64,000 nucleotides of DNA from an uncultured Roseobacter sp. Its GTDB lineage: Bacteria > Pseudomonadota > Alphaproteobacteria > Rhodobacterales > Rhodobacteraceae. A program made the position numbers and the translations under genes. Location of the stretch: NCBI RefSeq assembly GCF_947496515.1, contig NZ_CANMDB010000002.1, forward strand, positions 372,001 to 436,000, read 5' to 3'. The notes below the pieces were generated by a model. It was given only the letters and a program-made list of their open reading frames with translations. It ran no database searches and had not been told where the DNA came from. Shown here in pieces: positions 1-64,000 of the stretch (the stretch's first letter is position 1; every line of letters starts with the position of its first letter).

Positions 1-1411
1 TGCCCGCAAAGCTGTTCACCAGCACCCCGGCCATCAGCCCGAAGGCGAGCACTCCGCTCGCCAAGGCACCGCGCGTGGCCCAGCGGGTACGCCGCCGCGC
101 CGCGTCGTTCCGCGACACCAACCCAGCCTCGCCAAAGATCACGTCTGTCATGAGCCGCGTCAGGAAAAAGCTCCGCCCCTGCCCCTGTCCGGTGCCGATG
201 GCCTGCCGCGCGATGCCGAAACTCTCCGCCATGCCCGCCATCAGCCGGTCAACGGGCATGCCTTCCTGAGTGCCGGAGGTGAAATAGACACCACGCAGCA
301 TCAGCGGATCGTGATAGCGGCTGTGCTGAAAGATCTCCTCCAGAAAGCGCTGAGCCACATCCCGCAGGCTGGCCATCTGGGCAGGGAAGCCCGCGATCAG
401 CGCGCGGCGCTGGAAATCGGTCTCGGTCTGCATCCGTTCAAGGCTGTGGTCGCTCAGCCGGGTGATCAGCGCGTCGAATTCGCCGGGGAAGGCATCGGTG
501 GTTGCGTCCCGCGGCAGGGTGACGCCCCAGACCTGTTCACGCTCTCGGCTGCCGAGACGGTCAAAGAATTCCTGAAACCCGGCCACCAGATCCGCTTTGG
601 TCAGCATCACGTAAACGGGGAACTGCACCCCCAGCCGCGTCCGCAATTCCTGCAGGCGCAGCCGGATGGCGCGGGCGTGCTCGGCGCATTCCGCCTCGTC
701 CATCCGGGCCAGATCGGACAGGCTGATCGCCACCAGCGCACCATTGATGGGCTGGCGGCTGCGGGTTTTCCTGAGCATGTCGAGAAAGCCTGTCCAGGCG
801 CGTGCGTCCGCCTCCGCGTTGCTGTCCTGGGTGGTGTAGCGCCCCGCGGTGTCCAGCAGCACGGCCCCCTCGGTGAACCACCATTCGCAGTTGCGCGTCC
901 CGCCGATACCGGAGACGGAGGCCGCACCCAAGCTGTCGGCCAGCGGAAACTGCAGACCGGAATTTGCGATGGCGGTGGTCTTGCCAGCGCCCGGCGGGCC
1001 GATCATGACGTACCACGGCAGCTGGTAGAGGTAGGCCTTGCCGAACCAGCCCCCCTTTGTGCTCTTGCGCAGTGTCTTCAGCGCCGTCCGGAGCCTTGTG
1101 CCGATCTCGCCCAGTTCGGCCTCAATCGCGCTGTCCTCGATGCGTGCGTCTTCGGCTTCCTGTGCCATGGCCCGGGTGATCTGGCTTTCCCGGGTGCGGC
1201 GGGTCAGCAGGATGATGAGCACCGCGATGGTCGCCGCGGCAAAGATCGCCAGGGTCGCGGCGAGCCGGTCGAGCACCGTGTCGAAGGGTCTGATGCCAGC
1301 GATCTCCAGCAGCGGGCCAAGGTACCACAGCGGCAGCAGCACCAGCGTGGCCGTCAGCGCCACGATGCCGATGGGTGAAAGAAGGACGTTCCAGAAGAAA
1401 TGGCGGATCAT
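1..1411 (-). CDS. tssM: T6SS inner-membrane core protein TssM (IcmF), 5' part only
   Basis: TssM is the large inner-membrane protein that with TssL and TssJ forms the trans-envelope complex of the type VI secretion system. Reading the minus strand from ATG 1411 gives MIRHFFWNVLLSPIGIVALT, two N-terminal membrane segments (about residues 8-30 and 45-65), then a cytoplasmic GTPase-like domain with a P-loop (MIGPPGAGKTT, near residue 130), GGTRNCEWWFT, LLDTAGRY and LTKADLV, all typical of IcmF. A third membrane segment follows near residue 440 before the window edge cuts the gene; the periplasmic part, most of the usual ~1150 residues, is outside. The start lies 3 bases after the tssL stop, so the two are coupled. 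Last visible gene of the PAAR-tagH-tssJ-tssK-tssL-tssM unit. Confidence 0.93.
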   Translation of the reverse strand, partial: MIRHFFWNVLLSPIGIVALTATLVLLPLWYLGPLLEIAGIRPFDTVLDRLAATLAIFAAATIAVLIILLTRRTRESQITRAMAQEAEDARIEDSAIEAELGEIGTRLRTALKTLRKSTKGGWFGKAYLYQLPWYVMIGPPGAGKTTAIANSGLQFPLADSLGAASVSGIGGTRNCEWWFTEGAVLLDTAGRYTTQDSNAEADARAWTGFLDMLRKTRSRQPINGALVAISLSDLARMDEAECAEHARAIRLRLQELRTRLGVQFPVYVMLTKADLVAGFQEFFDRLGSREREQVWGVTLPRDATTDAFPGEFDALITRLSDHSLERMQTETDFQRRALIAGFPAQMASLRDVAQRFLEEIFQHSRYHDPLMLRGVYFTSGTQEGMPVDRLMAGMAESFGIARQAIGTGQGQGRSFFLTRLMTDVIFGEAGLVSRNDAARRRTRWATRGALASGVLAFGLMAGVLVNSFAG

Positions 1412-1414
1412 GGG

Positions 1415-2785
1415 TTAGTTTGCCTTTATGAGAATGACGTCGATGCGGCGGTTCTGCGCGCGGCCTTGCGCGGTGTCGTTGGAGGCGATGGGCTCGCTGT
1501 CGGCGCGGCCCTCGGCGGTCAGCCGGTCAGGTGCGCTCAGCGTGGTGGCCATCTTCTCCATCACGGCCTCGGCCCGGGCGAGGGACAGCGACAGGTTCGA
1601 GGGAAAGCGCGCGGTGTTGATCGGCACGTTGTCGGAATGACCCGCGACAATCACGGGGCCGCTCTCAGTCTCCAGTGCGCCTGCCACGCGGTCGATCAGC
1701 GGCCGGATATCGGGGCGCAGCACATCCGAGCCCGAGCCGAACATGCCCTCGCCGTTGATGCGTATGCGCACGGTATTGGCCTCGCCTGCGACACTCACCA
1801 GCTCTTGTGCGATCTCCGGTGCCAGAAATGCGGTAATGCGGTCCAGCGCATCCTCGCGCGGCGGCTGAGGTGCAGGTGGCGGCGGCGGAGGCGGTGCAGG
1901 TTCGGCCCGCGCCAGCGTGACCGGCCCGTTGAGGTCCAGCGCGAGGATCTGGCCGCGCACCTGCTCGGTGTCGAGCCGGAGCAGAAAGGACAACACAAAG
2001 AAAACCAGCGTGATCGCGGCGAGTGTCACCCCGCCCACGAGCCAGACCGGCATCCAAATCGAGAGTGCGCGTTGTGCGATCTTCAGCCCCTGCCAGCGCG
2101 GCGACAGATCCGCCTCTGCCCGCCCGCGCTGCGCCCGGATGGTGCGGGCGAGACCTTCGCGCAGGCTCAGATGCTGTTCGGCGCCGCGGGGGGCGATACG
2201 CAGACGGCCCTCGAACCCGAGGGCAAGGCACATATAGAGCAGCTCCAGCAGATCGCGGTTGCCGCCCGGATCAGATTGCAGCCGGTCCAGCAGATCGTAA
2301 AACCGCTCGCCCCCGTGGGTTTCCTTGTGAAAGGTGCCGACCATGCTCTGCTGTGCCCAGAGGCTGGCACCGCCCCAGGGCGTGTTCAGCACCACATCGT
2401 CGATCGTGGCACACAGCGCGTAGCGCGCGATCTTGCAGTCGCGGTCGGAGATGCCTGCCCCGGCGGCGCGCTGCTCAAAGGCGCGGATTTCGGCGATGAC
2501 ACCGCCGCGCAGCTGCGCGGGATCACTGTGCTGCGCACGGTTGCGGATCCGGCCCACCAGTTGCAACAGCGGCGACGCCGCAGTGCAGAGCGGGTTGAGC
2601 CCGGCGCGCCCTTCGGCAACGGGCAAAGCGGGTTCTGGCGTGGCACGGGCTGGTACCACGGCATCGGCAGGGGGCACGGCCAAGGCAGGCGCCGGTGGCG
2701 GCGAAGGCAGTCTGCCGCCGGGATTCAGGCGGATCACGGTCTTGTCTGTGTCCGTGGCCTCGGCAAAGGGGTCATCCTGGGTCAT
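1415..2785 (-). CDS. tssL: T6SS inner-membrane protein TssL with C-terminal OmpA-like domain
   Basis: TssL (DotU/IcmH) is the second inner-membrane component of the T6SS and docks the baseplate through TssK. The 456-residue protein has a proline/alanine-rich N-terminus, the DotU helical cytoplasmic domain (about 60-250, with FEQRAAGAGI, ALCATIDDVVLNTPWG, and HGGERFYDLLDRL), one membrane segment (about 258-280, preceded by IWMPVWLVGG), a proline-rich stretch, and a C-terminal OmpA/MotB-like domain (about 325-456; AGHSDNVP and NLSLSLARAEAV, then GRAQNRRIDVIL). The OmpA extension makes this the 'evolved' TssL that anchors to peptidoglycan. It sits between tssK and tssM; the tssM start follows by 3 bases. 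Confidence 0.95.
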   Translation of the reverse strand: MTQDDPFAEATDTDKTVIRLNPGGRLPSPPPAPALAVPPADAVVPARATPEPALPVAEGRAGLNPLCTAASPLLQLVGRIRNRAQHSDPAQLRGGVIAEIRAFEQRAAGAGISDRDCKIARYALCATIDDVVLNTPWGGASLWAQQSMVGTFHKETHGGERFYDLLDRLQSDPGGNRDLLELLYMCLALGFEGRLRIAPRGAEQHLSLREGLARTIRAQRGRAEADLSPRWQGLKIAQRALSIWMPVWLVGGVTLAAITLVFFVLSFLLRLDTEQVRGQILALDLNGPVTLARAEPAPPPPPPPAPQPPREDALDRITAFLAPEIAQELVSVAGEANTVRIRINGEGMFGSGSDVLRPDIRPLIDRVAGALETESGPVIVAGHSDNVPINTARFPSNLSLSLARAEAVMEKMATTLSAPDRLTAEGRADSEPIASNDTAQGRAQNRRIDVILIKAN

Positions 2786-2809
2786 GCGCGTACCTCTCTT
2801 GAGCCGGCC

Positions 2810-4144
2810 TTAACGGACCGCCCAAAGCTCCATTTCCAGATCCGGGAAATCACCCGCCACATGGATCGCCAGCCCGCCCGAACCGCGCATCTGCTGCCAA
2901 TGCGGGTTGGCGCGGTCGATCTCGAAGTAGACGACGCCCGCGTGATAGGGCACCTGCCGCGGGGCGACGGGCAGCGCGCGCAGATCCAGCCCCGGCAGGG
3001 CGGAGTTCACCAGCTGCCGGATCTCCTCCACCGGGCCAAGCTTGGCCTGCCCGGGGAAGTGCCGCCTGACACTCTCCGGCGGCACGCTGGCCTTGGCGGC
3101 GAGTACGAAACTGGCGCTGTCAAAGAGGCTCTTGTCCTCTATCATGGCCACCGACACGCCGTAGTTGCGCTGCTGCAGCGGGATGGCGACGGCATTCTGT
3201 TCCAGCACCATGCTGAGGTTTTCCCGCAACGCCCGGACAACGGGCCTGAAGGTTGCTGTCAGGTCCGCGTGGCGATAGGGGGGAAACTCCGGCGTGATGC
3301 GATCCGCGCTCATGAAACTGGCGAGCTGTCCGGCGAGCCCCACAAGCTGCTGATAGATCTGTGCTGGGTGTGCGTTTTCAATGCTGCGCAGATGGCGGAT
3401 CTGCGGCAGGGTGGCGTTGATCGCGATCAGCAGCAGGAAATCTGAAATCTCCGCCACGCCGCGGCCCGCCCCGTTTTGGCCCAAGCGCCCGGAGAGCGCC
3501 TGCACCCGGTGGCTGAGCAGCCCTTCCAGCTCCTCCAGAAAGTCATGCAGTGGCGGTGCGGCGCGCGCGTCGAGGCAGGACGCCATGAACCGCTTGTCGA
3601 GCAGGATTTCCCCGTCGCTGCGCACTTCCGTGATCCGCGCGATGGGGATGATCACCCGGTCGCTCACCTCATCGAGATCGAGCGCCAGCATCATGCGCAA
3701 TTTGCCGATGGCGACAGAGGCCGTGCGCTGGCTGCGGGCGGAGGCATCGGTCACCTCTATCTCTTCGGGCAGATAGCGCGAGCGGGCCGCCGGATCGCCG
3801 GTCAGATCCACCTCCGGCGCGCCCGGCGTGCGTGTCGGCAGGGTGAGGTAGACAACCGCCTCTTTCACTGTCTCCGGCACGTCGAGCGCGGCGGGATGGG
3901 CATCGGTGTCCGGGATGCGGAAGGGTACGCCATCGGGGGTCAGCCCGTGGGCCGATTTGACGGCGAGCTTGCCAAGCTTGAGCAGTTCGGTGTCCAGCGT
4001 CAGTGCGCTGACCCCCCAGGCATAGGGCATGAGGCTGCCTGCGAGCCCGGCCACCAGCGCTTCGGTATGGCGGTCCTGCTGCTGGAAGTGCTGCGGCTGC
4101 AAGAACAGCCCCTCCTGCCAGATGACTTTGTTGTGCCGGGACAT
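2810..4144 (-). CDS. tssK: T6SS baseplate protein TssK
   Basis: TssK is the trimeric adaptor that links the baseplate wedge (TssEFG) to the membrane complex (TssL/TssM). The 444-residue length is typical. The diagnostic N-terminus KVIWQEGLFLQPQHFQQQDR is present, as are internal features such as ALDLDEVSDRVIIPIARI and the receptor-binding-protein-like C-terminal half. The ATG is preceded on the minus strand by AGGAG at good spacing. It follows tssJ by 18 bases and precedes tssL by 24 bases in one operon. No unusual feature was noticed. Confidence 0.96.
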   Translation of the reverse strand: MSRHNKVIWQEGLFLQPQHFQQQDRHTEALVAGLAGSLMPYAWGVSALTLDTELLKLGKLAVKSAHGLTPDGVPFRIPDTDAHPAALDVPETVKEAVVYLTLPTRTPGAPEVDLTGDPAARSRYLPEEIEVTDASARSQRTASVAIGKLRMMLALDLDEVSDRVIIPIARITEVRSDGEILLDKRFMASCLDARAAPPLHDFLEELEGLLSHRVQALSGRLGQNGAGRGVAEISDFLLLIAINATLPQIRHLRSIENAHPAQIYQQLVGLAGQLASFMSADRITPEFPPYRHADLTATFRPVVRALRENLSMVLEQNAVAIPLQQRNYGVSVAMIEDKSLFDSASFVLAAKASVPPESVRRHFPGQAKLGPVEEIRQLVNSALPGLDLRALPVAPRQVPYHAGVVYFEIDRANPHWQQMRGSGGLAIHVAGDFPDLEMELWAVR

Positions 4145-4162
4145 TGCGGTTGGCTCCTCGGT

Positions 4163-4597
4163 TCAGCGGATCAGGGCGCGGTTGCCGGACAGGGTGACGG
4201 TGACCGGATTGGGTGCATCGGGTGTCAGTCCGCGGGTCGCACGGAACGTGCCGGTAATGTCGCGAAAGGCGGCGATCACACCAATGGCGGCCGGGGGTTG
4301 CGCAAAGCTCCGGGCGTCGGTCAGCGCCGTGTTCGGGGTCACCAGAAAGCTTTGGGTGGAGATCAGATCTGCGCCTAGCGTTGCCTCTGGCGTGCCGAAG
4401 AGCGCAAAGAAATCTGCCGTGCGAAAGGCGTTCGCATCGGTCAGGTACATCACCTTGACCTCAACCGGCGCGCCCCCGTTCATGTCCGCGGCACCGTTGA
4501 TCGTCAGCGCCACGTCGGTGGATGCGGGGCCGCGGGCGGCGCAGCCCGAAAGGGTCAGCGCAAGAGAGGAGAAAAGCAGGCGTCGGCGGGTGATCAT
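4163..4597 (-). CDS. tssJ: T6SS outer-membrane lipoprotein TssJ
   Basis: TssJ is the outer-membrane lipoprotein of the T6SS envelope complex and binds the periplasmic end of TssM. The 144-residue product begins MITRRRLLFSSLALTLSGCA, a lipoprotein signal peptide with lipobox LSGC and the lipidated Cys at residue 19. The rest fits the TssJ beta-sandwich: VALTINGAADMNGGAPVEVK, then VMYLTDANAFRTADFFALF, characteristic of the family. It lies between the FHA gene and tssK in the same transcription unit. Confidence 0.93.
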   Translation of the reverse strand: MITRRRLLFSSLALTLSGCAARGPASTDVALTINGAADMNGGAPVEVKVMYLTDANAFRTADFFALFGTPEATLGADLISTQSFLVTPNTALTDARSFAQPPAAIGVIAAFRDITGTFRATRGLTPDAPNPVTVTLSGNRALIR

Positions 4598-4609
4598 GCG
4601 GGTATCCCT

Positions 4610-5809
4610 TCAGAGTTTGGAAATTTGCTGTTCGTAGGCACTGGCGAAGGCGCGGAGGAAACTGCCCTGAAAATCCTCTTCAGCTTCGCGGGCAATCCGG
4701 GCGTAGCGGGCCTCGTAGGCATCCCACGCGCGGGCCTTGTGACGCGAGGAAAGGCGGGCCAGCGGGCCTGTCGCGTGTGTGTCGGATTGCAGCGCGTCGG
4801 GGCTCAGTTGGGTCAGCAGATCCTTGATCGCGGCCTGAAGGCCGGTCATGGTCGCAATCTCATGGGCCTTGATGTCGCGCAGAACCTCGGCGGTCGCAGC
4901 CTCGGGGTCCTGATAGCCGGGCCGTGCCGGACCGATCATCGCCTCGATGGCCTGCTCTGCGCTGACGGAGAACTTCAGCGGATTGTTGGCCTCTGCCGCG
5001 ATCATCGTGCGCGCCACCCGCATCTCGCTCTTGAGCGCGGTGCGGGTCATCATGACGTCGCGCAGACCGCTGATCATCGCGGCCATGACGCGGCCCACGC
5101 GGCCCATGACCTCCGGTGCCTGATCTTCGGGGATGTGCAGGTCTGCCATCCCGAGCCCGGTTGCAAAGGCCTCAAGCGCGTCCCCCGGTGTCGCAGACCT
5201 TACGGGTGCGGCCGGCGTTCTTGAAGGCGCGGATATCTCTGCATCCCAGTCGTCGGGGATCACCGGTGCCTGTACCTTCGGTGCCGCGAAATGATCCTGC
5301 ATAGCCGGTGAGTGATCTGCCGCGCTGCCGCCGGTATGAGGGTGTGATGAAGGCGCGGCAGCGAAGGGGTCCGCCTCCGCATCTCCGCCGCGGAGCAGGT
5401 CATCGAGAAAGGCGTTGTCGTCCTCCACCGTATCGCACGCCGACATGACCGGCGGCATTGCGGATGGCGCGGCGTCTTTGTTCAGCGCCTCCATCGCGCC
5501 GATTTCCACCACCAACTCGTAAGTGCCGACGAGGATGACATCGCCGGTTTTCAGCACTGTGGCGGTGTCGCCGATCCGCTCCGGCTGGTAGTTGAGAAAC
5601 GTACCGTTGATGGAGGTATCGCGGAGCACATAACCCTCGCCCTGTCGCTCCAGCAGGCAATGGCGCTTGGACAGGACACGGTCCGGGTCTGGCAGGGTGA
5701 GATCGTTGTCGGCCTCCCGCCCCACGCGGAGCGCGTTGCCGGTCATCGTCACCTCGATCGGCGCGGCGTGGTCCTGGTCGGTATCATGAGCGGTGAGGGT
5801 CAGCGACAT
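4610..5809 (-). CDS. tagH: T6SS-associated FHA-domain protein (TagH/Fha type)
   Basis: An N-terminal forkhead-associated domain (about residues 15-100; GNALRVGREADNDLTL, SKRHCLLER and INGTFLN carry the phosphothreonine-binding RxGR, S/RH and NGT motifs) is joined to a long acidic linker and a helical C-terminal T6SS domain (about 230-399, LGMADLHIPEDQAPEVMGRV onward). FHA proteins of this type are phosphorylation-dependent T6SS activators; the Ser/Thr kinase at 22310-23647 is the obvious partner. I chose ATG 5809 (MSLTLTAHD), 5 bases after the PAAR stop, over an earlier in-frame start at 5842 that lies inside the PAAR gene. The product is about 399 residues. No PppA-like phosphatase is in the window. 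Confidence 0.9.
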   Translation of the reverse strand: MSLTLTAHDTDQDHAAPIEVTMTGNALRVGREADNDLTLPDPDRVLSKRHCLLERQGEGYVLRDTSINGTFLNYQPERIGDTATVLKTGDVILVGTYELVVEIGAMEALNKDAAPSAMPPVMSACDTVEDDNAFLDDLLRGGDAEADPFAAAPSSHPHTGGSAADHSPAMQDHFAAPKVQAPVIPDDWDAEISAPSRTPAAPVRSATPGDALEAFATGLGMADLHIPEDQAPEVMGRVGRVMAAMISGLRDVMMTRTALKSEMRVARTMIAAEANNPLKFSVSAEQAIEAMIGPARPGYQDPEAATAEVLRDIKAHEIATMTGLQAAIKDLLTQLSPDALQSDTHATGPLARLSSRHKARAWDAYEARYARIAREAEEDFQGSFLRAFASAYEQQISKL

Positions 5810-5814
5810 GACCT

Positions 5815-6105
5815 TTAGCCCCCGATCAGCACGGTGGCGCATCCCATCACGATGGCACCGCCGTGCGCGCAGCTGTCGCCGAGACGTGCCTGAGGCAGCT
5901 TGCCGGTCAGCACGGTGGCCGAGCCCATCGCCACAACATCGGGTGGCCCCACACAGACCGCCATGGATGTCGCTGTAGCTGCTGGCATGCCGCCGATCAG
6001 CACGGTGGGCACCGGCGTCAGAAGCGGACCACCCACATGCGGAACGATGCCGCTGATCATCGGGCAGACGTGCATGTCACCTGTGCGGGCGGCGGGCATG
6101 GTCAT
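5815..6105 (-). CDS. T6SS PAAR-domain spike tip protein
   Basis: A 96-residue single-domain PAAR protein that caps the VgrG trimer. The two PAAR repeats and the metal ligands are visible: DMHVCP, PHVGGP, CVGPPD and CAHGG. There is no effector extension. It is the first gene of the unit running through tagH, tssJ, tssK, tssL and tssM, and a conserved promoter-like element ends 46 bases upstream of its start. It is clearly related to the second PAAR protein at 57679-57978 in the eCIS cluster, with shared PHVGGP, CVGPPD and AHGG blocks. Confidence 0.95.
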   Translation of the reverse strand: MTMPAARTGDMHVCPMISGIVPHVGGPLLTPVPTVLIGGMPAATATSMAVCVGPPDVVAMGSATVLTGKLPQARLGDSCAHGGAIVMGCATVLIGG

Positions 6106-6150
6106 CGGGAAACCTCACTCGGACGGGCGCAGTGATGCGCGGTTCACTCC

Positions 6151-6180
6151 GTTAGTGCCCGGTGATGCGCTTAAGGTTCA
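6151..6180 (-). promoter_or_regulatory. ECF-type promoter P1 (PAAR-tagH-tssJKLM unit)
   Basis: On the minus strand TGAACC (6180-6175) is followed after 17 bases by CACTAAC (6157-6151). The same pair at the same spacing stands before the ECF sigma gene and other T6SS units here. The TGAACC overlaps the last codons and stop of the DUF6931-like gene, and the element ends 46 bases before the PAAR start. The sigma factor assignment is inference. Confidence 0.7.
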
Positions 6181-6728
6181 CGCTGCCCGTTGCCGCCGCG
6201 CGCAATATCGAGCCCGCGGGTCAGAAATAGCCCGGTGCGCGCCTCCGCGTCAGTCTCATTGGCGTAGATCGCGATCAGCAGCATGCCGTAGACCGCCGCT
6301 CCCACAGCCCCCGGAGGTGCAGGATGATCATCAAGCTCTCCCGGCCCCATGGTGCCATCGGCAAAGCAGGCCGCGAGGGCGCAAAAGGCGGTATCATCGT
6401 CCGGTCTGGCCGCATCCAGCGCGGCGCGGGCGGCCAGACGGGTGTCAAAGCCCGGCTGCCGGACCCACGCCTCCGCAGCGCTGACAGCGGTGCTCTGCGC
6501 TCCCATCTGACGCGCGGCGAGGCATGCCCACCAAGTGGCCTCGCGCGCGGGCAGCGCGTGGGCCAGCAACTGCAGCATGTCGAGTGTTGCGCGCTTTTCG
6601 GTGAGTTCCTCCAGCACGGCAGAGGCAGGCGCCCCCGCCGGTGCATCGAGCGCTGTCTGCAACGTCACGCCGTTCCGAGTCAGTATCCGCGCCAGCGGCC
6701 CGCGCGGCAGCTTGCTCAGATCGTCCAT
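6171..6728 (-). CDS. T6SS-linked protein of unknown function (resembles DUF6931)
   Basis: A 185-residue mostly helical, alanine-rich soluble protein with no signal peptide. Recognisable stretches are REATWWACLAARQMG, LAARAALDAARPDDD, and the C-terminal YGMLLIAIYANETD. It resembles the DUF6931 proteins that accompany T6SS loci; that match is from memory of the family pattern and is moderate. The start ATG 6728 (MDDLSKLPRG) lies 8 bases after the vgrG stop, so it is probably translated with vgrG and may act as an adaptor or chaperone for spike loading. That role is inference. An upstream in-frame start exists but is within vgrG and was not used. Confidence 0.7.
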   Translation of the reverse strand: MDDLSKLPRGPLARILTRNGVTLQTALDAPAGAPASAVLEELTEKRATLDMLQLLAHALPAREATWWACLAARQMGAQSTAVSAAEAWVRQPGFDTRLAARAALDAARPDDDTAFCALAACFADGTMGPGELDDHPAPPGAVGAAVYGMLLIAIYANETDAEARTGLFLTRGLDIARGGNGQREP

Positions 6729-6736
6729 GGCACCGC

Positions 6737-8767
6737 TCAATTGATCATGGTCAAGCTGCCCTTGACCGTCAGGATGCCAGAGGATTTGAGCTGGGTCATG
6801 CCGCCACCTTCGAGGCTGAGCATGCCGCTGCCCTTCAGGCTCGCCTGCCCCTTGCCTTCCAACGCCAGTTGCCCGCCCGCCGCGACCTTGGCGGTGGCCT
6901 GAGCATTGACGTCGATCTTGGGGGCGGAGATCGTCACGCCGCCCGGCGTCAGCTCGATCTCGGAAGCGCCGCATTTCAGCGTGATATTGGACTTTGCCGT
7001 CAGCGTCAGCGCACCATCCACGGTCGTGGTATGATCCTTGGCGATATGCCGGGTCTCCCCCCCTTTGGCAACGATAAAGCTGTGATCGCCCTCGCGGATG
7101 GTCTCGGTCTTGTCGCCGTGGATCGTCTGGGTGAGCCCGCCGGGGCTCTTGTGCTCCAGACCCACTTCGATCTCGGCACTGTTCTTGATGATCTGCTTGA
7201 AGTCGCGCTCGGACTGCAGGCGCACGAATTCGGCGTCTTTCTTGTCTTCGAAGATCAGTTCGCTGCAGCCGTTCCCGCCCTTGGCGCTATTGGTGCGCAC
7301 CCCCGTTTGCGTGCCATCACCCGGCAGCGACGTGGGAGGCTTGGCATCGCCGTTATAGACCATCCCGGTGATGATCGGGCGGTCGGGGTCGCCCTGCTCG
7401 AACTGGACGACGACCTCCTGCCCGATCCGTGGCACGGCGACCATGCCCCAGCCCTTGCCGCTCCATGGCACGGCGGAGCGGATCCAGCAGGAGGATGTCT
7501 CGTCGCGTTTGCCGTCCCGGTCCCAGTGGAACTGTACCTTCACGCGGCCCATGCTGTCGGTCCAGACCTCTTCGCCCGCCTTGCCGACGACGACCGCTGT
7601 CTGCACGCCCGGGTTCTCCGGGCGCGGTGTATGGTGCGGGCTGCGATAAGGGTCGCGCGCGGGCTGCACCTCGATCTCGCAGCGGTAAAGATCGGGGTTC
7701 GTGGTATGATCGAAATCGAGCACGGGTCCCAGGATCGCCTGCACGATGTCGCGATCCTCCATCATCACATCGAGCTGGATCTGGTGCCGGGCACGCAACA
7801 CCAGATAATCGGCGTTCTCCGCCTTGCGGGGATGCTTTTTGAGCTGGAAGCGCGCACCAACGGCCATCTGCCGGACATTGCCCACGGCCCGTGCGCGGTG
7901 GGTCTGGGCGGCGTAGGCTTCGGCGCGGATCTGCGCGTGATGCTCCCCCGCACCGCTGGTGGTGTGGCGGCCCGAGGCGTCGTAGACCTCATAGCTGACG
8001 TGCGCGCCGCGACCCTTGGGCAGCGCTTTGCTGCATGTCAGATCGGTCTTGGGGGCCTCGAAATCATGCCCCTGAAGGGTCACCTTGCCGGGGCGAATAC
8101 GCTCCGAGCCGCGCCATTCGTAGATATGATCTTCGTCACGAAACATATCCGCCGCGCGCATGTAATAATTGAGCGTGGGATGATCCTGCGTCGGTAAATG
8201 GCAACTGGCGTCATCGACCAGCACCAGCGTCTCGCGCGCCTTGTCATAGGTATGGAAGTAGTAGATCCCTTCCTCTTCCATCAGTCTGGAAATAAAGGCA
8301 AAATCACTCTCCCGGTACTGCACGCAATAGCTTCGTTTGACAAAGCTGTGCTTGGTCTTGTCCTTGAAGTCGGAAAACCCGTGGGCACCAAAGACCTCGC
8401 GCAGGATCTCCATCACTGTCTTGTCCTGAAAAATCCGACAGTTCGTCGTCTGGGTGAGAAACCATAACCAGCTGCGCAGCTCAGCCCGAAAGTATCCCTG
8501 ACTGCCCGAGGCGCCGAGGAATTCAGCGGACACGCAGCGGCCCTGAAAATGGCGTAGCTTGTCCCGGGGTGCGTCGAGGTCTATGCCCAGACGCTCACCC
8601 ACCAGCTTTTGCAGGTCGAGGTCGAGGTCGGTGGACATGAATTCCACCGTCATGCGCGGGATCTCGGCCAGCGCCTCGTCGATCTGCGCGCGCACCAGAT
8701 AGCCCTTGATCCCATTGGGCAGTTTGAGCCGCGCGGGCCGGTTTTCCAGCAGGATATCCTTGGACAT
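6737..8767 (-). CDS. vgrG: T6SS spike protein VgrG (TssI)
   Basis: VgrG forms the trimeric puncturing spike on top of the Hcp tube. The 676-residue protein has the gp27-like first half (SWLWFLTQTTNCRIFQDKTV and QYRESDFAFISRLMEEEGIY are family hallmarks), the gp5 OB-fold (GRVKVQFHWDRDGKRDETSS, SCWIRSAVPWSGKGWG, RIGQEVVVQFEQGDPDRPII, ITGMVYN), and a C-terminal beta-helix with DUF2345-like repeats ending TVKGSLTMIN. There is no C-terminal effector extension, so it is a structural rather than 'evolved' VgrG. It follows the TssB-TssC fusion gene by 44 bases and is followed by the DUF6931-like gene. Confidence 0.97.
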   Translation of the reverse strand: MSKDILLENRPARLKLPNGIKGYLVRAQIDEALAEIPRMTVEFMSTDLDLDLQKLVGERLGIDLDAPRDKLRHFQGRCVSAEFLGASGSQGYFRAELRSWLWFLTQTTNCRIFQDKTVMEILREVFGAHGFSDFKDKTKHSFVKRSYCVQYRESDFAFISRLMEEEGIYYFHTYDKARETLVLVDDASCHLPTQDHPTLNYYMRAADMFRDEDHIYEWRGSERIRPGKVTLQGHDFEAPKTDLTCSKALPKGRGAHVSYEVYDASGRHTTSGAGEHHAQIRAEAYAAQTHRARAVGNVRQMAVGARFQLKKHPRKAENADYLVLRARHQIQLDVMMEDRDIVQAILGPVLDFDHTTNPDLYRCEIEVQPARDPYRSPHHTPRPENPGVQTAVVVGKAGEEVWTDSMGRVKVQFHWDRDGKRDETSSCWIRSAVPWSGKGWGMVAVPRIGQEVVVQFEQGDPDRPIITGMVYNGDAKPPTSLPGDGTQTGVRTNSAKGGNGCSELIFEDKKDAEFVRLQSERDFKQIIKNSAEIEVGLEHKSPGGLTQTIHGDKTETIREGDHSFIVAKGGETRHIAKDHTTTVDGALTLTAKSNITLKCGASEIELTPGGVTISAPKIDVNAQATAKVAAGGQLALEGKGQASLKGSGMLSLEGGGMTQLKSSGILTVKGSLTMIN

Positions 8768-8811
8768 TCAGGATGCCTCCCTGGGTCTTGTAAGGGCGAT
8801 GTGATGCTGCA

Positions 8812-11628
8812 TCACAGATCCGCCAGCAGAGCGGCGAGGTCGGCATCAATCTCGGCGTCATCGTTGCTGCCGGCGTCCTCGTCTCCGCCCAGATCCGCGA
8901 GCAACGCGTCAAGATCATCGTCGTCGCCAGAGGCGGGCGGCGCATCGTCGCCGGTATCGTCATCGCCCAGATCAAAGGCGCTCAGGTCCATGTCATCGTC
9001 GTTGAGCCCCAGATCATCGTCGTCTTCCTCCGCGTCGGCGCTGGCGAACTGTTCATCATAGTCATCGCCCGCACCGCCGGGGCGGGAGGGTCCGAAGTCG
9101 TCGCCCGCATCGGGCGCATCGCCTGCTTCTCGCGTGATATCGAGCGTCGCGCCCGCCCCGCCAAGCCCGGTACCACCGCCCGCACTTTGACCCCAGGGGC
9201 CAGCCAGCATCCCCGCGCCCAGACCCTGAAAGGAGCCCTGGCGCACTTCGTTGCGACCCTTGATCGAGACCAGCGGGATGTAGCCGCGGGCCACCACCTG
9301 CGCCATCGTCGTGGTATTGAGCAACCGCGTCGTTACCGGCAGGGCGACCTGATCGCCATGTGGGTCCGTTATGACATGCATCGGCATATCGCCAAGGCTC
9401 ATCACGTCGCCCAGCTTCATGGTCTTGCCCTTCTGGTTGACCGTCTCGCACATCAGGACCGCCGAGAGCACGACCGGATTGGCCCAGAGCATGCCCTTGA
9501 GCCCTTCGCGCAGGGTAAATTCCTCGAAATCGAATGCATCGACCGGTTCGGTGCGCGCACCGTACGGCAGGCGCAGCAGAAAACCGGGAGCCGCCAGTGC
9601 TGCGTATTGCGCCTGCGGCAGTTCGCGCAGCGCGTCCCAGGATTTCGCGACCAACGGGTGGCGTTCGTGCTTGGGTGTGGCGAGGAAGCTGTCGGAGATC
9701 GCCGCGAGGAATGGCGCGTTCATCCACGCGCTGACCTTGGCCATGCGCGCCATGAGATCCGCGTGCGGCGGCGTTTCTTCCAGCGTGTAGAGCCCGAAGA
9801 CCGCCGAGAGCGCCCCCTGCCCTTCATCCAGCCGTGGTTCCTCGGCCAGCATCTGGAAAAGTCCGGTTTGTGACAAGTCTTCGTCACTGGCCAGATCCGC
9901 GGCCCATTCCTCAGCCGAGACGTCATAGAGCACGATGTCCACGGCTGGCCCGGTGCGGATCCGCCGGGCGAGAAGCTCCAGTGAGCGCCAGGTTGCCTCC
10001 ACCGCCTGGAAATCAGGGTGGTGCAGGATGGCGCGCATGGTGCCGGAGATGGCGGCATCAACCGCCGCCAGCATCGCAGGTTGGTCCGGATCGGTAGCGG
10101 CCTGAACGTGAGGCCCGACAATGCGACCGATCAAATCCTCGGCGGGTGATGGCGTGCGCAAGCGCGCGGTTGTGTCGCCGATGAGGGTCTGGAAGGTGCT
10201 GAGTTTCAGGCCAGCAGGCACAGCCGCACCCTTGGCCCGGCTGCGCACGGCGGGTTTGAGATCCCCGAAGAGGCTGGCCCATTCGTGCATTTGCGCTGCG
10301 TCCTTCGGGCTGAGCCCGCGTGCGATACGGCTGCGCAAAGCCTTGAGCTCGTCAAACACGGCGACGTTTTCGTAAAGCTCATCGGGACGCAGATCGTCCA
10401 GGCTGGACAGCGGGACTTCGATCCCGGCGCCATCGGTACCCAGAGGCAGGATCAGCGTGGTAGCGAACCGCGCGATCACATCGTCGAGCGTGTCCACATC
10501 AAGGCGCATGGGCTTGCGGGCGGCCAGATCGGCACCGATTTGCAGCGTCCCCGTGGCAGCCCGGCCTGTGAAGTCACCCAGAACGGCGATCCGGAAACGC
10601 GGGCGCGGAGCCTCGCGGTCGTCGGGCTCGGGCAGATCGAGCCGACCGTGCGGGGAGGGTTCCGGCGTCTCATCGTCCTCCGGCTCGGCTTTGTCGGTGT
10701 CCTCCGCGGGCACGAAATCGGTGTCGACCGTATCTTCTTCGTCGGGATCCGCCTGCCGTATGTCGTCGTCAATCAGGCCCGTCGGGTCAGCATCCGCTGC
10801 GTCGTCTTGCGCTGGCTCCAACGGATCCGCTGCGAGATCGAGGTCTTCGTCCTCCTTGACCAAATCCGGATCGACCGTTTCGCTTTCCGCCGTGATTTGC
10901 ACCTCGTCTGCCCTGCCTTCTGCGGCGGTCAGGGTTGCGTCGATGGCGGTCGCCGTCGCTTCTTCTGGCCCACGGGTCTTGGGCGCCCCGTGCGCGTCGG
11001 TATCTGTCGCGTCGTCACCAGGGGTTGCCTCGCGGGCCGTTGTCGCAATCTCCGCGAGGATAGCGTCGGTAGGGTCCACATCCTCGGCGGCAGGGGCAAC
11101 AGCGCGAAGGGCCTCCAGCGTTGCCTCGACCTCGCTCGGCGCATCGGCGGGTCCGGCGAGTGTCGCCATGGCGCCGGGATCCGCAAGCAGCCCGGCGATC
11201 AGGGCCTCCGCACCCGGTTTACCGTCCATGTAGGTGCGCAGGTGCTCCAGCCGGGTGCGGGCGTCGAGAAGCTGTGCCAGCGGGGCCAGCGCGCGCGCGA
11301 CAGCCGTCGGAGAGAAATCCTCCATCCGCTCGAAGGTCATATCGACGGCAAGGCTGCCCTCGCCCGTCAGCGTGTTGGGGACAGTGAACGCCGCCCGTGG
11401 TTTGATCGCGCGCATCCGGTCGTCGAAGTTATCCACGTCGATGTCAAGGAAGGGGCGCTCAGCCACGGGCCGTGGCGCGACGTCGGATCTGCCAGAGAGA
11501 TCCGCCATAACCCCCATCACGAACGGCAGCTGAATCGTTTTTGCGGCACCGTAGAGCTCCACGTCATATTCGATCTGAACGCGGGGCGCGCGGTTCCGGG
11601 CGACGAATTTCTGGCTGCTTTGGGACAT
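8812..11628 (-). CDS. Fusion protein: TssB-like + acidic linker + second TssB-like + TssC-like sheath domains, acidic tail
   Basis: The 938-residue protein combines both contractile-sheath subunits. Residues 1-160 are a TssB domain almost the same as the separate TssB at 20717-21223 (RNRAPRVQIEYDVELYG, VMGVMADLSG, FLDIDVDNFDDRMRAIKPR). Residues about 185-342 are a disordered Asp/Glu-rich linker. Residues about 343-455 look like a second, diverged TssB unit (FRIAVLGDFTGRA, MRLDVDTLDDVIARFATTL). Residues about 490-815 are TssC-like (ILHHPDFQAVEATWRSLELL, FLLRLPYG, GMLWANPVVLSAVLMCETV, GYIPLVSIKGRNEVRQGSFQ). Residues 831-938 form a strongly acidic tail. Extra TssC paralogues are known in alphaproteobacterial T6SS; a TssB-TssC fusion is not something I know. 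It is the first gene of a unit with vgrG, under promoter element P2. Possible roles are a sheath cap, initiator or baseplate-sheath adaptor. Confidence 0.85.
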   Translation of the reverse strand: MSQSSQKFVARNRAPRVQIEYDVELYGAAKTIQLPFVMGVMADLSGRSDVAPRPVAERPFLDIDVDNFDDRMRAIKPRAAFTVPNTLTGEGSLAVDMTFERMEDFSPTAVARALAPLAQLLDARTRLEHLRTYMDGKPGAEALIAGLLADPGAMATLAGPADAPSEVEATLEALRAVAPAAEDVDPTDAILAEIATTAREATPGDDATDTDAHGAPKTRGPEEATATAIDATLTAAEGRADEVQITAESETVDPDLVKEDEDLDLAADPLEPAQDDAADADPTGLIDDDIRQADPDEEDTVDTDFVPAEDTDKAEPEDDETPEPSPHGRLDLPEPDDREAPRPRFRIAVLGDFTGRAATGTLQIGADLAARKPMRLDVDTLDDVIARFATTLILPLGTDGAGIEVPLSSLDDLRPDELYENVAVFDELKALRSRIARGLSPKDAAQMHEWASLFGDLKPAVRSRAKGAAVPAGLKLSTFQTLIGDTTARLRTPSPAEDLIGRIVGPHVQAATDPDQPAMLAAVDAAISGTMRAILHHPDFQAVEATWRSLELLARRIRTGPAVDIVLYDVSAEEWAADLASDEDLSQTGLFQMLAEEPRLDEGQGALSAVFGLYTLEETPPHADLMARMAKVSAWMNAPFLAAISDSFLATPKHERHPLVAKSWDALRELPQAQYAALAAPGFLLRLPYGARTEPVDAFDFEEFTLREGLKGMLWANPVVLSAVLMCETVNQKGKTMKLGDVMSLGDMPMHVITDPHGDQVALPVTTRLLNTTTMAQVVARGYIPLVSIKGRNEVRQGSFQGLGAGMLAGPWGQSAGGGTGLGGAGATLDITREAGDAPDAGDDFGPSRPGGAGDDYDEQFASADAEEDDDDLGLNDDDMDLSAFDLGDDDTGDDAPPASGDDDDLDALLADLGGDEDAGSNDDAEIDADLAALLADL

Positions 11629-11657
11629 CGGGCAACTTCCTCAAGGGGGGTCTGTCG

Positions 11658-11687
11658 GTAAGTGCCCCGCCTGCCCCGGAGGGTTCA
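11658..11687 (-). promoter_or_regulatory. ECF-type promoter P2 (TssB-TssC fusion / vgrG unit)
   Basis: Minus strand TGAACC (11687-11682), 17-base spacer, CACTTAC (11664-11658), ending about 30 bases before the start codon at 11628. It lies in the short non-coding gap after tssH. Same arrangement as the element before the ECF sigma gene. Confidence 0.75.
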
Positions 11688-11706
11688 GCGGCCTGGGCCA
11701 AAAAAG

Positions 11707-14358
11707 CTACTGTGCGGCGAGGGTGTCTGCCTCTTCGTCAAGGGCGTAGGTAAACGTACCCTCGGTCACGTCGATGGCCATCCGCGTGACGGACCGATCC
11801 TCCAGCCGCCGTGTCAGTACCTTGCCCGACAGCGCGGGCAGCAGGGTATTGGTGACGATGGCGTCAATCATCCGGCCGCCGCTTTCCACCTCGCGACAGC
11901 GCGCGACGATGGCCTCGACCACGGCATCGGTATAGGTGAACGGGACGTCATAGGCGGTGCGGACCCGTGTACCGATACGGTCGAGGTGCAGGCGGGTGAT
12001 CCGGGCGATCATCTCCGCGGACAGCGGGTAGTAGGGCACCGGCACCATCCGGCCTAGCAGTGCCGGCGGAAAAACCTCAAGCAGCGGGGCGCGCAGGGCT
12101 TTCGTCACCCCGTCAGGCTCGGGCATCAGCGCGGGATCCGCGCAAAGGTCCATGATCACCTCCGAGCCCACGTTGGAGGTCATCAGGATCAGCGTGTTGC
12201 GAAAATCAATCTGTCGGCCCTCCCCGTCTTCCATGACACCTTTGTCGAAGACCTGAAAAAAGACCTCATGCACATCCGGGTGTGCCTTTTCCACCTCGTC
12301 CAGCAACACGACGGAGTAAGGCCTGCGCCGCACCGCTTCAGTAAGCACGCCGCCCTGACCGTAGCCCACGTATCCCGGCGGTGCGCCCTTCAGGCTGCTG
12401 ACGGTATGGGCCTCCTGATATTCGCTCATGTTGATGGTGATGAGGTTCTGCGCTCCGCCATAGAGCGTTTTGGCGATGGCCAGCGCGGTTTCGGTCTTGC
12501 CCACGCCGGAGCTGCCCGCGAGCAGGAAGACCCCGATGGGTTTGTCCGGGTTGTCGAGCCCCGCCCGGGCGGAGATGACACGCTTTGCGATCATCTCCAT
12601 CGCGTGGTCCTGCCCGATGACATGGGTCGAGAGGTGATCCGCAAGGTCCAGCACGGTGCGCATCTCGTCGCGGACCATCCGCCCCACGGGGATGCCCGTC
12701 CAGTCCGCGACCACCTGGCCAACGGCCGTGGCGTCCACGAGCGGCAGGATCATGGGCGTCTCACCCTGAAGCGTCGCAAGCTCCTCTTGCAACCTGCGCA
12801 GTTGGGCGAGGGTCTCCTCGCCCTGTTCGGCCTGTCGCCGGGCGCGCAGATCCGTGATCCGGGTGACAAGCGACTTTTCGGCTTCCCATTTTGCGGTGAG
12901 CGTGCGTTCGCGGTCTGTCTCGACGGCGAGTGCGGCCTCTGCGGTCTCGCGCCGCGCCTGCGTGTTAGCGCCAGCGGCGGCATCTCGGGCAATGATCTCC
13001 AGCTCCGTGCTCAGCGCGGCGATACTGCGCGCGCAATCCTCCAGCGGGGCGGGCGTGGCGTGCAGGCTTAGGCCCACGCGCGCACAGGCGGTATCGAGCA
13101 CGCTGACGGATTTGTCGGGTAATTGCCGTGCGGGAATGTACCGCGCGGAGAGCCGTACGCTCGCCTCCAGTGCTTCATCAAGGATCTGGACCTTGTGGTG
13201 CTTCTCCAGTGTCGCCGTCATGCCGCGCATCATCATCACCGCGGTCTCCGTGTCCGGCTCGGCGATCTGCACCACCTGAAACCGGCGGGTCAGCGCGGGA
13301 TCCTTTTCGATATGCTTTTTGTACTCTGCCCATGTGGTGGCCCCGATGGTGCGCAGCGTGCCGCGGGCCAGGGCTGGTTTCAGCAGGTTGGCCGCGTCTC
13401 CGGTTCCCTCGGCGCCCCCCGCACCGACGAGCGTATGGGTCTCGTCAATAAAGAGGAGGACGGGAACCGCGCTGGCCGCGACCGCATCGATGACACTGCG
13501 CAGCCGGGTCTCGAACTCACCCTTCATGCCCGCACCCGCCTGCAGCAACCCGATGTCGAGCGCCATGAGCCGCGCCCGCGCCAGCGCGGGCGGCACTTCC
13601 CCCTCTGCGATGCGCAGCGCCAGCCCTTCGACCACGGCGGTTTTACCGACGCCTGCCTCGCCCGTGAGGATCGGATTATTCTGGCGGCGGCGGCTCAGCA
13701 CGTCGATCATCTGGCGGATCTCGGTATCCCGGCCCATGATGGGGTCGATCTCGCCTGCGCGGGCGCGGGCGGTCAGATCTGTGCAGAAGCGATCAAGCGC
13801 GCCGTCCGAGGTTGGTGTGAGTGTGGCAGGCGGCTTGCCCGGGTCCGTGGCAAATGATCCGTCCTGCGGCGGCAGGCCCGCCTCGGGTGAGCCTGCCACG
13901 GCGTCGGCAAAGTCGCGGGAGAGCGCGCTGGCGTCGAGCCCGGCGAGGTCGGCAGAGATGCCGCGCAGAACATTGTGCAGCCCGCGGGCGCTGAGCAGCC
14001 CAAGCAGCAGATGCCCGGTGCCGATCTGCGCCCTACCCGCGCCCAGCGAGGCCTGCACCCAGGCGCGTTCCACCGCTTCTTCGAGATGCGGTGAGAGATC
14101 GGAGATCGCTGTGGCTCCGCGCGGCAGCGCATCGAGAGCACGCTGGATCTGCGTCTCCACGTGCCCCGCATCCAGCTCGTAAAAGCGCAGGATCCGGTGC
14201 AGATCGCTGTCCTTTTCCTGAAGGATCTGGTGCAGCACATGCGCAAGCTCCACATAGGGATTGCCGCGCATCTTGCAAAAAACGGTTGCGTTCTCAACGT
14301 GCTGAAAGGCCTGGGTGTTGAGCTTGCCGAAAAGGGCGATGCGGCTGATCTGGGTCAT
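11707..14358 (-). CDS. tssH: T6SS sheath-recycling ATPase TssH (ClpV)
   Basis: ClpV is the AAA+ unfoldase that disassembles contracted TssB/TssC sheaths. The 883-residue protein has the Clp N-domain (about 1-150), a first AAA+ module with Walker A GEAGVGKT and Walker B LLFIDETHTL, a middle coiled-coil region (about 430-560), and a second AAA+ module with Walker A GSSGVGKTETALA and Walker B SVVLLDEVEKAH; the pore loop GYVGYGQGG is present. The sequence KGEFETRLRSVIDAV is typical of ClpB/ClpV. It is the last gene of the tssB-tssC-hcp-tagJ-tssE-tssF-tssG-tssH unit, 24 bases after tssG. Confidence 0.97.
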   Translation of the reverse strand: MTQISRIALFGKLNTQAFQHVENATVFCKMRGNPYVELAHVLHQILQEKDSDLHRILRFYELDAGHVETQIQRALDALPRGATAISDLSPHLEEAVERAWVQASLGAGRAQIGTGHLLLGLLSARGLHNVLRGISADLAGLDASALSRDFADAVAGSPEAGLPPQDGSFATDPGKPPATLTPTSDGALDRFCTDLTARARAGEIDPIMGRDTEIRQMIDVLSRRRQNNPILTGEAGVGKTAVVEGLALRIAEGEVPPALARARLMALDIGLLQAGAGMKGEFETRLRSVIDAVAASAVPVLLFIDETHTLVGAGGAEGTGDAANLLKPALARGTLRTIGATTWAEYKKHIEKDPALTRRFQVVQIAEPDTETAVMMMRGMTATLEKHHKVQILDEALEASVRLSARYIPARQLPDKSVSVLDTACARVGLSLHATPAPLEDCARSIAALSTELEIIARDAAAGANTQARRETAEAALAVETDRERTLTAKWEAEKSLVTRITDLRARRQAEQGEETLAQLRRLQEELATLQGETPMILPLVDATAVGQVVADWTGIPVGRMVRDEMRTVLDLADHLSTHVIGQDHAMEMIAKRVISARAGLDNPDKPIGVFLLAGSSGVGKTETALAIAKTLYGGAQNLITINMSEYQEAHTVSSLKGAPPGYVGYGQGGVLTEAVRRRPYSVVLLDEVEKAHPDVHEVFFQVFDKGVMEDGEGRQIDFRNTLILMTSNVGSEVIMDLCADPALMPEPDGVTKALRAPLLEVFPPALLGRMVPVPYYPLSAEMIARITRLHLDRIGTRVRTAYDVPFTYTDAVVEAIVARCREVESGGRMIDAIVTNTLLPALSGKVLTRRLEDRSVTRMAIDVTEGTFTYALDEEADTLAAQ

Positions 14359-14382
14359 GGCGGGTTTCTCCGTCGGGGTGTG

Positions 14383-15399
14383 TCAGTGGGCAATGTGGCA
14401 GGGTTGGGTGAGGGTCATGTCATCCACATCGCGGTCCGGTCGCTGCCCGATCCAGGTGGTCCGGCCCAGTGTCGCGGCCTGACCCAGGGTCGCGGCAGGC
14501 ACCTCGCCTGCACGCAGGATCAGCTGTGCCTGCCATTCGAACGTATCGCCGGCGTAGGTGCGGATGATCGCGGCGAGCTGTTTGAACCCCGGCGTGCCCG
14601 GAAAGAGCCCTTGAAACGCAGCGAAGGACAAGGGCCCGATGCGCAGCCTAACGCTGGCGCTGCGCGACCAGACGCGGTTTCCCAGGCTGGCGGTCTGTCC
14701 CAGCGTCGCACGGCCCAGTTGCCCGCGGTCATCCGGCTCCAGCTGCAGCCAACTGCCGGTGAAGCTCTCGATCTCGACGGGCGCCTCCAGCAGGCCGGAC
14801 AACACCGCATGAAGCCCTTCCTCGCTGCGGGGGCCGGCGGCCAGACGCCCCGCGAAATGGCGCTTGGCCACATCCGGCAGTGCGTCGCGATCCTGCAGTG
14901 CGGCGGTCCCGAACCCTGCCAGAGCGCCCACCTTGCGGCCAAAGTCATCGTCACCGGGACGGTCGAAAGAGGCGGTAGGCTGCCCGCTGGCCCAGGCGCG
15001 GTAGAGCAGCGACAGCATCCGGTGATGAAACATATCCGCAAAGGCGACCATGGTCGGGTCGTCCATGTTGCGGTGCCTGTCACGGGCGAATTCCGTCAGA
15101 TGGAGCGGCAGCGGGCCGTTGGGACCGAAAAGCCCGAAGGCAAGCTGCGTGAGCTTAGGCGCGTTGGGCGCGTCCCGGTCGAAATCGGTGATGGTGCTGC
15201 CCGGAAAGGCCAGCTCCGGCGTCTGGCTCAGACGCACCGGATCCTGCGCCGGGCTGCGCGACTGGCCGAGCCGCGGTCGATCGGTATGCGCTGCCTCGAT
15301 CAGGCGCAGGGCCTGAAAGAAGTTGAATGTATCCGGAGCCTTAGTCAGCGCGTCGAGCCGCGTCAGATCAGGACCCGGCGTCCGCTCCTGGCTGGCCAT
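14383..15399 (-). CDS. tssG: T6SS baseplate protein TssG
   Basis: TssG forms the baseplate wedge with TssF and TssE. The 338-residue protein carries the family pattern: FNFFQALRLIEA near the N-terminus, TQLAFGLFGPNGPLPLHLTE, MVAFADMFHHRMLSLLYRAW, and the C-terminal DDMTLTQPCHIAH. The start overlaps the end of tssF by 37 bases, an arrangement usual for this pair and indicating coupled translation. Length and motifs are normal. Confidence 0.96.
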   Translation of the reverse strand: MASQERTPGPDLTRLDALTKAPDTFNFFQALRLIEAAHTDRPRLGQSRSPAQDPVRLSQTPELAFPGSTITDFDRDAPNAPKLTQLAFGLFGPNGPLPLHLTEFARDRHRNMDDPTMVAFADMFHHRMLSLLYRAWASGQPTASFDRPGDDDFGRKVGALAGFGTAALQDRDALPDVAKRHFAGRLAAGPRSEEGLHAVLSGLLEAPVEIESFTGSWLQLEPDDRGQLGRATLGQTASLGNRVWSRSASVRLRIGPLSFAAFQGLFPGTPGFKQLAAIIRTYAGDTFEWQAQLILRAGEVPAATLGQAATLGRTTWIGQRPDRDVDDMTLTQPCHIAH

Positions 15400-17237
15400 T
15401 GTGCGATGTCTCCGCGTTGGGGGGAATGAATGGACGTTTCAGTAAAGCTGTTGAGCCCGACGTATTTTGCAAAGAACCGCTCCAGCACGGCGCCCAGCAG
15501 ATAGGAGCCGGTGCCTTCAAAGGCGCTTTCATCAAAGCTCAGATCGATGTGCAGCCCGCGCACGGCGGTGCTGAGGGCCCCGTCCGCCAGCCGCCGGACC
15601 ACGGGACGGGTGGAGACCGTCGCCAGCCCCTCCACCTGCTTGGCCAGCGCCGGTTCGCCCAACCGGGCATAGAGCCCGAGGATCTCGCGCAGGGCAGCCG
15701 CGCCCTTGCCGCGGTCCGCATCCACCAGTGACAGGTAATTGAGGCTGAGGTGCGAGATCAGCTGCCAGGTCTGTTGTCCGTCCGCAAGGCTGGAACGGGG
15801 CCGGGTCGGAGGCACGATGGCACGCACGTGTTTGACGGGGCCGCCTGCGGGCAGGGTGAAGTCAGTTTCCCCCACGCCCACCGGCGTCATCAGGGGCAGA
15901 TCGCGGTTGGTGCAGAGCGCCGTGACCGCCAGTTGCGTCAGGCTCCCGGGATAGGGGGCTTGGCTGCGGTCGGTGAGCGACAGATAGATTTCGGAGCCCA
16001 GATAGGACGTGCGCGGCCCCGCCAGCCGCTGGCGTTCAGAGCGTTGGCGCGGGCGGCGGCGCTGGTTGTAGTAGGCCAGATGGCCATGCTCTCCGGCTGC
16101 TGCATCTTGCGCGCTGTAAAACGGTCGGAAGGACACATCCGGCTGCCCGCCGCCCGCGATGCCGGTGACGCTTTCCAGCCGGTAGATCTCAAAGTCCATG
16201 GGTGCTGTTCGGTCCACGGTCACGAGGTGCTCTGCCTCGCTGTGCGACACATGCACCCGGTCGCAGCGCTTACGAAAGAGGTTGATGGCAGGCACAGCGT
16301 GCAGATCGACGTTCTCCGGCGTGACCGAGGCCAGTGCGGGCAGCCCGTCGCGCAGGGGGATGTAGATGTCGAGATCCTCGCCGGTGGTCCGCCGGATCGC
16401 GGGGCCCAATCCCTTAAGATCAATAAAGAAGAACCGTTGCGGCAGAGCGAAGTATTCCTGCAGCAGCCGGTAGCCGTCAAAGGATGCACCGGGCGTCGGC
16501 AGCAGCGCGTCTTCGGGGTCGAACCCGCAGGCGGCGATACCACTGCCGAGCGGCTGGACCCAGTCATCGCGGCGGTCGGTTGAGCGGCCCGCAACACCCA
16601 TCCCCTGCCCCATGATCGCTTCATAAAGCCGCCAGGGCGTAGATCCCGCCCCGGTCAGAAACAATCGCAGCCAGTCGATCGGCAGGTCCGCCAGCGGCGC
16701 GCCGTCGGTTCGCCGCACCCGAAGGCGCAGGGCCGCCTTGGCCCCGTAGTGAGACCCCAGCCCTGCAGCGACAAGATCGCCGCGGCTGCCCAGGTATTCC
16801 GCTTCGCTGATCTGCAGCGGCCAGAGGGTGACATCCTGCGAGGTGGTGTAGATCACCCCCGTTTGCGCGCCCTCGCGAGCGGATCCACGCAGTTCGGTAC
16901 CCCGCGGCAGGGTGACACCGGCGGCGAGGTTGCCCTGCGCTGGATCCGGCTCCAGCCGCGCGATCATCATGGAGGGGATCGGCGCGAGGTAGTGCGGGTA
17001 AACGACCTCCAGCAAGCTGTGGGTGAGGTTGGTGTTCTGCTGATCCAGCTCCACCTGAACCCGCGCCGCCATGAAGGCGAAACCCTCCATCAGGCGCTCT
17101 ACGTAAGGGTCCATGACCTCCGGCTGTCCCATGCCCAGCCGTCCCGCGATCTTGGGGTGGGACGTGGCGAATTCATCCCCCATCTCGCGGATGAAGCCCA
17201 GTTCCTGCTCGTAATACTTCAGAAAACGCGGATCCAT
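15363..17237 (-). CDS. tssF: T6SS baseplate protein TssF
   Basis: TssF is the large wedge protein of the T6SS baseplate. At 624 residues it has the expected size. The N-terminus MDPRFLKYYEQELGFIREMG, the GMGQPEVMDPYVERLMEGFA block, YPHYLAPIPSMMIARLEPDP and the C-terminal ERFFAKYVGLNSFTE are all family signatures. It starts 4 bases after the tssE stop and overlaps tssG, so tssE-tssF-tssG are made together. Confidence 0.97.
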   Translation of the reverse strand: MDPRFLKYYEQELGFIREMGDEFATSHPKIAGRLGMGQPEVMDPYVERLMEGFAFMAARVQVELDQQNTNLTHSLLEVVYPHYLAPIPSMMIARLEPDPAQGNLAAGVTLPRGTELRGSAREGAQTGVIYTTSQDVTLWPLQISEAEYLGSRGDLVAAGLGSHYGAKAALRLRVRRTDGAPLADLPIDWLRLFLTGAGSTPWRLYEAIMGQGMGVAGRSTDRRDDWVQPLGSGIAACGFDPEDALLPTPGASFDGYRLLQEYFALPQRFFFIDLKGLGPAIRRTTGEDLDIYIPLRDGLPALASVTPENVDLHAVPAINLFRKRCDRVHVSHSEAEHLVTVDRTAPMDFEIYRLESVTGIAGGGQPDVSFRPFYSAQDAAAGEHGHLAYYNQRRRPRQRSERQRLAGPRTSYLGSEIYLSLTDRSQAPYPGSLTQLAVTALCTNRDLPLMTPVGVGETDFTLPAGGPVKHVRAIVPPTRPRSSLADGQQTWQLISHLSLNYLSLVDADRGKGAAALREILGLYARLGEPALAKQVEGLATVSTRPVVRRLADGALSTAVRGLHIDLSFDESAFEGTGSYLLGAVLERFFAKYVGLNSFTETSIHSPQRGDIAQWPARSGRRVLI

Positions 17238-17241
17238 GGGG

Positions 17242-17739
17242 TTATCCCTGTCTGCGGACGGTAACGTCGCCCGTCGTCACGTCGAGTTGCGTGCGCAGGA
17301 ATAGATCCAGCGGCACCGGCTGCGCCCAAAGCTCCGCCCGGATGTCGAAAGACATCAGCGTCCCGCGGGTGTTCTCGCGCGCGCTTGGCGTCACGAAGAG
17401 GGTGTCGGGCAGCAGCCGGGGCTCAAACCGCTCGATGGCGGTGCGGATAGCGCGCTCGATCTCGGTCGCGCGGGCTTTGGTCGCGGTCATGCCGGTCACA
17501 TCGGCGATGCCGAAATTCAGCACCGAAGCAGCGGTCTGCGGATAGGCGTCGAGATCCATATCCGCGCTCAGATTGGTGCTGTTGAGCAGCCAGTGCAGAT
17601 CGCGCTGGATGATGTCGCGCAGCCGGGTGATGTCGATGATCCATGCGGCGTTGGTTTCCGTCCGCTGGTGCGGGGCATCGTCGATCAACCGATCCAGCAA
17701 TGCGGGTTGTAGCCGTTCCAGACGCGCGCGATCAGCCAT
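17242..17739 (-). CDS. tssE: T6SS baseplate protein TssE (gp25-like)
   Basis: TssE is the gp25/lysozyme-like baseplate wedge protein that nucleates sheath assembly. The 165-residue form starting at ATG 17739 (MADRARLERLQPALLDRL) contains the gp25 core: LRDIIQRDLHWLLNSTN, VLNFGIADVTGM, IERAIRTAIERFEPRL and SFDIRAELWAQ. ATG 17739 overlaps the tagJ stop by 8 bases, which favours it over a longer in-frame reading from 17850 whose extra residues look like out-of-frame tagJ sequence. It precedes tssF by 4 bases. Confidence 0.94.
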   Translation of the reverse strand: MADRARLERLQPALLDRLIDDAPHQRTETNAAWIIDITRLRDIIQRDLHWLLNSTNLSADMDLDAYPQTAASVLNFGIADVTGMTATKARATEIERAIRTAIERFEPRLLPDTLFVTPSARENTRGTLMSFDIRAELWAQPVPLDLFLRTQLDVTTGDVTVRRQG

Positions 17740-18562
17740 GACGGGCCTCCTGGAGCGGTGCCAGTTCACGGGTGCTCTGCTCGAAGGTGATCTCACGCAG
17801 CTCCAGTAGGGGGATATCCTGGTCGGGTGTACATAGCATCCGCTGGCCAAGGCCCTCGGGCGCGCCGCCCGGAACCGTCAGCCAGTCCGTCGACCGCGCA
17901 AGCTTCTGCGCGTCTGTGCCGTGGAAGGCCGTTGCAGGGTATCGCACGGGCACAAGACCACCCGCTTGGGTCCCGCAGGCCAAGGTCAGCGCCACCGGTG
18001 CCCAGATCAGGTCGCGCAGATCTTGCGGCGGTGACATCCGGATCTCGCGCAAATCGGCAAAGGGCAGCCATCGGTAGGTGCCGTTCAGGATGACTTCGAA
18101 CACCGGACCAAACCGCGAATCCGCATCGGCAATCCAGTCGAAAGGCCGACCATTTACCGTGCCGCCCACGGCGGGCGCTGCGCGCAATGCCATCGCGCGC
18201 AGCCGCTCGGCCCCGGCCACATCGCTCGCGGCCTGTTTCCCCACCGCATCCCACAGCACCGACAGCCAGGAGGACGCGTCTTCGTCAAAAGGGGCGGGCG
18301 TCTCGCCTCTTAAGGCGCTGTCACGCGACCGCTCGCAGTGGATCGCGGCGCTGTACGTCTCGGCCATGGGGGCTGCGGCGGGATCCAGCCGCGTGGCAGT
18401 CTGAAGTTGCCGGGCCGCGCGGGGCCAGTCGCCCGCGACACTGAGCAGTTGAAAGAGAAAGACCCGCAGCCGTGCGTCGGCGGGCGCCGCGCGGACCGCT
18501 GCCTCAAGCGCCGTGAGCGCACCAAACAGATCGCCGGTTTTGAGCAGGTTTTGGGCTGACAT
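17732..18562 (-). CDS. tagJ: T6SS accessory protein TagJ (ImpE family)
   Basis: TagJ/ImpE is an accessory protein that in some systems binds the TssB N-terminus and modulates ClpV action. The 276-residue form from ATG 18562 (MSAQNLLKTGDLFGALTALE) has N-terminal TPR-like helices (about 1-100, LFQLLSVAGDWPRAARQLQ) and the ImpE core (GGTVNGRPFDWIADADSRFG, FEVILNGTYRWLPFADLREI, DLIWAPVALTL). Longer in-frame starts at 18580 and 18607 exist, but the ImpE homology begins at 18562. Located between hcp and tssE. Confidence 0.92.
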   Translation of the reverse strand: MSAQNLLKTGDLFGALTALEAAVRAAPADARLRVFLFQLLSVAGDWPRAARQLQTATRLDPAAAPMAETYSAAIHCERSRDSALRGETPAPFDEDASSWLSVLWDAVGKQAASDVAGAERLRAMALRAAPAVGGTVNGRPFDWIADADSRFGPVFEVILNGTYRWLPFADLREIRMSPPQDLRDLIWAPVALTLACGTQAGGLVPVRYPATAFHGTDAQKLARSTDWLTVPGGAPEGLGQRMLCTPDQDIPLLELREITFEQSTRELAPLQEARHG

Positions 18563-18652
18563 GGGGCGAACCTCGATCATCGGATGAAAAAGAGACCCCG
18601 GGCACATTGAGGGAGGGGGAGGAGAGAGGCGCCCGGGGCCGGAGAACCAGCG

Positions 18653-19186
18653 TCAGCGCTGGACCTCGTATTTCTCCTGGTTGAGCACCTTGCTCCACTC
18701 GGCCTCGCCCTGACCGCCGGTCGGCTTGATCATGTTGCCGTCCTTGCCCTGACGGCGGTATTCGATCTGCTTGGCGCCGTAGGCGAGCGTGATGGATTCC
18801 GTCAGCTCGTCGCCGGAACCGGCCCAGGTCACGCCTTTCACGATCACCGTCTTGAATCGCACGATGAAAAAGCTGCGGTTGCCCGGCTTGGTGCCGGCAC
18901 CGGCACGGCGGCATTCCATGATGGCCTCTTCGATGTGCATGCCCGTGGCGCAGGCCCGGTAAAGCCCCGCGGACGCGCTGTCGGTCAGCTTGTCAAAGGT
19001 GAAATCCTCAAAGTCGGTCTTGCCGACCCCGCCGCCGCCCGACTGGCTGTCGATGACGGAACTGTTGGTGGCCCCGAACCCGAACTGGGTGATCTGGAAG
19101 GCGCCCTGCTTGGTCATTTCTTCGTCGAGCGTCTCCCCCTTGATCGTCGGATTCTTGGGGAAATAGAGGAAGGAATCAAAGGCCAT
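18653..19186 (-). CDS. hcp: T6SS tube protein Hcp (TssD)
   Basis: Hcp hexamers stack into the inner tube expelled by the T6SS and also carry small effectors. The 177-residue protein shows the Hcp fold pattern: MAFDSFLYFPKNPTIKGETL, a Gly-rich loop (SQSGGGGVGKTDFEDFTFDK), then IVRFKTVIVKGVTWAGSGDE and ESITLAYGAKQIEYRRQ. It lies 33 bases after tssC and about 90 bases before tagJ. It is the only hcp in the window. Confidence 0.97.
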   Translation of the reverse strand: MAFDSFLYFPKNPTIKGETLDEEMTKQGAFQITQFGFGATNSSVIDSQSGGGGVGKTDFEDFTFDKLTDSASAGLYRACATGMHIEEAIMECRRAGAGTKPGNRSFFIVRFKTVIVKGVTWAGSGDELTESITLAYGAKQIEYRRQGKDGNMIKPTGGQGEAEWSKVLNQEKYEVQR

Positions 19187-19219
19187 GTCTCAATCCTTTC
19201 GTGATGAGGTTGGGGTTGG

Positions 19220-20713
19220 TTACTCGGTCTCGGACGGCAGTCGGGACACGAGGCGCAGCGAAACGGACAACCCTTCGAGCTGGTAGTGCGGGCGCAGATA
19301 GAATTTGCTGTCGTAGTAGCCCGGGTTGCCCTCCACCTCTTCGACGACCACCTCGGCCGCGGCCAGCGGTTTGCGGGACTTCACCTCTTCGGTGGAGGTT
19401 TCGGCGTTGTAATCCACGTAGCGGCTGATCCAGTTCTGCAGCCACTGCTCCATGTCGCCGCGGCTGGTAAAGGAGCCTACTTTGTCGCGCACGATGCATT
19501 TGAGGTAATGAGCGAACCGGCAGGTGGCGAAGAGATAGGGCAGGCGCGCTGCCAGATTGGCGTTGGCCGTGGCACTAGGATCGTCATACTGCGTGGGTTT
19601 TTGCAGCGACTGCGCGCCGATGAAGGCCGCCGTGTCGGTGTTCTTGCGGTGGATGAGCGGCATCAGCCCGTTGGTGCCCAGCTCCGCCTCTCGCCGGTCG
19701 GAAATGGCGATCTCGGTGGGGCATTTCATGTCCACGCCGCCGTCGTCGGAGGGGAAGGTATGTGTCGGCAGACCGTCCACCGTGCCACCGGATTCGACGC
19801 CGCGGATCCGCGAACACCAGCCGTATTCCTTGAAGGAGCGGTTGATATTGCGCGCCATGGCGTAGGATGCGTTGACCCAGCAGTACTTCTCTGCGCCCGC
19901 ACCGGTGGTGTCTTCTTCAAAAGCGAACTCCTCCACCGGGTCGGTCTTGGCGCCGTAGGGGTGACGGCCCAGAAACCGCGGCATGGCGAGACCCAGATAG
20001 CGGGCGTCCTCGCTGTCGCGCAGGGACCGCCAGGCGGCGTATTCCGGGGTCTGGAAGATCTTGGTCAGATCCCGCGGGTTGGCCAGCTCGTCCCAGCCTT
20101 CCATCTGCAAAAGCGCAGGGTCCGCCCCCGCCAGAAACGGCGCATGTGCCGCGGCGGCGATCTTGGACATCTCGCCCAGCATCTCCACATCCCTTGGGCT
20201 GTGATCGAAATGATAGTCCCCCACCAGACAAGCATAGGGCTCACCGCCGAACTGGCCGTACTCTTCTTCGTAGATCTTCTTGAAGATCGGCGACTGGTCC
20301 CAGGCGGTGCCCTTGTACTTGCGCAGGGTCTTGGACAGATCCTTTTTCGACAGATCCATGAAGCGGATCTTGAGCATCTCGTCGGTCTCGGTGTTGTTCA
20401 CCAGAAAATGCAGACCGCGCCAGGCGCTTTCCAGCTTCTGGTACTCCGCGTGGTGCAGGATTTCGTTGATCTGCTCCGTCAGCTTGGCATCGATCTCGGC
20501 GACCAGACCGTCGATGCAGCGCAGCGCGTCGTCGGACACCAGATCCTCGTGCGCCAGCACCTGCTCGGCCAGCGTCTTGACGGCCTCCTCCACGGCAAGC
20601 CGTGCTGTCTCGGACTTTGGGCGAAATTCCTTTTGCAAAAGATCCGCAAACTCGGACGAGGCAAAGATCGTCTCGGCCGGCGCTGCGGCGGGGGTCTGGA
20701 TTGCTTGCGTCAT
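19220..20713 (-). CDS. tssC: T6SS sheath large subunit TssC (VipB)
   Basis: TssC forms the contractile sheath with TssB. The 497-residue protein has normal length and motifs: INEILHHAEYQKLESAWRGL, HFLVNNTETDEMLKIRFMDL, YACLVGDYHFDHSPRDVEML, MPRFLGRHPYG, and the conserved C-terminal LMPLIHRKNTDTAAFIGAQS with SLQKPTQYDD, then GSFTSRGDMEQWLQNWISRY. It starts 3 bases after tssB. It differs from the TssC-like part of the fusion protein at 8812-11628, which lacks the FIGAQSLQKP block. Confidence 0.97.
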   Translation of the reverse strand: MTQAIQTPAAAPAETIFASSEFADLLQKEFRPKSETARLAVEEAVKTLAEQVLAHEDLVSDDALRCIDGLVAEIDAKLTEQINEILHHAEYQKLESAWRGLHFLVNNTETDEMLKIRFMDLSKKDLSKTLRKYKGTAWDQSPIFKKIYEEEYGQFGGEPYACLVGDYHFDHSPRDVEMLGEMSKIAAAAHAPFLAGADPALLQMEGWDELANPRDLTKIFQTPEYAAWRSLRDSEDARYLGLAMPRFLGRHPYGAKTDPVEEFAFEEDTTGAGAEKYCWVNASYAMARNINRSFKEYGWCSRIRGVESGGTVDGLPTHTFPSDDGGVDMKCPTEIAISDRREAELGTNGLMPLIHRKNTDTAAFIGAQSLQKPTQYDDPSATANANLAARLPYLFATCRFAHYLKCIVRDKVGSFTSRGDMEQWLQNWISRYVDYNAETSTEEVKSRKPLAAAEVVVEEVEGNPGYYDSKFYLRPHYQLEGLSVSLRLVSRLPSETE

Positions 20714-20716
20714 GGC

Positions 20717-21223
20717 CTAGTCCTCATCTGCGGCAGTCTCGGCGGGTGCCGATGCCAGTGTCTTCAAGAGGTCGGGGTCGTTGATGATCTTGGCCATCAG
20801 GTCCTCCGCACCGGTCTTTCCGTCCATGTAAGTGCCCAGGTTCGACAATTGGGTTCGCGCCTGAAGCAGTTTTTTCAGGGGTGCGACCTTCTCGGCGATG
20901 GCGGCGGGGGCGAAATCCTCCATCCGTTCAAAATGGATATCGACGGCGATGTTACCCTCGCCCGTCAGCGTGTTGGGCACCGTAAAGGCCGCGCGCGGTT
21001 TGACCGCGCGCATGCGGTCGTCAAAGTTGTCCACGTCGATTTCCAGAAACTTGCGGTCGGCGACGCTGGGCAGGGGTTCTTCGGATTTGCCTGACAGATC
21101 CGCCATGACACCCATGACGAAAGGCAGCTGAATGGCTTTTTCCGCGCCATAAAGTTCAACATCGTATTCGATCTGAACCCGAGGCGCGCGGTTGCGGGCG
21201 ATGAATTTCTGGCTGCTGGCCAT
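20717..21223 (-). CDS. tssB: T6SS sheath small subunit TssB (VipA)
   Basis: TssB pairs with TssC in the sheath and carries the ClpV-binding helix. The 168-residue form from ATG 21223 (MASSQKFIARNRAPRVQIEY) has VMGVMADLSGKS, FLEIDVDNFDDRMRAVKPR, FTVPNTLTGEGNIAVDIHFE and YMDGKTGAEDLMAKII. A GTG two codons earlier is a possible alternative start. It is the first gene of the largest T6SS unit, under element P3, which lies inside the end of tssA. Its first 130 residues are nearly the same as residues 1-130 of the fusion protein at 8812-11628, pointing to a fairly recent duplication. Confidence 0.97.
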   Translation of the reverse strand: MASSQKFIARNRAPRVQIEYDVELYGAEKAIQLPFVMGVMADLSGKSEEPLPSVADRKFLEIDVDNFDDRMRAVKPRAAFTVPNTLTGEGNIAVDIHFERMEDFAPAAIAEKVAPLKKLLQARTQLSNLGTYMDGKTGAEDLMAKIINDPDLLKTLASAPAETAADED

Positions 21224-21276
21224 GTGCACTTCCTTTCGTGATGCGACTGGAACCGCCCGGGAAAGGGCTTGTCTGG

Positions 21277-22317
21277 TCAGTAAGTGCCCTCGTCCCCCTC
21301 AGAAGGTTCAAATCCGCCGATCAAGGCGATGTTGCTGACACCTTCTGGGGCCATGTCTTTCATGATCGTCACGAAATCAGCGGAGACGAGGCGCTTGGCC
21401 CGGGTCAGCAGAATGGGCAGCGGGCTAGAGGGCTCGTAGCGCGCGTAATAGGCCATGATCCGGTCCAATGCGGCGGTGACATCCTGCGGCGTGGTGATGG
21501 TATCGCCCGTGGTGCGCGGGGGCGGCGGTGCGATGTCCGCCTGAGGTGATGGGCTATCTGCGCTGTCGCGCGCGGGTTCGCCGTCTGTGAAGGCACCGAG
21601 CCTGCGGCAGATGTCTCTCAGCATGTCCCGTAGGGGGTCAAGGTCTGGGCCCGCAGTGCCTACATGGGCGTCGAAAAGGGTGCAGATGGTGTCAACCGAG
21701 GCGAGAGTCTCTTCCGCCGCGGTCAGGGTTTCCTGAGCGGCATCGCCGCCCGCTTCCGCAAAGGTGGCTGCGACCGTTTGGGGATCTGGGGTCTTGCCGT
21801 AGCTTGCGGGCGCGCTGGCATCGCCGCTGGCGATCTCCAGATCCCGCAAGCACAGGCTGCCAAAGCTGCGGCTTTCCACCAAAGGGGCGTGCCGCAGCGA
21901 TTGCAGCACACCCTCGCGGCTGGCCAGCGCCAGCACCGCATTGACGCGCATGGTCAGGTCGCCGTCATCCGCGTCGGGCCGCGGGTGCACCGCGTCCCAA
22001 TGCGCCTCCAGACAACCCGCCGTATAGGCCAGCGCCAGCCGAAACCCGTCCAGCGCGCGAATGCGCAGCAGCGCATTTGCGAGGATTGCCGCGATGCGCA
22101 GATCCTGCGTGCGCGTCAGCAGCGTTGCGGCCTGGTCCGCCACGGCGGTGTAGTCGGGATCTTCCGCCGGGATCACGCTATCGCCGATCACCCGCTCTTC
22201 GGTGGGCTTGCTGGCAAGCTCCAGCGCGATGAAGTCGGGGTCATATTCCAGATCTTCGCCGCCCGGCGCATCGTCCGAGATGGGCTGTAGCAGCGTGTCG
22301 AGGTCGAGATCAGGCAT
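21277..22317 (-). CDS. tssA: T6SS cap/assembly protein TssA (ImpA family)
   Basis: TssA primes and caps sheath-tube polymerisation. The 346-residue protein has the ImpA N-terminal domain at its start (LLQPISDDAPGGEDLEYDPD, QDLRIAAILANALLRIRALD, YTAGCLEAHWDAVHP), a middle helical part, and a short C-terminal helical region (PQDVTAALDRIMAYYARYEP, SSPLPILLTRAKRLVSADFV) typical of the shorter TssA class. Its start overlaps the kinase stop by 8 bases. Its last codons double as promoter element P3 for tssB. Confidence 0.94.
   Translation of the reverse strand: MPDLDLDTLLQPISDDAPGGEDLEYDPDFIALELASKPTEERVIGDSVIPAEDPDYTAVADQAATLLTRTQDLRIAAILANALLRIRALDGFRLALAYTAGCLEAHWDAVHPRPDADDGDLTMRVNAVLALASREGVLQSLRHAPLVESRSFGSLCLRDLEIASGDASAPASYGKTPDPQTVAATFAEAGGDAAQETLTAAEETLASVDTICTLFDAHVGTAGPDLDPLRDMLRDICRRLGAFTDGEPARDSADSPSPQADIAPPPPRTTGDTITTPQDVTAALDRIMAYYARYEPSSPLPILLTRAKRLVSADFVTIMKDMAPEGVSNIALIGGFEPSEGDEGTY
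21280..21310 (-). promoter_or_regulatory. ECF-type promoter P3 (tssB-tssC-hcp-tagJ-tssEFGH unit), inside tssA
   Basis: Minus strand TGAACC (21310-21305), 18-base spacer, CACTTAC (21286-21280). The whole element sits in the last codons of tssA: the -10 part encodes the terminal Gly-Thr-Tyr, directly before the TGA stop. It ends 57 bases before the tssB start. The spacer is one base longer than in the other copies. Confidence 0.7.
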
Positions 22318-23647
22318 GACGGTTTCCTTCTGCGGTTTGGCTTTGAACAGTGTCCAGAAACGCTGCGCGGGCCCGGTCGTCGGCGACTTCGGCGGCGATG
22401 GTGTCGAGCAGATGCGCGAGACTGGTGGAGTGCTTGGATTGCCGCCGCACGAGGGTTCCCGCGATGGGCCCCAGATGGGGGGTCAGCGCGGCGATCACCG
22501 CACCCAGATCCGCGTCCGAAAGGCCCTCCGTCGCGCGCCCCGGATCCGTGCTGAGCAGCCCCGAGATCCGGCAGCGCAGGATTTCCCGCTGGTCCGGATC
22601 GGTGATTTCACCCATAAGCTGGCTCAGCAGGTCCTCCTGGGTGAGGGCGGTTTCCGCCGCCCGCCGGGTGATCAGCTTGCCAATGGGCCCAATCTGACGG
22701 ATCACGCTGTCTTCGAGATCGCGCAGGGTCCGCAGTGACAGCCTGGCGATCATGGTCCGGGCCGAGGGTGGCTGATCGGAGGGCCGCGCTTTTGTCCGTG
22801 CAGCGCCAGCAGTGCCAATCGCTGCGATCAGGGCGGCCTTCATCTCTTCGGCGCTCTGAAACCGCTCTGCGGGCTCCGGGCGGATGGCGCGCATCACCAC
22901 AGCGTCAAGCGCTGCAGGCAGTGCGGGCACGCACGCCGAGGGCGGCGGAACGCTCTGACCCTTGGCTGCCAGCATCACTGCCGCGACACCGCCGCCGCGG
23001 TAGGGCTGCTGGCCTGTCAGAACCTCGTAGAGGATGACACCGGCCGCATAGAGATCGGTCCGACTATCGACCGTGTCGCCGGAAAACTGCTCGGGCGCCA
23101 TATAGGCAGGCGTGCCGATCATGCCCGCGCCCGTATGTTCCATCCGGGTGAAGCGCGCGATGCCGAAATCGGTGAGTTTGACGGTACCGCTTGGTGTCAG
23201 CATGATGTTGGCGGGCTTCATGTCGCGGTGCACGATGCCTGCTGTGTGAATGGCGGCCAGCCCGTCGAGCATCTGTGCGGTGATCCCGGCCACTTCGTCC
23301 AGCGTCAGCGTCTGCGCGCCGAGGCGGGCGTCCAGCGTTTCGGCCTGCAAACGCTCCATCACCAGATAGGGGCGGCCCTCCTCTTCGAGGTAGTCGAAGA
23401 TCGTGACCAGATTGGGATGGATCACCCGGCCCGCGGCCCGCGCCTCCCGTGCGAACCGGGCCAGCCAGTCGGCCCCCTCCGCGGTGTCGATGAGGTGCCG
23501 GTGGATGGTCTTGATGGCCACGGTGCGGTCGATGTCGCGGTCGTGCGCCTCGAACACCACGCCCATGGCGCCCTCGCCCAGTCGGTCGCCCAGCAGGTAC
23601 TTCCCGATCCGCAGGCGCATCGGTGCAATGATGGTGCGGTCAGTCAT
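22310..23647 (-). CDS. Serine/threonine protein kinase (PpkA-type) linked to T6SS
   Basis: A eukaryotic-like Ser/Thr kinase, likely phosphorylating the FHA protein TagH or another T6SS part. The catalytic domain occupies residues 15-280: glycine loop GEGAMG (24-29), VAIK lysine 46, HRDMKPANIM (Asp142), DFG (160-162) and APE (184-186), so all catalytic residues are present. No membrane segment follows. Instead there are two related helical repeats (about 311-355 and 384-430) sharing GPI-x3-L-x2-R, LL and E-x2-D-x3-R. The gene overlaps the upstream membrane sensor and the downstream tssA by 8 bases each, so sensor, kinase and TssA are co-translated. This replaces the periplasmic domain that PpkA kinases normally carry themselves. 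Confidence 0.95.
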   Translation of the reverse strand: MTDRTIIAPMRLRIGKYLLGDRLGEGAMGVVFEAHDRDIDRTVAIKTIHRHLIDTAEGADWLARFAREARAAGRVIHPNLVTIFDYLEEEGRPYLVMERLQAETLDARLGAQTLTLDEVAGITAQMLDGLAAIHTAGIVHRDMKPANIMLTPSGTVKLTDFGIARFTRMEHTGAGMIGTPAYMAPEQFSGDTVDSRTDLYAAGVILYEVLTGQQPYRGGGVAAVMLAAKGQSVPPPSACVPALPAALDAVVMRAIRPEPAERFQSAEEMKAALIAAIGTAGAARTKARPSDQPPSARTMIARLSLRTLRDLEDSVIRQIGPIGKLITRRAAETALTQEDLLSQLMGEITDPDQREILRCRISGLLSTDPGRATEGLSDADLGAVIAALTPHLGPIAGTLVRRQSKHSTSLAHLLDTIAAEVADDRARAAFLDTVQSQTAEGNRHA

Positions 23648-24512
23648 CGAGCATCGCCATCGCGCGGTCGAGGCTGCGGCGCATCCGGTTGAACGAGGTG
23701 GCGAGCGAGCCGATCTCGTCGCGTGTGTCCCGGGTGTATTCCGGGACAGAGAAATCCCCCAGGCTGACCTTTTCGGCCATGGATGTCAGGTAGGAGACGG
23801 GGCGGATCACCACGCGGGTCAACAGGATGTTGGTGACGATCAGCACCAGCGTGAACGCCGCGGCAAGGGCGATTGCGACCATTGCGGCGGTTTCCTTGGC
23901 CCTTTCGATCACCAGTGGCAACGGCACGGTCACGATCTGCGCGCCCACCGTCTCACCCATCTCCCAGCCGTAGCCATTGGCGGACCCGTAGAGGTCCACC
24001 ATCGCGGGCGGGGCGGCGTCGACGCTGCCGTGGCAGCTCAGACATCCGGGATTTGTGATCGTGACCGGCGCGCCCATCATCAACAGCGGGCCAGCGTCGG
24101 TGTCGATGCGTCTGGACAGCTGCGCAAGCTCCGGGTCCGCGCGGAACTGCGCGATCATCTCCGCTTCCTCGGCGGTGGGCAGATCTGCAGGGTTCAGCGG
24201 GTTCAGCGCGGCTTCCTTATAGCTGTACTGCGGGAACTCCGCTGTCATCGTCTCGAACACCCGGCGGGCGGCAAAGGAGGTAACGGCCTCGGGCTGAAAG
24301 AGGATATCGCCCTCGTCCGACAGCAGGGGAGCGATATGCTCCAGCGTATAGCTGCGCACGGCGGTGGCATTGGCGCGCATCAGCTGCGCCTCGCGCTCGA
24401 CATCGCGCAGCGCGCTTTCCTTGACCAGACTATAGCTGATGCCGACCGCCGCGGCAGCGCCCAGGGCACTCGCCGTGATCAGAACCAGATTGTACTTGAA
24501 CCGCAGGCCCAT
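23640..24512 (-). CDS. Membrane sensor with DUF3365 (c-type haem, CxxCH) and HAMP domains
   Basis: A 290-residue two-pass sensor: membrane segment about 9-29, periplasmic DUF3365/Tll0287-like domain about 35-205, second membrane segment about 208-233, and a cytoplasmic HAMP domain about 232-284 ending in MAMLDD with no output domain. The periplasmic domain holds CLSCH (157-161), a c-type haem attachment motif. Such domains are proposed to sense redox state or small ligands. The stop overlaps the Ser/Thr kinase start by 8 bases, so I infer it passes its signal to that kinase in trans. It is the first gene of its unit, under promoter element P4. Confidence 0.88.
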   Translation of the reverse strand: MGLRFKYNLVLITASALGAAAAVGISYSLVKESALRDVEREAQLMRANATAVRSYTLEHIAPLLSDEGDILFQPEAVTSFAARRVFETMTAEFPQYSYKEAALNPLNPADLPTAEEAEMIAQFRADPELAQLSRRIDTDAGPLLMMGAPVTITNPGCLSCHGSVDAAPPAMVDLYGSANGYGWEMGETVGAQIVTVPLPLVIERAKETAAMVAIALAAAFTLVLIVTNILLTRVVIRPVSYLTSMAEKVSLGDFSVPEYTRDTRDEIGSLATSFNRMRRSLDRAMAMLDD

Positions 24513-24538
24513 GGAAGCTCACCATTGTTGTCTCTTTG

Positions 24539-24568
24539 GTGAGTGCCGCTGCGGGGCCGGAGGGTTCA
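24539..24568 (-). promoter_or_regulatory. ECF-type promoter P4 (haem sensor-kinase-tssA unit)
   Basis: Minus strand TGAACC (24568-24563), 17-base spacer, CACTCAC (24545-24539), ending 27 bases before the sensor start at 24512. The first TGA of the -35 part is the stop codon of the upstream pseudo-caspase gene. Confidence 0.7.
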
Positions 24569-25537
24569 CCCCCGGGGCAAAAGTTCCATCAACTGGCGGG
24601 GCGTAAGCAGGCCGGTTTCAGTCTCGGCGCGCGTCTGTTGAAAGCCGCGGATGGCGGCCCGCGTCTGCACACCGATGATCCCGTCGATGAGGCCTTTGTA
24701 ATGACCCTGCGCGCGCAGCGCGCGTTGCAGATCGCGCTTGACCGGCGGAGAGAGCGATTGCTCCAGCAAGGTAAGCTCTTCTTCGGTGGCCGGTTGCTCA
24801 GGATCCGGTGCGACGACCGGCAGCGGCTCCGGCGTGATCACCGACGGGGCCCTTAGCACGATAGGCCGGGCGGGCGGTGCCGACAGCGTCGCGCCCGGTA
24901 CGGCCGCCATTCGCTCCAGCAGAGTGCGCAGATCAATCCGGGCGGCCGTTTCCGCCTGTCGCGCCAATACGTCCAGTACCTGCGCCGCGCGGGGTGCCGG
25001 CACGACAAGGATCTCGCTGGCACCGGATCGTGGTGGTGGGGCCGCTTCCGCCCGTGCAATGCCCGCAGGCAAAGAGGGACCGACCTCCGCCACGGATAGC
25101 AGAACCGCCCCACCCCGCGCGCTGAGCGCTGTCATCCGGGCAAAGGCGCGCAGGGGCACGGCTTCGGTGTAGATGTCACTCGCCCGGCTGAGCGCTGTGT
25201 CTTCCGGCAGCACAAAGAGGCGGCCCTCAACCGACACCGCGGGGATATCGAGAAAGACAAGTGCTGCGTCCGCTTGCCGGGCCTCTTGTGCGAAACGGCG
25301 CATCAGCGCCCGCAGTTCGGCATTGGTAGGGGCTGTGGCCTGAAGGATCTCGGCATCGAGTGACGTCAGGCTTTGCAGCGCGCGATCGGTGCGAATGTTC
25401 TGGCGCTCGGAGGAGACGACCATACCGACGATGCGGGGGGCCTCCTGCGCAGACAGGGCGCCGGCCAGCATCGCAGCAAAAAACACCCCGGCAACGCGGG
25501 TTGCAAAGGCCATGCGATGGAACCCGAGCCGTGTCAT
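24566..25537 (-). CDS. Exported caspase-like protein without catalytic dyad, with C-terminal peptidoglycan-binding domain
   Basis: About 323 residues: signal peptide (cleavage likely after AGALSA near residue 30), a region patterned like bacterial caspase (C14) domains (about 35-165), a proline-rich linker, and a C-terminal peptidoglycan-binding type 1 domain (about 258-323; LQRALRAQGHYKGLIDGIIG, QTRAAIRGFQQ). In active bacterial caspases the strand ALVYYAGHG-xQ-x(3)-NYLIPVD supplies the His; here it reads ALVFLDIPAVSVEGRLFVLP, and the DACR that supplies the Cys reads LSVAEV. Both catalytic residues are therefore missing. ATG 25537 overlaps the subtilase stop by 4 bases (ATGA); starts at 25546 and 25513 are also possible. 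Probable periplasmic sensor or scaffold in the ECF module. Function not known. Confidence 0.7.
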   Translation of the reverse strand: MTRLGFHRMAFATRVAGVFFAAMLAGALSAQEAPRIVGMVVSSERQNIRTDRALQSLTSLDAEILQATAPTNAELRALMRRFAQEARQADAALVFLDIPAVSVEGRLFVLPEDTALSRASDIYTEAVPLRAFARMTALSARGGAVLLSVAEVGPSLPAGIARAEAAPPPRSGASEILVVPAPRAAQVLDVLARQAETAARIDLRTLLERMAAVPGATLSAPPARPIVLRAPSVITPEPLPVVAPDPEQPATEEELTLLEQSLSPPVKRDLQRALRAQGHYKGLIDGIIGVQTRAAIRGFQQTRAETETGLLTPRQLMELLPRG

Positions 25538-26691
25538 GGCGCGCATTCTGGACCGGTGCCAAAGATCGCAGTGCAGGCACTCAGCATCGGTTGTGCCTCG
25601 ACATCCCGAACCGCTTGGCTCAGCCTCTGGGCGATTTCAGCGGGCGTCAGCGTGGGGTCCCGCGCCAGCATCAGCGCCACTACGCCGGACACATGCGCCG
25701 TTGCAATCGACGACCCTGACGCATAGCGGTGTGCGGCCCCCGGGGCCGTTGTCAGCACGTCGATCATGGGGGCGGGTACGCTGCCAATCGCCACCTGCCC
25801 CGCCGCGATCACCCCGTCGAGCGCCGCGGGATAGACCATGCTGTCGCCTTCACCGGAGGCGGCAACCACGACAATGCCCGCGGCGAGGGCCGCCTCGATC
25901 AACTCGGTCAGCAGCGGGTCTTCGGGCCCGCCAACGCTCAGGTTCAGCACGTCGATGTCATTAAGAACGGCGAAGTTGATCGCCCGCGCCAGCGAAAAGC
26001 TGTTGCAGACGCCCGGTGCGCCACCTTCCTGCCAGCAGGCCCGCAGTCCGACCATCTGTGCCGCCGGGGCCACGCCCACGATGCCTTCGTTCGTGGCAGC
26101 CGCCCCGATGACGCCCGCGACGGCAGTGCCATGCGCCTCTGCCAGCGGTTCGGGCCTGACAGCAACAAAATCGCGCAGATCGGCCAGCTGATCGGCCAGA
26201 TCGGGGTGAGCCCGGTCGATCGCGCTGTCAACGATACCGATGCGGATGCCCTCACCCAGAGAGGTCGCGTGAATGGGCAGGACCTGCAGCCATTCCAGCG
26301 CCCATTGCAGCGGGAAGAGCGGATCGCTGTGAGGCATCTCCGTGAGGCTGAAGCTGCGCACACGCTGCACGGTACGGATCCGGGCATCCGCCTCCATCTG
26401 AGCGATCATCGCATCGATGTCCCCGACATTGCGCGCGTCAAAGACAAAGCAATGCACTTCCAGCGCATTGAGCGGCCATTCCGCCGTCAACGGCATGCCA
26501 AAGTCCTCCTCCAGCGTGTCGGCCAGCGCGGCGAGCGCTGCGGGATCATCGCGGGGGATGGTGAGGATCAGGAAGGTCGCGGGCGCAATGCTGTCGGCAT
26601 CGGCCAGTTGCCAGTCCTGCGCGGCGGATGCACGGGGCAGCGCGCCCCAGACCAGCCCAAGCATCGCCAGACCCAGGAGAAGCCGGGTCAT
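25534..26691 (-). CDS. Exported subtilisin-family serine protease (S8)
   Basis: A 385-residue secreted protease: signal peptide 1-24 (cleavage after ASAAQ region), an N-terminal propeptide-like domain (about 35-115), and an S8 domain (about 148-375). The triad is intact: Asp155 (IGIVDSAID), His187 (AHGTAVAGVI) and Ser328 (GSSIATAHVSG). The usual oxyanion Asn of the AAGN motif is absent; the sequence reads VVVAASGEGD (275-284), so activity may be altered. There is no transmembrane anchor. It sits directly after the anti-sigma factor (4-base overlap with it, and with the pseudo-caspase), which suggests cleavage of the anti-sigma periplasmic part as its role. That is inference. Confidence 0.88.
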   Translation of the reverse strand: MTRLLLGLAMLGLVWGALPRASAAQDWQLADADSIAPATFLILTIPRDDPAALAALADTLEEDFGMPLTAEWPLNALEVHCFVFDARNVGDIDAMIAQMEADARIRTVQRVRSFSLTEMPHSDPLFPLQWALEWLQVLPIHATSLGEGIRIGIVDSAIDRAHPDLADQLADLRDFVAVRPEPLAEAHGTAVAGVIGAAATNEGIVGVAPAAQMVGLRACWQEGGAPGVCNSFSLARAINFAVLNDIDVLNLSVGGPEDPLLTELIEAALAAGIVVVAASGEGDSMVYPAALDGVIAAGQVAIGSVPAPMIDVLTTAPGAAHRYASGSSIATAHVSGVVALMLARDPTLTPAEIAQRLSQAVRDVEAQPMLSACTAIFGTGPECAP

Positions 26692-27335
26692 TGCCCGGCT
26701 TCCGGCGCCGCAAAGAGGATCTGGTCGGCTGCCATCATCGCGGCTGCCACCTCATCAAGGTTTGCATTCTCCTCAAGGATTGCCGAATAGACCCCAGCAT
26801 CCGACGGACCGGCGATGGCCACCACGCCCATGGGCGCCAGAAGAGCGGCAAGCTGGTCCGCCTCAACGCTGCCCGCTGGTTGGAAACGGATGGTGGGGCC
26901 ATCCAGATCGGGTGTGCTGGTGAGCGTGACAAAGCCGTCCTCCGCCGGGGTGCTCAACTGCACCACCATCACCAGCGCCAGGCACGCAACCGCCAGCCCC
27001 CCCAGGGCCGCTTTGCCATGCCCCTGCAACGCAGCCAGCCACGCAAATCGGCGCGGGGCCGGTGTACGTGCCTTGAGATCGGCCTCGACCTGCGCGCGCA
27101 AGGTCTCCCAACTGCGCTCCAGGGGCACCTCAAAAGGGTCGGTCTTGGCGACCTTCTCGGCCAGCAGGGTCTGGCGGGCGATTTCTTCGGAGAGCGCGGT
27201 GCTGTCCTTTGCCCGCGCCTCCAGCCGCGCGACATCGGTCGCGGGCAGGCTGCCGTTCACATACCAGGGGATCAACTCCCAGAGGTCATCGTGGTCACTT
27301 TGCGGACCGTTTGAAGTGTTGTCACGCAACTGCAT
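26688..27335 (-). CDS. Membrane anti-sigma factor, zinc-less
   Basis: About 215 residues with the anti-sigma N-terminal pattern (LWELIPWYVNGSLPATDVAR, LEARAKDSTALSEEIARQT), one membrane segment (about 108-126, ALGGLAVACLALVMVVQL) and a ~90-residue periplasmic C-terminal domain. The HxxxCxxC zinc motif of ZAS anti-sigma factors is missing. ATG 27335 is preceded by AAAGGTGG at good spacing and overlaps the end of the sigma gene by 14 bases; a GTG at 27344 is an alternative. It should hold the ECF sigma factor at the membrane. The neighbouring secreted subtilase is the likely periplasmic regulator. Confidence 0.82.
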   Translation of the reverse strand: MQLRDNTSNGPQSDHDDLWELIPWYVNGSLPATDVARLEARAKDSTALSEEIARQTLLAEKVAKTDPFEVPLERSWETLRAQVEADLKARTPAPRRFAWLAALQGHGKAALGGLAVACLALVMVVQLSTPAEDGFVTLTSTPDLDGPTIRFQPAGSVEADQLAALLAPMGVVAIAGPSDAGVYSAILEENANLDEVAAAMMAADQILFAAPEAGQ

Positions 27336-27933
27336 GTTCCCCACCTTTGGTTTCGTCGTCAGTTTGATCGTCAGAGAGAATGTCGCGCAAGCGTCGCCGG
27401 GCGGTCATCATCCGCGTTTTGACGGTGCCCACGGGACAATCCATGATTTCGGCGATTTCCGTATAGAGATAGCCATTATAATAGGTCAGTTCGACCACGG
27501 CGCGCAGGTCCGGCTTGAGCTGGTCGAGCGCGTTTTTCAGATCGGTACCGCGGATCACGGTCGCCTCGGTGTCGGCGCTGTCCGCGACGAGCCCTTCGTC
27601 CAGTTCCACATCGCCCGCCCGGCGCTGCAGCTTGCCGCGCTGTTTCATCGCGACGCGGTAGGCGATGCCAAAGATCCACGTTGAGGGTTTCGAGCGCCCC
27701 TCAAACCGTTCCGCGGTGCGCCAGACGGTCATGAGCACGTCATTGGCCACCTCTTCGGCGGCTTCTGCACTGCCGGTGATCCGGCGCGCGAAATGCATCA
27801 GCTTGGGGAAGTACTTTTTATGAATATGCTCAAAGGCCGAGACATCGCCATCCGCAATCGCGGCCAGCAGCGCGTCATCGCTCAGCGGCTCCGCCGGTTT
27901 GGCTTTCGTCTTTACGGATCTCAACTTCCACAT
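27322..27933 (-). CDS. ECF RNA polymerase sigma factor
   Basis: A 203-residue sigma-70 family factor of the extracytoplasmic-function type. Region 2 is at about 40-105 (FEHIHKKYFPKLMHFARRIT, EEVANDVLMTVWRTAERFEG, STWIFGIAYRVAMK) and region 4 at about 135-190 (ALDQLKPDLRAVVELTYYNG, YTEIAEIMDCPVGTVKTRMM, ARRRLRDIL). It is the first gene of the sigma / anti-sigma / subtilase / pseudo-caspase operon. Its own promoter region carries element P5, which is repeated before the other T6SS units, so it probably activates itself and the T6SS genes. ATG 27933 is preceded by AGGAA. Confidence 0.93.
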   Translation of the reverse strand: MWKLRSVKTKAKPAEPLSDDALLAAIADGDVSAFEHIHKKYFPKLMHFARRITGSAEAAEEVANDVLMTVWRTAERFEGRSKPSTWIFGIAYRVAMKQRGKLQRRAGDVELDEGLVADSADTEATVIRGTDLKNALDQLKPDLRAVVELTYYNGYLYTEIAEIMDCPVGTVKTRMMTARRRLRDILSDDQTDDETKGGEHAVA

Positions 27934-27958
27934 GGACTACATTTCCTTGTCTCTGATC

Positions 27959-27988
27959 GTAAGTTCCCGGTCAGGGCCGAAAGGTTCA
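27959..27988 (-). promoter_or_regulatory. ECF-type promoter P5 (sigma factor operon, likely autoregulated)
   Basis: Minus strand TGAACC (27988-27983), 17-base spacer, AACTTAC (27965-27959), 25 bases before the sigma start codon at 27933. An ECF gene preceded by the motif shared with its putative targets is the classic sign of autoregulation. The -10 part differs by one base from the common CACTTAC. Confidence 0.75.
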
Positions 27989-28176
27989 CGGCCAACGAAA
28001 TTTTTCTGAAAAAAGGCAAAAGAGGCAGGGCAGATGACCGCATCTCTAGTATAGGTTGCAGTTTGCTGTCGGGATAGACCGTCTTCGGGCGTCTGGGAAC
28101 GACCCTTGCACAGTCTCCGGCATCTCTCCGCCGACCAGAGGGAGGAAGGTGGCGCAGGGCCGTGGCGGAGGGCGCC

Positions 28177-28198
28177 GCCCGGTCAGATCTGACCGGGC
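28177..28198. repeat. Perfect 22-base palindrome after the RGS-like gene
   Basis: The stretch from 28177 to 28198 is a perfect dyad (half-site GCCCGGTCAGA) with no loop, lying 24 bases past the stop of the RGS-like gene and about 190 bases upstream of promoter P5. It could form a cruciform-like terminator stem, although no T-run follows, or serve as an operator. No function can be fixed from sequence. Confidence 0.55.
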
Positions 28199-28221
28199 TG
28201 TCGCAGGAGGCCGGAAACCGG

Positions 28222-28875
28222 TCACAGACCCAACCGCCCGAGCGCCTTTTGCATGTTGGCGACAATCGTGGCGCCTTTTGTCTTTTTCTTCGTCGCCTTG
28301 CCTTCCGCTTCGGCGATGAGATTGGAGAGGCTGCGCGTACTACCGGTGTCGCCGGTCTGAACCGCGAAGGCCAAGCCGATAATGTCGTCGACCTCCGCTT
28401 CCATCTTGAGATCCTTTCTCAGGGCCTTGCCGTGTTTCTTGATCTCCTTTCTCACATACTCCTTGTAGGGTTTGGATTTCAGGAAGTCGTCGCTTTTGGA
28501 AAGCTCCTCAAATAGCTCCTCGACTTTGCCCATCAGCTGCTCGTAGATCCGCACGAACTGGCGATCCCGAAAGATGCGGTTCCACACCTGCGGCTTGTCT
28601 GCGCCGGTCGGGTCAAGGCCCTGGGCACGCATCTCGTTTTCGACGTTCGTTTTCGTCTTGGCCCAGGCGCCGATCATCACGTTCTTCAGCCGGCCCACAA
28701 ACCGTTCCTCGGCACCGTTGATGTCCTCGTTAAAGAAGGTGAGCGACTTTGCGGGATCATCGTTTGCGAGAACGAAGGTGTAAAGATTGGTGTAGCCCTT
28801 CGATTTCAGATACGCGGCGAATACCTTGTGCAGCTCTTTGTTCTTGCGAACTTTGGTGAGGTTGGGCGTTGGCAT
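28222..28875 (-). CDS. RGS-domain-like soluble protein of unknown function, T6SS-linked
   Basis: A 217-residue, lysine-rich, all-helical soluble protein with no signal peptide. Residues 14-142 follow the pattern of eukaryotic RGS (regulator of G-protein signalling) domains: an early helix LHKVFAAYLKSKGYTNLYTF like the RGS block with FLKSEFSEENLLFW, and a final block ELFEELSKSDDFLKSKPYKE like the RGS ending with SYPRFLKSELYKDYL. RGS-like proteins exist in bacteria but are rare. The C-terminus is basic (KATKKKTKGATI). Upstream lies promoter element P6, tying it to the T6SS regulon. It could be an effector acting in eukaryotic hosts, or simply an unrelated helical bundle. The family call is tentative; that it is a real gene is well supported by its RBS (AGGAAG) and promoter. 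Confidence 0.6.
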   Translation of the reverse strand: MPTPNLTKVRKNKELHKVFAAYLKSKGYTNLYTFVLANDDPAKSLTFFNEDINGAEERFVGRLKNVMIGAWAKTKTNVENEMRAQGLDPTGADKPQVWNRIFRDRQFVRIYEQLMGKVEELFEELSKSDDFLKSKPYKEYVRKEIKKHGKALRKDLKMEAEVDDIIGLAFAVQTGDTGSTRSLSNLIAEAEGKATKKKTKGATIVANMQKALGRLGL

Positions 28876-28922
28876 CCAGAACTTCCTTTTTACAAATACC
28901 TAAATGACCTGATTGTCGTGGG

Positions 28923-28952
28923 GTAAGTGCTCGCTCCGCGGGAAAGGGTTCA
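28923..28952 (-). promoter_or_regulatory. ECF-type promoter P6 (RGS-like gene)
   Basis: Minus strand TGAACC (28952-28947), 17-base spacer, CACTTAC (28929-28923), 47 bases before the start codon at 28875 and in the gap after the M15 peptidase gene. It is a full match to the pattern. Confidence 0.75.
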
Positions 28953-28995
28953 GCCGGTGGTCTGCTTTTTTCGCGTCAGGCGGCGCGCGAGCGCG

Positions 28996-29838
28996 CTACA
29001 GCAATCCCAATGCGCGCCATTCCTCGATCTTTTCGCGGCTGACCTCGAAATGCATGGAATCCTCGCGGCTGAAGCCCGCACCCCAGATCCAGCCTTCCCG
29101 ATGGAAATAGTCCGCCAGCAGGATGAGCCCCAGCTGAGTGCGCCCGTCCGCAAAACTGTCAAGTTGACCGTCGATGTTGAGATCGACCGCCAACCCGTAG
29201 GCATGAGCGGAAGCGGCCTGGGTCGCCCCGCGGATCAACCGCACACAGAGCGAACCGGAGGAGGCGATGCGGTCATAGAGCGCTGGCTCGAAGGCCGCGA
29301 CCTCAGCAAAGACCCGGCGCAACGACGCCAGCGCGGGAGCGGCAAGCCGGGCGCGGATCGGGCCCACATCCTCGGTCGCGATCAGACCGCGCAGCCGCGG
29401 ATTGGTCAGTTCCCGGCAGGTATCATCAAGCTCCGCGCGGGGCAGCCCGAACGTCTCTCGCAAGAATACGGGCGATGCAACGGTCAGACCCGTGTTCGCG
29501 GTGCTGCGATCCGCGATCCGGACGACCTGAGCGAAATTCTGCGTCAGCGCCTCCGCCGGTGCCACAGCAGGCCGTGGCAGCCGCGCGGTGTTTTCCCCTC
29601 GATGGGGCTGTGGCGCGGTCAGACCGATAGAGGTGCGCGCATCCAGACCATCCAGTCGGGCAAGTATCGCCGAAAGCTCCGCCCGCAGGGCCTGTGTTTC
29701 CGACCGCAGAATGGCCAGCGCATCCGCATCTGATGTGGGGGGCGGGCGTGTCTGCGCGACTTGCCATAGGGTGAGTGCCGCCAGCAAAGCCACTGTCGCG
29801 ACGCTCCCAAGGCCGATCACTGTCCATTTGCTGCTCAC
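28996..29838 (-). CDS. Membrane-anchored M15-type D,D-peptidase (VanY-like)
   Basis: About 280 residues from GTG 29838: an N-terminal membrane anchor (about 7-27), a short coiled-coil segment (LRSETQALRAELSAILARLD), a proline-rich linker, and a C-terminal M15 carboxypeptidase/endopeptidase domain. The zinc site is complete: SAHAYGLAVDL (His212, Asp219) and MHFE (His263). It cleaves D-amino-acid links in peptidoglycan, probably in the periplasm. GTG 29838 is preceded by GGAGCGGAG and was preferred to a start at 29901, because the promoter-like element P7 lies at 29889-29918. It may open the wall for T6SS assembly; an effector role is less likely because of the anchor. Confidence 0.82.
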   Translation of the reverse strand: MSSKWTVIGLGSVATVALLAALTLWQVAQTRPPPTSDADALAILRSETQALRAELSAILARLDGLDARTSIGLTAPQPHRGENTARLPRPAVAPAEALTQNFAQVVRIADRSTANTGLTVASPVFLRETFGLPRAELDDTCRELTNPRLRGLIATEDVGPIRARLAAPALASLRRVFAEVAAFEPALYDRIASSGSLCVRLIRGATQAASAHAYGLAVDLNIDGQLDSFADGRTQLGLILLADYFHREGWIWGAGFSREDSMHFEVSREKIEEWRALGLL

Positions 29839-29888
29839 CGCTCCGCTCCGTCCATGTCCGGACCGCACCAGAGGGGCGGCGCCTGTCC

Positions 29889-29918
29889 TTTGGTGCGGCA
29901 TCGGGGCGAAAAGGTTCA
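29889..29918 (-). promoter_or_regulatory. Weak ECF-type promoter P7 (M15 peptidase gene)
   Basis: Minus strand TGAACC (29918-29913) followed at the standard 17-base spacing by a poor -10 (GCACCAAA instead of GCACTTAC). It lies about 50 bases before the chosen GTG start at 29838. Supported mainly by the -35 part and its position. Confidence 0.4.
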
Positions 29919-29964
29919 GGGCTGAGGTCGGGGATCGCGGGTGGCGATGGCCGTGCGGAAAGGA

Positions 29965-31161
29965 TCAGTGCGAAAGCGCGTGAATGATCCCCCGCAACTC
30001 TGCCAGGCCCTTCATGCGACCGACCGCAGGATAGCCCGGCTGCGACGTGGCGCGCAGATCGGTCATGATGTCCTGTCCGTGATCCGGTCTGAACGGAATG
30101 CTGATGTCCGCCCTGCCTGCCTCCGCGCGGCGCTGCTCCTCGCGCAACAGCGCGTCGATCACCGCGACCATATCGGTCGCGCCTTCCAGATGGGCCGCCT
30201 CGTGGAAACTGTTGGGCAGCGCCTCGCTTTCGCGGGTGACGTTGCGCAGATGGACAAAGTGGATCCGGTCACCCAGCCGGTCGATCATACCCGGCAGGTC
30301 GTTATCGGCCCGTACACCTAGCGATCCGGTGCAAAAGGTGATCCCATTGGCGGACGCGTCCACGGTTGTTATCAGTGCCTGATAGTCGGTTTCCGTCGAC
30401 ATGATCCGCGGCAGACCCAGAAGCGGGAAGGGAGGATCATCCGGGTGACAGCACAGGCGAATGCCGTGCGCTTCGGCGACGGGCACGACCTGTGACAGGA
30501 AATCAATCTGGTTGGCCCGCAGGCGCGCTGCGTCGATATGGCGGTAGAGATCCAGCTGCTCCTGCAGGGAGGCAAGCGAGTAGCCTTCCTCCGCCCCCGG
30601 CAAGCCGGAGATGACAGTCGCTGCCAGCCGGTGCTGATCCGCCTGATCCATCGCGGCAAAGCGGCGCTGTGCCGCTGCGCGCACCTCTGCGTCATAGTCG
30701 GCCTCGGCTGTCTGGCGTGCGAGAATGAACAGGTCGAAAGCCGCGAAATCCACGACATCGAAGCGCATGCAGCGCGCGCCATTCGGGCGCTCGTGTCGCA
30801 GGTCGGTGCGCGTCCAGTCGAGCACCGGCATGAAGTTATAGCACACGACCGAGACACCGCAGCGCGCGAGGTTGGCAAGGCTCTCTTTGTAGTGGGCGAT
30901 ATGCACCTTCCAGTCGCCGCTTTGCCGCTTGATGTCTTCGGTGACCGGCAGGCTTTCAACGACCCGCCAGCTGAGCGCCGGATCGGTCGGCCTCGCATGG
31001 CGCTGTATATAGTCCTGACGCTGCCGGATCTCGTCGATACTCCAGACAACGCCATTGGGCAGGTGATGCAGCGCGGTGACAATGCCGGTTGCCCCAGCCT
31101 GCTGTACGTCGGGCAAGGTGACGGTATCGTCCGGGCCAAACCATCTCCATGTTTGTTCCAT
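29965..31161 (-). CDS. uxuA: Mannonate dehydratase
   Basis: UxuA converts D-mannonate to 2-keto-3-deoxygluconate in glucuronate breakdown. The 398-residue form from ATG 31161 (MEQTWRWFGPDDTVTLPDVQ) carries the family signatures ATGIVTALHHLPNGVVW, VVCYNFMPVLDWTRTDL, GIRLCCHPDDPPFPLLGLPR, NGITFCTGSLGVRADNDLP and FRPDHGQD. Upstream in-frame codons to 31227 lack homology. No other hexuronate gene is in the window, so it appears alone, divergent from acs. It ends the minus-strand run but shows no sign of belonging to the T6SS set. Confidence 0.95.
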   Translation of the reverse strand: MEQTWRWFGPDDTVTLPDVQQAGATGIVTALHHLPNGVVWSIDEIRQRQDYIQRHARPTDPALSWRVVESLPVTEDIKRQSGDWKVHIAHYKESLANLARCGVSVVCYNFMPVLDWTRTDLRHERPNGARCMRFDVVDFAAFDLFILARQTAEADYDAEVRAAAQRRFAAMDQADQHRLAATVISGLPGAEEGYSLASLQEQLDLYRHIDAARLRANQIDFLSQVVPVAEAHGIRLCCHPDDPPFPLLGLPRIMSTETDYQALITTVDASANGITFCTGSLGVRADNDLPGMIDRLGDRIHFVHLRNVTRESEALPNSFHEAAHLEGATDMVAVIDALLREEQRRAEAGRADISIPFRPDHGQDIMTDLRATSQPGYPAVGRMKGLAELRGIIHALSH

Positions 31162-31636
31162 TGTGTTTTTTCCTGTCGGGCTTGGTCTGGTTGGCGCACC
31201 ATGCGGCGGCTGGACCCTAGTATGCAAAGGCCCGGCAGGGAAGGTGAAAGCGGCGATGGTGACCGTCCGTGCAACGGCCAGATCTTTGCAAGCGATTCCC
31301 TCCGGGGATCAGGATCACCGTTGCGCCTCCGAATTGTCTGGTGCGCCGGATTTTCAATCTGCAGATGATAGCGGAAACAGTGAAAACCGGGCGTGCCCGG
31401 CGGATTTTGATAGCGCTAGCGGCCTGTCCGGGAGGATCAGCTACCCCTCGGTAATCATTGGGAAAAACCCTTAACGGGAAATTAATTTACAGTTTTTCAG
31501 GTTAATTCGGAAGATTCATTTACAGCAAATCACCGATATATCAATGGTTTATTCAAATCCTCACAAAAAGGTGTATCTTCACGTGAAATGCCATCCTACC
31601 CACTTTTGGGTAGCGCGCAGAGTGAGGAGGATCCCA
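31162..31636. other. Divergent intergenic region between uxuA and acs
   Basis: 475 bases without a supported gene. The uxuA-proximal half is GC-rich. The acs-proximal part (about 31455-31570) is clearly AT-rich, holds two copies of ATTTACAG (near 31484 and 31520), and a possible acs promoter TTCAAA - 16 bases - TATCTT (about 31553-31580). A perfect TTCACGTGAA dyad is at 31578-31587, and a hairpin at 31596-31613 sits just before the acs ribosome-binding site. Regulators cannot be named. Confidence 0.5.
31596..31613 (+). promoter_or_regulatory. Hairpin/operator-like dyad in the acs leader
   Basis: CTACCCA (31596-31602) and TGGGTAG (31607-31613) form a perfect 7-base stem with a 4-base loop, 11 bases before the AGGAGG ribosome-binding site (31625-31630) and 23 bases before the acs ATG. 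It may act as an operator dyad or as an RNA hairpin affecting translation. Confidence 0.45.
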
Positions 31637-33604
31637 ATGACCACCGAGGAATTGACCAAACCAGTCAAAGCGGACACGACACCGACGTCCGGCCCGTCGC
31701 CGCACGTCACGGTTGAAGACTACACGCGCCTATATGAGGCCTCAGTCTCCGATCCCGAAGCGTTCTGGGCAGAGCAGGCCAAGCGCATCGACTGGATGAC
31801 GCCGTTTACGAAGGTCAAGAATACCTCCTTTGAGCCCGGCAATATTGACATTCGCTGGTTTGAGGACGGCACGCTGAACGTGGCGGCGAACTGCATTGAC
31901 CGGCACCTAAAGACGCGCGGTGATCAGACCGCCATCATCTGGGAGCCGGACAACCCCGCCGATGGCGCGCAGCACATCACCTACCGCGATCTGCACGGCT
32001 CGGTCTGCAAGATGGCCAACGTGCTGAAATCGCTTGGTGTCGAAAAGGGCGACCGGGTGGTGATCTACCTGCCCATGATCCCCGAGGCAGCCTATGCCAT
32101 GCTGGCTTGCGCACGGATCGGCGCCATTCATTCCATCGTTTTCGCAGGCTTCTCCCCCGACGCGCTCGGCGCGCGGATCAACGGCTGCGACGCCAAGGTT
32201 GTCATCACCGCCGATTTCGCCCCCCGGGGCGGGCGGCAGACACCGCTGAAATCCAACACGGACACCGCCCTGCTGCACTGCAAGGACGACGTACAGTGCC
32301 TTGTGGTCAAACGCACCGGCGGCCAGACGACCTGGACAGAGCGGGATCACGATTGCACCGCCCTGATGGCGGAGGCGGAGGCCGACTGCCCGCCCGAAGA
32401 GATGGCGGCGGAGGATCCGCTGTTTATTCTTTATACCTCCGGCTCAACCGGTCAGCCCAAGGGCGTCGTGCATACCTCCGGCGGCTATCTGGTCTACGCA
32501 GCCATGACCCACGAGATTACCTTTGACTACCACGAAGGCGACGTCTTCTGGTGCACGGCGGATGTGGGCTGGGTCACGGGACACAGCTATATCGTCTATG
32601 GTCCGCTGGCCAATGGCGGCACCACCATCATGTTCGAAGGTGTCCCCACCTACCCCGACGCAGGCCGCTTTTGGGAGGTGTGTGAAAAGCACAAAGTCAA
32701 CCAGTTCTATACCGCTCCGACAGCCATCCGTGCGTTGATGGGCGCGGGCAAAGAGTGGGTCGAGAAATACGATCTGTCTGCGCTCAGGCTGCTGGGCTCG
32801 GTGGGCGAACCCATCAACCCCGAAGCGTGGAACTGGTACAACGAGGTCGTGGGCAAGGGCCGCTGCCCCATTGTCGATACGTTCTGGCAGACGGAGACGG
32901 GCGGTCACATGCTGACCCCCCTGCCCTGCACCAAGCTCAAGCCTGGTGCGGCGCAGCAACCCTTCTTCGGCGTTCAGCCCGTGGTGCTGGAACCGACGAG
33001 CGGCGAGATTGTCGACGGCAACGGGGTAGAAGGCGTGCTGTGCATCGCCGACAGCTGGCCAGGTCAGATGCGCACCGTCTGGGGCGATCACGAACGGTTC
33101 GAGAAGACCTATTTCAGCGATTACAAAGGCTACTATTTCTCCGGGGATGGCTGCCGCCGCGATGCGGATGGCGATTACTGGATCACGGGGCGTGTGGACG
33201 ACGTAATCAATGTCTCGGGTCACCGGATGGGGACGGCGGAAGTGGAAAGTGCACTGGTGGCCCATGCCAAAGTGGCCGAAGCCGCGGTCGTCGGCTACCC
33301 GCATGACGTCAAAGGTCAGGGCATCTACGCCTATGTGACGCTGATGAATGGCGAAGAGCCGTCAGACGCGCTGCGCAAGGAACTGGAGACTTGGGTGCGC
33401 ACCGAAATCGGCCCCATCGCCAAACCCGATCTCATCCAGTGGGCGCCGGGCCTGCCCAAGACACGCTCCGGCAAGATCATGCGCCGCATCCTGCGCAAGA
33501 TCGCCGAGGATGATTTCGGCGCGCTTGGCGACACCTCGACCCTCGCAGACCCATCTGTTGTTGACGATCTGATCGACAACCGCATGAACAGAGGAGAGGC
33601 CTGA
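31637..33604 (+). CDS. acs: Acetyl-CoA synthetase (AMP-forming)
   Basis: Acs activates acetate with ATP and CoA to acetyl-CoA, AMP and PPi. The 655-residue form from ATG 31637 ([11 protein letters not shown]) has the expected length, and AGGAGG is 7 bases upstream. Signatures are [19 protein letters not shown] (ATP-binding core), WWRH-region equivalents such as [33 protein letters not shown], and the C-terminal [17 protein letters not shown] with the catalytic lysine that acetyltransferases modify. A longer reading from 31544 would cover the leader hairpin and lacks homology. The stop overlaps the adk start by one base. Confidence 0.97.
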
Positions 33605-34299
33605 TGGACGGCGCAGGCCCCGCAACAGCGGCCCCGGTGTTCATCCTGCTCGGCCCGCCGGGTGCGGGCAAGGGTACACAGGCCAGGATGCTCAGCGATA
33701 CCCATGGTCTGACGCAGCTTTCCACTGGCGATCTGCTGCGTGCCGCCGTCTCCCAAGGCACCTCTGCCGGACGACAGGCGCAGGTGGTGATGGAGGCAGG
33801 CGGTCTGGTGAGCGACGACATCGTCATCGCCATCCTGCACGACCGGCTGGCCGCACCTGACTGCGCGCAAGGCGTGATCCTGGATGGCTTCCCTCGCACT
33901 CCGGTTCAGGCCGAAGCACTGGATGCGCTGCTCGCAAACACCGGCCAGCGCATCAATGCTGCCATCAGCCTCGATGTTGATGACACGGCAATGGTCGCGC
34001 GCATCTCGGGCCGGTTTACCTGCGGGGACTGCGGTGAGGGATATCACGACCGCTTCAAGCCCACAGCGGCGGCCGGTGTCTGCGACAAGTGCGGCGGAAC
34101 GGAGATGAAGCGCCGCGCCGACGACACACCCGAAACGGTGGCGGAGCGGCTCTCGGCTTACCACGCCCAGACCGCACCGCTCATTGATTACTACGAGGCC
34201 AAGGGCGTTTTGTCCCGCGTCCCTGCCATGGGCGCCATTGAACAGATCGCAGCGAAACTGAGCCGCGTCGTGACAGAGACCACGACACAGCTTGTCTGA
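33604..34299 (+). CDS. adk: Adenylate kinase with zinc-finger-type lid
   Basis: Adenylate kinase interconverts ATP+AMP and 2 ADP. The 231-residue protein has the P-loop GPPGAGKGTQ, STGDLLRAAV, LDGFPRTPVQA and a lid with two CxxC pairs (CGDCGEGYHD and CDKCGG), the zinc-binding type. Its TGATG overlap with acs means the two are co-translated: Acs makes AMP, which this enzyme recycles. The usual adk of Rhodobacterales sits in the ribosomal protein cluster, so this is probably a second, pathway-linked copy (inference). Ribosome-binding site GAGGAG lies inside the acs end. Confidence 0.95.
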   Translation: MDGAGPATAAPVFILLGPPGAGKGTQARMLSDTHGLTQLSTGDLLRAAVSQGTSAGRQAQVVMEAGGLVSDDIVIAILHDRLAAPDCAQGVILDGFPRTPVQAEALDALLANTGQRINAAISLDVDDTAMVARISGRFTCGDCGEGYHDRFKPTAAAGVCDKCGGTEMKRRADDTPETVAERLSAYHAQTAPLIDYYEAKGVLSRVPAMGAIEQIAAKLSRVVTETTTQLV

Positions 34300-34355
34300 C
34301 AGATCGGAGCCCGGGCTCGGGCTTCGCTGATCCACACGGAGGAGGAACAAACCCC

Positions 34356-34610
34356 ATGTCACAAAACAACAACGCCTATTGGCAAGCCAATGTGCGTCTC
34401 ATCCTGATCAGCCTGGTTATCTGGGCGGTGGTTTCATTCGGGTTCGGGATCATCCTGCGCCCGCTCTTGTCGGGCATCGCCGTTGGCGGCACCGACCTTG
34501 GCTTCTGGTTCGCCCAGCAGGGATCGATCCTCGTCTTTCTGGTGCTGATCTTTTTCTACGCCTGGCGGATGAACAAGCTCGATCATGAACACGGCGTGGA
34601 TGAGGAATAG
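34356..34610 (+). CDS. DUF4212 small membrane subunit of sodium/solute symporter
   Basis: An 84-residue protein with two membrane segments (about 13-38 and 48-70; WQANVRLILISLVIWAVVSF, ILVFLVLIFFYAWRMNKLD), the pattern of DUF4212. It is always found just before the VC_2705-type sodium:solute symporter, as here (5-base gap). Strong ribosome-binding site AGGAGG. Probably an accessory subunit of that transporter. Confidence 0.92.
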   Translation: MSQNNNAYWQANVRLILISLVIWAVVSFGFGIILRPLLSGIAVGGTDLGFWFAQQGSILVFLVLIFFYAWRMNKLDHEHGVDEE

Positions 34611-34615
34611 GAACA

Positions 34616-36400
34616 ATGGATCAGTTTACACTTAACTTGCTGTTCGTGGGTGCATCCTTCGCGCTCTACATCGGCATCGCGATTTGGGCCCGCGCGGGCT
34701 CCACATCGGAATTCTACGCCGCCGGGCGCGGCGTGCATCCCGTGACCAACGGCATGGCGACGGCGGCGGACTGGATGTCTGCGGCCTCCTTCATCTCCAT
34801 GGCCGGGCTCATCGCCTTCACGGGCTATGACAACTCCTCCTTCCTAATGGGCTGGACGGGCGGCTACGTGCTGCTGGCGCTGCTGCTGGCGCCCTACTTG
34901 CGCAAGTTCGGCAAGTTCACGGTGTCCGAGTTCATCGGCGACCGCTTCTATTCCAAGACCGCCCGCATGGTGGCGGTGATCTGCTTGCTCGTGGCCTCCA
35001 TCACCTACGTGATCGGCCAGATGCAGGGCGTGGGCATCGCCTTCGGCCGGTTCCTGGAGATCGACGCCTTCTGGGGTCTGTTGATCGGCGCCTGTGTGGT
35101 TTTCGCCTATGCGGTCTTCGGCGGCATGAAGGGCGTGACCTATACTCAGGTGGCGCAATACTGCGTGCTGATCACCGCCTATACGATCCCGGCGGTCTTC
35201 ATCTCGCTGCAACTGACGGGCAATCCAATCCCTGCGCTCGGTCTCTTCGGCAGTACTGAAAGCGGTGAGCCGCTGCTGGCCAAGCTCAACCAGATCGTGA
35301 CCGATCTGGGCTTTGCCGAATATACCGCCGCGCACGGCTCCACCATCAATATGGTGCTCTTCACCCTGTCGCTGATGATCGGCACCGCCGGTCTGCCCCA
35401 CGTGATCATGCGCTTTTTCACAGTACCACGGGTGTCGGATGCGCGCTGGTCCGCGGGTTGGACACTGGTTTTCATCGCCCTCCTCTACCTCACCGCCCCT
35501 GCGGTTGGTGCGATGGCGCGGCTTAATATCTCCGAGCTGATGTGGCCCAACGGCACGCAAGGCGAGGCGGTGAGCGTCGAGCAGATCGAAACCGATCCGG
35601 AATACGCCTGGATGGCCACTTGGCAGAAAACCGGCCTTCTGGGCTGGGAAGACAAGAACGGCGACGGCAAGATCCAGTACTACAACGATGCCAACGCCGA
35701 TCTTCAGGCGCGCGCGGCGGAGAACGGCTGGGAAGGCAATGAGCTAACCAACTTCAACCGCGACATCCTGGTGCTCGCCAACCCAGAGATCGCTTCCCTG
35801 CCCGGCTGGGTGATCGGCCTGGTGGCGGCAGGTGGCCTCGCGGCGGCGCTGTCGACGGCGGCGGGTTTGCTGCTGGCTATCTCCTCGGCGGTCAGTCACG
35901 ACCTGCTCAAGGGACAGCTGACGCCCAATATGTCGGAGAAATCGGAGCTGCTGGCAGCGCGGATATCCATGGCAGCGGCGATCGTGGTGGCCGTCTTGCT
36001 GGGGCTCAATCCGCCGGGCTTTGCCGCACAGACGGTGGCGCTCGCCTTCGGTCTCGCGGCGGCCTCGATCTTCCCGGCGCTGATGATGGGGATCTTTTCG
36101 ACCCGCATCAACAACGTGGGTGCTGTGGCGGGCATGCTCGCCGGTCTGGTGGTCACGCTGCTCTACATCTTCCTGCACAAGGGCTGGTTCTTCATTCCTG
36201 ACACCAATACGTTCACGGATGCGGATCCGCTGCTGGGGCCGATCAAATCGACCTCCTTCGGCGCCATCGGGGCGGCGGTCAACTTCGCGGTGGCCTATGT
36301 GGTCTCCGGCATGACCAAGGAGACCCCGCAGGAGATCAAGGATCTGGTGGAAAGCGTTCGGGTGCCCCGCGGTGCCGGGACAGCGGTCGAGGGTCACTGA
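34616..36400 (+). CDS. Sodium:solute symporter (VC_2705 subfamily, acetate/ActP-like)
   Basis: A 594-residue multi-pass transporter of the sodium:solute symporter family, with about 13 membrane helices. Family stretches: AAGRGVHPVTNGMATAADWM, SFISMAGLIAFTGYDNSSF, GTAGLPHVIMRFFTVPRVSD, and AAALSTAAGLLLAISSAVSH. A large loop (about 290-385) contains GWEDKNGDGKIQYYNDANAD, a possible calcium-binding-like segment. The position behind acs-adk and next to the DUF4212 subunit supports acetate or other short carboxylate uptake; the substrate is inferred from context. Confidence 0.92.
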   Translation: MDQFTLNLLFVGASFALYIGIAIWARAGSTSEFYAAGRGVHPVTNGMATAADWMSAASFISMAGLIAFTGYDNSSFLMGWTGGYVLLALLLAPYLRKFGKFTVSEFIGDRFYSKTARMVAVICLLVASITYVIGQMQGVGIAFGRFLEIDAFWGLLIGACVVFAYAVFGGMKGVTYTQVAQYCVLITAYTIPAVFISLQLTGNPIPALGLFGSTESGEPLLAKLNQIVTDLGFAEYTAAHGSTINMVLFTLSLMIGTAGLPHVIMRFFTVPRVSDARWSAGWTLVFIALLYLTAPAVGAMARLNISELMWPNGTQGEAVSVEQIETDPEYAWMATWQKTGLLGWEDKNGDGKIQYYNDANADLQARAAENGWEGNELTNFNRDILVLANPEIASLPGWVIGLVAAGGLAAALSTAAGLLLAISSAVSHDLLKGQLTPNMSEKSELLAARISMAAAIVVAVLLGLNPPGFAAQTVALAFGLAAASIFPALMMGIFSTRINNVGAVAGMLAGLVVTLLYIFLHKGWFFIPDTNTFTDADPLLGPIKSTSFGAIGAAVNFAVAYVVSGMTKETPQEIKDLVESVRVPRGAGTAVEGH

Positions 36401-36605
36401 CCCCTGGCATCTGTGGCCTGACGGCGCAGATGTCCCGCCTGGCCAAAGGCCGGGCAGCCCCCGACCCTCCTCGATGGAGGCGAGGGGGCTCGCCCCTCCT
36501 CCGGTCACAGGCGCGACGACAGACGCCCGTGACCTACACCGATGAAAAAACCGTCCTGCCCGTCCCACCGGCGGGCGGGACACCGCGACCAAAAGGAGCC
36601 GTTCC
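36401..36605. other. Intergenic region with GC-rich inverted repeats
   Basis: 205 bases between the symporter and the cNMP/CBS gene, holding several GC-rich inverted repeats (for example GGCCAAAGGCC near 36440 and GTCCC/GGGAC near 36560) and ending in AAAAGGAG, the ribosome-binding site of the next gene. No small RNA or terminator with a T-run can be asserted. Confidence 0.35.
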
Positions 36606-38426
36606 ATGTCCCTGCCGGATCCCCTGCGACAGTTCCTCGCGTCCGTCCATCCCTACGACAGCCTGGCCGAAGACGACCTGACCGCGCTTGCCGCCGCCTG
36701 TACCGCGCATGTCTTTGCCCCGGGGCAAGAGGTCTTCGCGCTCGACGGCGAGGTTCCGGGCCTCTACATCATCGAACGCGGCGAAGTGGAGATCACCGAC
36801 GAGACGGGCGTGCAGCTCTCGATCCTCGGGCCGCGCAACTCCTTCGGCGAACGTGCCTTGCTGCGCGAAGAGGCGGCGAGCCGTACGGCCACTGCCCTGC
36901 AGGAGACCCGGTTGATCATCGTCCCCGCAGCAACCTTCTTTGCACTGATCGATGCGCAGCCGCATGTGGCGCGTTTCTTCGACCGGCGCCGGCCACCGCG
37001 GAACGACGCCAAGAACCTCGCGACCATGCCGGTCGCCCAGCTGATGACCGCCAATCCCGCCACCTGCGCACCCGATACGCCGATCAGAGACGCGGCAGCC
37101 CGCATGCACGCCGGGCGCATCTCTTCCCTCTGCGTCACACAGGCGGACCGCTTTGAGGGCATCGTCACCATCCGTGACATGAATGGCCGCGTCGTCGCTG
37201 ACGGGCTGGATGCAAGCGGGCCGGTATCGGGCATCATGACCGCCGCGCCGCTGACGCTGGATCCAACCGCGCTGGTGACGGATGTGCTGCACCTGATGGT
37301 GGAACGCAGGATCGGCCATATCCCCATCGTGGATGCGGGCAAGCTGGTGGGCATCGTCACCCAGACGGACCTCACCCGTGCACAGGCCATGTCCTCCGCC
37401 GATCTGGTGGGCCGCGTGGCGCGAGCAGAAAGCGCCGCCGCCATGGCGCGCGCCACCGCAGAGATACCTGCCCTGCTCGCGCAGCTGGTGGAGGCGGGCA
37501 ACCGCCACGACGTGGTCACGCGGCTGATCACGGATATCGCCGATACCGCCACCCGGCGCCTGCTGGCGCTGGCGGAGGCCGAGCTTGGCCCGCCCCCGGT
37601 TCCCTACCTGTGGCTCGCCTGCGGCAGCCAGGGGCGGCAGGAACAGACGGGTGTGTCGGATCAGGACAACTGCCTCGTCCTCGCCGATACGGCCACTGAC
37701 GCGCAGATGCCCTATTTCTCCGCGCTGGCGAAATCTGTCTGCGACGGCCTCGATACCTGTGGGTACTTCCACTGTCCGGGTGACATGATGGCCACCAATC
37801 CGCGCTGGTGCCAGCCGCTCAAGGTCTGGCGCGGGTACTTCGAAGGCTGGATCGCCAAACCCAACCCGGAGGCGCAGATGCTCGCCTCCGTCATGTTCGA
37901 TCTGCGCCCCATCGGCGGGGATTCAACGCTGTTCGAGGATCTGCAGCGCGATACGCTAGCGCGTGCTGCGCGCAACTCGATCTTTCGCGCCCATATGGTC
38001 TCCAACGCGCTCAAGCATCACCCGCCGCTGGGCCTCTTGCGCGGGCTGGCGACGATCCGGTCCGGCGAGCATCGCAGCCGCCTCGATCTCAAGCACAACG
38101 GTGTGGTGCCAGTGGTCGATCTGGGCCGCATCTATGCGCTGCAAGGACAGCTATCCCCCGTCAACACCCGCGCCCGGCTTGAGGCCGCCACCGCTCAGGG
38201 CTCCATCTCCCGTACCGGAGGCGCTGACCTGCTCGACGCCTATGACCTCATCGCCGATTTGCGCCTGCACCATCAGGCCGCACAGGCCCGGGCGGGCGAG
38301 ACCCCCACCAACTACCTTGACCCCGCGCAGCTGTCGGACTTCGAACGCAGCCACCTGCGCGATGCCTTCGTCGTGGTCAAGACGATGCAAGCGGCTGTGG
38401 GATCCGGCAAGGGTGCGCTAGGATGA
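36606..38426 (+). CDS. cNMP-binding / CBS / DUF294 putative nucleotidyltransferase
   Basis: A 606-residue cytoplasmic protein: N-terminal cyclic-nucleotide-binding fold (about 10-135; YIIERGEVEITDETG, NSFGERALLREE), two CBS domains (about 145-270; VAQLMTANPATCAPDTPIRD, GRISSLCVTQADRFEGIVT, MVERRIGHIPIVDAGKLVGI), and a DUF294 nucleotidyltransferase-like part with its C-terminal domain (about 290-600; LWLACGSQGRQEQTGVSDQD carries the G-S..R and D-x-D type motif, as in GlnD-like enzymes). Genes of this type regularly accompany VC_2705 symporters and a DnaQ-like gene, as here, and are thought to regulate acetate uptake; the mechanism is not known. Confidence 0.93.
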   Translation: MSLPDPLRQFLASVHPYDSLAEDDLTALAAACTAHVFAPGQEVFALDGEVPGLYIIERGEVEITDETGVQLSILGPRNSFGERALLREEAASRTATALQETRLIIVPAATFFALIDAQPHVARFFDRRRPPRNDAKNLATMPVAQLMTANPATCAPDTPIRDAAARMHAGRISSLCVTQADRFEGIVTIRDMNGRVVADGLDASGPVSGIMTAAPLTLDPTALVTDVLHLMVERRIGHIPIVDAGKLVGIVTQTDLTRAQAMSSADLVGRVARAESAAAMARATAEIPALLAQLVEAGNRHDVVTRLITDIADTATRRLLALAEAELGPPPVPYLWLACGSQGRQEQTGVSDQDNCLVLADTATDAQMPYFSALAKSVCDGLDTCGYFHCPGDMMATNPRWCQPLKVWRGYFEGWIAKPNPEAQMLASVMFDLRPIGGDSTLFEDLQRDTLARAARNSIFRAHMVSNALKHHPPLGLLRGLATIRSGEHRSRLDLKHNGVVPVVDLGRIYALQGQLSPVNTRARLEAATAQGSISRTGGADLLDAYDLIADLRLHHQAAQARAGETPTNYLDPAQLSDFERSHLRDAFVVVKTMQAAVGSGKGALG

Positions 38427-38430
38427 CCCC

Positions 38431-38949
38431 ATGTTTGTAGAACTCATCGCCACCGTCGTCGCCGGGATCGCCTGCGCCGGGCTTGCCCTCTTGCTCAACC
38501 GGATCACCGGTCGCCGCCTGCCCCGCTGGATCATGCCGGTTGCCGCCGGTCTGGGCATGCTCGGCATGACCATCTCCAATGAATACACCTGGTTCGAGCG
38601 CACCGCCGAGCGCCTGCCAGAGGGGGTGGAGGTGGCCTTCACGGTGGAGGAGCAAAGCTGGCTGCGCCCCTGGACCCAGGCCTTTCCCTATACCAAGCGT
38701 TTCGTGGCGCTGGATACGGGCACAGCCCGCCGCAACGCCGCCCTGCCGGACCAGCGGCTGGCGGATCTCTATTTCTTCGGCCGCTGGTCCCCGGTCAATC
38801 AGGCCCCCATGCTCTTTGACTGCGCGGGCGCGCGCTCGGCGCTGCTGATCGACGGGGCCTCCTTCGGTACCGACGGCGCTGTTTCGGACGCCGATTGGCA
38901 GAGCATGCCCGCGGACGACCCCATTCTGAAACGGGTGTGCGAGACCTGA
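38431..38949 (+). CDS. Small membrane protein of unknown function
   Basis: 172 residues. Two N-terminal membrane segments (about 4-24 and 34-50), then a soluble C-terminal domain of about 120 residues (ISNEYTWFERTAERLPEGVE, SWLRPWTQAFPYTKRFVALD, LADLYFFGRWSPVNQAP). It lies 4 bases after the cNMP/CBS gene and 1 base before the exonuclease gene, so it is part of that operon. Its domain is not recognised; conserved neighbours are its only functional hint. Confidence 0.75.
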   Translation: MFVELIATVVAGIACAGLALLLNRITGRRLPRWIMPVAAGLGMLGMTISNEYTWFERTAERLPEGVEVAFTVEEQSWLRPWTQAFPYTKRFVALDTGTARRNAALPDQRLADLYFFGRWSPVNQAPMLFDCAGARSALLIDGASFGTDGAVSDADWQSMPADDPILKRVCET

Positions 38950-38950
38950 C

Positions 38951-40354
38951 ATGCTCAGCCTGCGCTTCCGCATCCTGCTCTTCTTTTGCCTCCTCGCAGT
39001 GGCGGGGGCCGGGCTGGCGGCGGGGGCGCTTTTCTTTGGCTGGTGGCGTGCCGAAAACCCTCTGCCAACCGCGCCCTTCGTCACCGCCTTTGTGCTGTTC
39101 GCGTTCCTGAACACGGGCCTTATTGCGGCGGTCTGGATTCTCTTCGATGAAAACGTGGCCAAACCCATCAACACGCTGTCGGCGCGTCTCCGGCTGCGGG
39201 CCCATGCCGGGGTGGACGCCGAGATCGGCGCCGATGACGCGCGCTACCTCGGGGATCTGGCACCGGCGGCGAACGCGCTGACGCAGACGGTCAGCGGCTC
39301 CCTGATGGAGAGCGCCGCCCAGGTCGCGCAGGAAACCCGGCGGTTGCGGGACGAGCACGACCGGCTGACGGCGCTTTTGTCGGAAATCCCGCTTGCCACG
39401 GTGCTGGTGAATCCCGCGCAGGAGATCGTGCTCTACGATGGTCAGGCGGCAGAGATCCTGTCACAGATCGCCCCACCAAGGCTGAAAGCGCCCTTGTCCG
39501 ACTATTTCGATCCCGCCGAGATCAAAAGCGCCATGGCGCAACTGTCCTCGACCTGCGGCGAGATCGCTTTTGTCCTTCACGATGCCACGCGACAGACCCG
39601 TTTCAACGCCCGCATCAAGGCACTGAACGCCGATGGGCATATGATCTTTATCGACGCCGCATCCGAGCAGACGGAAAGGGTTGCCGCGCGTCCGCTCGTC
39701 TTCGACTTTGACCTGATGGCAGCGCAGGAGGTCAGGGAGATCGCCGACACGCCCTTGTCCGAGCTCTGCTTCGTGCCCTTCGACACCGAGACCACGGGCC
39801 TGTCAGTCGCACAGGACGATATCGTGCAAATCGGCGCGGTGCGGGTCCTGAACGGGCGCATGGTCGATGGCGAAACCTTCGAGTGCTATGTGAACCCGGG
39901 CCGGGCCATCCCGCCCGCCTCTACCCGGATCCACCACGTCACCGATGCGGCGGTCGCCGACGCGCCGGACATCGGCAAGGCAGGTCGCGCGCTGCACCAC
40001 TTCGCCCGCGGGGCCGTTCTGGTGGCGCATAACGCGCTTTTCGACATCGGGCTGTTGCGCAAATACGAGCCCCGAATGGGCGTCACATGGGACCATGCCG
40101 TGCTCGACACCGTGCTGTTGTCGGCTGTCGTTTTCGGCACGACCGAGGATCATTCGCTCGACGCGCTCTGCGCCCGTCTGGGTGTCACAATCCCCGGCCA
40201 TCTGCGCCACACGGCTCTGGGGGATGCCCGCGCGACCGGCGAGGCGCTGGTCAAACTGCTGCCGCTGCTGGAGGCAAAGGGCACCCGCTGCTTTGGCGAT
40301 CTGATCCAGCAGACCCGACAGCACGGCCGATTGCTGGAAGATCTGAACGGCTAA
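38951..40354 (+). CDS. Membrane-tethered DEDDh 3'-5' exonuclease (DnaQ-like) with sensor-type N-terminus
   Basis: A 467-residue protein: two membrane segments (about 7-30 and 42-64), a HAMP-like linker (about 65-120), a PAS-like region (about 135-245), and a C-terminal DnaQ/epsilon-type exonuclease (about 272-440). The DEDDh residues are all visible: D278 and E280 (PFDTETTG), D365 (AHNALFD), H420 and D425 (HTALGDA). It resembles a histidine kinase whose kinase was replaced by an exonuclease. Homologues occur next to VC_2705 symporters. No polymerase role is implied; its substrate may be RNA, DNA or a nucleotide signal (inference). Confidence 0.9.
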   Translation: MLSLRFRILLFFCLLAVAGAGLAAGALFFGWWRAENPLPTAPFVTAFVLFAFLNTGLIAAVWILFDENVAKPINTLSARLRLRAHAGVDAEIGADDARYLGDLAPAANALTQTVSGSLMESAAQVAQETRRLRDEHDRLTALLSEIPLATVLVNPAQEIVLYDGQAAEILSQIAPPRLKAPLSDYFDPAEIKSAMAQLSSTCGEIAFVLHDATRQTRFNARIKALNADGHMIFIDAASEQTERVAARPLVFDFDLMAAQEVREIADTPLSELCFVPFDTETTGLSVAQDDIVQIGAVRVLNGRMVDGETFECYVNPGRAIPPASTRIHHVTDAAVADAPDIGKAGRALHHFARGAVLVAHNALFDIGLLRKYEPRMGVTWDHAVLDTVLLSAVVFGTTEDHSLDALCARLGVTIPGHLRHTALGDARATGEALVKLLPLLEAKGTRCFGDLIQQTRQHGRLLEDLNG

Positions 40355-40467
40355 GGCGTCCGACCTTAAACCTGAGACATCCCGCTTTGATGAGAGCATC
40401 CGCGCAACAGGCGCGATTGCGCTACCCTTTGGAGCGGCGCTTCAGCATAGGTGTTGGACGCCTCAGA

Positions 40468-40686
40468 TCAGACCTCACCTGGCTCTGGCACGTAGTCGAA
40501 AAGGTCCCCGGGCTGACACTCCAGTGCCGCGCAAATCGCTTCCAGCGTGTTGAAGCGGACCCCCCTGACCTTGCCGGATTTCAGCAGCGACAGGTTCTGC
40601 TCGGCGATGCCGATGCGCGCGGCCAGTTCGCGGGACGTCATCTTGCGCCGCGCCAGCATCACATCGAGCCGGACGATTATGGCCAC
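40468..40686 (-). CDS. XRE-family (Cro/C1-type) HTH regulator
   Basis: A 72-residue single HTH domain: VRLDVMLARRKMTSRELAA, RIGIAEQNLSLLKSGKV, and FNTLEAICAALECQPGDLFD, the short HTH_26-type regulator. The start is most likely GTG 40686 (residues VAIIVRLDVM), 1 base after the stop of the DUF2975 gene; ATG-only starts would trim the first helix. This DUF2975 plus small HTH pair is common in bacteria, and the two are likely co-transcribed. Confidence 0.85.
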   Translation of the reverse strand: MAIIVRLDVMLARRKMTSRELAARIGIAEQNLSLLKSGKVRGVRFNTLEAICAALECQPGDLFDYVPEPGEV

Positions 40687-40687
40687 C

Positions 40688-41224
40688 CTAAACGACCGCC
40701 TGATGATCGCGCCATAGCTCGGCACCAAGCGCGAAGGCCCGCGCCAGGAACCCCGCGATCAGCGCTGACAGCGCAACGGAGATCTCCGGCGTTCCGATGC
40801 CCAGTGCCAGCGCCCGCTGTCCCGGCGGATAGCCCCAGGTGGCCACAACCGACACGATCATCTGCGAGACCAACCCCCAGCCCAGCATCGCCCAGAGCCC
40901 GTATGACAGCTGGCGCGCGGTGGTGGCGGCACCCTCCGGATTGCCCTGCGCGATCTGCCCGAACACCCTGCGCGCGCCCGTCAGCACCGCGAGCCACAGC
41001 GCCATATGCACCAGTCCGATGCACGCCAGTGCCACGGTCTGCCATGGCTCCAGTGGTCCGTTGGCAAAGCCGCTCACCTGTGCAAGATGCGCGCCGATGA
41101 CGCCCGGGGTCGCGATGACCACGGCGATCAGGGTAGCCGAACCCACCAGAAAAAGCCCGACCATGCAGCTCATCACCAGCTGCATGCGCCGCGCGGATGC
41201 AAGTAACGTGCGAGGGTTGATCAT
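40688..41224 (-). CDS. DUF2975-type membrane protein
   Basis: 178 residues with four predicted membrane helices (about 18-40, 66-88, 105-130, 140-165), including QLVMSCMVGLFLVGSATLIA and LSYGLWAMLGWGLVSQMIVS. The pattern and the following small XRE regulator match the DUF2975 family. ATG 41224 (MINPRTLLASARRMQ) was chosen over 41242 because a GGGAAG ribosome-binding site lies before it. Function is unknown. Confidence 0.75.
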   Translation of the reverse strand: MINPRTLLASARRMQLVMSCMVGLFLVGSATLIAVVIATPGVIGAHLAQVSGFANGPLEPWQTVALACIGLVHMALWLAVLTGARRVFGQIAQGNPEGAATTARQLSYGLWAMLGWGLVSQMIVSVVATWGYPPGQRALALGIGTPEISVALSALIAGFLARAFALGAELWRDHQAVV

Positions 41225-41297
41225 CCCGGCTTCCCTTCTCATTCTTCACGTTTTACATTAAATAATTAATACGAATCGTATCATACCGGGATGAATC

Positions 41298-41897
41298 ATG
41301 CAGCAAAAATTAATCAGGACACTCTGCCTCGCCTGGGCATCTGCAGGTTTGTTGGCCGCCTGCGGGGCCGTGACGCCCGCATCCCTGATCGCGGCGCGCG
41401 GGCTCGACCCGCTGAATACGCCCCCCGACAGCATCGCGCTTGCGGTCGCGGTGCCGGAGACAGTGCAGCTGGCGGACGGGGATGCGATCTTGCGTCTTGC
41501 ACTCGCGACCGAGCCGGAAGGCGACAGTTTTGCGGTCGATGAAACGGTACCGCTTCGGCTGAGCAGCAGTGACGACGATCTGCCTGAGGCGCAGACAGGC
41601 CAGACCATTTATCTGGCCCGGCTCGGACCCGAGGAAGCGGAGCGCATCGCTGAAGCACAGGCGCAGATCACCGCGCTGCGCGCAGCAGGTCCCACGGGTC
41701 AGGGGAGTCTTACGGTCGCGGTCACGGGTGGATGCCTACTGGGACCCGTCCCGGCGTCCTTGCCCGTCAGCACGTGGTTGCAGACCGACCCCGGCGCAGG
41801 CTTTGTGCAGCTGACACGACAACGCGACATGTTCCGTGTTCTGGACCCCGCCGATGCGGCCGCCCTGCGCGCGGGCTTGCTTCCCTGTGGAACGTAG
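41298..41897 (+). CDS. Lipoprotein of unknown function
   Basis: 199 residues beginning MQQKLIRTLCLAWASAGLLA with lipobox LLAAC (lipidated Cys22). The mature part has no recognised domain; it is acidic and contains ETVQLADGDAILRLALATEP and a conserved-looking pair of cysteines (VTGGCLLGP and GLLPCGT). It is followed by the hydrolase gene on the same strand. It looks like a real secreted envelope protein; its role is unknown. Confidence 0.75.
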   Translation: MQQKLIRTLCLAWASAGLLAACGAVTPASLIAARGLDPLNTPPDSIALAVAVPETVQLADGDAILRLALATEPEGDSFAVDETVPLRLSSSDDDLPEAQTGQTIYLARLGPEEAERIAEAQAQITALRAAGPTGQGSLTVAVTGGCLLGPVPASLPVSTWLQTDPGAGFVQLTRQRDMFRVLDPADAAALRAGLLPCGT

Positions 41898-41994
41898 GCC
41901 CGCCCCTGCTGCAGGTCCGGACGGCCCTGCCAGCGACGATCAGAACACCGTGACAGGCGCGGAGTCTGACCCGTCCGGCGCGCCGCTGGTCCGG

Positions 41995-42696
41995 ATGAAG
42001 AGCCTTTGGTTGCACGGCGGCGGTCTGGCGGGCGACACATGGTCCCCCCTCATCGCCTCGCTCCCGCAGGCTCTGGCCCCGGATCTTCCGGGTCACGGGC
42101 AGGCGCCCGACCTGCAGCAGCCAAGGGTCGAGGCCTACGCCGATGTGCTGCAACAGCGGGTGCAGCCGGGCGCCGTTCTGATCGGACATTCGCTGGGTGG
42201 GATGGTCGCGCTGGAACTCGCCGTTCGGGCGCAGCTTTCGCCCGCAGCGCTGGTGCTGATCGAAGCGGTGCCGACGGTGCGCGACAGGTTATCGGGGCGT
42301 CTGTCAGCCGCGCTGGCGGTGCAGCTGACCCGCATCCTCCCGAAGAGCGTGCTGGTGTGGAGCGCGGGCCTCGGTCAGACCGATACCACCCGCGTCGAAC
42401 TGCGCCGACATCTGGGGCGCATGGACAGCGCCCGCATCGCGTCGGTGCTGGACGCCGCCGCCCACTACGATGGCCGCCCGCATCTGTGCCAGGTTGACGT
42501 GCCCACGCTGGTCATCGTCGGTCAGAAGAACAAGGCGACCCACCGGGGTGCTAAGCTGATGGCGGAAACAATCGCCGGGGCAGAACTGCAGACCCTGCCG
42601 GGCGGCCATATGCTGCACACGGACAACCCCGGTGGGCTGCGGTGCGCCATCAACGGCTTCCTGCGTCGCAGACTGCCGCCCGCTGATCTGGCGTGA
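41995..42696 (+). CDS. Alpha/beta-fold hydrolase
   Basis: About 233 residues of the alpha/beta hydrolase superfamily. The oxyanion block LWLHGGGLAGDTWSP, PDLPGHGQAP, the nucleophile elbow GHSLGG (Ser), and a late Asp/His pair (VIVGQKNKATHRGAKLMAET; GGHMLHTDNPGG with the catalytic His) are present. The start is uncertain: ATG 41995 begins at the domain; GTG 41950 and ATG 41836 (overlapping the lipoprotein gene) are in frame. Substrate unknown. Confidence 0.82.
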   Translation: MKSLWLHGGGLAGDTWSPLIASLPQALAPDLPGHGQAPDLQQPRVEAYADVLQQRVQPGAVLIGHSLGGMVALELAVRAQLSPAALVLIEAVPTVRDRLSGRLSAALAVQLTRILPKSVLVWSAGLGQTDTTRVELRRHLGRMDSARIASVLDAAAHYDGRPHLCQVDVPTLVIVGQKNKATHRGAKLMAETIAGAELQTLPGGHMLHTDNPGGLRCAINGFLRRRLPPADLA

Positions 42697-42720
42697 GCGC
42701 CCCTCTACTGCTGGTGCGCC

Positions 42721-43551
42721 TCAGGGCCGCTGGACGGAAATATCGACATCCTTGGCAATGCCGGGAACCCTGCCCTTGCTCGTGAACTGCCAGAACGTCG
42801 GCACCACGCCGTCAATCTCCTCGGGCTTGCCCGAATTCAACGCCGCATCCCGCGGGTCCGCGATCCAGAGCAGATCGTTTTCCAGCAGTTTTGCGCCTTC
42901 TGACCCGAGCCTTTCGTCCCACCATTCCTTGACCGTATAGATCATCACCTTCTGGTCCCGCTTGCTTTCGACGGCCTTGATAAAGGTGTCGATCCTGTTT
43001 GCGATCTCGGCTGCAGATCTGCCATCCCAGCCCCTCGGATCGCTGGACGACATCTCGAAATCGAGCGCGATCGGCAGCGCGCTCACGGGCACATCCGCAA
43101 TGATTTCCAGCAAGGCCGCCGCCTGCGCCTCTGGCGTCGTCCGGGCAGAAAAGAAATGATAAGGGGCAAAGGGGACACCCGCGGCCTGAGCCCCTTTCCA
43201 GTTGTCGGGAAATTTCGCATCAGGCTCCGTGACCCCTTCGAGCGCCTTGATAAAGGCGAATGCCACACCTGACTCCGCAACCTGCTGCCAGTTGATCTCC
43301 TCCTGAAAATGAGAAACATCAATCCCAAAGGTCGCGCCTGTCGCATCCGCGGGAAAGGCGAAATTCGACTTGAGCGACGTCACCCCAAAGGGATGGTCCG
43401 GGTCGGGTGCGGGTGTCGGGTCGGGCTTGCCGGGATCGGGTTTATCAGGATCCACCACCGGTTTGGGATCCGGAATGATCGGATCGGTCACCAGCAGGAA
43501 GGTGGCAAAGGTTGTCAGCGCCACAAACAGTATCAGCCCCAAGCGTTTCAT
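42721..43551 (-). CDS. GH25 lysozyme-like glycosidase with membrane/signal anchor
   Basis: 276 residues: an N-terminal hydrophobic segment (3-21, LGLILFVALTTFATFLLVT; signal peptide or anchor), a Pro/Asp repeat linker (about 25-55), and a GH25 muramidase domain (about 72-270). Conserved blocks are FGIDVSHFQEEINW, AFIKALEGVTEPDAKF, PYHFFSAR and ALDFEM with the catalytic Asp/Glu pair. GH25 enzymes cleave the MurNAc-GlcNAc bond. It is the last gene of the eCIS run, 36 bases beyond the DUF4157 gene. It may release or help insert the particle through the wall, or be a payload. Confidence 0.9.
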   Translation of the reverse strand: MKRLGLILFVALTTFATFLLVTDPIIPDPKPVVDPDKPDPGKPDPTPAPDPDHPFGVTSLKSNFAFPADATGATFGIDVSHFQEEINWQQVAESGVAFAFIKALEGVTEPDAKFPDNWKGAQAAGVPFAPYHFFSARTTPEAQAAALLEIIADVPVSALPIALDFEMSSSDPRGWDGRSAAEIANRIDTFIKAVESKRDQKVMIYTVKEWWDERLGSEGAKLLENDLLWIADPRDAALNSGKPEEIDGVVPTFWQFTSKGRVPGIAKDVDISVQRP

Positions 43552-43587
43552 CTGATGTCTGGCCTCCTCGTGCCGTTACCCGGGGGG

Positions 43588-44079
43588 TCAGCCCCCGTCC
43601 GTCTCGCGGGTACCGACGCGCACAGCCTCGGCCCCCTTCGTGTCTGCTTCCCGTTCAAGCTGCGGATCCGTGTTGATGCTGACCCCGCCAAGCCGACCCG
43701 TGGGGGCCACACGTGACTGGCGTTGCTGAACCACGTGCCATGCTTCATGCGGCAGGTGATGATCCTGCCCGGGACCGAGGTGAATATCGTCGCGCACAGC
43801 GAAAGCATGGGCTCCGATGGTCTTTGGCTCGGGCGAGGACCGATGCAGCCGCACGTCGCCCAGGTTCTGGCCGGAAAGCGCTTCGATGCCCTGCACCAGA
43901 TCTGCGGGCATACCGTTTGGGGCCGGTTGTCTTTGGACGGCGGGCGTGTAGGCAGCCTCCATCCGCGCGCGCTGTGCTGCGACCCGCGGGCTGTCCTGCA
44001 GCAGGTCGGCGCGACCCCCGCCGGACGGGGCTTCCGCGGCTTTGGTGTTTCGTGTCGGTGGCATGCGGCGCTTGCTCAT
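43588..44079 (-). CDS. eCIS-associated DUF4157 protein (HExxH metallopeptidase-like)
   Basis: 163 residues. A disordered N-terminus leads into the eCIS core DUF4157 domain (about 55-150): NGMPADLVQGIEALSGQNLG, DVRLHRSSPEPKTIGAHAFA, DIHLGPGQDHHLPHEAWHVV with the zinc motif HEAWH, then QQRQSRVAPTG and the conserved LEREAD. DUF4157 is a marker of eCIS loci, often fused to toxins; here it stands alone with no toxin fusion, so it may be a payload leader, chaperone or processing peptidase. It starts 3 bases after the upstream gene. Confidence 0.93.
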   Translation of the reverse strand: MSKRRMPPTRNTKAAEAPSGGGRADLLQDSPRVAAQRARMEAAYTPAVQRQPAPNGMPADLVQGIEALSGQNLGDVRLHRSSPEPKTIGAHAFAVRDDIHLGPGQDHHLPHEAWHVVQQRQSRVAPTGRLGGVSINTDPQLEREADTKGAEAVRVGTRETDGG

Positions 44080-44082
44080 GGC

Positions 44083-45099
44083 TCAGACCATCACATGCAT
44101 GATGGCAACAAAGCGGACCTCACCGTCCGCCCGTTCGGCCTGAACGGTCTGCGCCCCGGCGAGGGGCATGGAGACCGCCTGCTCCCTTTTGCCGGGCGCT
44201 CCTGCATGCACGAAGTCGATGCGTAGATCGCCGGGCGTGCTGCCGATCAACGGCAGGGGAGTGCTGGAGTTAAAGACCCAGACCTCCTGCCCGTCCAACC
44301 GCTGGCGCAGGGCAGCGTCAAAACCGACGCTCGGTTGCGATGCCCGCAGGGTGCTGGCCGACAGATCCTTGCCCGGTTGCAGCGCCCGTACAACATAGCG
44401 CCAGGTGCAGGCGCGGGTCTCGAACCGGGGCGCGACGGTCACCACATCGCCGGAGTTGTCCAGCAGACCGGCCAGATCCAGATCAAGCACGCAGGAAAGT
44501 TGCGGCCCGGGCACCGAGGTCAGGAACGCATCCAGCAGGGTTTTATCATCGTGCACCAGCAGATAGCGACCATCGGCAAGACCATGGGCGGTGATGTCCA
44601 GCGCCGTCATACCAGCGGGGGTCTCTGTCCCCTCCCAAACGGGAGTCCGGTCGCGCCACCGCAGCAGCGCTGGCTTGGCCGCTGCAAGCGGCGCATCAGC
44701 CCTGAACCGGAAGACCGGGTTGTGGATCGGCAGAATGTGCCCTGTGCCTGTGTCAATCTCCAGCCTGCCATCCGTCAGCGTCGCATCCGCGTCGGAGAGA
44801 AACAGCAGCGAGGTGCGGTCAATCTGACCGGTCCAGCCCGCGCGGGTGACAGCTTCGAATTCAGCGCCAAGACCGATCCGGAACAGCCCCGGCAACGCCC
44901 CCGCTGCATCGTCCCCCGACACATCCGAGTAGAGGTCGAGACCCTTGTCCGTGCTGTGCCAGCGATAGCCCTCGCGGGGGGCGTCCTGTGCCGTGGATCC
45001 CATCGGCGTGATCGGCAGGGCCAGCGGCGCGCCCACCCCGTAGTATGGATGCACCGAGCCCAGACGCAGGCGGTGGCGCAAAGACAGACCCATGGACAT
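44083..45099 (-). CDS. eCIS-cluster protein of unknown function
   Basis: 338 residues, predicted mostly beta and soluble, with no signal peptide or membrane segment. Stretches include GLSLRHRLRLGSVHPYYGVG, LDLYSDVSGDDAAGALPGLF, and the C-terminal WVFNSSTPLPLIGSTPGDLR. I do not recognise the family. It is placed between the DUF4255 and DUF4157 genes with 3-base gaps on both sides, so it belongs to the eCIS operon; a cap-associated or cargo-adaptor role is only a guess. Confidence 0.75.
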   Translation of the reverse strand: MSMGLSLRHRLRLGSVHPYYGVGAPLALPITPMGSTAQDAPREGYRWHSTDKGLDLYSDVSGDDAAGALPGLFRIGLGAEFEAVTRAGWTGQIDRTSLLFLSDADATLTDGRLEIDTGTGHILPIHNPVFRFRADAPLAAAKPALLRWRDRTPVWEGTETPAGMTALDITAHGLADGRYLLVHDDKTLLDAFLTSVPGPQLSCVLDLDLAGLLDNSGDVVTVAPRFETRACTWRYVVRALQPGKDLSASTLRASQPSVGFDAALRQRLDGQEVWVFNSSTPLPLIGSTPGDLRIDFVHAGAPGKREQAVSMPLAGAQTVQAERADGEVRFVAIMHVMV

Positions 45100-45102
45100 G
45101 CG

Positions 45103-45666
45103 CTACCCCTCCACATCCGTGCCAGTGATGATGCGTACATCTGCGCCCGCCAGCGGATCGGCCAGCGTCAGCATGCCCGCCTTGTAGACCACCGAGGGCA
45201 TGTATTTACCGCCGAGGGCGGACCACACGTTATGGATCGCCTGCAGATCGAGATCCTGCCACTGCAACCGCAACCGCTCGATCCCCTCGGGCAGCCGCGG
45301 ATGACGTCCCTGAGCGAACACCGGATTGGCCTGAAAGAACGCCACCGCCTGCGACAGCACGGCGAGGCTCACCTTATAGTTATCGGGAAAATTCGCCGCG
45401 ATCATGAAGACGAGATTGAGGTTCAGGCTCTGCGGCGCCCGGCGCGCACCGGCCTCCGTTGCATGGTGGGTTTGGCCGGTATTGGCCGCGATCCCCTCGC
45501 GCTCGATATTCACCAGCGTCAGGATCAGCCTGTCTCTGGTCTCCTTTCCCGCAACGGTGCCTTCCTGGGTCGAGCCGAGTGCCGTGAGCGCGCTGGCATC
45601 GGGAAAGCGCGGGCCCAGGTAGCCCTCCAGCTCCTCCTGCAAGAAGATCATCGCCCGGTCGATCAC
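45103..45666 (-). CDS. eCIS DUF4255 / Pvc16-like tube-cap protein
   Basis: 187 residues matching the Afp16/Pvc16 family (DUF4255): MIFLQEELEGYLGPRFP, LILTLVNIEREGIAANTGQ, NLNLVFMIAANFPDNYKVSL, AVLSQAVAFFQANPVF and LQWQDLDLQAIHNVWSALGG. Afp16 terminates the tube and sheath and sets particle length together with the tape measure. The GTG start at 45666 overlaps the ATPase stop (GTGA). Confidence 0.92.
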   Translation of the reverse strand: MIDRAMIFLQEELEGYLGPRFPDASALTALGSTQEGTVAGKETRDRLILTLVNIEREGIAANTGQTHHATEAGARRAPQSLNLNLVFMIAANFPDNYKVSLAVLSQAVAFFQANPVFAQGRHPRLPEGIERLRLQWQDLDLQAIHNVWSALGGKYMPSVVYKAGMLTLADPLAGADVRIITGTDVEG

Positions 45667-47012
45667 AGCCCGTGCCCCCGCAGTTGCCCCGATTTCAGCA
45701 GCTCGCGCCCCAGACTGTCGTGGAACTGATGCACCGTGATCTGCCGCGCACCGGCGCGCCGCATCTCCAGATAAAGATGCCGTGCCACATTCATGATGGA
45801 CCCGCCGGACAGCTCCTCAGACTGCGCAATCCGGGACAGATCGATCTGCGGATCCAGCGCCTTGGTCTGCGGAAAAGCGGTCTGCCACAGCTTCAGCCGG
45901 GCCGCGGCATCGGGCATCCGGAACTCCACAAACGACTGGAACCGCCGCGCAAAGGCCGCGTCGATATTGCCGCGGAAGTTGCTGGCCAGGATCACCACAC
46001 CGTCGAAACTCTCGATCCGTTGCAGCAGATAGGACACCTCCTGATTGGCGTAACGGTCGTTGCTGGCCGATACGTCCGTGCGTTTGCCAAAGAGCGCATC
46101 GGCTTCGTCAAAAAACAGGATCCATCCCTGCGCCTCTGCCCGCTCGTATACCTGTGCGAGGTTCTTTTCCGTCTCACCGATCCATTTCGACACGGTCTGC
46201 GCCAGATCGACCCGGTAGACATCGCGCCCGCAGGCCTGACCGATCACCGTCGCCGCGAGCGACTTGCCCGTCCCCGGCGGGCCAAAGAACAGGCTGCGAT
46301 ACCCCGGGGTAAAGAACCGCCCCGCATCCGAAGCCAGTATCGTCTCTCCGTGCTCCAGCCAGGCGAGGATCTCGTGCAGCGCCTCCATCGTCTCGGGCGG
46401 CAGGACCAGATCGTCCAGCGTCAAACGGGAGCAGAGCCGTTTTGCGGGAAAATCCTCGCGCGTCTCTGGGCGGTACGGCGCGTCAAAGAGCATCCTGCTA
46501 TGGAAATCAGGCGCGGGGATCAGCGGTGCCATCGTCAGCTCCGACAGCGGCGTTTTGGGCCGCTCCAGCAGATGGTGCTGAAAGAGAGGGCTGTCCGCGC
46601 CAAAATCCGCCAGTCCGCTGATCCGCTGCCGTTTATGGCCCAAACCAGCCACGAACACGGCGGTCCCCACTGTGGGCCGAACCGGCGTCGCACCCCCCGC
46701 GTGAAGGCAGAACTCAGAAAAGATGCGGTCCGTATTCTGGTTCTTGAGCAGGAACATATCCAGCGCCTCGGGCCGCAGGAGCGGCAGCAGCGCAAGCCCG
46801 ATGGCCAGCCTGTGCGACACCTCCAGCCCCGCGCGGTGCACCGCCTCCCCTAGCGGTCCGGCGCCCTCATCCAGCTTTGGCGGGCGCGGCAGGTCCTGCG
46901 GTCCGCGCGGGGTGTCATCCTGCGCGGTTGAGAAATACGCGGTGATCGCCGCCTCGATGCAGGCCTCGACCCAGTCAAGCTCCTGCGTCAAATGAGGGGC
47001 CCAGCCGCTCAC
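45663..47012 (-). CDS. eCIS AAA+ ATPase (Afp15/Pvc15-like)
   Basis: About 449 residues. N-terminal helical part (1-185) then a classical AAA+ domain with Walker A FGPPGTGKSLAATVIGQ, Walker B ILFFDEADALFG, sensor/ISS regions YLLQRIESFDGVVILASNF and arginine finger FARRFQSFVEFRMPD. Afp15 ATPases are conserved in eCIS and needed for particle production. The likely start is GTG 47012, overlapping the tape-measure stop as GTGA; a TTG at 47018 is also possible. Confidence 0.94.
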   Translation of the reverse strand: MSGWAPHLTQELDWVEACIEAAITAYFSTAQDDTPRGPQDLPRPPKLDEGAGPLGEAVHRAGLEVSHRLAIGLALLPLLRPEALDMFLLKNQNTDRIFSEFCLHAGGATPVRPTVGTAVFVAGLGHKRQRISGLADFGADSPLFQHHLLERPKTPLSELTMAPLIPAPDFHSRMLFDAPYRPETREDFPAKRLCSRLTLDDLVLPPETMEALHEILAWLEHGETILASDAGRFFTPGYRSLFFGPPGTGKSLAATVIGQACGRDVYRVDLAQTVSKWIGETEKNLAQVYERAEAQGWILFFDEADALFGKRTDVSASNDRYANQEVSYLLQRIESFDGVVILASNFRGNIDAAFARRFQSFVEFRMPDAAARLKLWQTAFPQTKALDPQIDLSRIAQSEELSGGSIMNVARHLYLEMRRAGARQITVHQFHDSLGRELLKSGQLRGHGL

Positions 47013-49846
47013 GTCCAACGCACCGTGAGAGGAGCGGGCATCCAGAGCAGCCTGACGGGAGACAGCGGCCAGGGCACCTGCCCCAGCAGCATGTCGAAAG
47101 GCCCTGCAGTGATTTTCAACGCGGAAGTCGCCCCTTGGCTATCGCGGAAAAACACCCCCTCGCGCATCAGAAACACATCACGCAAAGCGGTGATGTCTGT
47201 GTTCTGGAAAGCCGGGACGGAGGCTGTCACCCGGCGCAGCAGCGCCTCCGCCCCCTCGATCATCGCCGGGTCCAATGCGGTCTGAGGCGGGACGGGCGCA
47301 TCCAGAGGCAAACCGACAAGCAGCTTGTGCAGCGACAGTTCATGCTCAGCCCAGTCGGTCCTGCCGGAGGCAAGAAAAGACAGGTGGTGAATGGCAGCAT
47401 GGGCCGTGCCGCTGGCCCGGAAAGCGCCACCTTCGGTCAGCCCTGCCTCCTCAAAGTAGCGGGCAAGAAACGGCCACAACAGCGTCAGCCCGCCCATGTT
47501 CGTGCCGATCTCTCCGCCCGCCACTGCCGTTTCACTGGCGTGCTCCGGCGTAGTGGTGTACTCCGCGACGCGCAGGCGTGTTTGTGTCTCATCCGTGCCG
47601 GTTTCACGGGCGAGCAGCGGTGCCAGCCGGTCGGCGTCGATGCGCCCCTCCGCGTCCTCCGCCAGCGCGAGCAGCTCGGAAACCCGGACGGCCTCCACCG
47701 ATGGAAAGCCGCGCAGCACCATCGACACGGCGGCCCGTCGCGACAGTATGGTCCGGGCATCCGGCGGGGTGCGGAGCGCGTCCCTGACATCGCGCTCATC
47801 CAGATTGGCAGAGGCCGCGATAGCAGCGGTCAGCGCGGTTAAATCCCGGCGCGCATCCGCCTCGCCCACAAGCACACGAATGACAGCATCCCGCCACGCG
47901 TCGCCCCAGATGCGGGCAGGCACGGGGGGCGCACCCAGTGTCGCGAGGGCAAGACCTGTGCCATCCTTCAGCACCAGCACGTCCCGGGCGGAGGGTGCGG
48001 TAAAGAGCGCCGCAGCAAAGCGGGCGCGCGCCAAGGGCAATCGCATCAGAACCGCGCGCAGATCCTGCGCTGCCGTGTCATCTTCGCCGCCCGGCCAGAT
48101 GTTGCGCAGACCCGACAGACAGGCGGCCGCCGACGGTGGCGGCACTGCGTGCCCGCTCCGCAGGTAGGTGATCAGTTGCAGCACCGTCCGGTCCGCCCCT
48201 GCGTAGTGAGGTTGGCCCGGCCATAGCGCCGCCTCGGCATCCTTTAGTGTGGTGTCGCACATGGCCGGGTCCAGTCCCGCCCGCGCCAGTAGCTGCCGGG
48301 CAACGGGCTCTGACAAAAGCGCCAACCCCGCGGGCCAGCTGTCACCCTCATTCATTGGTTCGGGAGGATACCCGGCGCTCCCGGCATCTTTATCATCCTC
48401 GACCGTCACGGCTTTCCGGGGGTGTTGCTTCAGAGCCGTCGGTTCAAGCGCACGATCTGCGCTGGCCAAGCTCCATAGTCGGCGATGCACCATGCTGGCG
48501 AGATCCGGGGGCGCATCTGACCGACAGGCCCGCGCAACCCCGTCCAGCATGTCATCATCGACCATCACACGACGAGCGTCGTGTTGGTCCTCGGGGCCGA
48601 TATGCCCCGTGCCACCCGACGGCATCTTGTCCGACGTCCTCGGCCCGGTTGGCGGCTCGCGTCGGTGCGCGCCGCGCGGTTGCGGCGCATCGGCCTGCAT
48701 CGGCGCCGCCAGCCCGGCTGGTTCTGAGTGGGACATAGGCTCAGTTGGGTGATGGTTACCTTTGCTTATCGATGTCTGACCCGGCGTGCGCCAACGCCCA
48801 TCTACACCCGTCGATCCGGCATCCGCCTCCGACGGGATGTGGCTCGCCTCTTGGCGTGCGATCTGACCTCCGTCCTTTGCGCTTTTGCCGTCGTTTGATC
48901 CCTCCAGACCGGTCGAAGCCACTCTTGTGCCGTCTTGCTCAGGATCTTGTGCCGTCGTTTCAGGGGACATATCGACAGTGTTCAACGGGTCTCTTTCGCC
49001 GGACGCGCTGCCCTGTGCAGTGCGCGGCACCGACTGCGGCGACCTCTCCGCTCCAGCCCCTGCCAGATCCGGGTCCCTTGATCCTCCGGCATCCGCATTT
49101 GCAGCGTCGCCGAGATCGAGGATGTCGATGTACCGCGTAAGAGGCTGCGCGCCCGTTGCGCCCGAGCGATGCGCAGCGTCCCGCAGGAACCGCCAGTCCC
49201 GCACGCTCAGCCCTGCGTGCAGCCGTGTCCGGCCAGCCGGATCACCAATGGCTGTCCACACCACCGACGACAACCCCGCCAGATCCCGCGCCACCGCCCT
49301 GCGCAGGAGCGTCGGCAGATCCGCCGCCCTCGCGCCCGGCCAATCCGAATAACGACCGGTCCGCAGGTAGAACGCCAGACGATCCAGCGACCGGTGGCTT
49401 GCGCTGTCGCTATCATTCGACCCGACCGACCGCTGCGGATGGGGATCCGCATCCGGGGCGTTGCCAGATGGCTGCACCGCTGCCGCACCAGTCTCGGATC
49501 TGACCTGTGACGACTGGCCCGGCAGCACGGTGACCTCGCCGTCCCGCGAGCCGGTTGGAGCGGCACACCCTGCGTCCCGCAACGCCCCCGTTGAGACGGA
49601 GATCCCGGCGATGGCCGCGCGCAGCGCGCGCTCCAGCTGGTCTTCCAGCGCATCGGGTCGGACCACATCCGCGTCCACCACCAACGTGTCGATCACGACA
49701 TCCCCGTCGGGAAGCGCCTCGCTCAGGATGTGGCGCAGACGTCCCCGCGCAAAGGCCGACACGCGGGTCAGGACCTCCTCGCCCTGCCGGGTATCACAGA
49801 CCGCGATGTCAAAGCGCAACGCGTCAATGCTGTGCGGCTCGCTCAT
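47009..49846 (-). CDS. eCIS tape-measure protein (Afp14-like)
   Basis: About 945 residues. The N-terminus (DALRFDIAVCDTRQGEEVLT, RVSAFARGRLRHILSEALP) and the C-terminus (ELSLHKLLVGLPLDAPVPP, VTASVPAFQNTDITALRDVF, LMREGVFFRDSQ, LGQVPWPLSPVRLLWMPAPL) are the two conserved ends of the 'contractile injection system tape measure' family. Between them is a long low-complexity part (about 110-430, Asp/Ser/Pro/Gly-rich) and helical blocks. The ATG 49846 overlaps the stop of the upstream gene by 4 bases (ATGA), favoured over 49906. Length should set particle length. Confidence 0.88.
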   Translation of the reverse strand: MSEPHSIDALRFDIAVCDTRQGEEVLTRVSAFARGRLRHILSEALPDGDVVIDTLVVDADVVRPDALEDQLERALRAAIAGISVSTGALRDAGCAAPTGSRDGEVTVLPGQSSQVRSETGAAAVQPSGNAPDADPHPQRSVGSNDSDSASHRSLDRLAFYLRTGRYSDWPGARAADLPTLLRRAVARDLAGLSSVVWTAIGDPAGRTRLHAGLSVRDWRFLRDAAHRSGATGAQPLTRYIDILDLGDAANADAGGSRDPDLAGAGAERSPQSVPRTAQGSASGERDPLNTVDMSPETTAQDPEQDGTRVASTGLEGSNDGKSAKDGGQIARQEASHIPSEADAGSTGVDGRWRTPGQTSISKGNHHPTEPMSHSEPAGLAAPMQADAPQPRGAHRREPPTGPRTSDKMPSGGTGHIGPEDQHDARRVMVDDDMLDGVARACRSDAPPDLASMVHRRLWSLASADRALEPTALKQHPRKAVTVEDDKDAGSAGYPPEPMNEGDSWPAGLALLSEPVARQLLARAGLDPAMCDTTLKDAEAALWPGQPHYAGADRTVLQLITYLRSGHAVPPPSAAACLSGLRNIWPGGEDDTAAQDLRAVLMRLPLARARFAAALFTAPSARDVLVLKDGTGLALATLGAPPVPARIWGDAWRDAVIRVLVGEADARRDLTALTAAIAASANLDERDVRDALRTPPDARTILSRRAAVSMVLRGFPSVEAVRVSELLALAEDAEGRIDADRLAPLLARETGTDETQTRLRVAEYTTTPEHASETAVAGGEIGTNMGGLTLLWPFLARYFEEAGLTEGGAFRASGTAHAAIHHLSFLASGRTDWAEHELSLHKLLVGLPLDAPVPPQTALDPAMIEGAEALLRRVTASVPAFQNTDITALRDVFLMREGVFFRDSQGATSALKITAGPFDMLLGQVPWPLSPVRLLWMPAPLTVRWT

Positions 49847-52356
49847 GTCAGGCTGCCCTCTCCGAGGCTGCGGCGTCTTTTGTTGGTCGCGCGGATCTTG
49901 CGGCACAAGAGCTTATGTAGCCACAGCTGCAGAGCGCCGGATGCGGCTGCCGCGTCTGACAAAGAACTTGCGGTCCCTCCTGCGCGGGCGCACCGCTGGG
50001 TGTCGCGCCAGCGGGTATGATCTTCCTCGAAGGTCGGGCGCTCGGCAGGGTCCAGCGACAGATAACTGCGCGCCGTATGCGCTGGACATTCCTCATAGGC
50101 AATCTGCTCCACGAAAGTATGCGCATCGGCACTTGCCGGGCTCTCGTTCTCGCAGAAGACCAGACTGATGTGTGCGGTACCGTAGGGCAGCAGCACCGGT
50201 TTCAGAAACGCCGCCTCGGGATCTGCCACCGCCTGCGCGATCAGCTCGTCGCGGCAGGTCGCGGCAATGGTCGCCGACGGGAAGGTCTGCAGAATATCCG
50301 CGCCGTAGCCGGCGCCGCTATCGAGGCGCAGTGAGACCTGATGCCCGCCCGGCGGAAAGAGACGGTAGGCGGCGCGCGTGCTCATCATGCCGACCAGCGC
50401 CTGCCGGATCTGATCAGAATCCAGCGCGTCCGTCACCGGATCCACGACGAGGTGCAGCCGCATGGTCGGCAAGGTCACCTCGTAGGCAAGCATCTCCTTC
50501 CACCCGTCCGCACCTGTCCAGTCCGCCGTTGTGCTGTTGCGCAGCAGCACATGTTCGACCAGGTAGATCGGTGCATCATGGCCGGAGCGCAGCTGGATCC
50601 GTTCGATCAAGGCAGGCTGCGCGTCGGTATTCAGGTCCACGCCGAGGCCGCGTTCCTTGCCCAATGCCACCACCTTGCGCAGGAAGGTAATCTTGCGCTG
50701 CAAAAGCCAGTCCTGAAAGGCGCCGGGCATTTCGTGTTTGCGATCATAGAGCCTGCGCAGCGCCCGGTCATCGAAGGTTTCGCCAAAGCGGGCCAGCAAA
50801 TGCGACAGGGCGCGCTGTCGCCTGTCATAGTGGTCGTCATGTGCTGCGACCAACGTGCCGAGCGCCTCGCGGTACTGGGTGCGCCAGTGCGCCTCCGCCG
50901 CAGGTGTATCGGTGGCGCTGTAGGGCATCGGACCGCCCAGCAACGGGTCGATGAAAGGCGGCTGGTCGGCGGGGTCCAGATCGTCGGCCAGCGACTGGAA
51001 AGCGTAGGTTTGAGTAAGATCCCGGGTCGAAAAGAGCGCGGTGGTGTTTTCCAGCTGCGCCAGAAAATCCACCAGCACCTGCTCGAAAAACAAAAGATAC
51101 GTCTTGAGTTGCCGCGCCTTGGCCTGCCGCTGCGCACGGCCCGGGTTACCCGCGGGTAACCGGTCAGCCGCCGGATCAAAGGCAGTGCTGCCGAGCGTGC
51201 CAAGACCGTAAACCCCTGGAAAATAATGCTGAATCGACCGGTAGCGGGCCAGGTCCCGCCGTGCATTGCCACCCGGCACTTGTGTGTATTCGGCATCCTT
51301 GAGCCGTCTTTCGCGGTAGCCTGCCTGCCAGCGTTGTTTCTCCTCTGCGTGGCGCAGATGTGCAAAGACGCGCTTTGAATGCAGGTCGATCGTCTCGCCG
51401 CTGCGGTTCAGGGTGATCTGATCGAGGCTGTGAGGGTAGCGGGCCAGTGTGGGCACGGCCCGTGTGCTTTGAGCGGCGCGCCCGGTGTCGAACAGCACCT
51501 GCAGTCCGCTGACGGATTTGACCCCGGGCACCGCGATCATGGCGGCGAGAATCGTGCTGGTGTGGGGCATGCCGGCCATCGGCACCAGCTGATCGTCCGG
51601 AATCCGCCCGATCCGCAGGCTTGGTCCGTCAAAGATCTCTTCGGGGGGCAGCCCCGCCTGAAAGGCCTGATCAATCGTCTGCGCGGCGATCAAGGGGTTG
51701 ATTGCATTCTCCACCGCGAAAAGCGCGTCCGCGAGGATCGCATCCGGGTCACCGCCGACCTCTAACGCAAGCTCCATCCTGAGCCGGATCGTATGATCGC
51801 CGACGATCTCGATATGCTCGAAATCCATGCCGATGTTGCGCGCGCCCTGCAGCAAATCCCGGGTACAGGTCACGATGCGGTCGGGGTCCGCCTCTGTGGC
51901 GTGGCCATTCTCGTCATAGACCGGCGGGAAGGACTGAAGAAGCACGTCAAAGATCCCGGGACGGGCTGTGCCCTGATCATCGAGGCAAGGCACGACCCAC
52001 GCGCGGCGCACATCACGGACCCCGTCGTAAATCAGCTTTTCGTAGTCACGTGCGGTCACCGGCGCCGTGGTGAACGCGTCATTGCCGGTAAAGAGCGCCT
52101 GTTGATCCGCTGTCAGCCGGGTCTTTTCGACGGAGGAGGCGAGGATGTCGGCAATCTTGTGATTGGTACGGTAACTCAGATCCGTAAGCGCAAAGGCCAG
52201 CACTTCGAGCATGGTCACACCGGGATCGTGCTGGTTGTAATCGGTCCAGATGTCGCCGCTGAGGCGCTGCGCTTCGGTCAGGCCAGCGGCGATCAGCGCC
52301 TGCAGATCGAGCGTTTCGGGCTTGTCACCTCCGGTTATGATGGTGTCGCTGGCGAT
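49843..52356 (-). CDS. eCIS baseplate wedge protein (Afp12-like, baseplate-J type)
   Basis: The sequence runs from HDPGVTMLEVLAFALTDLSY, a universal baseplate-J opening motif, through RDYEKLIYDGVRDVRRAWVV, GVKSVSGLQVLFDTG and FPGVYGLGTLGSTAFDPAAD, to a helix-rich C-terminus. The first ATG, 52218, sits inside that motif, so the natural start must be earlier. In-frame codons upstream to 52374 encode GGDKPETLDLQALIAAGLTE and RLSGDIWTDYNQ, clearly part of the protein, but offer only a GTG at 52224 and no ATG or TTG. ATC 52356, with AGGAAAGG 7 bases before, is the best candidate, giving 837 residues. An unseen sequencing error is the alternative. It should form the wedge with the 1269-residue partner. 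Confidence 0.87.
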   Translation of the reverse strand: MASDTIITGGDKPETLDLQALIAAGLTEAQRLSGDIWTDYNQHDPGVTMLEVLAFALTDLSYRTNHKIADILASSVEKTRLTADQQALFTGNDAFTTAPVTARDYEKLIYDGVRDVRRAWVVPCLDDQGTARPGIFDVLLQSFPPVYDENGHATEADPDRIVTCTRDLLQGARNIGMDFEHIEIVGDHTIRLRMELALEVGGDPDAILADALFAVENAINPLIAAQTIDQAFQAGLPPEEIFDGPSLRIGRIPDDQLVPMAGMPHTSTILAAMIAVPGVKSVSGLQVLFDTGRAAQSTRAVPTLARYPHSLDQITLNRSGETIDLHSKRVFAHLRHAEEKQRWQAGYRERRLKDAEYTQVPGGNARRDLARYRSIQHYFPGVYGLGTLGSTAFDPAADRLPAGNPGRAQRQAKARQLKTYLLFFEQVLVDFLAQLENTTALFSTRDLTQTYAFQSLADDLDPADQPPFIDPLLGGPMPYSATDTPAAEAHWRTQYREALGTLVAAHDDHYDRRQRALSHLLARFGETFDDRALRRLYDRKHEMPGAFQDWLLQRKITFLRKVVALGKERGLGVDLNTDAQPALIERIQLRSGHDAPIYLVEHVLLRNSTTADWTGADGWKEMLAYEVTLPTMRLHLVVDPVTDALDSDQIRQALVGMMSTRAAYRLFPPGGHQVSLRLDSGAGYGADILQTFPSATIAATCRDELIAQAVADPEAAFLKPVLLPYGTAHISLVFCENESPASADAHTFVEQIAYEECPAHTARSYLSLDPAERPTFEEDHTRWRDTQRCARAGGTASSLSDAAAASGALQLWLHKLLCRKIRATNKRRRSLGEGSLT

Positions 52357-52374
52357 GACCGGACCTTTCCTGCG

Positions 52375-53406
52375 CTAGTTCCAGAGTTTGGTGATCGCGT
52401 AATAAAGGTTGCCGTCCTCACTGCTTTTGCGAAAGGCGGGACCGCGGATCTGCAATGTCCAGCGCCGGTTGCCCCAGATCCAGCGACCGGAGGTTTTCTT
52501 CCACCGGATGCGCGCGGCCCGGCTGTCGCGATAAAGCGCGCCGATGGCGATCCGCAGCACGACCAGCCCCGCAATGGCCAACAGCCCAAGGGGCAGGGTT
52601 TCATGCAGAAAAGTCGACGGCTCGATCTCGTCGAGACCCAGAGCCGAGAGCGTGCTGCCTGTGAGGTCCTGAAGCTGCACGAGGAGAGCGGCGAGGGTCG
52701 CGTTGCCACCGCTCTGCAGCCCCGGCAACAGCGTGACAGTCACGAAGGCAAGCAGCAGAGCGGCGAGGATCATCCCACCGAGGTCGCGCCAGCGGCTTGT
52801 GCCGCCCGGTGGCGCGCTGGTGGAGACCGTTGGTTTGCATCCGTCCCCCACGGCGGTGGCGACCCCGTGGGCAACGGCGTTCTGCCGGGCGGGCAGCCCC
52901 ACCAGCCGGCGCAGGATCTGCATGGGCGTTTGAGGATAGACATAGACCGGGCGTGCCGTGGCCAGCGTGATCTCGAACACGCAGGGATGCTCCGGCATGT
53001 CGATCACATCGTGCCACTGACCGTTTGACGGCACCGCGGGCAGCGCCTTGACGTTGAGCTGCGTGGTATGGCCCGCAAAGCTCGCCGGATCGCGGCAGGT
53101 GCCGATCCGGCCGGTCATCCCTGTCCAGCCGCCCAGATCGAGATCGCCGGGCGTTGCCGCTGCAGTTGCCGCATCCCCGATCCGGCCCAGCCGCAGTTGC
53201 GACGTCTCCGTGAGCGCGATCCGCCAGGCAGCATCGCCCTGGCCGACATCAATGGCGGTGCGGTTTTTGAATTTCTCGAACTCTTCGACGTGGGCGTTGA
53301 ATTCGTCGAGATGCAACAGGGAGTTGATCATCTCGGCAAAGTTGTCCCCCGTCGGCAGCTTGCCGTTGGAGAAGTTCTCAATCAGGTCGCGTCTGGTTGT
53401 GGTCAT
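52375..53406 (-). CDS. eCIS-cluster fibre/plug-like protein with two membrane segments
   Basis: 343 residues. The N-terminus DLIENFSNGKLPTGDNFAEM and INSLLHLDEFN resemble the first helix of tail-fibre and baseplate-attached proteins. The middle (about 60-165) is beta-rich. Residues 209-230 (LGGMILAALLLAFVTVTLLP) and 271-290 (LPLGLLAIAGLVVLRIAIGA) are strong membrane segments. A basic C-terminal stretch follows (RWKKTSGRWIWGNRRWTLQI). No family name is certain. Its ATG overlaps the preceding giant gene by 4 bases. A membrane protein in a cluster for a free particle is unusual. Confidence 0.72.
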   Translation of the reverse strand: MTTTRRDLIENFSNGKLPTGDNFAEMINSLLHLDEFNAHVEEFEKFKNRTAIDVGQGDAAWRIALTETSQLRLGRIGDAATAAATPGDLDLGGWTGMTGRIGTCRDPASFAGHTTQLNVKALPAVPSNGQWHDVIDMPEHPCVFEITLATARPVYVYPQTPMQILRRLVGLPARQNAVAHGVATAVGDGCKPTVSTSAPPGGTSRWRDLGGMILAALLLAFVTVTLLPGLQSGGNATLAALLVQLQDLTGSTLSALGLDEIEPSTFLHETLPLGLLAIAGLVVLRIAIGALYRDSRAARIRWKKTSGRWIWGNRRWTLQIRGPAFRKSSEDGNLYYAITKLWN

Positions 53407-56400
53407 GGCTGAAATGATCCGAGCTGATCAAAAAGGGAGGTTTCAAGATGGTGCAGGTCCGCGTGGGTGCGGGTCGCCAGCGTCTGGACATCCAGATCGG
53501 TAGTGATGACCAGATCGCGGCCCACCTGCATGTTGCCGATCCCGGCGGGGACGGGGGCAGAGGGAATGCTATTGGCGTCGTGATGGCGGAGTGCCACGTC
53601 CTGCGGGGGCGTGGCCCAGAGATCTTCACCAATCGCGAGATCTCCCAGACCGCTGCGATAGGGCAGAAAGGAGACGTCGTGCCGGTCATCGAGGATCAAC
53701 ACCGACGCCGGTGTCGCCCCGCGCAGGATGGGCGAGCCTGCATCGGTGGCGGCATCCGCAAGCCGTGCGCTGTCTTTGAGACCGTGCAGCGTGCCGCGTT
53801 GGGCTGGAAAGGCGTCGTAGGTATAGTGATGAACGAGCGACAGACCGTAGATCCGGTCGATCCAGTCCAATTCGGAGAGCTGCCGTTCCAGATCCGCCAC
53901 CACGATCCGGTCCGCCCCGATGGGCAGCGGCAGATCGGGGCTGTCCCGCCAGGGGGACATGATCCGCGTGGCGGCCCGGGACACTTCGGCGATGCTGGGC
54001 AGACCGGCGCCCGGTTTTACCGCAACCCGTGCGCGCAGGACCACCGGTTCGAAGGACGGGTTGATCACGTTGAACCCCTGCACGGAGGGCATCGCGCGGG
54101 TGCGCAACCAGCGGCTGACCTCCTGCCGGATGTGCAGCGGGACAAGCGGCAGTTGAGCGGGCGTCTCCCCCGTGCGCGTGGCCGCCACGATGACATCGAC
54201 CCGACCGTCTGATCGGGTGCGGCATGTGACATCGGCCAGACGCGGAAAGGCTTCGAGCACCATGCGCCCGATGTCCTGGGTCCGGATGGCCCGTGCCTTG
54301 TGGTGCAACCTGTCACAGACCCGCGTCCGGTGGGCGCGCTGGTCCTCCGGCGGGATGCCGCCCGTGGTGGGCATCGGCTGTGTCACGGTCGCTACTGCGG
54401 CGTTTGGCGCGCGCAGCTTGGTGATGGATCCGGCGGGGCGGCTGACAGGCGCGTGGGTTCCCGGCGCGGAGCCCTGCCGCGTGACGCGCACGCCGTTGAC
54501 GCTGATCGCCACGATCCGCCCGTAGCGCGACCGCGGGCCGCGCAGCTGGATCGACAACCACCGCAGCGGTTCCGGGGAATAGAGGGTGGAGGCCAGCATA
54601 TCCACCGGCAGCGCCAGATCCACCACGCCATAGGTCGTCAGACCCATCGTGCCATCCGACAGCACATTGGCCTCCGGCAGCGGGCGCCAGCCCTGCGAGG
54701 TGCGGTAGAACCAGGCGATGCCCGGTTTCTCGGTCCCGCTCTCGCGGGTCCAGTGCTCGGCCTCGGATTCGCGCATCTGGAAAAACAGGGAGATCTCTTC
54801 CGGCGGCTTGGCCTGATCCAGCCCGATCATCAGGTAGCCGTCCGCATCCATTCTGGCGCTGGCGATCTCGCCATCGGCGCGGTGGGTCAGCTGACCGTGC
54901 GGTGACAGCCGGTAGAACCCCACGGGATCATCGGTAGAGAACCGATCCGTCTGCACCCTGTCGGTGTAGGACAGCGAGACCCCCGCAACCGTCGGCAAAA
55001 GCGGCGGTTTCGGGATCTGCCTGAGCGGCTTTTTCCCGATCAATGCGCCGAGAGCGTCGCGCATGCGAAACGCCGCCGCCTGCGCCAGAAGCGTTGGGTA
55101 GAGCGTATGACCAAAGCCCATCGCGGGCGTTTGCAGGGTGACGGCAAGCGTGCCGGGCGGCTTGCCCTGCCACGCCGGGCGGGGCTGGATTTCTGCGGTT
55201 TCGCGGTGCTGTGGGGCAATCCGCCAGGTCGTGGCCTCTGCAAGGCCCTGCCCTGCCTTGCCGGGCTGAAACAGTGCTGCGCCTTCGGGATCAGGTTTGG
55301 CGTCCGGGTCCTGCCCGACGATTTTGACCGACTGCCAGCCGCGCCGATCCCGCAGATCGAGCGAGGCAGTAAAGCTGTGGTTGTCGATCTCCTCACCGTA
55401 GCCCTGATAGTGGCTCTTGAAATCGTCGGGCGGTACCGGCAACGCCTCCCACGCCAGCTGAAGGCCCAGCGTGGTCGGACTGCGGTTCTGCAGTTCCGGC
55501 GCGCTGACGAAAAAGCTCGCTCCCGGAAGCGGCAGCGGGCCGAAGGGGGCAAAGGGTTTACCGGGCGCCACCGGGGCCAGATCCGTCTCCAGCGTGAGGG
55601 CGCGCAGATCGCGCACCACCACGTCAATGCTGAGCCGGGTCAGTTTGCTTCCACCGAAGGCCGAGAAGGCATAGCAGCGCGCGCGCGGGTTGAACGCGAT
55701 CTTGAGAAGCGGCAGATCCGGCGCGCCCGGTGTGCCGCTGATCGGTGTCAGAGCAGGATCATCGGGCGACAGGCTGAACGAGAGCCGAAGACAATCGGGA
55801 TCGTCGGGATCCTGCGCGATGCGCACATCGGGTACCGGGAGAAACCCCGCCGCGGTCGAGACCGACAGGCAGAACGCATCGCTGAGGAACGCGGTGAACC
55901 GGGCGGGGTTCAGATCAAGCTCGTAGTGGCGGGCAACCGCGCGCCTGTAGCGGTCGAGCACCGCGGGAAGGCCATTGCGCGGACCCGGTGCGATCCAGAG
56001 CGAGACAGTCACATGGCGGTGCCCGCCGCGCAGATCCAGCGCGTGCGCCGCAAGGGCAAAGCCGATGTCTGCCGCAAAATCCTGGGACTGGGCCAGGTGG
56101 TGCAGCCGCGGGCCAAAGGGGGACCAGCCTGCCTCCGGATCATCGAAGGGCGCGCCTCTGCCGTCCTGCGAATTGACCACCGGAAAGACCGACAACCCGT
56201 TAATGTAGGGTCTGCCGCCCGGCCCGTCAAAGGAGGGATCCCGGGCGATCGTGATGGCCTTGCACCGGCTGACGCGCGCCTGGCTGACGGTGAGGCTGCG
56301 GGTGCTGGCGTAGACCGGGCCGTCACCAGCGCCCCCTGCCAGCTTGAACGCGGTCCCCTCCGGCAGCACTTCCGGTCGCGCTCCGGCGGCGGGTGTCAGG

Positions 56401-57212
56401 ACCAGATGTGTACTGTCGGGCGCGGCCGGTTTTGGCGCAGAGCGCAGCACATCGCGGTAATAGAACGACAGATGCCTGTCCGTCATGCGGTTGAGATCGG
56501 CCTGATTTTTCTGGAACAGCTTGACGAAGGTCAGCAGCAGACCGGGCGCCAGCGCATGATCCGATTTCTCCGTGAGGGAGCGTTCCAGATACTGTTTCGA
56601 AACGGCGACAAGCTGGGCGGTCACCCGGTTGATCGCACTGAAATCGATGTGATCGGATGTTCGGGAGGTGCGCGTTTGCGACACCCAGAGCTCAGGCACC
56701 ACCACGGATGTCCGGGCGAACTGCTGTCCGGTCCCGAAGGGCAAAGCGCCTTTCATCTCGTTGTCATCGACCCAGGTAAAGGTCTTCTCCAGCGCGGCCT
56801 CCACATCGGTCTCAGAAGCGCCTTCGGCCAGTTTCTGTGCCCGCGCGCGCCAGTTGGCCAGTCGCTGCACCGACAGGGCGGTCATCCGCGCCGTGTCGGT
56901 CTCATCCGCGAGGCTTTCGCGGTATTCACGCTCGGCATCCACCGCGGCAATCTCGGCCAGCAAAAAGGTGACATCGTGGCACAGAAAGGATTGCCACGCA
57001 CCGGTTGCCGGGCTGCCGGGCTGCGGCGGCGGATGGGCGCGGTTTTCCGCATCGAAATACGTCAGAAGGCGGGAGAACCCCGACAGGTAATTGATGATCG
57101 TCGCCGGGGAGCGTTCATCGGGCACAAAGAAGTCAGCCTCCAACGGTGCGAGATACCGCCGCGTGCGGGTCACCTGATCGGTGCTGCCATCCATCAGGCG
57201 CGCATCGCTCAT
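53403..57212 (-). CDS. eCIS giant baseplate protein (Afp11-like, baseplate-J type)
   Basis: 1269 residues. N-terminal YLSGFSRLLTYFDAENRAH and FLLAEIAAVDAEREY, the wedge-core segments VTAQLVAVSKQYLERSL and LLLTFVKLFQKNQADLNRMT, GARPEVLPEGTAFKLAGGAG, a long beta-sandwich middle, and C-terminal baseplate-J domain blocks HKARAIRTQDIGRMVLEAFP, RADVTCRTR-type region, and FNVINPSFEPVVLRARVAVK. It matches Afp11 in size and order, and pairs with the 837-residue protein to form the wedges. It overlaps gp25 upstream and the fibre-like gene downstream by 4 bases each. Confidence 0.9.
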   Translation of the reverse strand: MSDARLMDGSTDQVTRTRRYLAPLEADFFVPDERSPATIINYLSGFSRLLTYFDAENRAHPPPQPGSPATGAWQSFLCHDVTFLLAEIAAVDAEREYRESLADETDTARMTALSVQRLANWRARAQKLAEGASETDVEAALEKTFTWVDDNEMKGALPFGTGQQFARTSVVVPELWVSQTRTSRTSDHIDFSAINRVTAQLVAVSKQYLERSLTEKSDHALAPGLLLTFVKLFQKNQADLNRMTDRHLSFYYRDVLRSAPKPAAPDSTHLVLTPAAGARPEVLPEGTAFKLAGGAGDGPVYASTRSLTVSQARVSRCKAITIARDPSFDGPGGRPYINGLSVFPVVNSQDGRGAPFDDPEAGWSPFGPRLHHLAQSQDFAADIGFALAAHALDLRGGHRHVTVSLWIAPGPRNGLPAVLDRYRRAVARHYELDLNPARFTAFLSDAFCLSVSTAAGFLPVPDVRIAQDPDDPDCLRLSFSLSPDDPALTPISGTPGAPDLPLLKIAFNPRARCYAFSAFGGSKLTRLSIDVVVRDLRALTLETDLAPVAPGKPFAPFGPLPLPGASFFVSAPELQNRSPTTLGLQLAWEALPVPPDDFKSHYQGYGEEIDNHSFTASLDLRDRRGWQSVKIVGQDPDAKPDPEGAALFQPGKAGQGLAEATTWRIAPQHRETAEIQPRPAWQGKPPGTLAVTLQTPAMGFGHTLYPTLLAQAAAFRMRDALGALIGKKPLRQIPKPPLLPTVAGVSLSYTDRVQTDRFSTDDPVGFYRLSPHGQLTHRADGEIASARMDADGYLMIGLDQAKPPEEISLFFQMRESEAEHWTRESGTEKPGIAWFYRTSQGWRPLPEANVLSDGTMGLTTYGVVDLALPVDMLASTLYSPEPLRWLSIQLRGPRSRYGRIVAISVNGVRVTRQGSAPGTHAPVSRPAGSITKLRAPNAAVATVTQPMPTTGGIPPEDQRAHRTRVCDRLHHKARAIRTQDIGRMVLEAFPRLADVTCRTRSDGRVDVIVAATRTGETPAQLPLVPLHIRQEVSRWLRTRAMPSVQGFNVINPSFEPVVLRARVAVKPGAGLPSIAEVSRAATRIMSPWRDSPDLPLPIGADRIVVADLERQLSELDWIDRIYGLSLVHHYTYDAFPAQRGTLHGLKDSARLADAATDAGSPILRGATPASVLILDDRHDVSFLPYRSGLGDLAIGEDLWATPPQDVALRHHDANSIPSAPVPAGIGNMQVGRDLVITTDLDVQTLATRTHADLHHLETSLFDQLGSFQP

Positions 57213-57676
57213 GGCCGCACCGCGGTCGAGGGCTCGGGGATATTGTTGCCTTCCTCGAAATAGAGCGGGTAGACCATGTTGCCGCGCGAATTGATCGACG
57301 GGATGTCATAGTCGATGTGGATTTCCAGCAGACCGCCCGGTGCATCGGGCTCAGTCACCTCGACCGAGCGCAGTTTGATGCGGGGTTCGAAAAAGACGAT
57401 GGCATCCTCGATTTGCGAGCGCAGCTCTCCCAGATCGCTTTCATCCATCGGGCCCAGCACGTGCTGGTGCAGGCCAACACCGTAGTCCGGGGCGGCCAGA
57501 CGCTCGCCACGCAGGGTGGCGAACAGGATGCGGAGGCTTTCGTGGATGTCGTGATCGCCCGCGACAGCCACCACGGCGCCCGGCCCGTTTGCGGACCCGT
57601 CCGGGTTCAACGGCACATCGAAGCTGGGCGGGAACCCCCACCCGGTGCCTAGGAATGCAGGGCCGTTGTCTGTCAT
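57209..57676 (-). CDS. eCIS baseplate protein, gp25/Afp9-like
   Basis: 155 residues of the GPW/gp25 family: GWGFPPSFDVPLNPDGSAN, DIHESLRILFATLRGERLA, APDYGVGLHQHVLGPM, LRSQIEDAIVFFEPRIKL. Gp25 nucleates the sheath and stabilises the wedge. It starts 2 bases after the PAAR stop and overlaps the giant baseplate gene by 4 bases (ATGA). Confidence 0.95.
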   Translation of the reverse strand: MTDNGPAFLGTGWGFPPSFDVPLNPDGSANGPGAVVAVAGDHDIHESLRILFATLRGERLAAPDYGVGLHQHVLGPMDESDLGELRSQIEDAIVFFEPRIKLRSVEVTEPDAPGGLLEIHIDYDIPSINSRGNMVYPLYFEEGNNIPEPSTAVRP

Positions 57677-57678
57677 CT

Positions 57679-57978
57679 CTAGCCGCCGATCATCACGGTG
57701 GGGGCACCGGCCACGATCACACCGCCGTGGGCCGTGCTGTCGCCCATGCGCGCGGCGGGCCTGCCCGAGATCATAACCGTGGCAGACCCTTTGACGATGG
57801 TATCGGGGGGACCGACGCAGATCGCCGTATCGCCCACAACCGCCGCAGGCAGGCTGACGATCAACACGGTGGGCACGCCCGGACCGGCCACCGGCCCGCC
57901 CACGTGGGGTATCGGCGGCAACCCGGGCGTCACCATCGGGCAGGTGTGCATGTCGGTCAGTCTGGCAGCTGGTGGCAT
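57679..57978 (-). CDS. eCIS PAAR tip protein (Afp10-like)
   Basis: 99 residues, a single PAAR domain with DMHTCP, PHVGGP, CVGPPD and AHGG metal ligands. It should cap the spike encoded directly upstream (13-base gap). It resembles the T6SS PAAR at 5815-6105 in size and blocks, differing mainly in the middle loop. Confidence 0.95.
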   Translation of the reverse strand: MPPAARLTDMHTCPMVTPGLPPIPHVGGPVAGPGVPTVLIVSLPAAVVGDTAICVGPPDTIVKGSATVMISGRPAARMGDSTAHGGVIVAGAPTVMIGG

Positions 57979-57991
57979 CGCGCGTCTCCCT

Positions 57992-59779
57992 TCAATTGAT
58001 CATGACCATGGCGCCCTTGACGGTCGTCTCGCCAGTCGCGGAAAGCTCGGCCGAGGCAGTGCCCGTCGCCGTCAGAGCCATCTCGGCGCTGACTGAGACA
58101 TTGGCCCCCTTGGCCGAGACATCCGCCGGGGAGGAGATATCGACCCCTCCCGTCCCCTTGATTGTGACGGACCCCGTGGCCTCGATGGTGATGTCCTTGG
58201 GCGAGGTGGTCTTGATCCCGCTGTCATTCATGACGGTCGTGTTCTTGTTGGAATCCTCGATGGTGATGGATTTGTCCTCGTCACTCAGTGTCAGCTTGTG
58301 ACCACCGGGGGTTTCGACAGTGATGATCTTTTTGTCATCGTCAAAGGTGACCTTGTGCTGTGCGCGGGTGACGATGGTCTTGATGGTGTTCTGTGCGTCA
58401 GGCTCCACCGGGGCGGTGCGCTTGCTGGAATGAAGCGCGCCCAGCATAACCGCGGCATCCGGGTCGCCATTGAGAAAGCCAAGCACGACCTCGTCGCCCA
58501 CTTCGGGCAGGAACTCGATTCCGAACCCTTCGGAGGCGTATGAAGAAGCGAGCCGGACCCACATGCCTTCCTTGCCACCATCGCGCAGTGGCAGGGCGAC
58601 CTGAATGCGGCGCTGGTTTTGCGGATCCTCGTGGGTCTTGAGAACCGTGGCGATTTCCAGCCCGGTTGTGCCCGGGCGCCAGCCGGTGGCAGGCGCTGCG
58701 CTCACATCGCGGGTGGTATCGGTGAACCAGCGGAACTCCAGCCCGAAGCCCAACGTGGTCTGCCAGTCGCCGCCCCGGACCACGTGGTGCACGGCGGAGA
58801 TATAGGCATCCCCGCTGAAGATCTTGCCCAAGCCCTCCAGCTGGATCTGATCGCCGATCTTGAGGCCCGCGTTGCCCGGCACCGTGATCGTGCCGGAAAA
58901 CCGCGACAGGCGCGATTTCAGCAGATGGGCGTCGGCCAGTGTCTTGAGCTGGGCATCGGTCATCGTGCCGTAGCTGCGCAAGGTCGGCTCCGTCAGGTTC
59001 AGGACCTCGGAGAGTTTCTTGCCGGACTGCGCGCCTTGCTTGTTGGCGCTCGGTTCGCTGGCCGAGGCGCTGGTCGTTTCCTGGGTAGACGGATCCCAGG
59101 CCGTCGCCTTGACGGATCCCAGCTGCTCGCGCGCGGAAAGCTGCAGATCCACGTCGATGATCGTGTCGCCATATGTGGCGGAGAAGGTCGGCGTCTCGAA
59201 AGTCGGCGGGCCTATGGTGATCTTGCCCGCATCCACCGACACCACATGGCCGTTGGCCTCCGCCCGGGCGAGCAGAAAATCCCAGTCGGTCGCGTAGAGC
59301 TTGGATTGGAACTCCAGCTTGTCGCCGCCGCTGGTCACATCCGCCGACAACCCTGCCGCGCTGATCAGGGACTCGATGGCGTCACTGTCCGCCATATCCG
59401 CGAAAAGCCCGGTGCTGCGGGTTACGGTCAGTTTGGCGGCCTTGTCCTGACAGTCGAGACACAGATGCTGCGCGTCCTCGCCGTGCACGCGCAGCGCCTG
59501 CCCCACGACGACCCCTTTGAAGAGGGTCTTGTTCTTGCCGTGATACCCTGCCAGCACCTCGATCTCGGCCCCCGGGGCAAAGATGCTGTCGGCGCTGGCG
59601 GGGAAATCCGCCTCAACGCGGCTGCCGTCGGCGATGGTGATGCGCGCCTTGGGAATGCGGTTGAGCAGATGGTCCGTCTCGATCCCCTCGATAATGTATT
59701 TCCCCGGCACGACCTTGCCGTTCATCCTGATATCCAGCGTGATTAGATCCGCGTCCGCAGACCAGACAGGGCTAACCAT
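57992..59779 (-). CDS. eCIS spike protein (Afp8-like, VgrG/Gp5 type)
   Basis: 595 residues: gp27-like first half (about 1-340; ETDHLLNRIPKARITIADGS, EIEVLAGYHGKNKTLFKGVV, DWDFLLARAEANGHVVSVD), gp5 OB-fold (about 375-470; RIQVALPLRDGGKEGMWVRL, FLPEVGDEVVLGFLNGDPDA), and a C-terminal beta-helix (HKLTLSDEDKSITIEDSNKN) ending TTVKGAMVMIN. The end closely resembles that of the T6SS VgrG. Start ATG 59779 overlaps the LysM gene by 8 bases. No effector domain is fused. Confidence 0.95.
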   Translation of the reverse strand: MVSPVWSADADLITLDIRMNGKVVPGKYIIEGIETDHLLNRIPKARITIADGSRVEADFPASADSIFAPGAEIEVLAGYHGKNKTLFKGVVVGQALRVHGEDAQHLCLDCQDKAAKLTVTRSTGLFADMADSDAIESLISAAGLSADVTSGGDKLEFQSKLYATDWDFLLARAEANGHVVSVDAGKITIGPPTFETPTFSATYGDTIIDVDLQLSAREQLGSVKATAWDPSTQETTSASASEPSANKQGAQSGKKLSEVLNLTEPTLRSYGTMTDAQLKTLADAHLLKSRLSRFSGTITVPGNAGLKIGDQIQLEGLGKIFSGDAYISAVHHVVRGGDWQTTLGFGLEFRWFTDTTRDVSAAPATGWRPGTTGLEIATVLKTHEDPQNQRRIQVALPLRDGGKEGMWVRLASSYASEGFGIEFLPEVGDEVVLGFLNGDPDAAVMLGALHSSKRTAPVEPDAQNTIKTIVTRAQHKVTFDDDKKIITVETPGGHKLTLSDEDKSITIEDSNKNTTVMNDSGIKTTSPKDITIEATGSVTIKGTGGVDISSPADVSAKGANVSVSAEMALTATGTASAELSATGETTVKGAMVMIN

Positions 59780-60434
59780 CGGGCGCCTCCCGGCTGGGCG
59801 GGAAGCGCAGCATTTGCCCGGGTTCCAGATGGGTCAGATCGTTGAGATCATTGGCGCGGGCCACATCCACATAGACATCCGTGCGGTCATAGACCCGGTA
59901 GGCCATCAACGGCAGCGTATCGGCGGCGGTAACCGTATCGGTGTGGGTGAGATCGGCAGATTTCTTGTCCGCCCGGCGCGCCAGATCCTCGGGTGTCTGG
60001 TGCTGGCGAAAGCTCACCGACAGCCGCGCACGCAGCGGCTTTCCCGTAGGCGCGAAGAGGTCGTACTTGATGCCGAGCTTGGTCAGCATGCATTTGAACG
60101 CCATGCCGCCCCAGACCAACTTGAGGTAATTGGGGGAGTGGATCTTGCCGTGGTAGGTATAGGCGATGTCCTTGAACTTATCGACTTCGCCGTTGACGCT
60201 TTTTGCACCCCTCACAGCGCCCGTGACATCGATCACAAAGTCAAAGGAGACCTCCTGCGGGCTTTGGGTGTGAAACTTCAACACCGTGCCCGCCGCATCA
60301 CTGCCCCGCGCCTTGGAAAAGCTGGAACTGTGGCTGTGCGAGATCGCATCGGGGTTGATCTGAAGCTCGTACTTCCCGATCTTGGCCCGCAGCTCGCGGT
60401 CCGAATAGGCGATGATGTCGAGTTTGGAGAGCAT
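59772..60434 (-). CDS. eCIS tube-initiator protein with LysM domain (Afp7-like)
   Basis: 220 residues: N-terminal CIS tube-like domain (about 1-155; AKIGKYELQINPDAISHSHS, VLKFHTQSPQEVSFDFVIDV, SPNYLKLVWGGMAFKCMLTK) and a C-terminal LysM domain (about 165-215; TVTAADTLPLMAYRVYDRTD, LTHLEPGQMLRFPP). Afp7 links the spike to the first tube ring. It begins 13 bases after the DUF5908 gene and overlaps the spike gene by 8 bases. Confidence 0.92.
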   Translation of the reverse strand: MLSKLDIIAYSDRELRAKIGKYELQINPDAISHSHSSSFSKARGSDAAGTVLKFHTQSPQEVSFDFVIDVTGAVRGAKSVNGEVDKFKDIAYTYHGKIHSPNYLKLVWGGMAFKCMLTKLGIKYDLFAPTGKPLRARLSVSFRQHQTPEDLARRADKKSADLTHTDTVTAADTLPLMAYRVYDRTDVYVDVARANDLNDLTHLEPGQMLRFPPSREAPDG

Positions 60435-60447
60435 CTGCCGCGCTGAC

Positions 60448-60630
60448 CTAGCGGGCCTGGCGGCGCTGGTGCTCGCGCGCGATCATCCGGGCGCATTCGG
60501 CCAGAATATCCGCCTTCATCTCTTCGCGCGTCTCGGCGCTGAGCGCGCTGCCTGTCTCATCTCCCGGCACGGTGCCATCCTCATCCGTCAGGCGCGCCTG
60601 CACGATCAATTCGCGTATCTCAACCGGCAT
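60448..60630 (-). CDS. DUF5908 small eCIS protein
   Basis: 60 residues, beginning MPVEIRELIVQARLTDEDG and ending in a short basic helix (IAREHQRRQAR). The N-terminal pattern is that of DUF5908, small proteins always encoded between tube and LysM genes of eCIS loci. Role unknown; probably a structural part of the tube-baseplate junction. Confidence 0.88.
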   Translation of the reverse strand: MPVEIRELIVQARLTDEDGTVPGDETGSALSAETREEMKADILAECARMIAREHQRRQAR

Positions 60631-60654
60631 GAAAATCCCCCCTTTTATTGGTGT

Positions 60655-61140
60655 TTACGGCGCGAATGTTCCGGTGGCAGTCAGGGTGCGTTCGACCTTG
60701 CGCACCACCCGGTCGTAGGCCAGTTCCACGGTTTCCATGGCGATCTGGTTCTGCGTGGCGTCAAGGCTGCCGATCTGCCATTTGACGGGCCAGGCGTTCA
60801 CCACATTCCACGTCATCAGCGGTTTTTGCTTTTGATCCAGCAGGGACACGGTGATCGACTTGGGCTTGACCGGTCTGCTCAGATCGCTTTCGAACGTATC
60901 TTTCAGCCAGGTGAAGAACGGCGAGCTGGCCAGAACCATCCCGCGCTTGAGCGTCAGATTGCTGGCCTTTACAGCCCCCGGCAGCTTGTGGACAAAGCGG
61001 TTCTCGCCCCCTTCCTTGAGCTCGACCACCTCGCGTTCCGCATCAAGCCCCGAGACCTCCTGAAAGCCGGTGTCAACCGCCGCCTTGCTGCCAGCGATCC
61101 TGACAGTGAACTGAAAGCTGACCGGCGGGTAGTAGCTCAC
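60655..61140 (-). CDS. eCIS tube protein 2 (gp19 family, Afp5-like)
   Basis: 161 residues of the T4 gp19 tube family: FQFTVRIAGSKAAVDTGFQE, VSGLDAEREVVELKEGG, LKRGMVLASSPFFTWLKDTF, SITVSLLDQKQKPLMTWNVV, and METVELAYDRVVR. It differs from the next tube gene in its surface loops, as Afp5 does from Afp1. It starts 6 bases after the other tube gene and likely forms the first ring(s) above the spike. Confidence 0.94.
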   Translation of the reverse strand: MSYYPPVSFQFTVRIAGSKAAVDTGFQEVSGLDAEREVVELKEGGENRFVHKLPGAVKASNLTLKRGMVLASSPFFTWLKDTFESDLSRPVKPKSITVSLLDQKQKPLMTWNVVNAWPVKWQIGSLDATQNQIAMETVELAYDRVVRKVERTLTATGTFAP

Positions 61141-61146
61141 CGCCCC

Positions 61147-61608
61147 CTAGCTCCCGTTTTCGATGGTCAATTCCTCATGCGCCAGCTCCAGCGTTTCCAC
61201 TGCGACCTCATTGCCATCGGATTTCATATCCGTGCCTTGAATCTTGGTCGGAAAGGCATTGGCCAGCTTCCAGACCATGGTCGGGTTCGCCTCCTGATCG
61301 AGCAGGCTGATCGTGACGCTCTGGCGTTTGATCACATTCATCTGGATCTGCTCGAACCACTTCCAGAAGCGGTTGTCATTGACGAAGATCCCTTTTTTCA
61401 GCGTCACATTGCCGGTCTTGATCAGCCCCGGCATCTTGATCACGTGAAAGCCCTTGCTGTCGCCCGCACGGTAGGTGATGGGCTCTGCTTCGGTATCGAG
61501 GCCCGAGACTTCCTGAAATGGGATCTGCCCGGGATCGCCCAGATTGACGCTGAAGTAGAATTTCGGAAGCGGCCAGGTTGCCCCCTGTTTGTCGCCGGCA
61601 TCAGCCAT
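61147..61608 (-). CDS. eCIS major tube protein (gp19 family, Afp1-like)
   Basis: 153 residues: PLPKFYFSVNLGDPGQIPFQ, EVSGLDTEAEPITYRAGDSK, VIKMPGLIKTGNVTLKKGIF, FWKWFEQIQMNVIKRQSVTI, SLLDQEANPTMVWKLANAFP, VAVETLELAHEELTIENG. Standard gp19 tube subunit, expected to be the main inner tube. It lies 24 bases after the sheath gene. Confidence 0.95.
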   Translation of the reverse strand: MADAGDKQGATWPLPKFYFSVNLGDPGQIPFQEVSGLDTEAEPITYRAGDSKGFHVIKMPGLIKTGNVTLKKGIFVNDNRFWKWFEQIQMNVIKRQSVTISLLDQEANPTMVWKLANAFPTKIQGTDMKSDGNEVAVETLELAHEELTIENGS

Positions 61609-61632
61609 GTTGTCTCTCCTTCTGACCCGCTA

Positions 61633-63147
61633 TCAGGACGTCTGCATTTTCTGTTGGAACGTGATCACGATGAACTCGGCGGGCCGTGTGACTGCCACCT
61701 TGACGGTGACGCGCATGTAGCCGTCGAGAATGTCGTTACCCGTCATGGTCGAGCCGAGACCCACATCGACGCTATAGGCCTCTGCCGGGGTGGCGCCTGC
61801 CAGCGCGCCTGCCTTCCACTGATTGTTGAGGAAGTTGCCGATCATCGTGCGCACGGTGGTCCAGGTACCCGCATCGTTGGGCTCGAACACGTAAGCTTCG
61901 GCAGCGATGGCGATGGACTGCTCCAGCATGATCATGGTGCGGCGGACGTTAACATACCGCCAGTCCTGGCTATTGCCGTCGAGCGTGCGCGCGCCCCAGA
62001 CCAGCACACCGCGCCCGATAAAGGTGCGGATTGCGTTGATCGCCACACCATCCAGCGGCACGTTCAGGTCTTCCTGCTCTTCGTCGCTGATCGCCACGGC
62101 GGGGGAAATCACGGAGACCACGGGCGTGTTTGCGGGCGCCTTGAAGACACCGATCGCAGCGTCGGTGCGCGCGTAGACCCCGGCCATGGCCGCGGCGGGC
62201 GGCATCAGGTTCATCTGCTTGAGCACCGCCACCATGACGGTCTGGTAATTCTGCGAGATCGCCGCCAGCGCCTGATGCGTCTTGAGGATCTTGGCGGGAT
62301 CGGTCTCTTCCCCTGTCATCTGGGTCAGATAATCGTCAACGCCCTTGAGCTGACGCGCCTTGGCAGGATCATTCTCGGGGTTCGCGAACTCCCCCTTGAT
62401 GTAGTTCGACAGCGCGCTCAGGTTATCCTTGGCAATATTGAGATAGCTGGCGTCGGTGCTCGCGTAGATATTCGTGTTGACCCACGGATAATAGGCCGCG
62501 CCAAAGCTCATGTCCTCGTAGCTGATCAGCGTCCGGAACCCATTGGTGCCCGAGATGATGTCGTCGGTCTCGTCAAAGGTGCGTTTCTGATCCCCGTTGA
62601 ACACATCGAGGACCGCGACCCGGTTCTGCATGGCGATGCAATGGGGAAAGGCCTTGTCCCAGATCGCCTTATAGTCGTCCTTGCCCGACATCAGCACCGC
62701 ATCGGGGATGACGACCATCGTGGGCTCTTTTTCCTTTTTGAGCGCCGCCCAGACCTCATCCCCGAAATCATCGGGTGACTTGGTGGTCGGCGTATCCGCC
62801 GTACCGTAACTGCCGACAGAAACGATCCAGCACGGCCCGCCACCGTTGTTAAAGTAAAGGCGCAGACCGTTGTAGAGATTGAACTGGGAGGTCGCTACCG
62901 GGCTGATCGTGGGGACGTTGTCCTCCATCGCAAAGGTATATTGCAGCGTCGGGGCACCGCCAAAGAGCGCCTCATACTCCGCCAGCGACGAGATCCGCGT
63001 CGGGTGTTTATCGAGGCTCTGGGTGCCACGCGCCGCCTTTTTGGTGTAGCCGACGAACACCGGGATCCCGGTCGGGACCTCCACCACCGAGTTGGGAAAC
63101 GCATCTTTTTCGAAAATATAGACGCCTGGGGTTTTCTGTTGCGGCAT
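61633..63147 (-). CDS. eCIS contractile sheath protein (Afp2/3-like)
   Basis: 504 residues with phage/eCIS sheath signatures: TPGVYIFEKDAFPNSVVEVP, TGIPVFVGYTKKAARG, VPTISPVATSQFNLYNGLRL, PPAAAMAGVYARTDAAIGVF, IRTFIGRGVLVWGARTLDGN, and the C-terminal VTRPAEFIVITFQQKMQTS. Only one sheath gene is present, whereas Afp and PVC have two or three. ATG 63147 follows GGAGAACGAT. It is the first structural gene of the operon inside the window. Confidence 0.96.
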   Translation of the reverse strand: MPQQKTPGVYIFEKDAFPNSVVEVPTGIPVFVGYTKKAARGTQSLDKHPTRISSLAEYEALFGGAPTLQYTFAMEDNVPTISPVATSQFNLYNGLRLYFNNGGGPCWIVSVGSYGTADTPTTKSPDDFGDEVWAALKKEKEPTMVVIPDAVLMSGKDDYKAIWDKAFPHCIAMQNRVAVLDVFNGDQKRTFDETDDIISGTNGFRTLISYEDMSFGAAYYPWVNTNIYASTDASYLNIAKDNLSALSNYIKGEFANPENDPAKARQLKGVDDYLTQMTGEETDPAKILKTHQALAAISQNYQTVMVAVLKQMNLMPPAAAMAGVYARTDAAIGVFKAPANTPVVSVISPAVAISDEEQEDLNVPLDGVAINAIRTFIGRGVLVWGARTLDGNSQDWRYVNVRRTMIMLEQSIAIAAEAYVFEPNDAGTWTTVRTMIGNFLNNQWKAGALAGATPAEAYSVDVGLGSTMTGNDILDGYMRVTVKVAVTRPAEFIVITFQQKMQTS

Positions 63148-63230
63148 ATCGTTCTCCGGTCGGGCGGCGGTTGGGCAGGGTCAGCGAACCTGCGGGGTGT
63201 CGAGTGAAGCGGTGGACATATCGGGCCGGA

Positions 63231-64000
63231 TCAGGACGTGGTCGCCTGCCGCGCGGCGGCACCGTCCTCGATGGCGGCAATGGCGGCGTCATACTTGGCC
63301 TGCGCGGCAGCCCAGGTGGTTTCAGCCTTTGCGTGGGCCAGTTCCTGTTGGGCCAGCGCCGTTTCATGGGCGGACTTCACCACGGTGTCGGCCGCGGTCT
63401 TTGCGTCATCGGCCTTGTATTTCGCCGCTTCTGCCTTGGCCTGCGCCTTTTGCATGGCGGTAACCGAGGTGATCGCATCGGCCTTTTGCTTTTGCGCGGT
63501 CTTCAGGTCCTGTTCCTTCTCGGTCTGTGTATCCTTGGCCTCGGCCAGTGTCGCCTGAGCGGTGGCGAGCGCTTCGGCGGCTTGTTGCAGCGCGGTGCTG
63601 AGCGCTTTGGCCGCGTCGCTGGCGGCCTTCACACAGGTCTTGAAGGAGGCGTCGCCAATGGTGCTTGCCGCTGCGGTCGTTTCGAGACCGGCGGCGGCGG
63701 CCTTTGTCAGCGCGTCGTGGGTCTGGGTCTTGGCGGCTACATCCGTGCTTGCCTTTGACAGATCCGACACCGCGGACTTGAGCGCGCCCTGCGCCGTCTT
63801 GATGTCGCCGGTGGCAGTTGTCACCGCCGTCTTGGCTGCATCGAGGTCCTTTTGCGCCGCATCAACCGCTCGCTTTGCGTCCTTGGCTGCGTCAATTGAC
63901 AATTGGTGCGCTGCCTCTGCTTCCCGTTCGGCCTGGCCGAAAGCCGCATCCGCCTGCGCCTTGGCCAGCAGATAGACCGCTTCGGCCCGCACCTTGGCAA
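63231..64000 (-). CDS. Alanine-rich coiled-coil protein, 5' end outside the window
   Basis: At least 256 residues, open to the window edge on the 5' side (AKVRAEAVYLLAKAQADAAF near the edge). Composition is dominated by Ala, Lys, Asp, Thr and Gln in long heptad helices (AQKDLDAAKTAVTTATGDIK, LQQAAEALATAQATLAEAKD, TEKEQDLKTAQKQKADAITS). There is no membrane segment in the visible part. It lies 83 bases upstream of the sheath gene on the same strand. It may be a fibre, scaffold or payload; the family cannot be named. Confidence 0.65.
   Translation of the reverse strand, partial: AKVRAEAVYLLAKAQADAAFGQAEREAEAAHQLSIDAAKDAKRAVDAAQKDLDAAKTAVTTATGDIKTAQGALKSAVSDLSKASTDVAAKTQTHDALTKAAAAGLETTAAASTIGDASFKTCVKAASDAAKALSTALQQAAEALATAQATLAEAKDTQTEKEQDLKTAQKQKADAITSVTAMQKAQAKAEAAKYKADDAKTAADTVVKSAHETALAQQELAHAKAETTWAAAQAKYDAAIAAIEDGAAARQATTS

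What the first reader, a model, noticed from the sequence alone, without database searches (positions are those of the whole stretch)
8812..11628. Natural TssB-TssB'-TssC fusion with acidic linker and tail beside normal tssB and tssC
Seen: residues 1-160 are nearly the same as the separate TssB, 343-455 repeat the TssB pattern in diverged form, and 490-815 are TssC-like but lack the FIGAQSLQKP block; a 150-residue Asp/Glu linker and a 108-residue acidic tail are added. Known: sheaths are built from separate TssB and TssC; second TssC paralogues occur in alphaproteobacteria. Inference: the fusion could start, cap or lock the sheath, with the acidic parts binding basic or Ca-dependent partners.
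Basis: partly seen in the sequence, partly recalled or inferred. Interest (0 to 1): 0.85.

Follow-up and report, generated by a model that had tools for sequence, protein, structure and literature searches.

The report
TssB-linked one-chain pseudo-sheath protein (TssCL)
A marine bacterium's type VI secretion "harpoon" carries, beside its ordinary sheath proteins, a published but untested fusion protein in which a sheath subunit is tied by an acidic tether to a cut-down, one-chain copy of the sheath building block with a conserved docking tip; it is probably a sheath accessory, and its one-chain core also occurs outside the group it was thought limited to.

Summary
Window 8812-11628, MINUS strand, is one intact 938-aa gene: TssB-like domain (B1, 69% to the cluster's own TssB) - acidic linker - diverged, truncated TssB' fused to a TssC' without a detectable gp25-like domain - acidic tail. 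It is no assembly join: 50 of 80 related loci carry the same continuous order.

It is not new as such: Suria et al. 2022 (PMC9515649) described it in roseobacters as TssCL, function untested.

Added here: (1) the conserved core is TssB'-TssC'+tail; B1 is optional. (2) The core without B1 occurs in a betaproteobacterium and in another, unnamed class of the phylum (probably Gammaproteobacteria). (3) The model has a sheath fold resembling single-chain phage sheaths. (4) All 80 loci end in a C-terminal motif like IDADLAALLADL. (5) Long linkers are acidic LxxL arrays of about 21-aa period; the window's linker is short and without repeats. (6) B1 was joined, or overwritten by tssB, more than once.

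Best mechanism (inferred): B1 enters the sheath as a TssB subunit; the core cannot polymerise and hangs outside as a docking module for another T6SS part. The partner is unknown. ClpV-groove docking is argued against.

The parts
8812..11628 (-). tssCL-type gene: TssB-linker-TssB'-TssC'-acidic tail, 938 aa
   Evidence: ORF; Pfam and NCBIfam; same order in 50 of 80 homologous loci
11134..11628 (-). B1, complete TssB-like domain, residues 1-165
   Evidence: PF05591 10-158; TIGR03358 184.9 bits against cut-off 97.25; 69.0% to own TssB
10609..11133 (-). acidic linker, residues 166-340; no tandem repeats here, one LxxL
   Evidence: 33% D/E; TRF 0 rows; one LxxL
10264..10602 (-). TssB', diverged truncated TssB-like part, residues 343-455
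   Evidence: second PF05591 stretch; fold
9184..10161 (-). TssC', residues 490-815 (PF05943 at 519-794), no gp25-like VipB_2 domain detected
8815..9183 (-). acidic tail, residues 816-938
   Evidence: 34% D/E; mostly low pLDDT with short helices
8890..8919 (-). internal tail motif DDLDALLADL, residues 904-913
   Evidence: conserved LDDLLAGF-like block in A2; helix 569-576 of the model, i.e. residues 904-911
8815..8850 (-). C-terminal motif IDADLAALLADL, residues 927-938
   Evidence: in the 80 homologous loci L(-7) and A(-5) are invariant; helix 594-602 of the model
11707..14358 (-). clpV (tssH), 78 bases upstream, same strand
   Evidence: N-domain matches P. aeruginosa ClpV1 4uqw
6737..8767 (-). 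vgrG (tssI), next gene downstream
   Evidence: Pfam
20717..21229 (-). separate canonical tssB
19220..20713 (-). separate canonical tssC with VipB and VipB_2
5393..5410 (-). FLDDLL motif in the linker of the cluster's Fha (TagH, 4610-5842)
   Evidence: such a motif in 82 of 84 Fha proteins compared

Best explanation
The gene encodes an accessory sheath protein of a group-3 (H1-like) type VI secretion system. Shown: B1 is a complete TssB under purifying selection; TssB'-TssC' is one selected globular chain predicted to have the sheath fold but with no detectable gp25-like domain; the acidic tail carries two conserved leucine motifs, one at the very C-terminus. Inferred: B1 joins canonical TssC in the growing sheath (C-terminal additions to TssB are tolerated, as in TssB-sfGFP), TssB' pairs with TssC' inside the chain, and this pair cannot polymerise, so it hangs on the acidic tether outside the sheath. 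There it and the tail motifs dock another T6SS component and so tie the sheath to it, most likely at the assembly site. My first candidate for what is tied is the Fha/PpkA platform or a shared partner of Fha, because nearly every Fha compared carries a similar LDDLL motif in its variable part. In genomes without B1 the core and tail would do the same without being covalently part of the sheath.
Against: No interaction, localisation or phenotype data exist for TssCL in the paper that names it (PMC9515649, section 12). The window's own linker has no motif array, so multivalency cannot be general. B1 is absent in 12 compact homologues, and eroded, lost or split off in 3 more. Of the relatives from other classes, the tail-bearing L213 has an Fha without the motif, and Fha carries the motif in 3 of the 4 clusters without TssCL whose Fha I read. 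14 of 16 homologues read from other classes have no such tail. The motif is short (LDDLL in TssCL, FLDDLL in Fha; the strict Fha form is in only 3 of 91 TssCL-type proteins), so the likeness may be convergent.
Confidence: 0.4

Rival explanations
1. Sheath-end factor: TssB'-TssC' sits as an odd protomer at the first ring on the baseplate or at the distal end and starts, caps or locks the sheath, with B1 held in a nearby ring by the linker.
For: Sheath fold in one chain; the next recognised gene downstream is vgrG in 79 of 80 loci, and vgrG is the nearest recognised gene in 4 of 15 loci of another class.
Against: No gp25-like domain is detected in the window protein or in 7 of 7 scanned relatives; the linker length varies from 226 to 1040 aa among 50 relatives, which suits no fixed ring distance.
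Confidence: 0.2
2. Tether to ClpV: the LxxLL motifs imitate the TssC N-terminal helix and recruit or sequester ClpV, controlling sheath recycling.
For: clpV is the nearest recognised gene upstream in 63 of the 64 loci where an upstream gene was recognised; VipB binds ClpV by an LLDEII motif and the EAEC TssC1 peptide is DSVYASLFEKINL (PMC4239648 and PMC5048182, passages).
Against: The window ClpV has Arg6 and Asp87, the two residues reported to block the groove in P. aeruginosa ClpV1, for which no complex with an HsiC1 N-terminal peptide was obtained; all six clusters without TssCL have the same residues.
Confidence: 0.1
3. Spacer or brush: the acidic linker and tail act by bulk charge and length only, keeping sheaths apart or off the membrane; the leucines are weak self-association stickers.
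For: Length varies widely with acidity kept at 21-41% D/E in 50 linkers; 11 Leisingera loci differ in linker length, 692-1022.
Against: The 12-residue C-terminus is nearly invariant in 80 loci, and the core is strongly conserved.
Confidence: 0.15
4. VgrG-linked loading or spike-assembly factor whose sheath fold is only ancestry.
For: vgrG next downstream in 79 of 80 Rhodobacterales loci and nearest recognised gene in 4 of 15 loci of another class.
Against: B1 is kept TssB-like, which such a role does not need; 7 of the 15 loci of the other class show no T6SS reference hit besides the core in the stretch read, and 2 more only a kinase or a weak ClpV-like hit.
Confidence: 0.12
5. Artefact, pseudogene or mis-joined assembly.
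For: Parasedimentitalea marina and Pseudophaeobacter leonis have split frames.
Against: Intact in 50 of 80 loci; purifying selection; published independently.
Confidence: 0.01

Closest known systems
TssCL of roseobacters (Suria et al. 2022, PMC9515649; passages and section 12 seen)
   Same: Two VipA and one VipB domain, first VipA close to own TssB, second at about 26%, VipB at about 31% to TssC; beside normal tssB and tssC; roseobacter group-3 T6SS.
   Different: The window copy is 938 aa against 1,684 in the paper's example, its linker has no repeat array, and its B1 groups with its own lineage's TssB. The paper describes one architecture and found it in no genome outside Alphaproteobacteria.
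Canonical TssC/VipB (TIGR03355, PF05943 + PF18945)
   Different: 133.5 bits against the equivalog cut-off 271.5, no PF18945 found.
Canonical TssB/VipA (TIGR03358)
   Same: B1 passes the cut-off.
   Different: B1 runs on into linker and core; TssB' is truncated.
TssC40/ImpD second TssC of Agrobacterium (PMC3702570, passages)
   Same: A second, diverged TssC that does not replace TssC41.
   Different: The TssC40-type protein of this genome's other T6SS aligns with TssC over residues 48-460 of its 471 and has no TssB' part, linker or tail. TssC40 is essential for Hcp secretion in A. tumefaciens.
Single-chain phage and eCIS sheath proteins
   Different: Sequence identity 7-14% in the listed rows; the gp25-like domain is not detected here, and the protein stands beside a full TssB/TssC pair.

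Membership tests
TssCL (PMC9515649) | Two PF05591 stretches followed by one PF05943 in one ORF | tested here: met
   (VipA 2 stretches, VipB 519-794)
TssCL (PMC9515649) | First VipA close to the cluster's own TssB, second and VipB diverged | tested here: met
   69.0% and 25.4%; VipB part 29% to own TssC
TssCL (PMC9515649) | Lies in a T6SS cluster that keeps separate tssB and tssC | tested here: met
TssCL (PMC9515649) | Any biochemical function | not testable with these tools
   none described in section 12
TssC equivalog TIGR03355 | Score above 271.5 bits | tested here: not met
   133.5 bits
TssC (Pfam architecture) | PF05943 followed by PF18945 gp25-like domain | tested here: not met
   PF18945 absent at E 0.1, present in neighbour TssC
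TssB equivalog TIGR03358 | Score above 97.25 bits (domain B1) | tested here: met
   184.9 bits, best stretch residues 6-158
Contractile sheath fold | Structural match to sheath proteins over TssB'-TssC' | tested here: met
ClpV-groove docking of a TssC-type helix | Partner ClpV without the blocking residues Arg6 and Asp87 | tested here: not met
   both residues are in the window ClpV

The most novel reading that the evidence does not exclude
There is an overlooked family of one-chain, mesh-less TssB'-TssC' 'pseudo-sheath' proteins in several classes of Pseudomonadota that serve as adaptors outside the T6SS sheath. In group-3 systems they gained an acidic tail with a C-terminal docking peptide, and in Rhodobacterales they were covalently tied to the sheath more than once by capture of the local tssB, with linkers that in most lineages grew into arrays of an acidic LxxL motif like the one in Fha, so that one sheath subunit carries dozens of docking sites and holds the sheath at the Fha/PpkA assembly site.
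Probability: 0.2. Interest if true: 0.8.

Novelty: new member of a known kind. Interest (0 to 1): 0.5.

Why it matters
The T6SS sheath is taken to be a uniform TssB/TssC polymer. A TssB subunit that carries a tether and a second, non-polymerising sheath-like module would mean that some sheaths are decorated and can be anchored. The conserved tail peptide, the optional B1 and the natural presence or absence of the gene in otherwise like clusters make the function directly testable in marine Leisingera or Ruegeria strains. The wider one-chain family extends a published roseobacter curiosity to other classes.

Tried and rejected
Assembly join or frameshift: rejected. ClpV groove docking as main mechanism: lowered after the groove residues were read. 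TssC40/ImpD identity: rejected, since that protein aligns along TssC and lacks TssB'. Repeat array in the window linker: none. Fha motif and tail as a linked pair in all lineages: not upheld in L226, the Fha of the L213 cluster. Literature: 'TssC-like', 'VipB-like', 'TssBC-like', 'second TssC', 'TssC paralog' with 'type VI secretion system' gave 0 papers; 'TssCL' gave only PMC9515649, six phrases for fused TssB/TssC, gave 2 papers, one of which I looked into (PMC10781749, a GFP tag) and one seen as a listing only, and it missed PMC9515649, which shows how phrase searches miss. The Foldseek 'pdb' search never ran. The full-length model (job, alignment A5) was not finished at the polls up, so whether B1 packs on TssC' is untested.

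In one search only part of the B1 rows was used; one TssB (L166) was not picked up by my pattern and was dropped, 17 rows of close relatives were dropped before the tree, 35 of the 47 prepared full-length rows were used. The first Fisher table used a provisional split; the one reported is, on my own sorting of the rows, in which G837, G274 and G933 (long matches with a stop or a late start) were counted as without the core. The A3 profile holds G518, G305 and Eleftheria, so these match it by construction.

Full report
WHAT IS THERE. The finding is a single ATG-started ORF at 8812-11628 on the minus strand, 938 aa. It lies 78 bases after clpV (11707-14358) and just before vgrG (6737-8767), inside a T6SS cluster that also has separate tssB and tssC, Hcp, TagJ, TssA, E, J, K, L and Fha by family search and TssF and TssG as labelled by me from sequence and gene order; tssM was not looked for. 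Pfam gives VipA at 10-158, a second weaker VipA stretch, and VipB at 519-794, and no gp25-like VipB_2 domain, which the neighbouring TssC has. The protein passes the TssB equivalog cut-off and fails the TssC one (133.5 against 271.5 bits). B1 is 69.0% identical to the cluster's TssB over 168 residues; TssB' is 25.4% over 118.

IT IS PUBLISHED. Suria et al. 2022 (PMC9515649; [quoted passage not shown] A full-text search for TssCL with type VI secretion returned that paper only. In section 12 and the passages I saw there is no mention of linker repeats, a tail motif or one-chain relatives; I did not read the whole text.

RELATIVES. Among 193 genomes (own included) the core was found in eight besides the own one. 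Of the 15 clusters that I took to be of this subtype, the window's included, 9 have it and 6 (L052-L057) have clpV next to vgrG without it. Of the 80, 50 have a detected B1, 15 are cut by a contig end, and 15 have no detected B1: 12 compact forms of 570-676 aa and three special cases (L095 with an eroded B1, L107 with linker but no B1, L157 with the frame split). vgrG is the next recognised gene downstream in 79 of 80; clpV is the nearest recognised gene upstream in 63 of the 64 loci where one was recognised. So the conserved unit is core plus tail between clpV and vgrG, and B1 is an addition.

THE TAIL AND LINKER. In the 80 loci the last residues follow one pattern: Leu at -7 and Ala at -5 in 80 of 80, Leu at -4 in 77, at -3 in 78, last residue Leu in 79, Asp at -10 in 76. 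A second motif, LDDLLAGF-like, lies inside the tail. Both are short helices of moderate confidence in the model. Linkers of the 50 long forms are 226-1040 aa, median 642, with 21-41% D/E. Forty-eight linkers of at least 300 aa show on average an LxxL period of 21 aa (21 is the best lag in 22 of the 48); LxxL occurs 1889 times in the 50 linkers against 584 +/- 21 in residue shuffles. One relative (L042) has a 123-base tandem repeat of about ten copies. The window is an exception: 175 aa, one LxxL, no tandem repeats.

OUTSIDE RHODOBACTERALES. A one-chain core without B1 is encoded in Eleftheria terrae, a betaproteobacterium (L060, 592 aa, with the same kind of tail end), and in genomes of another class of the phylum (class of G518; unnamed, probably Gammaproteobacteria). 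In 369 genomes of that class I sorted the rows into 15 genomes with the core (one, G797, only partial at a contig end); 14 of the 15 also have a separate TssC-type hit against 54 of the other 354 with any hit (Fisher p 2e-10; the sorting is mine and G518 is in the profile). Of 16 such proteins read, Eleftheria included, 2 (L213, L060) have the leucine-motif tail and 14 end soon after the core. Seven of the 16 were scanned with Pfam: all seven match VipA (ending at profile position 122-129; L075 and L225 below the gathering score) and VipB, none VipB_2 at E 0.01. In a sample of 398 genomes of the phylum only 3, own included, have it at E 1e-70; that strict limit misses diverged members, but it is rare overall.

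HISTORY OF B1. In a tree of 27 TssB and 16 B1 the window's B1 and two Tateyamaria B1 group with the TssB of the same three genomes (99/97), the Neptunicoccus B1 with its own TssB (95/93), the Pseudorhodobacter E13 B1 lies near its own TssB at an unresolved fork, and the other 11 form one group (93/90); one B1 clade is rejected at p-AU 0.027. A first tree with other rows also put the window's B1 beside its own TssB. In the core tree the window and Tateyamaria sit beside the compact Salipiger forms (SH-aLRT 96; quick method). Either fusion happened more than once or tssB overwrote B1 by gene conversion; I cannot tell which. window_B1 is a long branch, so caution is due.

PARTNER. The evidence on ClpV is mixed. 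For: neighbour gene and likeness to known TssC helices. Against: Arg6 and Asp87, reported to block the groove in P. aeruginosa ClpV1 (PMC4239648 section 16), are in the window ClpV and in most of the 81 aligned ClpV rows (R6 in 64 with 12 gaps; D87 in 67 with 7 gaps), also in all six clusters without TssCL. Fha is the other lead: 82 of 84 Fha proteins compared, the window's included, have an F/V-L-x-x-L-L motif in residues 91-300, against 0.1 on average in shuffles; in the other T6SS families compared it is absent or rare (most: TssA 1 of 15, ClpV 3 of 85, TssCL-type 3 of 91). TssCL has LDDLL rather than FLDDLL. Fha of 3 of the 4 clusters without TssCL that I could read has it too, and the tail-bearing cluster L213 has an Fha without it. 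Fha and PpkA condensates recruit T6SS parts in A. citrulli (PMC12607579, passages). This makes Fha or a shared partner my first candidate, at low confidence.

VERDICT. A real, intact, conserved and already published fusion of unknown function. The additions made here are the core-plus-tail as the conserved unit, its predicted one-chain sheath fold, its spread outside Alphaproteobacteria, the C-terminal motif, the motif arrays in relatives, and the repeated history of B1. A tether or docking role is the best-supported mechanism; no step of binding is shown.

Noticed in passing
G000:C13, locus L049 2693-18308: The same genome has a second T6SS with TssB, a TssC and a TssC40-like second TssC side by side, and a ClpV without Arg6 and Asp87 (Leu at 6).
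   Followed up: partly
4166-4597 (-): The window cluster has tssJ (PF12790, E 2.8e-19), whereas PMC9515649 reports that the roseobacter T6SS1 clusters it studied lack tssJ.
   Followed up: partly
22310-26691 (-): Upstream of tssA lie a Ser/Thr kinase, a membrane sensor-like protein with a CxxCH motif, a peptidoglycan-binding-like protein and a subtilase, possibly a regulatory set of the T6SS.
   Followed up: no
L060 30196-31371: R-body (RebB family) genes lie about 13.5 kb beyond the one-chain pseudo-sheath gene in Eleftheria terrae.
   Followed up: no
L214, L074, L216, L222: Orphan one-chain TssB'-TssC' genes stand among unrelated genes with no recognised T6SS gene in the stretch read; their genomes have a TssC-type hit elsewhere (G730, G518, G827, G886).
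   Followed up: partly
5393-5410 (-) and Fha of 82 of 84 clusters: A nearly universal FLDDLL-like motif in the variable part of Fha (TagH) of these clusters, with no partner known to me.
   Followed up: partly
L059 10425-12581, L062 7245-9398: In Ruegeria conchae and Leisingera aquaemixtae a hypothetical protein and an annotated ion transporter lie between clpV and tssCL; the gap varies among lineages.
   Followed up: no
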